Source of the DNA: Desulfobacteraceae bacterium
GTDB lineage: Bacteria; Desulfobacterota; Desulfobacteria; Desulfobacterales; SKZT01
DNA length: 36,902 nucleotides
Assembly: GCA_007127235.1 (NCBI GenBank)
Contig: SKZT01000209.1
Coordinates: forward strand, 1 to 36,902
Direction: 5' to 3'
Of this stretch, positions 1 through 36,902 are shown piece after piece (the first letter of the stretch is position 1; each line of letters begins with the position of its first letter). The notes under the pieces are model-generated. The model was given only the letters and a program-made list of their open reading frames with translations, was not told the origin of the DNA and ran no database searches. A program made the translations under genes and the position numbers.

Positions 1-2
1 AC

Positions 3-80
3 AGCAATTTATATGCCAAATCGGCCATAAGCGAGGCCCTTAAAGGCTCAGTAAGGATGTATCAAAACCGTGGAGGATAG
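3..80 (+). CDS. Possible 3' end of a truncated gene
   Basis: An open frame enters from the left edge and stops at a TAG at 78-80. It gives about 25 residues with a mixed hydrophobic and charged composition (ending YQNRGG). The piece is too short to assign to a family, and the same stretch shares two short words with intergenic DNA near 30806-30828, so it may not be coding. I do not recognise it. Confidence 0.2.
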   Translation, partial: SNLYAKSAISEALKGSVRMYQNRGG

Positions 81-150
81 GGTTTGTCTGGGGTTTTTAT
101 CTGAAGCATTCATAACTCTCTTATCCGTTCTTTACAATCAGGAAAAAGGG

Positions 151-3100
151 CTAAATCATTCTTTTGATTTCATGCATTTTTTGTGAAAGTCGTTTTTCTG
201 AGACTGAAACCATGGTTTTTAATTCCTGAGCGAATAAAGATACCTTGAACTCCTCAATAAGCCAGAAAAATTCTTCAACGGCTGCTTTTTTTTCTTCCGA
301 GGTTTCAGGATTAAGGCTTCCGAGTATTTCCTCAAGCTGAAGGACAAAGCCTTTAAGAATTTTTTCTTTGGTCAGATCTTTTTCCGGATTGCTGAGTCCT
401 CTATGTACGCGGATTTCAATGACCTTAATAAAACGGACAAGTTGGGATAAGCGATCGTTGGTATACAGGTCCAAAAAGTTTTCAGGAATAAGTTTTTCCA
501 GATCATTTCGCATCTGGCTGCAAAAATCCAGAAAGCGCTGATTTTTGGGGTTGGATTTCTCAAGGTTAAAAATGCTTTGCCTTGTTTCAAAAGCAGCTTT
601 AAGGATATCTGAAGCTGTGGATATCTTTTGCCGGCTCAAAGGGTCAATTTTTTTTCCGGCACTTTCAGCATGACTCAAAAAAGCTTCAAGACTGCGAATA
701 TTAACACAAAAGAGATCTTTCAGCACACTGTGGTAGAGTTTTTTTTCAAAGACTTTGCACCCTCCCAAAAATGCCGTGTATTCGGGCGCAATATCAAACA
801 TCGACAAGTCTTTTTTTATAAATTTAAGTTCACTGGTAAAATGAAGTTCAAAAAGCTTTACAACCCCTTCTTTGTGATATCTAAAAGCCTCATTGCGATC
901 GGTGAAAATCCGAAGTCCGACAGTCTTGCCTTCATCGGGTTTCAGCCCAGGGTACAAAATCCAAGGGTTTCCGCCTTTAACCCGAACGGTGATGGCCTCT
1001 GGAAGGTCGCCGATATCCCATTTTTTAATACCGTCTCGCTCCCATGCTTTTTTTACCTGGGTGATATCTTCCTGATCCAATTTTTTTGAAAAGTTCTTAT
1101 TGAGAATTTCTTTGTTTCTTCCGGAACATATGGTTTTTCCATCAGGATCTTTAACGGAAAATCTTATTTTTAAATGATCCGGAAGGTTTTCATAAGACCA
1201 TGCGGAAACTGGAATATCGATCCCGAAACGGTCGAAAACAAAACGGCTAAGGCCGCTGAGCAGGGAGATGTTCTCTTTCGGTATATTTTCTGAAATAAAC
1301 TTCGCGGTATCAGCTATGGGAACCAGTTTTTTTCGATATTTTTTGGGAAGTCCTTTTAACAGGCAGAGAATTTTTTCCTCCATGAAACCATCTACATGCC
1401 AATCCAAAGGTTGGTTAAATACTGACGGTGCCAATGAAGCCGGTATGTCCATTGTCATGCCGTCTGTTTGATCTCCTGGTTCAAAGTGATATTTGCATGA
1501 AAAACTGTTCTTGCCCACCTGTATTTGATCGGGAAAAAGCACTATCTCATCGGTATCGGGCAAATAATTGACGACATCTTCCATTTCCATGCGCAAAAAA
1601 TTATCTCCGCCGGCATTTTTAACAGCCCTTTTCAACGCTACTCTGCTGTAAACATGGCTGCTCAGACGGGAGCTGTAAAATCTGAACAACTCCTCATTAT
1701 CCACCAGAATATCTTTTCGCCTTAACCGGTTTTCCAGATCGATTGTTTTGTCAATCAGGCCCCTGTTATGTTCAATAAAACCAAAACTTCCCGAGATATT
1801 ATTTTCCATCAGCGCGGAACGAATAAAAATTTCAGCAGCTTCCTCCGGATTGATTTTTCCATAGGAAACCGGCCTGCTTTCCACGATAACCAGTCCAAAA
1901 AGACTAACTTGTTCGAAAGCAATGACTTCCCCGCGTTTTTGATCCCAGCGCGGCGATAAATAAGAATATCGGCACAATCCTTTTCCTATGCTCTCTAGCC
2001 ATCGGACACTGATATTTGCACAGGTGCGGGCAAAAAGCCTGGATGTTTCTATCATTTCTGCTGCTACAATCCACTCACCCCCACGTTTAAAAAGGCCTGA
2101 GCCCGGAAAGATCATAACTTCCCGGCCTTTGGCTGCATTATATGTATTTTTTTCTTTTCTTTGTGCAATATTGGAAATAAAGCCTGAAAGAATACTTCTG
2201 TGAACTGCTTCGTACTCCGGTTCAAATGTGGTTTTATTTTTATTATTGTCCATAGAGTGGTCTTTGTGTGAGCCCACATGGACTCCGGATTCTTCGAGAA
2301 TTCTTCTAAGTTGCTCAAAAATATCCTGCCATTCCCGCATTCTTTTGTAAGACAGGTAATGTTGCTTGCAAAAGTGTTTTAATTTTCCGGCACTTTTATG
2401 GTGGTGCCATATCTGCCGGTAACAATAATAAATATTTACGAGTGTAATAAAATCCGAAGTGGGATTGGCAAATTGTGCCTGAACCAAATCGGCTTGTTCC
2501 GCTTTCTCCAGGGGACGTTCACGAGGGTCCTGAATGCTCAGAGCCGCTGCAATGACTGTGATATCAGAAATACACCCCTGACTTTGGGCTTCGATAAGCA
2601 TTCTGGAAATTCGGGGATCCAAAGGAATTTTGGCCATGAAGCGCCCCATTTCAGTCAATGCATACCCGTAGTTTCCGGATTTTTTTCCTTGCTTTATTTC
2701 CCGAATGGCCCCCAATTCTTTTAACAATTCGAAACCATCTGAAATACTTTTTGAAGCCGGGCGGTCAATAAACGGGAAAGCGTCGATATCATCGAGTTTT
2801 AAAGCAATCATTCGCAGGATAACTTCCGCCAGGTTTGATCTGAGAATTTCCGGTGGTGTATAGAGGGGACGTGAATAATAATCTTCTTCGGAATACAGAC
2901 GGATGCAGACACCGTTTTCGACACGTCCGCAACGCCCCATTCTCTGATCTGCACTGCTTCGGGATATTGGCTCTACGGGAAGAGTGGTTGTACGGGTTTT
3001 GGGAAGATATTTCAGAATGCGTGCAACACCTGTATCCACAACATATTTGATACCGGGGATGGTGATGGAAGTTTCCGCCACATTCGTAGAAACAATAATC

Positions 3101-4134
3101 TTGCGGCCAGGGGCGGATAAAAAAATGCGTTTTTGCAAATGGGAAGAAAGCCTTGCAAAGAGCGGGAAAACAGATACCCCCTTATATTTTTTTCCCTCCA
3201 GAATTTCACAGGTTTCCCTGATATCATGTTCCGTAGGCATAAATACCAGGATATCACCACGCGCACTTCCCTTTTGAAGCTGGTCCAATGCTTCGACAGC
3301 CATATCCACATGGGTAATATCTTCTTCGTTACCGAATTTTTCCGGGGGCCAATACTGCACCTCCACCGGAAACATACGCCCTGAGATCTCAATTATGGGA
3401 GCATCATCAAAAGCTGCTGAGAATTTTTCCGTGTCAATGGTTGCCGAAGTAATGATGATTTTCAGATTCTTTCTTTTTTCAGCCAACTTTTTAAGCAAAC
3501 CCAACACAAAGTCAATATTCAGACTTCTTTCATGAGCTTCATCAATAACGAGGGTGTCATACTCATTCAAAAAAGGATCGCTTTGGGTTTCTGCCAGGAG
3601 AATGCCATCGGTCATGGTTTTAATGTAACAATCTTTGCTGACTTTTTCATCGAACCTGATTTTGTATCCAGCAGATTGTCCCAGGCTTTCGCCAAGTTCT
3701 TCGGCAATCCTGGAAGCCACCGTGGTGGCAGCAATGCGACGGGGCTGTGTGACCCCGATTTTCCCTTCAACCCCTCGCCCGGCCTCAAGGCAAAGCTTGG
3801 GAATCTGTGTTGTTTTACCGGAACCTGTATCACCGGAAATAATCAGGACCTGGTGCTGCCTGATCCTTTCGATGATTTCTCTTTTTTTGGCTGCTATGGG
3901 AAGATTGTCATCAACAAAAAACCTGGGAATGTTTTCTTTTCGCCGTTTTTTTTCATCAATGGAGGCGATTATTCGGTGTTCAGTTTTCGATATCCTGCGC
4001 TTCAGGTTGTTTTTCCGTGAACATTTTTGACACAAACGTTTTAATCGAAAAATTTCCTGCTTGATTTTAAAACGTTCCGAGCCAAGAGTTTCCGGAAGCA
4101 TTAATTCCAATTTTTTTATTTGTTCTAAAAGCAT
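151..4134 (-). CDS. hrpA: ATP-dependent RNA helicase HrpA (DEAH box)
   Basis: This 1327-residue protein has the length and order of bacterial HrpA. The Walker A motif GDTGSGKT is at residues 101-108, the DEAH box at 198-201, the SAT motif at 230-232, and the QRMGRCGR arginine-finger motif near 396. The helicase core is followed by the OB-fold region and a long C-terminal part of the HrpA type (DUF3418 in family terms). HrpA proteins unwind structured RNA in the cytoplasm, and in E. coli HrpA resolves stalled ribosomes; that role is known for the family, not shown here. The N-terminus is basic and has a CQKC pair near residue 35. The ATG at 4132-4134 has only a weak upstream purine stretch. 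The gene appears monocistronic, with the RRM gene 227 nt upstream on the same strand. Confidence 0.95.
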   Translation of the reverse strand: MLLEQIKKLELMLPETLGSERFKIKQEIFRLKRLCQKCSRKNNLKRRISKTEHRIIASIDEKKRRKENIPRFFVDDNLPIAAKKREIIERIRQHQVLIISGDTGSGKTTQIPKLCLEAGRGVEGKIGVTQPRRIAATTVASRIAEELGESLGQSAGYKIRFDEKVSKDCYIKTMTDGILLAETQSDPFLNEYDTLVIDEAHERSLNIDFVLGLLKKLAEKRKNLKIIITSATIDTEKFSAAFDDAPIIEISGRMFPVEVQYWPPEKFGNEEDITHVDMAVEALDQLQKGSARGDILVFMPTEHDIRETCEILEGKKYKGVSVFPLFARLSSHLQKRIFLSAPGRKIIVSTNVAETSITIPGIKYVVDTGVARILKYLPKTRTTTLPVEPISRSSADQRMGRCGRVENGVCIRLYSEEDYYSRPLYTPPEILRSNLAEVILRMIALKLDDIDAFPFIDRPASKSISDGFELLKELGAIREIKQGKKSGNYGYALTEMGRFMAKIPLDPRISRMLIEAQSQGCISDITVIAAALSIQDPRERPLEKAEQADLVQAQFANPTSDFITLVNIYYCYRQIWHHHKSAGKLKHFCKQHYLSYKRMREWQDIFEQLRRILEESGVHVGSHKDHSMDNNKNKTTFEPEYEAVHRSILSGFISNIAQRKEKNTYNAAKGREVMIFPGSGLFKRGGEWIVAAEMIETSRLFARTCANISVRWLESIGKGLCRYSYLSPRWDQKRGEVIAFEQVSLFGLVIVESRPVSYGKINPEEAAEIFIRSALMENNISGSFGFIEHNRGLIDKTIDLENRLRRKDILVDNEELFRFYSSRLSSHVYSRVALKRAVKNAGGDNFLRMEMEDVVNYLPDTDEIVLFPDQIQVGKNSFSCKYHFEPGDQTDGMTMDIPASLAPSVFNQPLDWHVDGFMEEKILCLLKGLPKKYRKKLVPIADTAKFISENIPKENISLLSGLSRFVFDRFGIDIPVSAWSYENLPDHLKIRFSVKDPDGKTICSGRNKEILNKNFSKKLDQEDITQVKKAWERDGIKKWDIGDLPEAITVRVKGGNPWILYPGLKPDEGKTVGLRIFTDRNEAFRYHKEGVVKLFELHFTSELKFIKKDLSMFDIAPEYTAFLGGCKVFEKKLYHSVLKDLFCVNIRSLEAFLSHAESAGKKIDPLSRQKISTASDILKAAFETRQSIFNLEKSNPKNQRFLDFCSQMRNDLEKLIPENFLDLYTNDRLSQLVRFIKVIEIRVHRGLSNPEKDLTKEKILKGFVLQLEEILGSLNPETSEEKKAAVEEFFWLIEEFKVSLFAQELKTMVSVSEKRLSQKMHEIKRMI

Positions 4135-4361
4135 TCTTTATTTTAATAAAGGGGTCTGACAGATGGGATTATACAGGCAAATTTCGAGGTTAATCTGATG
4201 GTAACCGCTTTTGTTTTTTTACATACTTTTGTCAAGACGATAGAGCATGACATGTTCCACAGGCCGATTTGCGGCTCAGGCTTTTACAAGCAAGCTGTGC
4301 CGGACAAATCGGCCAATATAAAATCTGTATAGGGGATAGAAAAGTTAATCACAGAAAAAAA
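4135..4361. other. Intergenic region with a long inverted repeat
   Basis: This gap lies between the RRM gene and hrpA, both on the minus strand. It contains a perfect 10-bp inverted repeat (GGCCGATTTG at 4262-4271 and CAAATCGGCC at 4305-4314). A smaller GCTT/AAGC hairpin and a CGGC/GCCG pair lie in the 33-nt loop. It is about 50 nt past the RRM stop codon, so it may act as a transcript end, although no T-run follows on the minus strand. A TTGACA-like word for hrpA lies at 4230-4235 (minus). Confidence 0.45.
4223..4236 (-). promoter_or_regulatory. Candidate -35 word upstream of hrpA
   Basis: On the minus strand this reads CTTGACAAAAGTAT, with a perfect TTGACA about 97 nt before the hrpA ATG. 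The same 14-mer occurs upstream of the RRM gene at 4913-4926. No convincing -10 hexamer follows at 16-18 bp, so only the -35-like word is supported. Confidence 0.25.
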
Positions 4362-4784
4362 TCAGAATCCCTGACCACCTCTCCGCCCACCTCCACCGCC
4401 GCCGCTTCCTCGACCTGGGGATCTGCCGCCACCGCCCCCACCGCCACTTCCACGACCTGGGGGTCTTCCGCCCCCACCGCTTCTTCCCCTGGGTCCGCCA
4501 CCGCCGCCTCTTCTTCCACCGCCTCTTTCCTGAAAACCTTCGGTACGTGGCTTGGCTTCATTGACCTTGATGGTTCTTCCATTCAAATCCTTACCGTTTA
4601 AAGCTTCAATTGCAGCCTGCCCTTCGGCACTGGACGGCATTTCTACAAATCCAAATCCCTTGGATTGGCCACTATATTTGTCTTTGATAATAGCAACCGA
4701 TTCAACCTGTCCGAAAGATTCAAAAGCCTCCCGCAATTGGTCTTCGGTAACCTGGTATGCTAAATTGCCTACGTAAAGTTTCAT
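4362..4784 (-). CDS. Cold-shock-type RRM RNA-binding protein with Gly/Arg-rich tail
   Basis: The product is about 140 residues with one N-terminal RNA recognition motif: RNP2 is LYVGNL at residues 3-8 and RNP1 is KGFGFVEM near 42-49. A C-terminal tail made almost only of Gly, Arg, Pro and Ser (RGG-like and PPGRGSGGG repeats) follows. Bacterial single-RRM proteins of this kind (Rbp in cyanobacteria) bind RNA and are often cold induced. That is family knowledge; the target here is unknown. I chose the ATG at 4782-4784 because AAGGAG lies 7 nt upstream and the RRM begins at once. The longer frame to 4844 adds 20 residues without a ribosome site. The tail is low-complexity G/C-rich DNA, so its length may vary between strains. 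Confidence 0.92.
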   Translation of the reverse strand: MKLYVGNLAYQVTEDQLREAFESFGQVESVAIIKDKYSGQSKGFGFVEMPSSAEGQAAIEALNGKDLNGRTIKVNEAKPRTEGFQERGGGRRGGGGGPRGRSGGGGRPPGRGSGGGGGGGRSPGRGSGGGGGGRRGGQGF

Positions 4785-4912
4785 TCTTTTCTCCTTGAAT
4801 TGAAGATTGAGCGATTTTAATGGCACCTTATATGCGGGCCCCATGAATCATTTTCGGCCTCTTTGCCAAATCATAGAATTCATAATATCCTTGACCATAT
4901 GCATTTTTATCA

Positions 4913-4926
4913 ATACTTTTGTCAAG
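4913..4926 (-). promoter_or_regulatory. Candidate -35 word upstream of the RRM gene
   Basis: The minus strand carries CTTGACAAAAGTAT, identical to the word upstream of hrpA, about 135 nt before the RRM start. AT-rich sequence follows, but a -10 at standard spacing is poor (GCATAT or CATATG). The call rests on the exact TTGACA and the repetition. Confidence 0.3.
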
Positions 4927-5017
4927 AAATACTTTTCATGGATTACCTTATCCATACGGCAGTTTAACAGATATTATAAACATGATTTAATACATTTGCA
5001 AAAGGAGCCGGTCAGGC

Positions 5018-6700
5018 ATGAGCCAAAACGAATTAAATAAAATTATATATTCAATGATCAAGGTTAGCAAGTTTTATGACAAAAAACCGATATTGAAAGA
5101 GATTTCTCTCTCCTATTTCTACGGGGCCAAAATTGGTGTTATCGGTCAAAATGGTTCCGGAAAATCTTCCCTTCTAAGAATTCTTGCCGGTGCCGACAGT
5201 AATTTCAGCGGAGAAACAATTCTGTCTCCGGGTTATACTGTTGGTTTTCTGGAGCAAGAGCCTTTGATGGATGTAGAAAAGACGGTAAAAGAGGTTGTTG
5301 AAGAAGGGGTTCAGGAAACCATCGATTTGTTGAATGAATTCGAAAGTATCAATTTAAAATTTGCCGAGCCAATGGATGATGATGCCATGGACAAGCTCAT
5401 AGAACGTCAGGGAGATGTTCAGGAAAAGCTTGATGCTCTGGAGGCCTGGGACCTGGACTCCCGCCTGGAAATGGCCATGGATGCCCTGCGATGCCCTCCG
5501 GGGGATAAATCTGTAAAATTAATTTCCGGAGGAGAAAGACGCCGCGTGGCCCTTTGCAGGTTGCTGCTGAAAAAACCTGATATTTTGCTTCTGGATGAAC
5601 CCACCAATCATCTTGATGCTGAAAGTGTCGCCTGGTTGGAGCATCACCTTCAAAACTATCCGGGAACCATTATTGCGGTTACTCATGATCGTTATTTTTT
5701 GGACAATGTTGCCGGATGGATTTTGGAACTTGATCGAGGCCATGGGATTCCCTGGAAAGGAAATTATTCCGGTTGGCTGGAACAAAAAAAAGAACGCCTC
5801 AGGAAAGCAGAAAAATCTGAAAGTGCACGTCAAAAAACGCTTGAACGCGAATTGGAATGGATCCGTATGTCCCCCAAAGGACGCCATGCCAAAAGCCAGG
5901 CCAGGATTAAGGCATATGATAAACTTCTGTCTCAGGAAAACCAAAAGCACGAAACGGACCTTGAGATATATATTCCTCCCGGACCCCGTCTGGGCGATGT
6001 GGTCATCGAAGCCGCAAACGTTTCCAAATCATTCAATGATCATTTGCTGATCGATAATATGAATTTCAGCCTTCCTCCCGGCGGTATTATCGGAGTTATC
6101 GGCCCTAACGGAGCCGGTAAAACCACTTTGTTCAATATGATCAATGGGACTCAAAAGCCCGATAAAGGTACCATTCGAATCGGAGACACGGTCAAGCTGG
6201 CCTTTGTGGATCAAAACCGCGAGCTGAATCCTGATAAGAGCATATGGGAAGAAATCACGGGAGGTGATGAACAGATTTTACTTGGCAAGCGCTTGGTGAA
6301 TTCGAGAGCTTATGTGGCCCGATTTAATTTTTCGGGAACCGAGCAACAGCGCCCAGTGGGCACACTTTCGGGCGGCCAGCGCAACCGTGTGCACCTGGCC
6401 AAAATGCTACGGGAAGGCGCAAACGTTATTTTACTGGATGAACCCACCAATGATTTGGATGTCAATACCCTGAGAGCCATGGAAGAAGCTCTGGAAAACT
6501 TTGGGGGAAGTGTTTTGGTAATCAGCCACGACAGGTGGTTCCTTGACCGCATTGCCACCCATATTCTGGCATTCGAGGGTGACAGCCAGGTCGTATTTTT
6601 TAACGGAAACTGGTCGGAATACGAAGCTGACTGGAAAAAGCGCTTTGGGGCCGACGCCGCAGTACCTAAAAGAATCAAATACCGCCGGTTGACTCGTTAG
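5018..6700 (+). CDS. ettA: ABC-F translational throttle ATPase EttA
   Basis: This 560-residue soluble protein has two ABC ATPase cassettes and no membrane segment. The first Walker A is GQNGSGKS at 43-50, with ISGGERRR and LLLDEPTNHLD following near 170-200. The second has GPNGAGKTT near 362-370 and LSGGQRNR and LLDEPTNDLD near 450-480. Between them is the basic linker typical of ABC-F proteins, including the conserved SPKGRHAKSQARI stretch. Length and linker fit EttA, which binds the ribosomal E site and gates the first elongation steps according to ATP/ADP level (family knowledge). The ATG at 5018 follows AAAGGAG with good spacing. It is divergent from the RRM gene and followed by a palindromic repeat. 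Confidence 0.95.
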   Translation: MSQNELNKIIYSMIKVSKFYDKKPILKEISLSYFYGAKIGVIGQNGSGKSSLLRILAGADSNFSGETILSPGYTVGFLEQEPLMDVEKTVKEVVEEGVQETIDLLNEFESINLKFAEPMDDDAMDKLIERQGDVQEKLDALEAWDLDSRLEMAMDALRCPPGDKSVKLISGGERRRVALCRLLLKKPDILLLDEPTNHLDAESVAWLEHHLQNYPGTIIAVTHDRYFLDNVAGWILELDRGHGIPWKGNYSGWLEQKKERLRKAEKSESARQKTLERELEWIRMSPKGRHAKSQARIKAYDKLLSQENQKHETDLEIYIPPGPRLGDVVIEAANVSKSFNDHLLIDNMNFSLPPGGIIGVIGPNGAGKTTLFNMINGTQKPDKGTIRIGDTVKLAFVDQNRELNPDKSIWEEITGGDEQILLGKRLVNSRAYVARFNFSGTEQQRPVGTLSGGQRNRVHLAKMLREGANVILLDEPTNDLDVNTLRAMEEALENFGGSVLVISHDRWFLDRIATHILAFEGDSQVVFFNGNWSEYEADWKKRFGADAAVPKRIKYRRLTR

Positions 6701-6723
6701 CAAAAAAAACCGATTGAAATTAA

Positions 6724-6776
6724 GGCCGGAGTGCGAAAGTTGTACTTTCGCCTGACCGGCTGCAAGCCGGTTCACC
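6724..6776 (+). repeat. Dispersed palindromic repeat, family A (copy 1)
   Basis: Two hairpins stand side by side: GCGAAAGT/ACTTTCGC (6733-6751) and ACCGGC/GCCGGT (6755-6771). The order GGAGTGC, AAAGTT, TACTTT, then CCGGCTGCAAGCCGG matches the minus strand of 31862-31906. It lies between ettA and the E1 alpha gene and could also end the ettA transcript. Confidence 0.7.
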
Positions 6777-6827
6777 TGAAAAACAGATGGGTCAAAATAG
6801 AACCACACAAAATGAAGGAGTGTAAAT

Positions 6828-7805
6828 ATGACAGCAGAAGGTTTGAACTCACAGCTAAGGCGAGAAATTTATACCGACATGGTTTTGATTCGAAAGTTTG
6901 AGGAAAAGCTGATTGCGCTTGCCCGGGAAAAAGCACGGGTGGTGGGTATGCAGATTCTCTCATACGGTCAGGAGGCGGTGGCGGTGGGAGTTGTAAAGGC
7001 TCTCAAACCCGATGATGTTGTTGTCACCAATCATAGAAGCCACGGTCATCTTCTCGCCAAAGGAGCCGATCCGAAGTTTCTCATGGCCGAAATTATGTGT
7101 AAAGCAACCGGAGTTAACAAAGGTAAGGCGGGAACTCTTCACCTTGCGGTTCCCGAGATCAATGCCATCATGACTTCCACCATTGTGGGAGCATCACCTC
7201 CGCTTGGTGTGGGTGCGGCTTTTGCGCAGCAGTATAGAAATTTACCCGACATTACTGTGGTGTTTTTCGGGGATGGTGCTGCCGCCGAAGGAAGTGTTCA
7301 TGAGGCCATGAATCTGGCTGCCCTGTGGAAACTCCCCGTGCTTTTTGTCTGCGAAAACAATTACTGGGCAGGGGCACAGTGCCTTCCGGAGCACTCATGC
7401 GTAGAAGAAATAGTCCGGCGTGCGGATGCCTATGGCATGCCTGGAGCGGCCATGGATGGCAACGATGTGGAAGCTGTTTATAAAACCACCAGGGAAATGG
7501 CAGAGCACTGCCGCAGCGGAAAAGGGCCAGTGCTGATGGAGGTGCGCACCTATCGAATGAGGGGGCACGGAGAACATGATCCTTGTCACTATATGGATCA
7601 GGTAGAACTCCAACAATGGGCTGAGCGATGTCCTGTCAAATCCTTCAGGCATCGTTTGATGAACGAAAATCTGCTTACGGATAAAGATTTCGCCGCCATC
7701 GATGCCGAGCAAGAGGCGGTGGTGGAAGCGGCCGTAACATTTGGTGATGACAGTCCGTTTCCAGCAGCCGAGGATGCACTCATGGATCTTTGGATCAATT
7801 CCTGA
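6828..7805 (+). CDS. Thiamine-diphosphate 2-oxoacid dehydrogenase E1, alpha subunit (pyruvate/acetoin type)
   Basis: The protein has 325 residues, the usual length of AcoA/PdhA-type E1 alpha subunits. The thiamine-diphosphate motif runs from GDG at 148-150 to NN at 177-178, and the conserved RTYRMRGHGEHDP loop lies near 240-250. E1 alpha and beta form a heterotetramer that decarboxylates a 2-oxoacid (or cleaves acetoin) and passes the acyl group to lipoyl-E2. The ATG has AAGGAG 7 nt upstream. The beta gene follows after 40 nt with its own strong ribosome site, so the two are an operon. No E2, E3 or lipoylation gene is in the window, so the substrate cannot be settled; pyruvate, acetoin or a branched-chain 2-oxoacid are all possible. 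Confidence 0.9.
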   Translation: MTAEGLNSQLRREIYTDMVLIRKFEEKLIALAREKARVVGMQILSYGQEAVAVGVVKALKPDDVVVTNHRSHGHLLAKGADPKFLMAEIMCKATGVNKGKAGTLHLAVPEINAIMTSTIVGASPPLGVGAAFAQQYRNLPDITVVFFGDGAAAEGSVHEAMNLAALWKLPVLFVCENNYWAGAQCLPEHSCVEEIVRRADAYGMPGAAMDGNDVEAVYKTTREMAEHCRSGKGPVLMEVRTYRMRGHGEHDPCHYMDQVELQQWAERCPVKSFRHRLMNENLLTDKDFAAIDAEQEAVVEAAVTFGDDSPFPAAEDALMDLWINS

Positions 7806-7845
7806 CCTTGTAATTTTTCCAACCCAAAACTGATGGAGGTTTTTT

Positions 7846-8847
7846 ATGGTTAAGCTGTCAACCGGCCAGGCACTGCAAAGTGCACTGGACATGGCTTTAA
7901 GTCTGGATGAGACCGTTTTTATAGCCGGAGAAGGTGTCGGCACCTCGATTCATCTTGATCCGAATCTACCGACCCATGGTTTACTCGAAAAATATGGCCC
8001 AAAACGGGTCAAAGATACCCCGGTAAGCGAAGCAGCCATTGCCGGACTGGCTGTGGGGGCATCAGCCATGGGGCTGCGTCCGGTAGTGGAAATCATGTTT
8101 TTCCCCTTTATCACACTGGCAAGTGACATGCTGGTAAATCATGCCGCCAAGCTCAGATACATGAGCGGCGGCAAAAACGCTTTTCCTCTTACGGTGAGAG
8201 TCAAAGCCGGTGTAAATTTCGGTGCCGGATGTCAGCATTCCCACAATCTGGAGGCATGGATTGCCCATATTCCAGGATTAAAACTCGTATTTCCCAGCAA
8301 TCCCTTAGATGCCAAAGGACTTTTGCTAAGTTCAATTTTTGATCCCAATCCTGTCGTTTTTGTTGAAGAAATGCTTCTTTACTGGATGCCGGGAGAAGTT
8401 GCTGAAGGGGATTTTCGCGTTCCGATTGGAAAAGCCAGTGTTGTTCGAGCAGGCAAAGACTGTACCCTGGTCAGTTATGGCGGGGCGGTTCATACAGCGT
8501 TGCATGCAGCTGAAATCCTTGATACCGAGGGTATTTCTCTTGAAGTAATCGATTTGCGCACTCTGGTGCCCCTGGATGAATCCTGTGTTCTCGATTCCAT
8601 CAAAAAAACCGGGCGCCTGATCGTACTGCACGATGCCACCCGATTTTGCGGATTCGGTGCTGAAATTGCCGCCATTGCCTCGGAAAAAGCCTTTGATGCC
8701 CTTAAAGCACCCGTCATGCGGGTGGCGGCCCCTGATATACCGGTACCTGTTTCTCCGCCGCAGGAACAATTTTACAAGCCTGACTCAGATCAGGTGACCG
8801 AAGCAGTCCGGGCTGTCATGGATCCGTCGGTTCAGCGCCGGCAATAA
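7846..8847 (+). CDS. Thiamine-diphosphate 2-oxoacid dehydrogenase E1, beta subunit
   Basis: This is the 333-residue partner of the preceding gene, with the pyrimidine-binding and transketolase C-terminal domains of AcoB/PdhB proteins. Family blocks visible are the early GEGVG, the DTPVSEAAIAGLAVGASAMG stretch near 57-77 (its Glu corresponds to the residue that activates the cofactor), and VIDLRTLVPLD near 235-245. GGAGG sits 7 nt before the ATG. The stop codon is separated by one base from a possible TTG start of the DUF1848 gene, which suggests coupled translation. There is no adjacent E2/E3. Confidence 0.9.
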   Translation: MVKLSTGQALQSALDMALSLDETVFIAGEGVGTSIHLDPNLPTHGLLEKYGPKRVKDTPVSEAAIAGLAVGASAMGLRPVVEIMFFPFITLASDMLVNHAAKLRYMSGGKNAFPLTVRVKAGVNFGAGCQHSHNLEAWIAHIPGLKLVFPSNPLDAKGLLLSSIFDPNPVVFVEEMLLYWMPGEVAEGDFRVPIGKASVVRAGKDCTLVSYGGAVHTALHAAEILDTEGISLEVIDLRTLVPLDESCVLDSIKKTGRLIVLHDATRFCGFGAEIAAIASEKAFDALKAPVMRVAAPDIPVPVSPPQEQFYKPDSDQVTEAVRAVMDPSVQRRQ

Positions 8848-8848
8848 A

Positions 8849-9835
8849 TTGTTCAAAGATATAACAGTGATTATCAGCGCCAGCCGTCGAACAGATATTC
8901 CGGCTTTTTATTCCGACTGGTTTTTCAAAAGAATGAAGCAAGGCTTTTTATATGTTCGCAATCCCATGAACAGAAAGCAGGTCTCCAAGATTATTCTCAA
9001 CAGGGAAGTCATTGACTGCATCGTTTTTTGGACAAAAAACTGTGAACCCATGGTGGCTAAATTAAAAAACATTTCGGCGTATACTTATTACTTTCAGTTT
9101 ACTGTGAACCCGTATGGAAATAAAATTGAAAAAAATGTCCCGACCTTGAAAAGATCTCTTCACAGTTTTAAAACCCTATCGGATCTGATCGGTCCGGATC
9201 GGGTCATCTGGAGATATGATCCCATATTCTTCCCCCAGGGATTTACCTTCTCTGATCATCTTCATTTTTTCAGAAAAACAGCAAAAAGCCTTTCAAAGCA
9301 TACCCGAAAATGTATGATAAGCTTTTTGGATGTCTACAAAAAGTGTAAAAAAAACATGAAACCGATCATGTATCGCAATCTCAAAGAGACAGAAATTTAT
9401 GAAATCGGCGAAAGGTTTGCTCTAATCGCTCAGGATTATAACATTAGAATGGAGACATGCGCAGAAAAAGCAGACCTTTCAAAATTTGGGCTTTCAAAAG
9501 GCAAATGCATTGATGACCGGCTGATTTCTAAAATTTCTCACAAAAACATTAAAGCAAAAAAAGACAAGGCTCAAAGAGATGCCTGCCGCTGCGTGGCTAG
9601 CATTGATATCGGAGCCTACAATTCGTGCATGCACCATTGCCTCTATTGTTATGCCAACTACAATTTTGCGACGGTCATAAAAAATTTCCGGCGACATGAC
9701 CCTGAATCGCCTTTGCTATATGGAAATCTGACGGGCGATGAAAAGATAACCGAAAGAAAACAGAAATACTCAGCCGTATATCAAAGTATACAGAATCGAC
9801 CCTATTGCATTTTACGCCCAAACATTTTCCAATAG
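8849..9835 (+). CDS. DUF1848 family protein with C-terminal radical-SAM-like Cys motif
   Basis: The 328-residue product begins with the DUF1848 signature SRRTDIPAFYSDWF (residues 12-25) and has FWTKN near 60 and WRYDPIFF near 121-128. Near the C-terminus is C260-X3-C264-X2-C267 (CMHHCLYCYAN), the spacing that holds the [4Fe-4S] cluster in radical SAM enzymes, where it is normally N-terminal. Other cysteines lie at 204, 220, 246 and 248. The family function is unknown. The likely start is either the TTG at 8849, one base after the E1 beta stop, or the GTG at 8867; neither has a clear Shine-Dalgarno sequence, so translation may depend on the upstream gene. What it does beside an E1 dehydrogenase is not evident. 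Confidence 0.85.
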   Translation: MFKDITVIISASRRTDIPAFYSDWFFKRMKQGFLYVRNPMNRKQVSKIILNREVIDCIVFWTKNCEPMVAKLKNISAYTYYFQFTVNPYGNKIEKNVPTLKRSLHSFKTLSDLIGPDRVIWRYDPIFFPQGFTFSDHLHFFRKTAKSLSKHTRKCMISFLDVYKKCKKNMKPIMYRNLKETEIYEIGERFALIAQDYNIRMETCAEKADLSKFGLSKGKCIDDRLISKISHKNIKAKKDKAQRDACRCVASIDIGAYNSCMHHCLYCYANYNFATVIKNFRRHDPESPLLYGNLTGDEKITERKQKYSAVYQSIQNRPYCILRPNIFQ

Positions 9836-9946
9836 TATACTCGTATCAAAAAGGATCCTCGTTTTAAATATCTGGTGGAAATCCTTATGGGTGGAATATC
9901 TGCGCAGATTGAAGGGGAACAAGACCAGCTATTTACTGTTGCATAA
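9836..9946 (+). other. In-frame extension or small-ORF remnant after the DUF1848 stop
   Basis: After the TAG at 9833-9835 the same frame stays open for 36 codons to TAA at 9944-9946. The encoded peptide looks protein-like (RFKYLVEILMGGIS near its middle) with balanced composition. It could be a short separate gene starting at an internal GTG or ATG, a relic, or chance. No ribosome site is well placed. Confidence 0.3.
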
Positions 9947-9965
9947 TCGCTAATCAAGGGGGAGT

Positions 9966-11099
9966 ATGATTCAGTATGAGAATGTCACCAAAATATTCGG
10001 GTCAGGAGATAAATCTGTTACTGCAGTTGATAATGTGAATTTTGAAGTGGAAAAAGGCGAACTGGTAACACTACTGGGACCGTCCGGATGCGGTAAAACC
10101 ACGCTTTTAAGACTTACCAATCGTTTGCTTTCATTAACCCAGGGAAAAATAATTGTCGATGATCAAAACATCATGGATATCAATCGGGTAAAATTACGCC
10201 AGTCCATGGGATATGCTATCCAAGAGGTGGGTCTTTTCCCTAACAAAACGATTTACGGCAATATAGCCATTGTTCCCAGACTTTTAAAATGGGATGAAGA
10301 TCGCATCCGTGATCGGGTGGATGAGCTTTTGACAATGCTGCAGTTAGAGCCGGACACTTTTCGGGACCGTTATCCGGTTGAGCTATCGGGAGGACAGCAG
10401 CAGCGTATCGGCGTTGCCCGATGCCTCGCTGCAGATCCGAAAATTCTTCTTATGGATGAACCTTTCGGAGCCATAGACCCGATTAACCGGGTAGAAATCC
10501 AGGATGAGTTCTTAAGGGTTCAGGGGAAACTGAAAAAGACCATTATTTTTGTTACCCACGACCTTCAGGAGGCAATTAAAATGGGAGATAAGATTGCCAT
10601 TTTTCAAGAGGGACAGCTAATCCAATATGATACTCCTGAAACGATTCTTACCAATCCCAAAAACGAATACATCGCAGATTTTGTCGGAACCGACCGCGGC
10701 CTGAAAGTCCTGGGATTGAGAAAGGCAAAAGACGTAATGGTGGAAAACCCCGCCAACCTGATTCAGGCATCCACCAAAGCCTCTGACGCTCTTAAGTTTC
10801 TTCAGGACAAAAAATTGGAACATGGCACTGTAGTCGAAAAGGAAAAGCCGATTGGTTATTTAACATCTGCAAACCTGGAAGAGACTGAGGCCCCCATTAA
10901 AGAGATTGCAGAAGCATATCCGAAATTGATCACCCCTTATGACAATCTGAAAGATGTCATGTCCGTCATGCTCATGTATGACATCCGTGTTCTATGTGTG
11001 GTGGATGAAGACAACAACATGGCCGGTACCATCTCACTGGAAGATATCCAAAAATCAATTATGAAGATATATAGCGGAACCGGAGAGGATAAACATTAA
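9966..11099 (+). CDS. opuCA: Osmoprotectant (glycine betaine/choline-type) ABC transporter ATPase with CBS pair
   Basis: This 377-residue ATPase has Walker A GPSGCGKT at 38-45, the Q-loop, ELSGGQQQR near 138-147, and Walker B LLMDEPFGAIDP just after. The C-terminal 120 residues form a CBS-domain pair, with a degenerate first half, as in OpuCA/OpuBA/OsmV. In that family the CBS pair senses ionic strength and gates uptake of betaine, choline or carnitine. AAGGGGGAGT directly precedes the ATG. The next gene starts on the base after the stop codon, so this is the first gene of a four-gene operon. Substrate specificity cannot be read from this subunit. Confidence 0.92.
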   Translation: MIQYENVTKIFGSGDKSVTAVDNVNFEVEKGELVTLLGPSGCGKTTLLRLTNRLLSLTQGKIIVDDQNIMDINRVKLRQSMGYAIQEVGLFPNKTIYGNIAIVPRLLKWDEDRIRDRVDELLTMLQLEPDTFRDRYPVELSGGQQQRIGVARCLAADPKILLMDEPFGAIDPINRVEIQDEFLRVQGKLKKTIIFVTHDLQEAIKMGDKIAIFQEGQLIQYDTPETILTNPKNEYIADFVGTDRGLKVLGLRKAKDVMVENPANLIQASTKASDALKFLQDKKLEHGTVVEKEKPIGYLTSANLEETEAPIKEIAEAYPKLITPYDNLKDVMSVMLMYDIRVLCVVDEDNNMAGTISLEDIQKSIMKIYSGTGEDKH

Positions 11100-11768
11100 A
11101 TGGATGTCTGGCAGTTTCTTGCAGATAATAAAAAAAGGTGCCTTGCACTCACCTGGGAGCACATCTGGATTGTTTCCCTGGCATTGTTTATCGCGATTCT
11201 GATCGGTGTTCCCATCGGTATTGTTATCACCCGAAACAAGAAGGTCGCTCAGAGCGTAATCAACACCGCCAATGTGTTGATAACAATTCCCTCTATCGCC
11301 CTTTTCGGTATTCTGCTGCCCATTTTGTCTTTGATCGGCCACGGCCTCGGCAAAGTCCCTGCAATTACAGCTCTGGTTCTTTATAGTCAATTGCCCATTA
11401 TCCGAAATACCTATACCGCGATTCAAAATGTACCTTCGGAGTTGGTTGAGGCTGGACGGGGATTAGGGATGAGCAGATGGCGGAGGTTGAAAGAAGTTGA
11501 AATCCCTCTGGCAATACCGGTAATTATCGCGGGGCTTCGAACTGCTGCGGTCATGAACATCGGTATTGCGGCCATTGCAGCCTATATCGGAGCGGGTGGC
11601 CTGGGTGTTTTCATTCAAGAAGGTATCAGCAGGGTTCACCAGGAAATGATTGTGGCCGGCGCTATACTCGTTTCATTGCTGGCTATCCTTGTCGATGGCA
11701 CCATGGCACTTCTGGAAAGACTAATAACGCCTAAGGGGGTCAAGATTGGAAGGAAACAGAATCAATGA
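11100..11768 (+). CDS. opuCB: Osmoprotectant ABC transporter permease 1
   Basis: This 222-residue integral membrane protein has about six hydrophobic segments and the EAA-type cytoplasmic loop (EAGRGLGMSRWRRLKEVEIPLA, near 117-138) that docks on the ATPase. The length matches OpuCB/OpuCD/OsmW/OsmY, and no binding domain is fused. The ATG abuts the opuCA stop codon, and the 3' end overlaps the next permease by 4 bp (ATGA), which indicates tight translational coupling. It would form the heterodimeric inner-membrane channel with permease 2. Confidence 0.9.
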   Translation: MDVWQFLADNKKRCLALTWEHIWIVSLALFIAILIGVPIGIVITRNKKVAQSVINTANVLITIPSIALFGILLPILSLIGHGLGKVPAITALVLYSQLPIIRNTYTAIQNVPSELVEAGRGLGMSRWRRLKEVEIPLAIPVIIAGLRTAAVMNIGIAAIAAYIGAGGLGVFIQEGISRVHQEMIVAGAILVSLLAILVDGTMALLERLITPKGVKIGRKQNQ

Positions 11769-12505
11769 ACAAAGCCGTTTCCAAATCCTGGCGTTTTTTG
11801 ACAGCGATAATTCTGATTTTCAGCGGGATAGCCCTTGAACGAATTGGTACCATCGAATATCTCTCTGATCCCTTTGAACTGAAATATACTTTCAGCCTTG
11901 TATTGCAGCATATTTGGATGGTTGCTGCGAGTATGGCAATCGCGACCACCCTTGGACTTCTCATCGGGATCATTTTTACCAGGCCCGGATTCAAACGTTT
12001 TTCGGGACTTATGATGTACATTGTCGGGCTGGGGCAGACTATTCCCTCTCTGGCGGTTATCGCTCTGTCCATGAGCGTTCTCGGCGTGGGTTACCAGACC
12101 GCCATATTTGCTCTGTTTGTTTATTCAATTTTGCCGATTGCGCGAAATACGCTGGCCGGAATAAATTCAGTGCCAAAATGGATCATCGATGCCGCAAGAG
12201 GTATGGGCATGTCAAATTTTCGAATTTTATTTGACGTCGAATTGCCCAATGCCATGAAGGTTATCCTCACCGGATTCAGGATAGCCCTGGTTATTAACAT
12301 CGGAACTGCGGCTTTGGCATTTCTGATCGGTGCCGGAGGCCTGGGAGAACACATTTTTCCCGGTATCGATCTCATGCGGCCTGACAAATTGCTTGCAGGA
12401 GCAATCCCTACAACTCTTCTGGCTCTTTTGGCAGATTATATGGTAAAAATCTGCAGCCTGTTTCTTATTCCCAAGGGCATACGGTTAAAAGAGGAAGAAA
12501 AGTAA
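11765..12505 (+). CDS. opuCD: Osmoprotectant ABC transporter permease 2
   Basis: This second permease has 246 residues, an N-terminal hydrophobic segment, about six membrane spans in total, and the EAA-like loop DAARGMGMSNFRILFDVELP near 140-160. It is clearly homologous to permease 1, as in other two-permease OpuC systems. Its ATG overlaps the stop of permease 1. The C-terminus ends in charged residues facing the cytoplasm. The gene for the binding protein follows after 63 nt. Confidence 0.9.
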   Translation: MNKAVSKSWRFLTAIILIFSGIALERIGTIEYLSDPFELKYTFSLVLQHIWMVAASMAIATTLGLLIGIIFTRPGFKRFSGLMMYIVGLGQTIPSLAVIALSMSVLGVGYQTAIFALFVYSILPIARNTLAGINSVPKWIIDAARGMGMSNFRILFDVELPNAMKVILTGFRIALVINIGTAALAFLIGAGGLGEHIFPGIDLMRPDKLLAGAIPTTLLALLADYMVKICSLFLIPKGIRLKEEEK

Positions 12506-12568
12506 AAGGCGGCCTTCAGATAATTGTTTTTTCAAATATTGGACTGCAAAAACAGAAGGTAAAAAATA

Positions 12569-13486
12569 ATGGAAAAATTAAATATATTTAAATATTGTGT
12601 CGCTCTGGTGCTGGTGATCATGGCACTTTCATTCTCATCGCCGGTTGAGCCGGCAGATCTGATTGTGGTAGGAGGAAAAAATTTTACTGAACAGTATCTG
12701 CTGGCCGAACTGGCCGGATATCTTCTGGAGACAAACGGGTTGCCGGTTACCCTGAAAACAGGGGTCGGTTCGGCCGTGGTTCGAAGGGCTTTGATCAACG
12801 CCGAGATGGATCTCTACTACGAGTACACGGGTACTGCCTACACAGTATATTATGAAGAGTCGGATCGTAATATCATGACCAATCCCCAAAAAGTATTCGA
12901 GTGGGTCAAAAAAGCCGATGCTCAAAAGAAGTTGGTTTGGCTTCCTCCCGTAGAATTCAACAATACCTATACCCTGATAATGAGAAAGGATCATGCGGAT
13001 AGACTCGGAATTGAAAGTATAAGCGATATGAGCGATTATATCAATGCACATCCTCACGAATTGGTGGTAGGTGTAAACGCTGAATTCTGGGAACGTCCTG
13101 ACGGTTTTAAACCGCTGATGCAAACCTATGGTTTTCAGATTCCCTTTGCTCAACTTATAATAATGGACTCGGGCCTGGTCTACCTGGCACTCAGGAACAA
13201 AAGCGTGGATGTCTCCATGGGATTTGCCACAGATGGCAGGATTCAAGCTTTCGATTTTGTCACCATAAAGGACGATAAAAATTATTTTGCGGTTTACAAC
13301 CCGGCCCCGGTGGTCCGGGAAGAGACTTTGCAAAAACATCCCGAAATCCGCGATATACTGGAGCCACTCACAGTTCACCTTACGACAGAAGAAATGCGCC
13401 GAATGAATGCAAAAGTGGATGTCGAACACAAAGATGTCAGTACAGTAGCCCGTAAGTGGCTCGAAAAGAAAGAACTTTTAAAATAG
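12569..13486 (+). CDS. opuCC: Osmoprotectant ABC transporter periplasmic binding protein
   Basis: This 305-residue type II binding protein has an N-terminal signal peptide (hydrophobic residues about 9-24, likely cleavage before DLIV near 31). It lacks a lipobox Cys, so it should be soluble in the periplasm as in Gram-negative systems. The mature part opens with VGGKNFTEQYLLAEL and continues with DLYYEYTGTAY near 85-95, both hallmarks of OpuAC/OsmX/ProX-like proteins. The many Tyr and Trp residues are compatible with a cation-pi cage for quaternary ammonium compounds (inferred). AGAAGG lies before the ATG. It is the last gene of the operon and converges on the corrinoid-activation gene 50 nt away. 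Confidence 0.9.
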   Translation: MEKLNIFKYCVALVLVIMALSFSSPVEPADLIVVGGKNFTEQYLLAELAGYLLETNGLPVTLKTGVGSAVVRRALINAEMDLYYEYTGTAYTVYYEESDRNIMTNPQKVFEWVKKADAQKKLVWLPPVEFNNTYTLIMRKDHADRLGIESISDMSDYINAHPHELVVGVNAEFWERPDGFKPLMQTYGFQIPFAQLIIMDSGLVYLALRNKSVDVSMGFATDGRIQAFDFVTIKDDKNYFAVYNPAPVVREETLQKHPEIRDILEPLTVHLTTEEMRRMNAKVDVEHKDVSTVARKWLEKKELLK

Positions 13487-13536
13487 GCAGAGTGAGTGTC
13501 GATAATTTTTCGATTTGGAAACCGGGAAATGGGTAT

Positions 13537-15177
13537 TCAGGATTCGGGAAAGGATAAGGAATCGACAAAGTGGTCCTGGAAGTTTTCATGGCAGGACAGA
13601 TCGATAACCTGGGTGGTTTTTGCAAGGTTCTGAGCTTCTATGAGGCTTTGAGGGTCGAAAAGTGTCAAAATAGCGCCTTCTCCGGCGGCATTTCCCACGA
13701 TTTGGATATTTTCTTCCGGCATGGGGGGAAACATGCCAATGGTGAGAGCATCCTCTTTGCCGATGTAGTTTCCGAAAGCACCCGCAACAAGCAGCTGGCG
13801 GGGAATTTCTACACCGATATGTTCACACAGAAGATCGATTCCGGTACGAAAGGCTCCCTTGGCAAGCTGAACATTTCGGATATCCGCCTGGGTCAAGGTT
13901 ATGGCTTCTCCGATGTCGGATTCGCGCTCGGGAACCAGAACAAATTCAGGAATCTGATCAGGGTTTAAACGAAGCTGCTCAATCTCAAGGCCTTGGTCAA
14001 AACGTCCATCGGACAGGATAATGTCGGCACGAAGCAACTCGGCTACCGCACTGATAATGCCAGAGCCGCAAATTCCCGATGGCTTCTGGTTTCCTTTTAC
14101 CAAACATGTGCATTTTCCGGTTTGCCGGTCGATGGACACTTCCGATATGGCTCCGGATACCGCCTGCATGCCATGTTGGATAATTGCGCCCTCCAGCGCG
14201 GGTCCCGTAGCGCATGATGTGGCCACCATGGATTGCTTGCCTGAAGCCATTAGTTCTCCATTGGTACCCACATCCGCAAGAATGGTGTCGAATGGGGCTT
14301 TTTTGAGATCCACAGCCAAAGCCGCAGCAATAATATCGGCACCCAGAAATCCGGATATGAGCGGAAGTGTCAGTATTTCGGCATCCACATTAAAATCAAA
14401 ACCAAGCTGGCCAGCGTAAACTTTTTGCATATCATAAAATTGCGGCACATAGGGAGCTTCCCCAATCGACGACGGATCAATACCCAACAGCAGGTGAAGC
14501 ATGGTGGGATTTCCCACCACGGTCACCTTTTTAAGTTGTTGGGTATTATAATTTTCCATGGAATAACACAACTTTTTGATACCCAGGTCGATGGCCCTGA
14601 CCACAATCTGCTGGAGCCGTTTTAATACCATGGGATTTTCAGCCATTGCTGTAATCCGGCTCATAACATCACTGCCGAAAAGTATCTGGGGATTTTTCAA
14701 GGAAACAGAACCGTCTATCACCCCTTGACTGAGATCACAAAGATAGACTGCAATAGAAGTGGTTCCCAGATCAACAGCGAGACCACGTTCGGAAACAGGG
14801 CCGATATTTTTGCTATAGCCGGCGATGCGGGATATGAGGGTATCGGAAACCTTCGGCTGTGGGGTAACCTCAGGACTCAAACCTGCCGCCAGGGGAATAT
14901 CGACCACCAGATTTTGGGTAACCACTTCCTGACAAGCCAGCCCATCCCGAAAGCTTTCTTTGAGTTTTGCTTTATCGTGTTCCCCTATATTATCTAAAGC
15001 GTTTTTTGAGGTAACCTCAGCGATTTTAACAGCGCATTTGGTACATCGTCCCTGACCTCCGCAGTCCGCCCGCAAAAAAATTCCTTCTTCGGACAAGGCG
15101 TACATAATGCTTTGCCCGTTTTGGGCTTTGATCAATTTTTTTTGCGGCAACGCCAGAATGTCGAAATGTTTGGTCAC
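13537..15177 (-). CDS. RACo-like corrinoid-protein reductive activator (2Fe-2S ferredoxin plus ASKHA ATPase)
   Basis: The protein starts with a plant-type ferredoxin domain whose cluster ligands are C39, C45, C48 and C82 (CGGQGRCTKC, then ACQE). A linker follows, and then a large ATPase domain of the acetate-kinase/Hsp70/actin fold, with AVDLGTTSIAVYL near 133-145, VGNPTMLHLLLG near 240 and ADVGTNGELMA near 305. This is the architecture of RACo/RamA-type activators (C-terminal DUF4445), which use ATP to reduce inactive Co(II) corrinoids in methyltransferases. I chose the GTG at 15175-15177 because AAGGGG lies 7 nt upstream. A longer frame begins at ATG 15198 or 15222 but has no ribosome site. 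It follows a MetH-activation-like gene on the same strand. Confidence 0.88.
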   Translation of the reverse strand: MTKHFDILALPQKKLIKAQNGQSIMYALSEEGIFLRADCGGQGRCTKCAVKIAEVTSKNALDNIGEHDKAKLKESFRDGLACQEVVTQNLVVDIPLAAGLSPEVTPQPKVSDTLISRIAGYSKNIGPVSERGLAVDLGTTSIAVYLCDLSQGVIDGSVSLKNPQILFGSDVMSRITAMAENPMVLKRLQQIVVRAIDLGIKKLCYSMENYNTQQLKKVTVVGNPTMLHLLLGIDPSSIGEAPYVPQFYDMQKVYAGQLGFDFNVDAEILTLPLISGFLGADIIAAALAVDLKKAPFDTILADVGTNGELMASGKQSMVATSCATGPALEGAIIQHGMQAVSGAISEVSIDRQTGKCTCLVKGNQKPSGICGSGIISAVAELLRADIILSDGRFDQGLEIEQLRLNPDQIPEFVLVPERESDIGEAITLTQADIRNVQLAKGAFRTGIDLLCEHIGVEIPRQLLVAGAFGNYIGKEDALTIGMFPPMPEENIQIVGNAAGEGAILTLFDPQSLIEAQNLAKTTQVIDLSCHENFQDHFVDSLSFPES

Positions 15178-15260
15178 GTGGCAACCCCTTTTGTTCATAT
15201 TCAATGCTAAATTTTGGAACATTGGCTGGTTTGCTGTCCGCCTATACAGCGCTTATGGCT

Positions 15261-15953
15261 TCACCAACGTGCCCCCACCTCAACGATCCGATATGGGCAG
15301 GTTTCCAGGCTGCACCTATAACATTTGTTAACATTGGTTTCGGCAGGCGCTTTTCTATGCAGAAATACAAAAAAAGACCATGATTTGGCCGGAATCATGA
15401 CCATTGAATCTGTCAGCGATACCCCGATATTGGCAGAATCCACCATTGAAAACAAATACGATTGAAAATCCATCGGAACATTATTGAATCCGGGCCCAAA
15501 GCGGCACCCGGTATACAAATCGTAATTTCGGGCCAGTGTGGTAATGTGTGAAAATGATAAGTTCGCCAGGGATTCCAACAACCCCACACCCGCAGCGTAG
15601 AAAAACAACCCCTCGAGAGCGCTGCCGTTTTTCATCATTTTATTGACTTCGGTTTCGAGGTTGGGGCCCAATGTACAAACACATGCAGCAACTTTAGAGA
15701 CATCTTCAGAAGGTCCAAATGAAAACAGCTTGTCACGGATATCATTTTTTAAATCGGATACATCATGCACAGCATAGACAAGGGCCGGGAAAACAAGTCT
15801 TTTGGCTTTATCCATAATTGACGCAGCCATTTTTTTCATCTCGTCGTCCATCCGATAACGGCTTCCGCCGGCATACCGGGCAATCTGTTTCAGGGTCAGA
15901 GGCAAATCCTCTGGTTTCGGGCGGGTAATAATGATGTTTTCTTTTGTGGTCAT
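15261..15953 (-). CDS. Vitamin B12-dependent methionine synthase activation-domain-like protein
   Basis: This stand-alone 230-residue protein resembles the AdoMet-binding activation domain of MetH. The stretch GCRFGPGFNNVPMD (149-162) followed by IGVSLTDSMVMIPAKSWSFF (176-195) parallels the MetH block that binds AdoMet and ends in the PxxSVSG region. Unlike E. coli MetH it ends in C211-X2-C214-X4-C219 (CYRCSLETCPYR), a Cys motif that suggests a metal or Fe-S site. In MetH this domain remethylates oxidised cobalamin with AdoMet and an electron donor. The RACo-like gene lies downstream on the same strand, so the pair probably serves one corrinoid protein encoded elsewhere. The Shine-Dalgarno sequence is weak. 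Confidence 0.8.
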   Translation of the reverse strand: MTTKENIIITRPKPEDLPLTLKQIARYAGGSRYRMDDEMKKMAASIMDKAKRLVFPALVYAVHDVSDLKNDIRDKLFSFGPSEDVSKVAACVCTLGPNLETEVNKMMKNGSALEGLFFYAAGVGLLESLANLSFSHITTLARNYDLYTGCRFGPGFNNVPMDFQSYLFSMVDSANIGVSLTDSMVMIPAKSWSFFVFLHRKAPAETNVNKCYRCSLETCPYRIVEVGARW

Positions 15954-16248
15954 GGGAATGTATCTTTTTCTGATTGTAATGGTTTACGGAGTGTGACTCC
16001 CGGTTATTTGTGCCTCTACATCAAAAATTAACCTGAAAATAGAACTTTGCAATGTCAGTGCCACAATATTTTTTCACTTTCCAAATCCGTTACCATCAAA
16101 AAAACTTTGAAGGATTTCTAATAAAAACACTCTTGGCGATTTTGCCAACAAATTTTTGTTTTAACGCCAAAGCCCCATAAACGTCAACCCGAATCGTAGT
16201 CGAGACAAAGCTTAAAGCTCATTTCGAAGTGTAAAACCATATTTCAAA
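15954..16248. other. Gene-free stretch between two minus-strand genes
   Basis: This 295-nt AT-rich stretch holds no credible ORF. It carries one hairpin, TTGGCG (16133-16138) with CGCCAA (16165-16170), enclosing AACAAA/TTTGTT. It lies about 80 nt beyond the stop of the giant GlmS-like gene, so it may end that transcript, or belong to the promoter of the activation gene. Nothing else is evident. Confidence 0.5.
16133..16170 (-). terminator. Candidate hairpin terminator of the pyrR-moaB-GlmS-like operon
   Basis: A 6-bp outer stem TTGGCG/CGCCAA encloses an inner AACAAA/TTTGTT stem. A run of alternating A and T, not a clean T-tract, follows on the minus strand, so termination is only a possibility. 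Confidence 0.3.
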
Positions 16249-19200
16249 CTACTCATTATTCATTGATTCCCCATCTCTCTGGGTCATGCCCACCATCACC
16301 ATGGACATCATGCTCATGACCAATGGCAGAAGCAAATCCGGGATAGGTACTTTTTTGTTTTGATACTCAAAAAGCGGGGGCAAAAGCAGCAGGTGGCTGA
16401 TGGGGTATTTAAACAATGATATCTCCTGTTGGCTTTCGTAAAAAGCTTCCTGAAAAATCAAAATCATCCGTGCATGCCGGGCTCCATAGGTAGACATTTC
16501 ATCCTGCACTTGGCCCAGGTATCGCTGGCTGGTAGCATTGAGAATTATCAGGTTGTCCTCCGTAGTGTCATAATCTTCCCTTAATACCGGAAAGTACCAA
16601 TCTCCTTCCGCAAAAAAAGGGGTTTCCGCCTGAAAAGAAAGGTATTCCGGCGACTGATTCAAAAAGACATCCGTGGTTTTACCTTTCAAATAGCGCTTTT
16701 CCCATTGCTCGACTTTTTCTTCTCCATATAAAGGCACCAGAGCATTGCGGGGTGCTAAACGCACGTATTTGTCACCAACGCGGGGATCTACAGTTACCAA
16801 AGGGCCATGGGCACTTTCCCCGAGAAAATAGCTTTGCGAGATCAGCCTGGAAAACTGGTCGAAACGATCAGTCCAAATATCTCCGACACCATCGGGAGGC
16901 CCGATGAAAAAGGAAGTTGAATATCTTGAATTGTCTTCCATGGAATTTTTTATCGCATTTTTTAAGTTGATGTTTCCCACGATATTAATAAGCCCCAAAC
17001 ACCCCTTTTTTAATGCCGATTTGATAATATTGGCTCGTGCCGGCACGAACTTGTTCATTGCTTCTATGAACAACAAAAATATGGTTAGATAAACCATGTC
17101 CGTTTCGCAGAAGGCAAAGGGCTCTTTTAAAAAACAACATCCAAGGGGATTGTTTAACCTGGAGATATCGCATTCGGGACCGACATATATGCACTCGGAA
17201 GGTAGTTTTTCGCCCACGGTTTCAACAGAAGCAATGTCGTGAGATTTTGAATCCAGGAGGAAAAAAAGGGAATGGGATTCAAAGCTGTCCCTGGTTTCCC
17301 ATGGATTTCCCACCCTGAAAGCTCCCGGAAGGAGGCGGTTGAGCTGAAGTGCCAGGTTTTTTGCCGCCGCTCCGGCGGATCTATCAAAGGTAAGAAAAAT
17401 GATTTCCTTTTCTTCTTTCAGGGCATCCGACAGGTGCGACACCACATCATCTATGGTATTTGTTTCCTGAGTATACAGCAATAAGTCAATGGCATTATGA
17501 GTCTGTATAATTTCAATAAGTTTTCGAATATGTTTAAAATAGATTTTCTCCCAGAAATTTTCAGCGCTTGATTCCCAGGCACTTTCATGAAAAAGCCAGC
17601 TGTCTGAAACCATGTCTTCGATAGGAATTCCCTGAGCTTTGAAACTTAATTGATGAAATTCTTTTGCAGCGGATCCAAGTCCTTTCAACGAGTTTCTTCC
17701 CGCAGTAACCGATTTGGCACGATTTCGGGGAAAATCGGAAGATCGTCCGTGAGCCCGCCCATATTCAAAGGACAACATGTAGAAAAATGCAAAATCGATA
17801 AAAGGCTGCACGCTGGGATCGACTTCCGGTAGAAAAATACAGCGGTTCTGAGAAAACATCTCCACTTGCGATTGTTCACGGATCGATATGGAAATGCCGA
17901 CAAAAGGAATTTTCTGGAGGTACAACTTGTTCATAATACCAATGGCCTCATTAAGCCGGGCTTTGTAGGTCGCATTGACCAAAATGAGATTATAATTCAA
18001 ATCCTTTCTCAGGCATTGTATATACAGATCATTATAGTCAAGGGGTCTTGATATAGAAGACCAGCTGCACTCCTCCAGCTGCATTCCTGCTTCATTGGCA
18101 ACCCCTGTGGTATTGAGAGCATCAATGATAAAAGCAGCACAGCTGTTCACACTTTCATAGGCCACTTGTTTGCAAAACATTTTCACCTGGTTGTCATTGA
18201 GCAAATTTGACAATGCGGGAGCAATTTGGCGAAGGCTTTCCAAAAGGTTCACGGCCTGTTTCTGACCGTAAATTCTTGAACTCAACCATGTGGCAAAAAG
18301 GCAGAGGCAAAACAGCGAACATATTGTACTTTTGATTCCCGAAACCGTAATTTCCTCACCACTCAGTGTAGATAAAAAACCGCCGCTTCTTGCAGCAACA
18401 AGGCCCAGGTCTGAAAACTGCTTTTCCGTAACCGCCAAAAAAAGCACATTATAGGACTTCAAATGATTGGCAAACTGAACGATTTCAGCTGTGGTTCCGG
18501 ACCAACTGCTGAGAATCACCAGATCTTTTGCAGGAGAAATGACCTTGAACAGATTTTCGATCTCCACGGGTTTTACCACCACTACATCCATTTGGGGAAG
18601 AGCGGTTCGCATAAAAAACCTTGCTGCCAGGTTCATATTACTGGCACTGCCCATCCCAACCAGCACGATACGTTTGAGCCTATTGAAATTATTTCCAAAA
18701 CGGCGTTGAAAAAGGCCTGTTTTGAGGTTCAAACTGGGAAGCTCATGGGAGTTGGGGACATAAAATCGCAGTATTTCCAAAAGTCTCGCCGGAATTTCAG
18801 CAAGATGGGTCTCATAAAATGAGGTATAGAAATCTTTCCGAACCTGGGGAGGGCTTAGAATCGTTTCAAAGGGTTCAATTTCAGGCATTGGATTTCCATC
18901 AAAGTCGGTTATGGAAACCGTCTTCTGCAACTGATTATTGCCAAACGTACTGGTAATACGAGCAAAAATCTGCTTGCCGTCCAAAGGATAAACCACCACC
19001 TTAAAATTGTCTAACAGCTCTTGTTCTTTTTCCTTATACCGACCAATTTCAGCATCTCTGTAAGCACCGGGTGCGTTTTGCAAAACCAGGGCATCCAGTG
19101 CTTCAAGGTGTTTTAACCTTAGGGATGCTAATTTACGGGTAGTCCGGCTGATCAATTCCTGTGGAAAAAGCCCCATGGCAGCATTAATGTCCGAAACCAC

Positions 19201-20817
19201 CATAAAATCATCTGTATCAGGACATTTTACGATAAATACCGGTCTTTCGTGGCTTGCTACAAGCAGTTTGCGGGCAGAGTAAAGGCTCATCCCAGCCACT
19301 GCCACCTGGCCACCGCCCCGGGTCAATATTCTGGCTGTTTCAATGAAAGCCAGTTCATCGATCTCTTCAGGAGGTTTTCCCTTAACACGATGGTAAACCT
19401 TATAATCAACAGACTGACTTCCAATATCATAATTTTCAAGACCTTTTTCAATCTGGGTACGAATACATTTAAATCTCTTTTTTTCTTCGCTGAGCCGTTT
19501 AAAGAAATATCCCCAAAGCAATGCGAAGTATTCAGAGGAATTGTCACTTCTGAAAGTATACCTAGCCACTTTTTCCAGAAAAAAACGGATATCGTTTTCA
19601 ATGTTGGTATTAAATTGACCATTTAAAACAATAGTCCTTTCAAAAAGATTGTCGAAAAAAGGATGGGAGTTTCTGGCAGTCACCGCTGACTGAAGTGCCC
19701 AGCGGCCCTGCGAAACCACAGGGGGCAAAAGGCTGGCGAGAACTGTTGGATGCGTTTTGCCGGGCACCACGAATTGTCCCATCTGCAACTCTTTGGGGGT
19801 GAGATCCAACGGTTTGGTAAAACCCTCCAGGTGTTTTTCCAGGAATGTCATTGCTGCTGCTGCGGCCCACCCGTAAAGGTTGGCACCTTTTTCTGCAAAA
19901 TAAAGGGTTTTCCAATCCAAAGGAAAAATTTCCTTTGCCCGGGGCCAGACAGTTTCCAGTTGTTGCTGCAATGCCTCTTTCAGCCGCGGGCGTAAAGGAA
20001 GACGACTCATCAAAACCGCATCGATTAAGCGAAAGATGGACCTGACACCATCCGTATCATAATCGACCGGAATTTTTATCTGTGTAATTCTCAAAAACCT
20101 CCATAAAAACTCAGAAGCTTTTTGTTTTTGTCCGGATGATTCCAGTTCATATTCTTGTGCCCGCGGTACATTTTCCTCGGAAAGAATTTCTTCGAAAAGC
20201 TGATCGAAAGCATTGAAAATATCCGCCGTTTCCACTTCCAGGTATCCTTCTTTACGGCGTTTTTCAATGGTATGAGACAAAGCATTTCGCACCAGTGCCT
20301 TTATAACCACCGTAGAAAGATCGTACTCACCAATTAGCTTATTAATCAGATTCTGAAGGTCTTCGCGCGATTCGATAACCATTGATGGCAGTGGATCGGA
20401 CCTGCCGGGCCATCCGGGAACAATTCTGAGGGCATCGGGGTTATCGATATCGATCAGCTCCTTGAACAAAGGGTACGATATTTTTCCTTTTTTGAGATCC
20501 AGAAAATAATTTGTCGGAAGATTTTCAAAAAGAATCAATCGCAGTTGCCGGTCCTCAATATAGCTTTTGTCTGCCATGGTATCAAAAAATTCTATCAATT
20601 CCTGAGGCAAATTAGGATAGATTGGATTTTTTAACAGGAGATCTACAAGCTGAATCACTGAACCGACAGTTTTTCTTGCCCGAAGCGGTTCATTTTCATC
20701 TCCGAAAACCCCGATTCCCGTACTGTCGGGTGCCCGGTAAATAATGGCCGACATAGCTGTCAAAACACGGGTCAGGCTGTTTGCCGCCCGACCGAAATAG
20801 CCGACTATTCCACACAT
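16249..20817 (-). CDS. Giant GlmS-like protein: interrupted class II glutaminase plus multiple SIS domains
   Basis: The 1522-residue product starts MCGIVGY, exposing the N-terminal Cys nucleophile of class II glutamine amidotransferases. Other GlmS glutaminase residues can be matched: R28 in YRAPDS, the RW pair at 372-373 in QGRWALQSA, N399-G400 in VLNG, and D425 in RSD. About 300 residues (roughly 60-365) separate R28 from RW, where GlmS has about 45. SIS domain 1 spans about 715-850 (GMGSA at 721-725, SWSGTT at 771-776). SIS domain 2 spans about 880-1040, with E916 in LEECSW and DFPRNRAKSVT at 1028-1038, the normal C-terminal block of GlmS with its catalytic Lys (K1035). Some 480 further residues follow, including AHGPL at 1336-1340, which resembles the KHGP motif that is missing from SIS 2. 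The start has AAAGG 7 nt upstream. It is last in an operon with pyrR and moaB. An amido-sugar or sugar-phosphate role is inferred; the substrate is unknown. Confidence 0.85.
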   Translation of the reverse strand: MCGIVGYFGRAANSLTRVLTAMSAIIYRAPDSTGIGVFGDENEPLRARKTVGSVIQLVDLLLKNPIYPNLPQELIEFFDTMADKSYIEDRQLRLILFENLPTNYFLDLKKGKISYPLFKELIDIDNPDALRIVPGWPGRSDPLPSMVIESREDLQNLINKLIGEYDLSTVVIKALVRNALSHTIEKRRKEGYLEVETADIFNAFDQLFEEILSEENVPRAQEYELESSGQKQKASEFLWRFLRITQIKIPVDYDTDGVRSIFRLIDAVLMSRLPLRPRLKEALQQQLETVWPRAKEIFPLDWKTLYFAEKGANLYGWAAAAAMTFLEKHLEGFTKPLDLTPKELQMGQFVVPGKTHPTVLASLLPPVVSQGRWALQSAVTARNSHPFFDNLFERTIVLNGQFNTNIENDIRFFLEKVARYTFRSDNSSEYFALLWGYFFKRLSEEKKRFKCIRTQIEKGLENYDIGSQSVDYKVYHRVKGKPPEEIDELAFIETARILTRGGGQVAVAGMSLYSARKLLVASHERPVFIVKCPDTDDFMVVSDINAAMGLFPQELISRTTRKLASLRLKHLEALDALVLQNAPGAYRDAEIGRYKEKEQELLDNFKVVVYPLDGKQIFARITSTFGNNQLQKTVSITDFDGNPMPEIEPFETILSPPQVRKDFYTSFYETHLAEIPARLLEILRFYVPNSHELPSLNLKTGLFQRRFGNNFNRLKRIVLVGMGSASNMNLAARFFMRTALPQMDVVVVKPVEIENLFKVISPAKDLVILSSWSGTTAEIVQFANHLKSYNVLFLAVTEKQFSDLGLVAARSGGFLSTLSGEEITVSGIKSTICSLFCLCLFATWLSSRIYGQKQAVNLLESLRQIAPALSNLLNDNQVKMFCKQVAYESVNSCAAFIIDALNTTGVANEAGMQLEECSWSSISRPLDYNDLYIQCLRKDLNYNLILVNATYKARLNEAIGIMNKLYLQKIPFVGISISIREQSQVEMFSQNRCIFLPEVDPSVQPFIDFAFFYMLSFEYGRAHGRSSDFPRNRAKSVTAGRNSLKGLGSAAKEFHQLSFKAQGIPIEDMVSDSWLFHESAWESSAENFWEKIYFKHIRKLIEIIQTHNAIDLLLYTQETNTIDDVVSHLSDALKEEKEIIFLTFDRSAGAAAKNLALQLNRLLPGAFRVGNPWETRDSFESHSLFFLLDSKSHDIASVETVGEKLPSECIYVGPECDISRLNNPLGCCFLKEPFAFCETDMVYLTIFLLFIEAMNKFVPARANIIKSALKKGCLGLINIVGNINLKNAIKNSMEDNSRYSTSFFIGPPDGVGDIWTDRFDQFSRLISQSYFLGESAHGPLVTVDPRVGDKYVRLAPRNALVPLYGEEKVEQWEKRYLKGKTTDVFLNQSPEYLSFQAETPFFAEGDWYFPVLREDYDTTEDNLIILNATSQRYLGQVQDEMSTYGARHARMILIFQEAFYESQQEISLFKYPISHLLLLPPLFEYQNKKVPIPDLLLPLVMSMMSMVMVGMTQRDGESMNNE

Positions 20818-20835
20818 GTGAAACCTTTCTTGTTA

Positions 20836-20859
20836 GTTCAAGGTTCAACGTTCAAGGTT
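20836..20859. repeat. Short direct repeat GTTCAAGGTT
   Basis: GTTCAAGGTT occurs twice within 24 bp, separated by CAAC, in the 40-nt gap between moaB and the giant gene, and it reaches the moaB stop codon. Similar TTCAAGGTT tracts are common intergenic filler in environmental bacterial genomes (general impression). No function is apparent. Confidence 0.6.
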
Positions 20860-21361
20860 ATTCAGTTCCATGCTTGATCAAATGCCCCAGTTCATGAAAA
20901 ATCAATTCATTACAGGCAAGCTTGCAAGCCTTGAGACTTCCCGGGATGCTAAAAACCAGAGTATTTTTGCTGACCCCGGCCATAGCCCGGGAAAGCATTG
21001 CAGCGGTACCGATTTCTTTGTAACTTAATTGGGTAAATAAAACGGCGAACCCGGGAAGTTCTTTTTCCAATAACGGCTGAACAGCTTCGATAGTAACATC
21101 CCTGGAAGCAATTCCCGTGCCTCCGGTAAGAATCACCGCCTGTATTTTTTTATCTTTTATACATTGTGTGACCGCCTCCATGATTGTCTCCTGATCATCA
21201 TCGACCACACGATGTAAAACCACGTCATGGCCTGCATCAATCGCCTTTTTTTTTATCCAGTGACCGCTTTCGTCATTTTCAATAATACGTGTGCTGGAAA
21301 CGGACAAGACTGCAATACAAGCCTTCTGAGGTGCCTGTTTTTTATGTTGGTGCGTACCCAT
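20858..21361 (-). CDS. moaB: Molybdenum cofactor biosynthesis protein MoaB/Mog family
   Basis: This 167-residue protein has the MoaB/MogA fold signatures: LTGGTGIASRDVT at 79-90, which binds molybdopterin, and SRAMAGVSKNTLVFSIPGS near 124-142. The family adenylylates molybdopterin (MogA) or is a related trimer or hexamer in Mo/W cofactor synthesis. The length fits MoaB, and no MoeA-like domain is fused. The ATG directly follows the pyrR stop codon with no gap, so translation is coupled. The divergent neighbour operon carries mobA, moaE and moaC, which supports a cofactor role. Confidence 0.9.
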   Translation of the reverse strand: MGTHQHKKQAPQKACIAVLSVSSTRIIENDESGHWIKKKAIDAGHDVVLHRVVDDDQETIMEAVTQCIKDKKIQAVILTGGTGIASRDVTIEAVQPLLEKELPGFAVLFTQLSYKEIGTAAMLSRAMAGVSKNTLVFSIPGSLKACKLACNELIFHELGHLIKHGTE

Positions 21362-21901
21362 TTATGATTCCTTATCAAGGATGACCTTGTCTTCACCGTC
21401 GCATTCTTTCATCATGACATTGACCATTTCAGAGCGACGGGTTTCAACAAACTTTCCCACATAATTGCCCTGGATTGGCAATTCGCGATGTCCCCGGTCC
21501 ACAAGCACCACCAGCTCGATACGATCCGGGCGTCCAAAATCAATGAGCGCATCCATGGCCGATCGAATTGTCCTGCCTGTAAAAAGAACATCATCTACCA
21601 GAATAATCTTTTTGCCATCCACAGAAAATGGAATCTCGGTAGCCTGGATTACGGGATTGGTACTAATCCGGGTCCAATCATCCCGATAAAGTGTTATATC
21701 CACCTGACCGGTGGGGACATCAACACCCTCGATTTCCCTGATTTTTTCCTGCAGACGTCTGGCCAGATGAACACCTCGGGTTTGAATGCCAACCAGCGCC
21801 AGGCTTTCCGCCCCTTTATGAACTTCTAAAATTTCGTGACTGATTCGAACCAGGATGCGGTCGATATCAGAAGCATCCAGGATTGTATCTGATGACTTCA
21901 T
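21362..21901 (-). CDS. pyrR: PyrR-type bifunctional pyrimidine regulator / uracil phosphoribosyltransferase
   Basis: This 179-residue protein has the PRPP-binding loop IILVDDVLFTGRT at 99-111 and the PyrR blocks GIQTRGVHLARRL (38-50) and DITLYRDDW (68-76). PyrR binds pyr mRNA to control attenuation in many bacteria and has uracil phosphoribosyltransferase activity. No pyr gene or PyrR-binding loop is visible nearby, so here it may act mainly as the enzyme or control a distant operon. The ATG at 21901 has AAGGAAA upstream. It is the first gene of the pyrR-moaB-GlmS-like operon. Confidence 0.92.
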   Translation of the reverse strand: MKSSDTILDASDIDRILVRISHEILEVHKGAESLALVGIQTRGVHLARRLQEKIREIEGVDVPTGQVDITLYRDDWTRISTNPVIQATEIPFSVDGKKIILVDDVLFTGRTIRSAMDALIDFGRPDRIELVVLVDRGHRELPIQGNYVGKFVETRRSEMVNVMMKECDGEDKVILDKES

Positions 21902-22304
21902 GAAATTTTCCTTATGGTTTTATCTGTATTATTTACAAATCCAAGGGCATGGCATACTATAGACCTGCCGTGGCTTTTAATGTTTTAATTATTGTCTGTC
22001 CGGAAACTCCTATACTCCCTCTCCCTTTGGGGGAGGGTGGGGGTGAACGATATCATGAGGTTATCTTTCCCTCCCCCAGCCCCTCCCAGTAGGAGAGGCG
22101 TTTCCAAACAGATTCCATATCTACATTATATGGGAAACTAAAATCAAGCATCATATTATGATTATGGTGCCTGTTTTTTGGGAAGGTTTATCAGCGGGTT
22201 ATTTTTCCACCCCTGAAACCTGCTTGATTTTTCGCATAAATTTTTCTATGTTCTCAGGTGGGGATTTCATTAAACACTATGAACGCAATAGAGGGTTAAA
22301 TCCC
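21902..22304. other. Intergenic region between divergent operons
   Basis: This 403-nt gap separates pyrR (minus) and mobA (plus). Its centre is filled by the family B repeat at 21995-22106. The right part (22158-22304) is open in the mobA frame but lacks a start with a ribosome site and shows no MobA homology, so I treat it as untranslated. Both operons' promoters should lie here, but no hexamer pair stands out. Confidence 0.5.
21995..22106. repeat. Dispersed palindromic repeat, family B (copy 1)
   Basis: This element of about 112 bp is nearly identical to 25218-25334. It starts TCCGGAAAC and ends GTTTCC. CTCCCTCTCCCTTTGGGGGAGGG in the left arm pairs partly with CCCTCCCCCAGCCCCTCCC in the right, around a centre containing GATATCATGAGG. 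It looks like a mobile or MITE-like palindromic unit without coding capacity. Confidence 0.8.
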
Positions 22305-22913
22305 ATGAGAACAAACTGTACCGGGGTTATTCTGGCAGGAGGTTTGGCCAAAAGATTTTCAGGCGAGCTCAAGGCCTTTTTGCCTGTTGGAGGGAAAAAA
22401 ATCCTGGATTGTATTTACGCGGTGTTTAGTCAGTTGTTTGACGAAATCATACTGGTGACCAATGAGCCTGCCGATTATCTGGATTGGGATTTAATGATAG
22501 GTACCGATTTATATCCTGTTCGAAGTTCACTGACAGGATTGCATGCAGGATTGTTTTATGCATCCAATCCCTATGTTTTTTTTTCAGCTTCCGATACCCC
22601 TTTTTTGAAAGTAAAACTTGTCAAAGTCCTTTTAGATCATTTGGACAGTCAACCCGATGTGGTCATCCCGGAAACCTCCAAAGGAATTGAGCCACTTTGC
22701 GCCATATATTCAAAACGATGTTTTCAGAGTATTGAACATCACCTTTTGAAAAGGGATTTTAAAATTCAAAATTTTTTTAAAAAAGCACGGGTAAAAAAAA
22801 TTTCTGAAAAACGTTTAAAAATTGCAGACCCGGATTTGTTGAGTTTTTTTAATATCAATACTGCCGAAGATTTACAAATGGCTGAAAATATCCTGAAAAA
22901 AGGGAAGGGGTAA
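22305..22913 (+). CDS. mobA: Molybdenum cofactor guanylyltransferase-like protein MobA
   Basis: The protein of about 202 residues has the nucleotidyltransferase motif ILAGGLAKRFSGELKAFL at residues 9-26 and the SASDTPFLK block near 95-103, where the Asp binds Mg. MobA links GMP to molybdopterin to form the bis-MGD cofactor. The Gly-Arg of the usual AGGxSxRMG motif is slightly altered (KRFSG), so a related nucleotidyltransferase role is possible. I start at ATG 22305 with GAGGG 9 nt upstream. The longer frame from 22158 adds 49 residues that precede the motif without homology. moaE follows after 59 nt. Confidence 0.85.
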   Translation: MRTNCTGVILAGGLAKRFSGELKAFLPVGGKKILDCIYAVFSQLFDEIILVTNEPADYLDWDLMIGTDLYPVRSSLTGLHAGLFYASNPYVFFSASDTPFLKVKLVKVLLDHLDSQPDVVIPETSKGIEPLCAIYSKRCFQSIEHHLLKRDFKIQNFFKKARVKKISEKRLKIADPDLLSFFNINTAEDLQMAENILKKGKG

Positions 22914-22972
22914 GGTGGTAGTTTTAAGTTAAAACCTTAAACTTAATTTTTTCTGATTAATACGGAGGAAAA

Positions 22973-23338
22973 GTGATTCTTTTACATTTGTTGGACCAAA
23001 TTAAGAAACACCCCGATTTTCATCGGGCAGGGATGATTTTATGCCACAACGGGGTTGTTCGGGGCACGTCCAGGGATGGGCGGAAAATTTCGAGACTAAG
23101 TGTATCTGTGGATCACCAGAAGCTCAAACAGATAATCGAATCGAATAGAAAGCTTCCGGGGATTCTTGAGATTTTGGCCCATATTAACGAGGGCAAGGAT
23201 CTTTCTGTTGGAGATGATATCATGTATCTGATTGTAGCAGGGGATATTCGTGAAAACGTGATTTCGGTTCTTCATGATACCTTAAATGAAATCAAATCCA
23301 CGGTTACTCAAAAAACCGAGTATTTTTCGGACTCATGA
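22973..23338 (+). CDS. moaE: Short MoaE-like protein
   Basis: The 121-residue product resembles the large subunit of molybdopterin synthase: AGMILCHNGVVRGTSRDG (19-36) and YLIVAGDIRENV (82-93) match the MoaE core. It ends soon after, without the C-terminal PFWKKE-type block that carries a catalytic Lys in E. coli MoaE. No moaD is in the window. Such short forms are annotated as MoaE in Desulfobacterota, as I recall, but their activity is uncertain. The start is GTG with GGAGG 5 nt upstream. It lies between mobA and moaC. Confidence 0.75.
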   Translation: MILLHLLDQIKKHPDFHRAGMILCHNGVVRGTSRDGRKISRLSVSVDHQKLKQIIESNRKLPGILEILAHINEGKDLSVGDDIMYLIVAGDIRENVISVLHDTLNEIKSTVTQKTEYFSDS

Positions 23339-23375
23339 GGTAGTTTCTCAAAAAGTTCGGATAGTTGATTTATCT

Positions 23376-23416
23376 TGGGTTTAACCTGGATTCCTGCTTT
23401 CGCAGGAATGACGGAA
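23376..23416. repeat. Small hairpin repeat ATTCCTG-CAGGAAT
   Basis: GGATTCCTGCTTTCGCAGGA (from 23388) is a compact 7-bp hairpin (23390-23396 with 23403-23409), followed by ATGAC. The same word is a very common dispersed repeat in many proteobacterial genomes (general knowledge). It separates moaE and moaC. Confidence 0.65.
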
Positions 23417-23468
23417 AAAACTTGATTATCGAGTATAAACATAGAACAAAAAATCGGGTGGTTATTTC

Positions 23469-23936
23469 ATGAAAGATTTTACACACATTGACGATAAAGG
23501 AAGGGTACGCATGGTGGATGTGACGCATAAGGACACCACTGAGCGGACGGCTTTGGCTGAGGGTAAAATCTCCATGACCCCTGATACGTTTGAAAAAATT
23601 TACAACCAATCGATCAAAAAAGGCAACGTGCTTGAAACGGCCAGAATCGCCGGAATTATGGCTGCCAAAAAAACATCCGATCTGATCCCCATGTGCCATC
23701 CGTTAAACATCACCCATGTGGCGGTCGATTTTTTCCCGGATAAACAGAAAAACGCCATAGGCATTCAGGCATCCGTGCGTTTAAAAGGCCAAACCGGTGT
23801 GGAAATGGAGGCTCTGACAGCGGTTTGCGCAGCCGCCCTGACCATTTATGATATGTGCAAATCTTATGATAAGGCGATGATTATTTCCGACATAAAGTTA
23901 CTGAAAAAAACGGGCGGAAAAAGTGGAACATGGTAA
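23469..23936 (+). CDS. moaC: Cyclic pyranopterin monophosphate synthase MoaC
   Basis: This 155-residue enzyme matches MoaC along its whole length: [14 protein letters not shown] (15-28), IPMCHPL (73-79) and the active-site block [15 protein letters not shown] (110-124), then YDMCKSYDK with the catalytic Asp-Lys. MoaC converts the MoaA product to cyclic pyranopterin monophosphate, the second step of Mo-cofactor synthesis. MoaA is not in the window. The ribosome site is weak (GGGTGG). It follows mobA and moaE and precedes mltA with a 27-nt gap. Confidence 0.95.
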
Positions 23937-23963
23937 ACCAAACCAGGAGGAATTTTCAAACCG

Positions 23964-25193
23964 ATGCATTCCAGATTTTTTCCTGAAAACTTTCTTGAGA
24001 AAGCAGCCATTGTTGTCATAGGCATATTGATGATTCAACTGTTCGGCTGCGCAGAAAAGCTACCTGTAATAATAGAAAAAGAAAAACCCCCGCTGGTACT
24101 CCTTTCGCCGTCGCAATATCCGGGATTCAGCGATGACATGCTTTTTGGCGGACTGGAAAAGGCTATTTCCAAAAGTCTCGATTATCTGAATAAAATTCCG
24201 GAAAATAGAGAAATTCGATTTGGTTCTGACGTCTATTGCGCTGCCCATGTGAAAAAATCATTGGTCCGGTTTATGGAGTTTATTCAAAAGAAACCTGATA
24301 GAAAAGATATCGATGAGTTTATTGCGGATAATTATCTGGTTTATGTGTCCTCCGGCGCAAAGGAAACCGGGAAAGTTTTGTACACAGGGTATTATGAACC
24401 TGCGCTTCGTGGAAGCCGCTTTCAATGCGAAAAATATCCTTATCCGGTTTATGGCCCACCGGACGATTTAATCACCATCGACTTGTCCGCTTTTTCAACC
24501 CGCTATGAAAGAGACCGAATCATGGGCAGATGGAACGGCAAAACCGTAGTCCCCTATTACGAGCGCAGACAAATCGATTTTGAACACATATTAGCCGAAA
24601 ACTTATCGCCACTTATTTTTGTCGATAATATCGTCGATCTTTTCTTTCTCCATGTTCAGGGTTCCGGACGGGTTTATCTTGATAAAGGTAATTTTATAAA
24701 CCTGCACTATCACAGCACCAATGGAAGGCCCTATAGAAGCATCGGTAAATATCTTATCGACACCGGAAAAATTGACCGGGATGAAATGTCGATGCAAAAA
24801 ATCAAAGAATATTTAAAAGAAAATCCCGAAAAGATCCCACATGTTCTAAGCCACAATCCTAGTTATGTGTTTTTCGAGATATTGGACAAAGGGCCGACAG
24901 GCGCCCTGGGCGTAACTCTAACTCCGGGAAGGTCAATAGCTATAGATCGAAACCTCTTTCCTGATGCCGCCCTGGGATTTATCGAAACTCAAAAACCCCT
25001 TCTTGATATAAACGGACAAATTAACCGCTGGGTCGAATTTTCCAGGTTCGTTCTCAGCCAAGACACCGGTGGTGCCATTCGGGGACCAGGACGCGCGGAC
25101 CTGTTCTGGGGAAACGATCCCTACTCTGAAATAGCCGCCGGTCATATGCAGCACCAGGGAAACCTTTATTTTCTGGTATTGAAACCACACTAA
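23964..25193 (+). CDS. mltA: Membrane-bound lytic murein transglycosylase A
   Basis: This 409-residue lipoprotein has a hydrophobic signal and a lipobox ending LFGC, with the lipidated Cys at residue 29. The MltA domain (about 115-300) includes VLYTGYYEP and FFLHVQGSGRV. The C-terminal 3D domain contains SQDTGGAIRGPGRADLFWG with Asp 367 and 379, the region that holds the catalytic Asp in E. coli MltA. The enzyme cleaves peptidoglycan to 1,6-anhydro products and is anchored to the outer membrane, which implies a Gram-negative envelope. AGGAGG lies 13 nt before the ATG. The spacing to moaC would allow co-transcription. Confidence 0.93.
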   Translation: MHSRFFPENFLEKAAIVVIGILMIQLFGCAEKLPVIIEKEKPPLVLLSPSQYPGFSDDMLFGGLEKAISKSLDYLNKIPENREIRFGSDVYCAAHVKKSLVRFMEFIQKKPDRKDIDEFIADNYLVYVSSGAKETGKVLYTGYYEPALRGSRFQCEKYPYPVYGPPDDLITIDLSAFSTRYERDRIMGRWNGKTVVPYYERRQIDFEHILAENLSPLIFVDNIVDLFFLHVQGSGRVYLDKGNFINLHYHSTNGRPYRSIGKYLIDTGKIDRDEMSMQKIKEYLKENPEKIPHVLSHNPSYVFFEILDKGPTGALGVTLTPGRSIAIDRNLFPDAALGFIETQKPLLDINGQINRWVEFSRFVLSQDTGGAIRGPGRADLFWGNDPYSEIAAGHMQHQGNLYFLVLKPH

Positions 25194-25217
25194 CCATCTG
25201 ATAAATAATTAGCAGTG

Positions 25218-25334
25218 CCTGTCCGGAAACGCCTATACTCCCTCTCCCTTTGGGGGAAGGCCGGGGTGGGGGTAATTGATATCAAGAGGTTATCTTTCCC
25301 TCCCCCAGCCCCTCCCAGAGGGAGAGGAGTTTCC
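25218..25334. repeat. Dispersed palindromic repeat, family B (copy 2)
   Basis: This second copy of the element at 21995-22106 has about 90% identity by eye and a few extra bases near AAGGCCGGGG. It lies between mltA and the protease gene. Translated in the protease frame it gives LPQPLPEGEE, which shows that the upstream part of that open frame is repeat and not protein. Confidence 0.8.
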
Positions 25335-25371
25335 TCTCCCATTGGGCATAGGCGTTAACCTAAGCAGTGAG

Positions 25372-27618
25372 ATGCAAATGCGACTAAAGTCCCTGTTTAT
25401 TATAATCATTGCTATTTTGTCGATATTTCTCATGCAGGTTGAAATGATGGCAGGAGAAAACCATGAAACAATGCGACCATCCACAGAGGATGACCAATCG
25501 ACCCCCACAAATATATGGGCAATGCGCCTTGCTGAGGGGGTGGAGCCGGAAATAATAGCCCAAAAACACGGCTTGGAATATGTCGGGCCGGTGGGCACGC
25601 TCAAAGGATATCATCTGTTTCGCCTACCCTCCAAAAAAGCCCGGACATTCGAGGATCAGGCCCTTCGCAGGGATCCGGAAATACTCTGGCTGGAACAACA
25701 ATATGAACGGAAACGGTTCAAACGCCTGCCGGCCGATCCCCTTTTTCACGATCAATGGCACCTGAACAATAGCGGTCAATCCGGTGGTACATCCGGCATG
25801 GATGCCAATGTAATTCCCGCATGGAGGTCGGGCTTTTTGGGAAACGATGTTCAAATTGCTATTGTGGACGATGGCCTGCAACACGAACACCCCGATTTTC
25901 AGGGTAATTATGCATCGGAAGACAGTTGGAATTTTAACGACAACATTCCTGATCCCAGCCCGACTGACTCGCGGGATAATCACGGCACCAGAGTTGGTGG
26001 TGTAGCCGCAGCCCGGGATGATGGTTTAACCTGCGGTGTAGGCGTCGCCTATAGGGCAAGCCTTTCCGGTATCCGTCTGATTGCAGGTCCCATCACTGAT
26101 TTCATGGAAGCACAAGCGTTGATTTATAATTATCATAATAACCATATTTTCAACAACAGCTGGGGGCCCCTTGACGATGGTGAACGACTGGATGGCCCAG
26201 ACACGCTCACCCGGCTCGCCCTGGAGGACGGCGTAACAAATGGTCGAGATGGCCTTGGCTCTATCTATGTCTGGGCTGCAGGAAACGGTTTGTCTAACAA
26301 TGACAACGTCAACTATGATGGTTACGCCAACTCCAGATACACCATTGCCGTGGGGGCTGTGGATCATAACGGCAAGCAGGCAAGATACAGTGAGCCGGGA
26401 GCCGCTATGCTAATTACGGCTCCCAGCAGCGGTGATAGAGCAACAATAACCACCACAGACCTGCTGATGCCCTACGGAGATACTTGCACTTCATCTTTTG
26501 GTGGCACCTCTTCATCCGCTCCGCTTTTATCGGGAATTATTGCTCTGATGCTTCAGGCCAATCCCAGCCTCTCATGGCGTGATGTACAGCATATCCTGGT
26601 TAACTCCGCTATCCGCAATGACCCTCAGGATGAAGACTGGAATCAAAATGGGGCAGGAAAATGGATCAACCACAAGTATGGATTCGGGATGGTTGATGCA
26701 GCTCGGGCTTCCAACCTGGCTTCCACATGGACCGGATCCGGTACTACCCGCTCTTTCGATTCCGGAGTGATTTCTGTAAACCAGCCTATTCCTGACGATA
26801 ACCCTGCCGGGGTTTTATCTTCTTTTAACGTTTCAAGGGATCTTATTGTGGAACATGTGGAAGTTATTTTCACTGCCACTCATCCCTGGCGAGGGGATCT
26901 GGAAATCGCACTGACCTCCCCGAACGGTACCCGGAGCATACTGGCTGAAAAGCGATGGGATTATAACCCTGACTACCCCGGCTGGAAGTTTATGTCCGTA
27001 CGTCAGTGGGGCGAACCTTCAGAGGGAATCTGGACTTTACAGGTAGCGGATCTGTGGGAAGATTTTTCAGGCACATTCGACTCCTGGCAACTAATTCTTC
27101 ATGGGACAGAACCCAAAGAGACCGGATCATTGCAGGTAATTATCGAGCCAGAAAAAGCCCGCGCCGAAGGCGCTCAGTGGCGGCGGAGCGGCACAAACAC
27201 CTGGCGTAACAGCCAGGACACGGAAATCAATGTGGCCTCAGGCACCCATACCGTTGAGTTCACCATTATCCCAGGCTGGAATACCCAAAGTAATAAAAAC
27301 GTAACCATTGTTTCGGAAGAAACCTTTGAATTGAATGTTACTTATTGCGAGAACAATACTCAGCACCCAATTTCTGTTTCTTCCGCCGACTCCAATGGTG
27401 CGGTCAAAGGGCAAAACAAATACCTGCACAACACACAGGTCACCTTGAAAGCTATTCCAGGCCGGGGATACATTTTCAGCCACTGGTCCGAAAACGGCCT
27501 TATCGTTCAGGGAGCCAGAGCCACCTACACTTTCCGGGCCACGTCAAATCGCAACCTTGTAGCCCATTTCCGCAGGGTGAACCTGCCCGGAATGTTGCAC
27601 CTTCTGCTGGGTAAATAG
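25372..27618 (+). CDS. Secreted furin/kexin-like serine protease (S8) with P-domain and InlB-type repeat
   Basis: The 748-residue product has a signal peptide (hydrophobic residues 8-22). A pro-region follows that looks like that of eukaryotic convertases and ends in the multibasic RKRFKR at 113-118. The S8 domain has D166 (IVDDG), H204 (DNHGTR), oxyanion N305 (WAAGNG) and S380 (GGTSSSAPL), plus the furin-like NSWGPLDDGERLDGP. A P/Homo-B domain follows (about 455-580, including HPWRGDLEIALTSPNGT). After a linker comes a C-terminal InlB/Flg_new-type repeat (FSHWSENG). I chose ATG 25372 (or 25378) because the open frame from 25276 consists of repeat DNA. It is predicted to be exported and activated by cleavage. 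Its stop is 3 nt from the alr stop on the other strand. Confidence 0.9.
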   Translation: MQMRLKSLFIIIIAILSIFLMQVEMMAGENHETMRPSTEDDQSTPTNIWAMRLAEGVEPEIIAQKHGLEYVGPVGTLKGYHLFRLPSKKARTFEDQALRRDPEILWLEQQYERKRFKRLPADPLFHDQWHLNNSGQSGGTSGMDANVIPAWRSGFLGNDVQIAIVDDGLQHEHPDFQGNYASEDSWNFNDNIPDPSPTDSRDNHGTRVGGVAAARDDGLTCGVGVAYRASLSGIRLIAGPITDFMEAQALIYNYHNNHIFNNSWGPLDDGERLDGPDTLTRLALEDGVTNGRDGLGSIYVWAAGNGLSNNDNVNYDGYANSRYTIAVGAVDHNGKQARYSEPGAAMLITAPSSGDRATITTTDLLMPYGDTCTSSFGGTSSSAPLLSGIIALMLQANPSLSWRDVQHILVNSAIRNDPQDEDWNQNGAGKWINHKYGFGMVDAARASNLASTWTGSGTTRSFDSGVISVNQPIPDDNPAGVLSSFNVSRDLIVEHVEVIFTATHPWRGDLEIALTSPNGTRSILAEKRWDYNPDYPGWKFMSVRQWGEPSEGIWTLQVADLWEDFSGTFDSWQLILHGTEPKETGSLQVIIEPEKARAEGAQWRRSGTNTWRNSQDTEINVASGTHTVEFTIIPGWNTQSNKNVTIVSEETFELNVTYCENNTQHPISVSSADSNGAVKGQNKYLHNTQVTLKAIPGRGYIFSHWSENGLIVQGARATYTFRATSNRNLVAHFRRVNLPGMLHLLLGK

Positions 27619-27621
27619 TTG

Positions 27622-28788
27622 TTAAATCAGGTGTTTATAAATTCGTGGCACCCGCGCGCTAATAGTGGACACGACTTCGTAGTTGATGGTGTTGAGCAGT
27701 CTGGCTATTTCATCCACATGGATAGATTCGCCGTTTTGATTGCCAAAGATTACGACTTCGTCTCCCACCATTACCTGGGGAATATGCCCAACATCCAGCA
27801 TGGTAAGGTCCATACAGACCCTGCCGGTTACAGGTGCTCTTTTGCCATGTACCAGCATGTACCCACAGGAAGACAGCAGGCGATTGAAGCCATCGGCATA
27901 TCCTGCCGACACCGTGGCAATGGTGGTGGATTTTCGGGTCCGGTAAGTATGGCCATAGCTTATACAAAATTGAGCAGGCACCCTTTTAACCTGGATTACC
28001 CTCGCTTTAAAAGCCATGGCGGGTATCAAGTCAGCCTTGCTTTTATCGACTTCATCAGAGGCATAAAGGCCATAAATGGAAATACCCGGACGAACAAGAT
28101 CCAGATGGGTTTCGGGATGTTCCATGACCGCAGCACTGTTGGCAGCGTGGTGCACCTGAAATCCGATCCCGTTTTTTGATAAGCGGTCAATAAAGTCCGT
28201 GAAAATTGCAAACTGTTTTCCGGTGCTGGTCTTATCGGCACTGTCGGCCATGGCAAAATGCGTCATGATGCCTTCCGGAACAATTCCCCGAAGCCCCACA
28301 ATGGATTTTATCTGCTCCAAAGAGCTTTGGGTCATATTAAAATCAGCGCAGGATATTTGTCCGCGGTCTGTTAGCAGGCCAAGCCGCCCCATGCCGGTAT
28401 CAACCTTAATATGAATTTTAATTTTTTTTCCCAGGGCTACGCCTATTTGAGAGAGCGCGGAAGCACATTGGGAGGAAAATACGCTTTGGGTCAAATTATA
28501 TTGAAGCAGGTTTTCAGCCATGGATACAGGTGTGTAGCCCAAAACCTGGATGGGTGCATCTACGGCAGCCTTTCTCAGGGCTATGGCTTCGTCTATTCTG
28601 GCAACGCCCAACGATTCGGCACCCGCAGAAAGGGAGGCACGTGCTACATTTTCTGCCCCGTGCCCATATCCATCAGCTTTAACCACAGCCATCAATTTTG
28701 CTTTGGGGTTGCATATATTCCGAAGCTGAGAAACATTATGTGCTATGGCTTTAAGATCAATTTCCGCCCAAATTAAGGGATTTTTCAA
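27622..28788 (-). CDS. alr: Alanine racemase
   Basis: This 388-residue PLP enzyme has the fold-type III signature VVKADGYGHG with the PLP Lys at K37 and the catalytic Tyr at Y278 in CISYGHTY. It interconverts L- and D-alanine for peptidoglycan synthesis. The start codon is TTG (28786-28788), supported by GGAGG 8 nt upstream and by family alignment beginning at WAEIDL. It lies 15 nt after the stop of the CoA-transferase/GNAT gene, so the two are probably co-transcribed. It converges with the protease gene with only 3 nt between stops. Confidence 0.95.
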   Translation of the reverse strand: MKNPLIWAEIDLKAIAHNVSQLRNICNPKAKLMAVVKADGYGHGAENVARASLSAGAESLGVARIDEAIALRKAAVDAPIQVLGYTPVSMAENLLQYNLTQSVFSSQCASALSQIGVALGKKIKIHIKVDTGMGRLGLLTDRGQISCADFNMTQSSLEQIKSIVGLRGIVPEGIMTHFAMADSADKTSTGKQFAIFTDFIDRLSKNGIGFQVHHAANSAAVMEHPETHLDLVRPGISIYGLYASDEVDKSKADLIPAMAFKARVIQVKRVPAQFCISYGHTYRTRKSTTIATVSAGYADGFNRLLSSCGYMLVHGKRAPVTGRVCMDLTMLDVGHIPQVMVGDEVVIFGNQNGESIHVDEIARLLNTINYEVVSTISARVPRIYKHLI

Positions 28789-28803
28789 ACCAGGGCCTCC
28801 GAT

Positions 28804-30702
28804 TTAATCCTTCTTAAACGAGATTTTCAGATAATAGACACCATTTTCAAGCTTGAAATTAACAATTTGGCCGCTTTTTTCAAAAACTTTGATCATCGCT
28901 TTATTAGAGGCAAGTATATCGGCTTTAAAACCTTTAATACCCTGCTGTCTGGCTGTTCGCACCAGGATTTTGTACATATAACCCGCTATTCCAAGGTTTT
29001 GATATTTTTCATCCACCAGAAACGCCACATCTGCATATCCACTGTTTTTTTCCCTGACAAAGCGTGCTTCGGCAATAATTTGTCCGTTTCCCGGTTCTCC
29101 GATAAGTCCCACAACAGAGATGGAATTGGAATAATCAATGTTGACATATTCCTGCATCCGGGCATGGGGCATGGTTTTAATAGGAGAAAAATACCGGGCA
29201 TATACCGCTTCATCGGAAAAACGGTAAAAAAGCCGCCGCATCTGCTCTTCATCCGAAGGTTTTATGGCCCTGAATCTGACTTTCAGATTGTTTTCGAAAA
29301 TATGTGATGAAGCAATTTCCGACGGATATAGATGAGCGCTTTCCGGAATAAAAATCTGGTCCTGGAAAATAATTCTTGCAGCCTTGGCCTGATCCAGCAG
29401 TTTTTCCCGGTCGTCCGGATGAGCCAATTCAATAAGGGTCTGTGCCCTCTCCCGTATGGTTTTTCCACCAAGCTCAGCCGAACCATATTCTGTTATAACC
29501 ATATCGACAGATTCTCTGAGTGTAAATAAATTGGGATAACCCTCAACATTTAACACAATGTTGGAAACACCCTCGAGATTTCTGCTGGGAAGAGCGAAAA
29601 TAGATATACCTCCTCTTGAAAGTTCAGCTCCGTTTACGAGATTCATGGTCTCTCCGGGACCTGCGGAAACATTTCTTTTTCCTGTATGCAAGGCGATTCG
29701 GCCGGTTAAATCCACCTTCCGCGCCGGCAATATTGCCGCAAAATCAGGATTTCGGCCAATATTGATCGGATTGGACACATTGTCTATTGCCTGAAACTCC
29801 ACCAAAGGATTTCTATCCAGCCATTGAAAAAGCTCCCTGGTACCCATGGCATAAGAAGTCAGAGATTTGCCCCTGAAAATATTTTTATTTTGATTGGTTA
29901 CTGCGCCGCTTTGAATCAGCTCCATGAGGGCATCGGTAAAAACGGGAGAATGAATACCCAAATGGCGCTTGTCCGCCAGAAACTTTCCCAGGGCTTCAAA
30001 CAAGGGATCGATTAAAAAAGCCAGGCAACTACAATCTTCTATTCTTGAAGCAACATTAGCAGCCACCTTTTCATAAACAGCATCTGTTGGCCAACGCTCC
30101 AAAATAATGGGTTTTTCCTCGGCTTCTACAAGATAGTCAAATTCGGAAATATGTACAAAGGTGTCCCCAAAAGTAAAGGGCGTGTCAGAATTGATCTCTC
30201 CAATAACCCAACGGGCCCGATTCATGGCATAACGCGCCACATCCACAGACACACCAAGGCTGCAATACCCATCTTCATTGGGAGGCGTTATCTGGATCAA
30301 AACCACATCCACATGAATTATTCCACTCTGTATATACCGGTGTATCTGTGAAAACCGGCAGGGTATAAGGTCAACCCGGCCCGCGGTAATTTCTTCACTG
30401 GCAACCCATCCTGAAAAGAACGTTTTCAGCCGGAATTTTTGTGAAACGGGCGGTGCAATCCCCTCCCCGGATATGGCTTCACCGAAGCTCAACAACTGAA
30501 TTAATTCCAGGTCCTGAAGGTTAGCCGCCCTGGAGCTCATGAGATGTTTTATCAGCGTTCCGGGTTCTCCCCCGCCGGTTCCCAAAAAGATGCTCATCCC
30601 CGGCTCAATTTCTTCAAAAGCCTCTTCCGGAGTTACAATTCGTTTCCGCCATTCTTCCTGAGGCACCAACCGCAACTTTTTAACCCTTTTTAATATGCCC
30701 AT
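28804..30702 (-). CDS. Acetyl-CoA hydrolase/transferase-like protein fused to a GNAT acetyltransferase
   Basis: The protein of 632 residues (from ATG 30702) has an N-terminal acetyl-CoA hydrolase/CoA-transferase module (about 20-460; GTGGGEPGTLIKHL near 41-54, NEDGYCSLG near 142-150). A C-terminal GNAT domain follows (about 475-632; VDEKYQNLGIAGYMYK is the acetyl-CoA loop). In 4-hydroxybutyrate CoA-transferases the GIHTE-like motif supplies the catalytic Glu; here it reads GIHSP (H251-S252-P253), so that Glu is missing. Similar fusions are annotated as bifunctional proteins, but the architecture also parallels Pat-type protein acetyltransferases. Possible starts are TTG 30711, GTG 30708 and ATG 30702, none with a good ribosome site. 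alr follows in the same operon. Confidence 0.88.
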   Translation of the reverse strand: MGILKRVKKLRLVPQEEWRKRIVTPEEAFEEIEPGMSIFLGTGGGEPGTLIKHLMSSRAANLQDLELIQLLSFGEAISGEGIAPPVSQKFRLKTFFSGWVASEEITAGRVDLIPCRFSQIHRYIQSGIIHVDVVLIQITPPNEDGYCSLGVSVDVARYAMNRARWVIGEINSDTPFTFGDTFVHISEFDYLVEAEEKPIILERWPTDAVYEKVAANVASRIEDCSCLAFLIDPLFEALGKFLADKRHLGIHSPVFTDALMELIQSGAVTNQNKNIFRGKSLTSYAMGTRELFQWLDRNPLVEFQAIDNVSNPINIGRNPDFAAILPARKVDLTGRIALHTGKRNVSAGPGETMNLVNGAELSRGGISIFALPSRNLEGVSNIVLNVEGYPNLFTLRESVDMVITEYGSAELGGKTIRERAQTLIELAHPDDREKLLDQAKAARIIFQDQIFIPESAHLYPSEIASSHIFENNLKVRFRAIKPSDEEQMRRLFYRFSDEAVYARYFSPIKTMPHARMQEYVNIDYSNSISVVGLIGEPGNGQIIAEARFVREKNSGYADVAFLVDEKYQNLGIAGYMYKILVRTARQQGIKGFKADILASNKAMIKVFEKSGQIVNFKLENGVYYLKISFKKD

Positions 30703-30736
30703 AATCACCAATTTTCATATGCTCATATTCACCAAT
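30693..30736. repeat. 20-bp direct duplication at the start of the CoA-transferase/GNAT gene
   Basis: The segments 30693-30712 and 30717-30736 match at 18 of 20 positions. Each contains, on the minus strand, ATTGGTGA followed by an ATG. The upstream copy would encode only Met-Ser-Ile before a TGA, so the translation-start region appears to be duplicated. Confidence 0.6.
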
Positions 30737-31067
30737 TAAACATTCTGATAATAGCGGAGGCCGATGTGTATGGCAAGAAAAGATACAGCCAAAAGCCAAC
30801 GCACTGGCCATAAGGGGCAGTAAGGATGAGCCGAGGTGATGATGGATTGGCTGTGCCGGGTAAGGGTCATGGCAGAGCGCTGAAAATTATGGTCACAGAG
30901 CATCTTATTCCGCTTTAACATCCGGTCGATTGAGACCTGGTTTTTTCAGCGGTTCATTAGCCGTTCTTTTTTACCTCTTTCACGTGTTTTTTTCCACAGC
31001 CACCCATTGACAAAATATGCATAACTTGATAAATCTATGCATAACAATAAGGATAAAGAGGTCAACA
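30737..31067. other. Intergenic region between the GNAT fusion gene and vapB
   Basis: This stretch of 331 nt has no credible gene. It shares GGCCATAAG and CAGTAAGGATG (30806-30828) with the left edge of the window (23-59), a possible degraded dispersed repeat. The right end carries the vapBC promoter and operator. Confidence 0.5.
31007..31045 (+). promoter_or_regulatory. vapBC promoter with direct-repeat operator
   Basis: TTGACA (31007-31012) is followed after 17 bp by TAAATC (31030-31035). The word TATGCATAAC occurs at 31016-31025 and again at 31036-31045, exactly 20 bp apart, flanking the -10. Each copy contains the palindrome TATGCATA. This is the geometry expected for cooperative binding of VapB or VapBC on one DNA face. 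The -10 match is only moderate. Confidence 0.6.
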
Positions 31068-31271
31068 ATGAGAACAACTCTTGATTTACCTGAAGAATTA
31101 TTAAATGAGGCTATGAAGGTTACCGGCATAAACACAAAAACCAAGGTCATTATCACAGCACTGGAAGACTTGATCAGAAAATCAAAAATTTCGGAGTTGA
31201 AGCAATTTAAAGGAACCGTCGATTTAACCATTGATTTAAATGATCTCAGAGGGCGTCATTGCCGGTATTAG
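31068..31271 (+). CDS. vapB: VapB-type antitoxin
   Basis: The protein has 67 residues. The N-terminal MRTTLDLPEELLNEAMKVTG is the pattern of VapB ribbon-helix-helix antitoxins, and the rest is a charged toxin-binding tail. I start at ATG 31068 with AGAGG 6 nt upstream; an earlier frame start at 31017 lies inside the promoter. It overlaps vapC by 13 nt. VapB proteins neutralise the VapC nuclease and bind their own promoter; a matching operator is visible upstream. Confidence 0.88.
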   Translation: MRTTLDLPEELLNEAMKVTGINTKTKVIITALEDLIRKSKISELKQFKGTVDLTIDLNDLRGRHCRY

Positions 31272-31639
31272 TTGATACCTCAATATGGGTTGATTATTTC
31301 AGAAGCGGTCACAATTCCGAAAAACTTGATTTCCTGATCGATGAAAATCTTATCGTAATAAATGATCTGATTTTAGCGGAGCTGATTCCATTTCTAAAGA
31401 TACGCAATCAAAGAAAAATAGTTAGTTTATTGCAAAGTATCAAAAGGTTGGATTTGACTGTAAATTGGAACCAAATCATCGAGTATCAATACAAATGCCT
31501 CAAAAACGGATTGAATGGTATTGGGATACCAGATTTGATAATTGCCCAAAACGCAAAACAGAACCATAGCAGAATATACTCTTTGGACAATCATTTTAGC
31601 TTGATGAAAGATATTCTGAATATTAGGGTAGAAAAATAA
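31259..31639 (+). CDS. vapC: VapC-type PIN-domain toxin ribonuclease
   Basis: The 126-residue PIN-domain protein has the four acidic positions expected for Mg-dependent RNase activity: D6 (VDTSIW), E41 (LAELIPF), D92 (PDLIIA) and D110 (SLDNHF). VapC toxins usually cleave tRNA or rRNA; the target here is unknown. The start is TTG within the last codons of vapB, so its synthesis depends on antitoxin translation. All active-site residues are intact, so the toxin should be functional. Confidence 0.9.
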   Translation: MPVLVDTSIWVDYFRSGHNSEKLDFLIDENLIVINDLILAELIPFLKIRNQRKIVSLLQSIKRLDLTVNWNQIIEYQYKCLKNGLNGIGIPDLIIAQNAKQNHSRIYSLDNHFSLMKDILNIRVEK

Positions 31640-31936
31640 TTCCTGATTATAACGCATTTGGGGATGATTGGTTAAGTGAATAGGTGATCACAAAGGTTTT
31701 TTCCTTTGCCAAAAAGGCGTTTTGTGGTCCCCCCCTTTGAAAACCGGGCTTTACGCACACTTGACACAGTTTAGGTATTTGTCGTTTTCAATCAGATCGT
31801 GGCAACGAGGTTGCAAAAGATGATTGCAAACGTTTCCCCCTGTCACCCATTTTACTGAAATGGCCCGGCTTGCAGCCGGCTGCCAAAGTATAACTTTGGC
31901 ACTCCAGCTTCACAGATTCTTCGTTTTTTTGAGAAG
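31640..31936. other. Intergenic region between vapC and the ferredoxin gene
   Basis: A stretch of 297 nt where vapC and the ferredoxin gene converge. It contains the family A repeat at 31862-31906. The rest has a C-run (31729-31735) and no convincing ORF or RNA gene. Confidence 0.5.
31862..31906 (-). repeat. Dispersed palindromic repeat, family A (copy 2)
   Basis: Read on the minus strand, this has GGAGTGCCAAAGTTATACTT, then GGCAGCCGGCTGCAAGCCGG, matching 6728-6771. The GCCAAAGT/ACTTTGGC hairpin shows a compensating change against GCGAAAGT/ACTTTCGC in copy 1, so the paired structure is kept. It lies downstream of both convergent genes. Confidence 0.7.
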
Positions 31937-32686
31937 TTAATGAATTTTTTTACGTTCCACAATTTGTCCTTTTGTACCGATCACCACTTCTTCCATGGGG
32001 ATTTTTTTCCCTGCCTTTTCCATCCCTTTCCGAACGATCATTGGAAGTGCCGAGCAGCAGGGAACTTCCATGATGACCGAGGTAATACTTTTGAGCCCGG
32101 CCATTTGGCATATTTGCGCAAATTTATCGATATAGGCCTCAACATTATCTAATTTGGGACATCCCATCATCACGGCTTTTCCCTTAAGAAAATCCTGATG
32201 AAAATTGGCATAGGCCAGAGGCGCACAATCGGCCACCACCAAAAGGTCAGCACCTTTTAAAAATGGTGCTTTTGCGGGTACCAGCATGATTTGAACCGGC
32301 CAGTGCGCCAACTGTGACCGGCTTTCCGAAACCATACCCATGTCCTCTGCTCTTTGCTCAGTGTGTTTAGTGTTAAACCTTTGAATTTGAGCCGATGGAC
32401 AGCCGGTATGGATAAAATCGCCATCCCGTCCGCCTTTTTCCTTCTCGGCAAGATATTCTTCTACCGCAGCTTCGTCAAATTCTTCAGCTTCACGTTCTAT
32501 AATTCGAAGCGCTCCCGTGGGGCAATCCCCGAGACAGGCTCCAAGGCCGTCACAAAGCCGATCCCTGACTACCCGAGCTTTGCCGTTTTCAATTACCAGA
32601 GCACCCTCTGCGCAAGCCGGAACACAATTGCCACAACCATCACAGAGTTCTTCGTCGATTTCAACTATTTTTCTCTTTACGTTCAT
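31937..32686 (-). CDS. Two-cluster ferredoxin-type protein with extra C-terminal domain
   Basis: This protein of 249 residues has cluster I ligands C15, C18, C21 and C25 in the normal CxxCxxCxxxC pattern. In cluster II, C45, C51 and C55 are present, but the second Cys is Leu48 (CDGLGAC). That would leave three ligands, as in [3Fe-4S] sites of 7Fe ferredoxins (inferred). The rest (about 100-249) holds Cys residues in MGCPK and EVPCCS and may bind another cofactor or partner. I start at ATG 32684-32686 with AGGTGA upstream; the longer frame to 32776 runs through a palindrome. It lies downstream of the HD and hcp genes on the same strand. The exact function is unknown; electron transfer is likely. 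Confidence 0.82.
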   Translation of the reverse strand: MNVKRKIVEIDEELCDGCGNCVPACAEGALVIENGKARVVRDRLCDGLGACLGDCPTGALRIIEREAEEFDEAAVEEYLAEKEKGGRDGDFIHTGCPSAQIQRFNTKHTEQRAEDMGMVSESRSQLAHWPVQIMLVPAKAPFLKGADLLVVADCAPLAYANFHQDFLKGKAVMMGCPKLDNVEAYIDKFAQICQMAGLKSITSVIMEVPCCSALPMIVRKGMEKAGKKIPMEEVVIGTKGQIVERKKIH

Positions 32687-32733
32687 GATTTCACCTAAAT
32701 TTAAAATTCCTGCGCCATGCGCGTGATTTATGG

Positions 32734-32792
32734 AAGGAGTGCAAAAGCTGTGATTTTGCATCTTTTGCGAAAGCACAGCTTTTGCACTCCTT
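32734..32792. repeat. Long perfect palindrome, family A-like
   Basis: The 19-bp arms are exact inverted copies (32734-32752 AAGGAGTGCAAAAGCTGTG, 32774-32792), with a 21-nt loop holding CTTTTGCGAAAG. The GGAGTGC.AAAG core is shared with the family A repeats. It lies between the HD and ferredoxin genes and would form a strong hairpin in their transcript. Confidence 0.75.
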
Positions 32793-32821
32793 ACCTTTGA
32801 AAATTATTTTTCTGAAAAATC

Positions 32822-33547
32822 CTAACATAGGACCTCCAGTGCCTGCTCTCGCCCACCTTCGGTCAAAAAGGATTTTTCGATAATTTTTTCAAGGCGCTCT
32901 TTTTCCAGGGGACCTTCTTTCTGCTTTTCCTCCAGATTGGCGATCAGATCGGCATCATAAAGCACCTTGAAATTAACGGAGTCATTATCACGTGGCCAAT
33001 GATGGTGCCCGATAATATCGCAAACTTCCCGGATCAGCTCTTCTTTGGCCCCCAGTTTTTCAAGAATGGACCTTGCAATTGGGGGGCCTTCCATATGCTG
33101 GTACTTAGGCGAAACATTCTGGTGCTTTCTTTCCGCCTCGACAATTCCAATATCATGAAGATAAGCGGATGTAAGAATAACAGCCATGTTTGCCTGTTCG
33201 GCTTTTCCAATCCGCTCCGCATATCGTGCGACACGGGAGGCATGGCCGATGCGTTTAAAATCGCGCTTAAAATAGCGCTTCATCTCCACCGCCACTTTAT
33301 CTTTCAAAAAATCCTCCTTTTGAGCAGCAACTTCGGGTGGAAGATCCCCGATACATTGTTCAGCATACTGGCAATAGGCCGCACATCCAAAGTCCATCTT
33401 CGGGTTGACGAACCTGTGGCCACAATGGTTGCACTTTCGGGTGGTATCGTCCTTGAAAAATTCCACCTCTTTTTTGCATTTCGGGCACATTGTGTTGAAA
33501 ATGGCCCCCGGTTTCCAATACCGGCTGTCTTGTCCTGGGCACTTCAT
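32822..33547 (-). CDS. HD-domain hydrolase with N-terminal zinc ribbon
   Basis: The 241-residue protein has paired CPKC (21-24) and CNHC (39-42) motifs that form a zinc-ribbon-like site, and further cysteines at CAAYCQYAEQC (55-65). An HD-type domain follows with GHASRVARYAERIG, YLHDIGIVEAE and GHHHWPRD, the His/Asp residues of a metal-dependent phosphohydrolase. The substrate is unknown; a nucleotide is likely from family knowledge. AAGGAGG lies 9 nt before the ATG. It sits between hcp and the ferredoxin gene, and such neighbourhoods suggest redox or nitrosative-stress duty, but this is inference. Confidence 0.85.
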   Translation of the reverse strand: MKCPGQDSRYWKPGAIFNTMCPKCKKEVEFFKDDTTRKCNHCGHRFVNPKMDFGCAAYCQYAEQCIGDLPPEVAAQKEDFLKDKVAVEMKRYFKRDFKRIGHASRVARYAERIGKAEQANMAVILTSAYLHDIGIVEAERKHQNVSPKYQHMEGPPIARSILEKLGAKEELIREVCDIIGHHHWPRDNDSVNFKVLYDADLIANLEEKQKEGPLEKERLEKIIEKSFLTEGGREQALEVLC

Positions 33548-33621
33548 AAGCGATTCCTCCTTATTTTTTTAAAATTTCGGATACTACACATACGTTAGGT
33601 TCATGGGCAGAGGAGTTCAAG

Positions 33622-33667
33622 TTTTTAAGTTTTAAGTTTTAAGTTTTAAGTTTTAAGTTTTAAGTTT
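33622..33667. repeat. Tandem 7-bp repeat TTTTAAG
   Basis: About six and a half perfect copies of TTTTAAG stand head to tail. Such tracts change length by slippage. It lies about 75-120 nt upstream of the HD-domain gene start, so length changes could alter spacing of any promoter there. Confidence 0.85.
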
Positions 33668-33695
33668 CCTCTGAACAGATTTGGAACATTTGGGG

Positions 33696-33862
33696 CAAGG
33701 TTGGAACCTGTAGGGCGGGTTTGGAACCCGCCCCTACGAGGAGAATGAAAGCACCCTGGGAACCCGGTGATAAAAACATTGTCAATGTAGGGGCGGGTTC
33801 CAAACCCGCCCTCGGTTTCGAACTCTACCAGGTTCCCAACCCGTTTTCGGATTCCAACCTTG
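33696..33862. repeat. Palindromic MITE-like element with GTAGGGGCGGGTT hairpins
   Basis: The 11-bp outer arms CAAGGTTGGAA (33696-33706) and TTCCAACCTTG (33852-33862) are perfect inverted copies. Inside are two hairpins, GTAGGGCGGGTT/AACCCGCCCCTAC (33710-33737) and GGGCGGGTT/AACCCGCCC (within 33787-33813). Together they form a 167-bp nested palindrome without coding capacity. Confidence 0.7.
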
Positions 33863-33888
33863 TCCGTTTATTTTCTGAATGCTTGCGG

Positions 33889-35517
33889 TTATCCGAGTAT
33901 CGCTTTTAAATCCTCATCGGGAGTGGAAATCGGCATTACATTAAAATTTTTAACCAGAACATCCAGTACGTTGGGTGTGATAAACGCCGGAAGGCTTGGG
34001 CCGAGACGAATATCTTTTATTCCCAGATGGAAAAGTGTCAACAAAATGGCACATGCTTTCTGCTCATACCATGAAAGGATCATGGACAGGGGCAGATCGT
34101 TTACTCCGCAATCGAAGGCTTTGGCCAAAGCAGATGCGATTTGAATTGCCGAGTAGGTATCATTGCATTGGCCGACGTCCAGAAGTCTCGGGATACCGCC
34201 GATATCTCCCATATCCTTGTCAAAGAAACGAAATTTACCACATGCCAATGTCAGCACCACGCAGTCCTGAGGCACTTTTTCCACAAATTCGGTGTAGTAG
34301 CTTCTTCCAGGTTTGGCTCCGTCACAACCACCTACCAGAAAAAAGTGGCGAATCTGTTTGTTTTTCACCCCGTCGATTACCTTGTCGGCAACCCCCAGGA
34401 CTGCATCATGGCCAAAGCCGACCATGACGGACTTTCCAGGCTGATCTTCGGTAAAACCCGGAAGTTCCAGGGCTTTGTCAATGACCGGTTTGAAGTTTTT
34501 ATCGGAGATATGCACAACGCCCGGCCAACCGACCAGCCCGGTGGTAAAAATATTGTCTTTATAAACATTCTGGGGTTTTTGAATGCAATTGGTGGTCATC
34601 AGAATCGCTCCCGGAAAATCCGAAAACTCCTTTTTCTGATTTTGCCAGGCAGTTCCGTAATGGCCGTAAAAATGAGGATATTTTTTTAATTCAGGATATC
34701 CATGACACGGAAGCATCTCTCCGTGGGTGTATACATTGATACCAGTACCTTCAGCCTGCTTAAGAATTTCTTCCAGATCTTTCAGATCATGGCCGGATAC
34801 CGCAATCGCCTTACCCTTCTTAAATCCTAATGGCACTTTGGTGGGTACAGGGCTTCCATATTTACCGGCATTGGCTGCATCCAGCAATTCCATGGCCCGA
34901 AGATTAATCTCACCGCACTTCAAGCAAAGCCCTACCCACTTATCAATATCCGGACTTTTATCCAGGGTAGCTGCCAATCCTTCATGAATAAACGCATATA
35001 CTTTATCATCTTCCTGGCCAAGAATCCTTGCATGATCAGCGTATGCCGACACACCCTTGATTCCATAGATAAGGGTCTGCTGAAGAGAATGAATATCCGG
35101 ATCGATGCTTGGATCCGACTTGACCCCCACACCTTCTCCCTGCTTTACCATAGCCTCTATGGTCTTTTCGGGTTTAAAAACAGCAGGACCTTCTGCAAAA
35201 TCTGTTTTTCCACCTGCTTCTTTAACTTTTTCCGCAAATCGGTCGCGTAAATCAACACACTGGTTAATCAACCCGACAAATCTGTCAGGGTCAAAATCCA
35301 CATTGGTTAGTGTTGAAAAGGTCGCTTCAACGGTAAACGTGTTGATCTCAGAGTCTGCAATACCGACTTTGCGCCCCTCCACCGCAAACTGTGAAAGGCC
35401 TTTGAGCGCATAAATTAAAAGATCCTGAAGACTTGCCACATCATGGGGCTTTCCACAAACACCAACTTTAGTGCAGCCTTCCCCTTTAGCCGTCTGTTCA
35501 CATTGAAAACAAAACAT
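33889..35517 (-). CDS. hcp: Hybrid cluster protein (hydroxylamine/NO reductase)
   Basis: The 542-residue class I enzyme has C3, C6, C15 and C21 with spacing X2-X8-X5, the pattern of anaerobe Hcp with an N-terminal cubane. Ligands of the hybrid cluster can be matched: His in SGHDLKDLE, Glu in HGEMLPCHGYP, Cys in TTNCIQ, GGCDGA, LACGKFR and GQCND, and Glu in WYEQKA. Hcp reduces hydroxylamine in vitro and nitric oxide in cells, and it is part of the nitrosative-stress response. AAGGAGGAG precedes the ATG. It is divergent from a Crp/Fnr regulator, with a shared box at 35607-35620. The HD and ferredoxin genes follow on the same strand. Confidence 0.96.
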   Translation of the reverse strand: MFCFQCEQTAKGEGCTKVGVCGKPHDVASLQDLLIYALKGLSQFAVEGRKVGIADSEINTFTVEATFSTLTNVDFDPDRFVGLINQCVDLRDRFAEKVKEAGGKTDFAEGPAVFKPEKTIEAMVKQGEGVGVKSDPSIDPDIHSLQQTLIYGIKGVSAYADHARILGQEDDKVYAFIHEGLAATLDKSPDIDKWVGLCLKCGEINLRAMELLDAANAGKYGSPVPTKVPLGFKKGKAIAVSGHDLKDLEEILKQAEGTGINVYTHGEMLPCHGYPELKKYPHFYGHYGTAWQNQKKEFSDFPGAILMTTNCIQKPQNVYKDNIFTTGLVGWPGVVHISDKNFKPVIDKALELPGFTEDQPGKSVMVGFGHDAVLGVADKVIDGVKNKQIRHFFLVGGCDGAKPGRSYYTEFVEKVPQDCVVLTLACGKFRFFDKDMGDIGGIPRLLDVGQCNDTYSAIQIASALAKAFDCGVNDLPLSMILSWYEQKACAILLTLFHLGIKDIRLGPSLPAFITPNVLDVLVKNFNVMPISTPDEDLKAILG

Positions 35518-35582
35518 GATTTCTCCTCCTTAGATTTATGGTTAATCAAAAAACTTTTTTTTCGTGGTTTTGATTCTTTTTT

Positions 35583-35620
35583 ACAATACAACATGCTATC
35601 CTTTCCTTGACTTAGATCAA
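35583..35620 (-). promoter_or_regulatory. Fnr/HcpR-type operator and hcp promoter
   Basis: TTGACTTAGATCAA (35607-35620) is a near-perfect dyad of the TTGAY-N4-RTCAA type bound by Fnr and by HcpR. On the minus strand it is followed after 18-21 bp by -10-like TATTGT or TGTAAA, close to class II activator spacing for hcp. It is 33 nt from the ATG of the divergent regulator gene, so binding there may also repress that gene. Confidence 0.65.
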
Positions 35621-35652
35621 AAAAATGAAGAAAATTCAAAAAAAGGTTATTT

Positions 35653-36360
35653 ATGGAAAAAAATTTCCCATTTATTGCCAATGTTCCTGTTTTTTCAGGA
35701 CTTTCGAAAAGCAATCTGAAAGAGATTGAAAATATCGCAGTCGAGAAGAAATTCGATCGAAATGAAATGATCTTCTTCGAAGGCGATGAGGGAAACGGTT
35801 TTTATGTGGTTGTCAATGGACAGGTGAAAATTTACAAAGTATCCATGGATGGCAAGGAAAAAATTCTTCATATTTTTGGTCCGGGAGAACCATTCGGAGA
35901 GGTGCCGGTGTTTACGGGAAAAAATTTTCCGGCCAACGCTTTGGCCTTATCCAAATGCAAGCTGGTATTTTTCCCCAAAAAAAGCTTCATTGAACTGATT
36001 TCCCGAAACCCTTCTCTTGCCATGGGTATGCTTGGAGTACTTTCCATGCGGCTTCGTGAATTTACGGTGCAGATTGAACATCTCGCACTTAAAGAAGTAC
36101 CCGCCCGCATTGCTTCTTACCTGCTTTACACTTCCGAAGAACAAGAAGTTTCTAATCCTGTGGAGCTAGAAATATCCAAAGGTCAACTGGCAAGTCTTCT
36201 GGGAACAATTCCGGAAACACTTTCCAGGATTTTTTCTAAAATGTCTTCCCAGGGATTGATTGAAGTCGCAGGACGCACTATCTGGCTTTTAGATCGCCCG
36301 GGTCTTGAAGCTTTGGCTGAATCCGGCAAAATATCGGCTTTTGGCACAGATGTGAAATGA
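35653..36360 (+). CDS. hcpR: Crp/Fnr-family regulator, HcpR type
   Basis: The 235-residue protein has a cyclic-nucleotide-type sensor domain (about 10-125; FFEGDEGNGFYVVVNGQVKI), a dimer helix, and a C-terminal helix-turn-helix (about 175-215; GQLASLLGTIPETLSRIFSK). The recognition helix has the TxSR-type spacing of the family. The Cys cluster of E. coli Fnr is absent. HcpR proteins in sulfate reducers control hcp and are linked to NO/nitrite stress; assignment rests on the divergent hcp and the box between them. The upstream AAAAAAAGG is a possible ribosome site. It precedes the SMUG1 gene on the same strand. Confidence 0.85.
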   Translation: MEKNFPFIANVPVFSGLSKSNLKEIENIAVEKKFDRNEMIFFEGDEGNGFYVVVNGQVKIYKVSMDGKEKILHIFGPGEPFGEVPVFTGKNFPANALALSKCKLVFFPKKSFIELISRNPSLAMGMLGVLSMRLREFTVQIEHLALKEVPARIASYLLYTSEEQEVSNPVELEISKGQLASLLGTIPETLSRIFSKMSSQGLIEVAGRTIWLLDRPGLEALAESGKISAFGTDVK

Positions 36361-36423
36361 AATAAGTTTTGACAATAACAGATCAAATCTCAACCTGAAA
36401 ATTTCTTAAACACCTTATTTCAC

Positions 36424-36902
36424 ATGGACTTAAAAACAATATCAGACAAACTGCTTCGACTGTTGAAGCCTTTCGATTTCGGAACACCCATCACCCATGT
36501 CTATAATCCGCTGGAATATGCCAGAGCCCCCTACGATATCTATATTGAGCGTTACGCGGTTGCACCCAAAGAAATTGTTCTGGTGGGTATGAATCCGGGA
36601 CCCTGGGGTATGGTACAAACCGGAATTCCCTTCGGAGATGTGGAAATGGTTAAAAACTGGCTGGGCATCGAAGCAGCGGTGGGACAGCCGGCAAATCAGC
36701 ATCCTAAACGCCCGGTTCAGGGATTTTCATGCCCAAAAAGCGAAGTCAGCGGAAAGCGTTTATGGGGTTGGGCGGCAAAGACTTATGGAACGCCCGAACA
36801 TTTTTTCAAACGTTATATTGTCATCAATTATTGCCCGCTGGCTTTTTTCGGTGAAAACGGGCGCAACTACACCCCGAACCTTATAAGGGTTGCCGACCGA
36901 AA
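36424..36902 (+). CDS. SMUG1-type uracil-DNA glycosylase (partial, 3' end outside the window)
   Basis: The frame from ATG 36424 stays open to the window edge (159 codons). It contains family blocks of single-strand-selective uracil-DNA glycosylase SMUG1: VYNPLEYA near 26-33, GMNPGPWGM at 55-63 with active-site N58, QTGIPFGD (65-72), HPKRPVQGF (about 93-101), SEVSGKRLWGW and INYCPLAFF. SMUG1 removes uracil and oxidised pyrimidines from DNA. The catalytic His block expected further downstream is outside the window. No clear ribosome site was seen. It lies 63 nt behind the hcpR-like gene and might be co-transcribed with it. Confidence 0.9.
   Translation, partial: MDLKTISDKLLRLLKPFDFGTPITHVYNPLEYARAPYDIYIERYAVAPKEIVLVGMNPGPWGMVQTGIPFGDVEMVKNWLGIEAAVGQPANQHPKRPVQGFSCPKSEVSGKRLWGWAAKTYGTPEHFFKRYIVINYCPLAFFGENGRNYTPNLIRVADR

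Follow-up and report, generated by a model that had tools for sequence, protein, structure and literature searches.

A 1522-residue GlmS-like protein with a split glutaminase and a second SIS–SIS module, and its probable link to methylated-amine catabolism

The stretch of DNA analyzed here, hereafter the window (36,902 nucleotides, contig SKZT01000209.1 of a Desulfobacteraceae bacterium), encodes a giant protein that is of the GlmS kind and lies outside the glmS equivalog. Its domain order, of which we are highly confident, is a split glutaminase with Cys2, SIS1 and SIS2, an internal C-loop with K1035, and a second SIS–SIS. Our main reading, to which we give a probability of about one half, is that this GlmS paralogue, a GlmS-type chain extended by a second SIS–SIS, is used in the corrinoid-dependent breakdown of quaternary amines. 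The gene and its parts are listed below by window position, with residue numbers of the protein and, in brackets, the evidence for each.

16249–20817, minus strand: giant GlmS-like gene, 1522 aa, ATG start (full-length homologues)
20620–20817, minus strand: glutaminase part 1 (class II GATase, Ntn), residues 1–66, with Cys2 and R28 (invariant in the alignment; AF2 and Foldseek to the GlmS/GFAT glutaminase)
19720–20619, minus strand: insert 1 inside the glutaminase, residues 67–366, mostly helical (alignments, DSSP of the model, no Pfam match)
18868–19719, minus strand: glutaminase part 2, residues 367–650, with R372-W373, H385, N399-G400 and S427 (profile match to GFAT-1 91–182, residue table)
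18208–18720, minus strand: SIS1, residues 700–870, phosphate loop S771-W772-S773-G-T-T776 (sub-threshold Pfam SIS; GFAT profile; Foldseek)
17737–18207, minus strand: SIS2, residues 871–1027, E909 and E916 kept (E481 and E488 of GlmS), KHGP loop absent (profile match, residue table)
17698–17736, minus strand: internal GlmS C-loop, residues 1028–1040, with K1035 (K603) and T1038 (human T679) (profile match, residue table)
17038–17493, minus strand: SIS3-like domain and helical linker, residues 1109–1260, phosphate loop lost (AF2 secondary structure, hhalign to SIS1–SIS2, alignment block)
16252–17037, minus strand: SIS4-like domain, residues 1261–1522 (hhalign of SIS2 against the C-terminal quarter; phmmer)
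16786–16824, minus strand: His504-type loop LGESAHGPLVTVD, residues 1332–1344, with H1337 (alignment, residue table)

About 50 full-length homologues, of about 1450–1870 aa, were found in Desulfobacterales, related Thermodesulfobacteriota, Olavius symbionts and Spirochaetota, those in relatives being 39–72% identical across the whole chain. A full-length giant is carried by 37 of the 291 genomes of the class and by four more from a wider phylum sample. Among named genomes it occurs in Desulfobacterales, Desulfospira joergensenii DSM 10085 (L121), Desulfotignum, Desulfobacula, Desulfohalobiaceae and Desulfarculaceae, as well as in Olavius symbionts and three Spirochaetota. These proteins were recovered by searching genome contigs with an alignment as query; a single-protein query gave none. 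Since the same full-length frame, free of stops, recurs in dozens of independent assemblies, that of D. joergensenii included, and nothing was found that favors an assembly error or an accidental fusion of two genes, this explanation of the length can be dismissed. Most of the features reported by a first-pass annotation of the sequence, which described a GlmS-like amidotransferase or isomerase with a split glutaminase, a displaced C-loop and extra SIS units, are conserved in the 52 homologues of our residue table and are therefore not due to chance. That description is supported. No protein of this type was described in the open-access papers searched.

The reading frame opens with MCGI, and Cys2, the N-terminal nucleophile of GlmS and GFAT, is invariant in the 52 homologues. 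A glutaminase at the N-terminus is also what the predicted fold indicates: the AF2 model of residues 1–700 (pTM 0.83) has an Ntn glutaminase fold, and among solved structures it comes closest to GFAT-1 and E. coli GlmS (1xff, TMt 0.61, Foldseek). C2, R28, R372, W373, H385, N399, G400 and S427 are kept nearly without exception. The matches to GlmS proposed earlier for R28, R372-W373 and N399-G400 hold. D425, on the contrary, had been mistaken for the glutamine-binding Asp, as D123 of GlmS aligns in the profile with Ser427, which is invariant (52 of 52 rows). The roughly 300 residues seen between R28 and RW correspond to insert 1, which is conserved across the homologues (AEKGxNxYG, among other motifs) and matched no known domain or family in Pfam, NCBIfam or PDB searches; two smaller helical inserts lie in glutaminase part 2. 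From the GlmS glutamine pocket (R73, T76, H77 and D123), the equivalent of R73 alone is retained, as R372, while T76 is replaced by Leu, Ile, Met or Val and H77 by an invariant Gln376. In GlmS, it is D123 that binds glutamine by its alpha-amino group. Its replacement by an invariant Ser points to a remodeled pocket and, because of the role of the lost residue, to a donor that may differ from free L-glutamine; to judge from these substitutions, the amide donor of the giant is probably not free L-glutamine, or it is bound differently.

Residues 700–1040 (module 1) correspond to the GlmS isomerase module ending in its C-loop, PRNRAKSVT, with a GFAT-1 profile match of E 3e-24 and fold matches to GlmS isomerases of TMt up to 0.90 (Foldseek), which bears out the two SIS domains already recognized here. 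The SIS family PF01380 reaches only 21 bits over residues 715–805, under its gathering score of 25, although the fold match is strong. The phosphate loop of SIS1 (S347-x-S349-x-x-T352 in GlmS) is present, S771, S773 and T776 being conserved; the profile alignment confirms that Gln348 has become Trp772, and S771-W772-S773 is kept in the homologues. The C-terminal block of GlmS, FPRNRAKSVT with K1035, is indeed internal and far from the chain end, and both K1035 and T1038 are kept in the 52 homologues. E916 is retained in most rows, and position 913 (K485) is Lys in most of them and Gln in the window protein. The K503-H504 loop is absent from module 1, the lack of KHGP in SIS2 being confirmed by the alignment. 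Thus far the giant shares with GlmS and GFAT the order glutaminase (Cys, Ntn)–SIS1–SIS2–C-loop Lys, the phosphate loop, Glu488 and the folds. It departs from them in the 300-residue glutaminase insert, the replaced D123, T76, H77 and Gln348, the internal position of the C-loop, and the displacement of the His504 loop from SIS2 into an added SIS–SIS module. Against the GlmS equivalog model TIGR01135, it scores 101 bits, the curated cut-off being 418.

The added part, residues 1040–1522, gave only weak GlmS matches and no family in Pfam, NCBIfam and PDB searches. Residues 1109–1522 (module 2) align collinearly with residues 700–1027 over 260 columns (E 5e-4, hhalign probability 31), SIS2 aligns with SIS4 (E 2e-5, probability 77), both matches being of moderate strength, and phmmer weakly matches residues 1243–1363 to residues 409–529 of E. 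coli GlmS. The proposal of at least one more SIS unit was correct as to the extra SIS and understated its extent, which is a whole second SIS–SIS module. Module 2 has neither phosphate loop nor Lys tail and retains G-E-x-A-H-G-P-L-x-T-V-D (GES-AHGPL-VTVD). The AHGPL motif that had been spotted well beyond the normal end of GlmS was confirmed at residues 1336–1340, and the loop is found in 33 of the 52 homologues.

The catalytic set of GlmS is distributed over the two modules: the equivalents of E488 and K603 (E916 and K1035) sit in module 1, and that of H504 (H1337) only in module 2. In human GFAT-1 (PMC7000685, the source also of the residue numbers T679 and His577), both monomers contribute residues to each sugar site, and His577, the equivalent of H1337, is supplied by the other monomer. 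Given the complementary losses and a His that the partner subunit donates in GlmS, the chain resembles a pseudo-dimer that arose by fusion, and we consider it somewhat more probable than the contrary that its two modules form one composite site. The first-pass suggestion that ammonia may be channeled to a different active site is amended accordingly, as these losses favor a composite site over a second independent one. The states at positions 916 and 1337 agree in all 52 rows, with both residues kept in 33 (one of which has Asp instead of Glu at 916) and neither in 19. The latter are the Desulfobacula/Desulfotignum/Desulfospira clade, in which the residues at 916, 913 and 1337 were lost together (19 of 19 rows). 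On the tree of the N-terminal 660 residues this coupled loss is a single event (100/100 support), and it is therefore consistent with a shared site without being independent proof of one. The 19-member clade keeps the same gene neighbors as the other giants, so isomerization cannot be the whole role of the protein.

The genes next to the giant in the window are the following.

15261–15953, minus strand: B12-dependent methionine synthase activation-domain protein (Pfam PF02965), directly downstream of the giant
13537–15222, minus strand: RACo-type reductive activator of corrinoid proteins (PF14574/PF17651; corr_regen_AcsV match under its cut-off)
9966–13486, plus strand: OsmF-type glycine-betaine ABC transporter, with ATPase, two permeases and binding protein (12569–13486; OsmF match under its cut-off)
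20858–21361, minus strand: MoaB, upstream neighbor, lineage-local
21362–21901, minus strand: PyrR, upstream neighbor (NF003549, 248.6 bits, cut-off 138)

Across 61 giant loci, the recurrent neighbors are MttB-type methyltransferases, MmgE/PrpD, the OsmF-type betaine binding protein with its ABC genes, an MtgC-like corrinoid protein, a methyl-THF:corrinoid methyltransferase, RACo and RpiR regulators. An MttB gene lies within 10 kb of the giant in 37 of these loci, against about 0.9 expected from the MttB density of 12 genomes that carry a giant (86 MttB genes in 59 Mb), although the loci are related and the 37 do not count as independent events. In Spirochaetota the order is MttB–giant–MttB, and some loci hold Sarcosine oxidase-like SoxBA genes, an Fe-alcohol dehydrogenase and an aldehyde ferredoxin oxidoreductase. 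In the window itself no MttB gene is found near the giant, and the B12 activation, RACo and betaine transporter genes are present instead; the first of them is also downstream of the giant in the two nearest relatives, and the OsmF-type transporter, which faces the giant here, recurs at other giant loci. Taken together, the giant is very likely linked to methylated-amine catabolism. The same company of MttB, MtgC-like corrinoid protein, methyl-THF methyltransferase, RACo and OsmF-type transporter characterizes the MttB-superfamily corrinoid systems, for example that of the glycine betaine enzyme MtgB; unlike the enzymes of that superfamily, the giant itself is no methyltransferase. Full-text literature searches yielded no paper that places a SIS protein together with MttB or corrinoid betaine systems.

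The pyrR/moaB neighborhood had been noted as the operon of the giant. Both genes physically adjoin it, but among the 61 loci moaB is common only to the window and a same-genus genome, and pyrR occurs in the window alone; they were rejected as functional context because the linkage is not conserved. MoaB, MobA and MoaC form a group of molybdenum cofactor genes at the upstream end of the giant (window 20858–23936). Elsewhere in the window, a 635-aa protein (28804–30711) fuses acetyl-CoA hydrolase/transferase domains with a GNAT acetyltransferase domain, and a DUF1848 protein (8849–9835) adjoins E1/transketolase-type dehydrogenase subunits. An Rfam scan of the window gave no cobalamin or other riboswitch. 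MttB genes adjoining the giant in other genomes (loci L121, L106, L115 and L098) match Rfam PYLIS_3, the pyrrolysine insertion sequence of mttB, and their frames are full-length without a stop. In the same-genus genome (L143, 8184–15468), the genes run in the order MttB-like, asparagine-synthetase-like GATase, metallo-hydrolase-like, a second MttB-like gene, corrinoid protein and a third MttB.

Under our main reading, the two modules would pack within one chain like the two halves of the GlmS dimer. Module 1, with its internal C-loop, would bind the phosphate and form a Schiff base on K1035, while module 2 would donate the ring-opening H1337, a role of the partner subunit in GlmS, giving one composite site per chain. 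Cys2 would hydrolyze the amide, and the C-loop would guide the ammonia to its acceptor, a phosphorylated carbonyl compound, in a reaction that would process or recapture nitrogen in methylated-amine catabolism. More tentatively, the giant might represent an undescribed enzyme class: a single-chain, GlmS-derived pseudo-dimer of a catalytic module and a His-donor module, connected with MmgE/PrpD and with demethylation by MttB, which transfers nitrogen in one direction or the other between an amide that is not free glutamine and a phosphorylated acceptor.

A second kind of large GlmS is found in the same organisms. Canonical GlmS above the glmS cut-off is absent from 57 of 58 relatives, the exception (G007) having a normal GlmS, and most of the order carries a long GlmS of about 1180–1350 aa with inserts, an internal C-loop, an extra C-terminal domain and the catalytic residues. 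The source genome encodes one of about 1260 aa with these residues (G000:C172; L015, 481–4272, minus strand). The long GlmS resembles the giant in its GlmS catalytic set and in its isomerase profile match (E 2e-11). In contrast, it has one isomerase module, the KH loop in SIS2, TDT with D123 kept and other insert positions in the glutaminase, and it is nearly universal in the order, which the giant is not. Some giants (L006, L007, L037, L038, L082, L091 and L101) bear a further C-terminal tail of about 300 aa, which hhalign identifies as a homologue of the long GlmS C-terminal domain (probability 93, E 3e-7). To judge from this one shared domain, the giant probably arose from a long-GlmS-type ancestor by duplication of the isomerase module, the tail being lost later in most members. 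In a tree built on the isomerase regions of the giant, long GlmS, GlmS, FrlB and AgaS, the sequences were too divergent and the branches too long to place the giant, and the C-terminal domain in common is the better guide to its ancestry.

Other functions have to be weighed against a role in nitrogen transfer. The giant could be a deaminase or deglycase whose composite SIS site strips the amine from a phosphorylated amino-sugar or an Amadori-type conjugate of methylated-amine breakdown, in the manner of FrlB or AgaS. These enzymes share with it the GlmS-isomerase-type double SIS fold, and the catabolic gene context and the RpiR sugar-phosphate-type regulators at 12 of the 61 loci would suit such a function. 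We nevertheless regard it as unlikely, since FrlB and AgaS have neither glutaminase, C-loop Lys nor second module, whereas the giant retains its whole glutaminase, the Schiff-base Lys and the C-loop, and we noticed no kinase gene among those that recur next to it, which also counts against our main reading. It is also doubtful that the protein has lost part of its activity and serves as a scaffold or sensor to control corrinoid methyl transfer, its SIS modules sensing a ligand: the clade without isomerase residues is still kept beside MttB, and the large conserved helical insert could serve as a docking surface, but a pure scaffold would have no need of Cys2, N399-G400, K1035 and a phosphate loop that are (nearly) invariant. 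Quite improbable is an additional, decorated glucosamine-6-phosphate synthase using the usual glutamine and fructose-6-phosphate. Cys2, the oxyanion residues, the phosphate loop, E488, K603 and the His504 loop are all represented in the window protein; nonetheless, its score falls far below the glmS cut-off, its glutamine pocket is altered at T76, H77 and D123, the genome already has a long GlmS, the equivalents of E488 and H504 are lost in the 19-member clade, and giant genes sit with MttB.

Betaine-type amines are an important source of carbon and nitrogen in marine sediments. To our knowledge, the known corrinoid systems account only for methyl transfer. That a conserved enzyme of some 1500 residues is tied to corrinoid genes in organisms as different as sulfate reducers, symbionts of worms and spirochaetes suggests that a step is missing from this picture, and the giant may be an undescribed part of the pathway for betaine-type amine demethylation in marine sulfate reducers and some spirochaetes. 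It is also a natural experiment on the conversion of a homodimer's active site into a single asymmetric chain, in which the His donated by the partner would be contained in a fused second copy.
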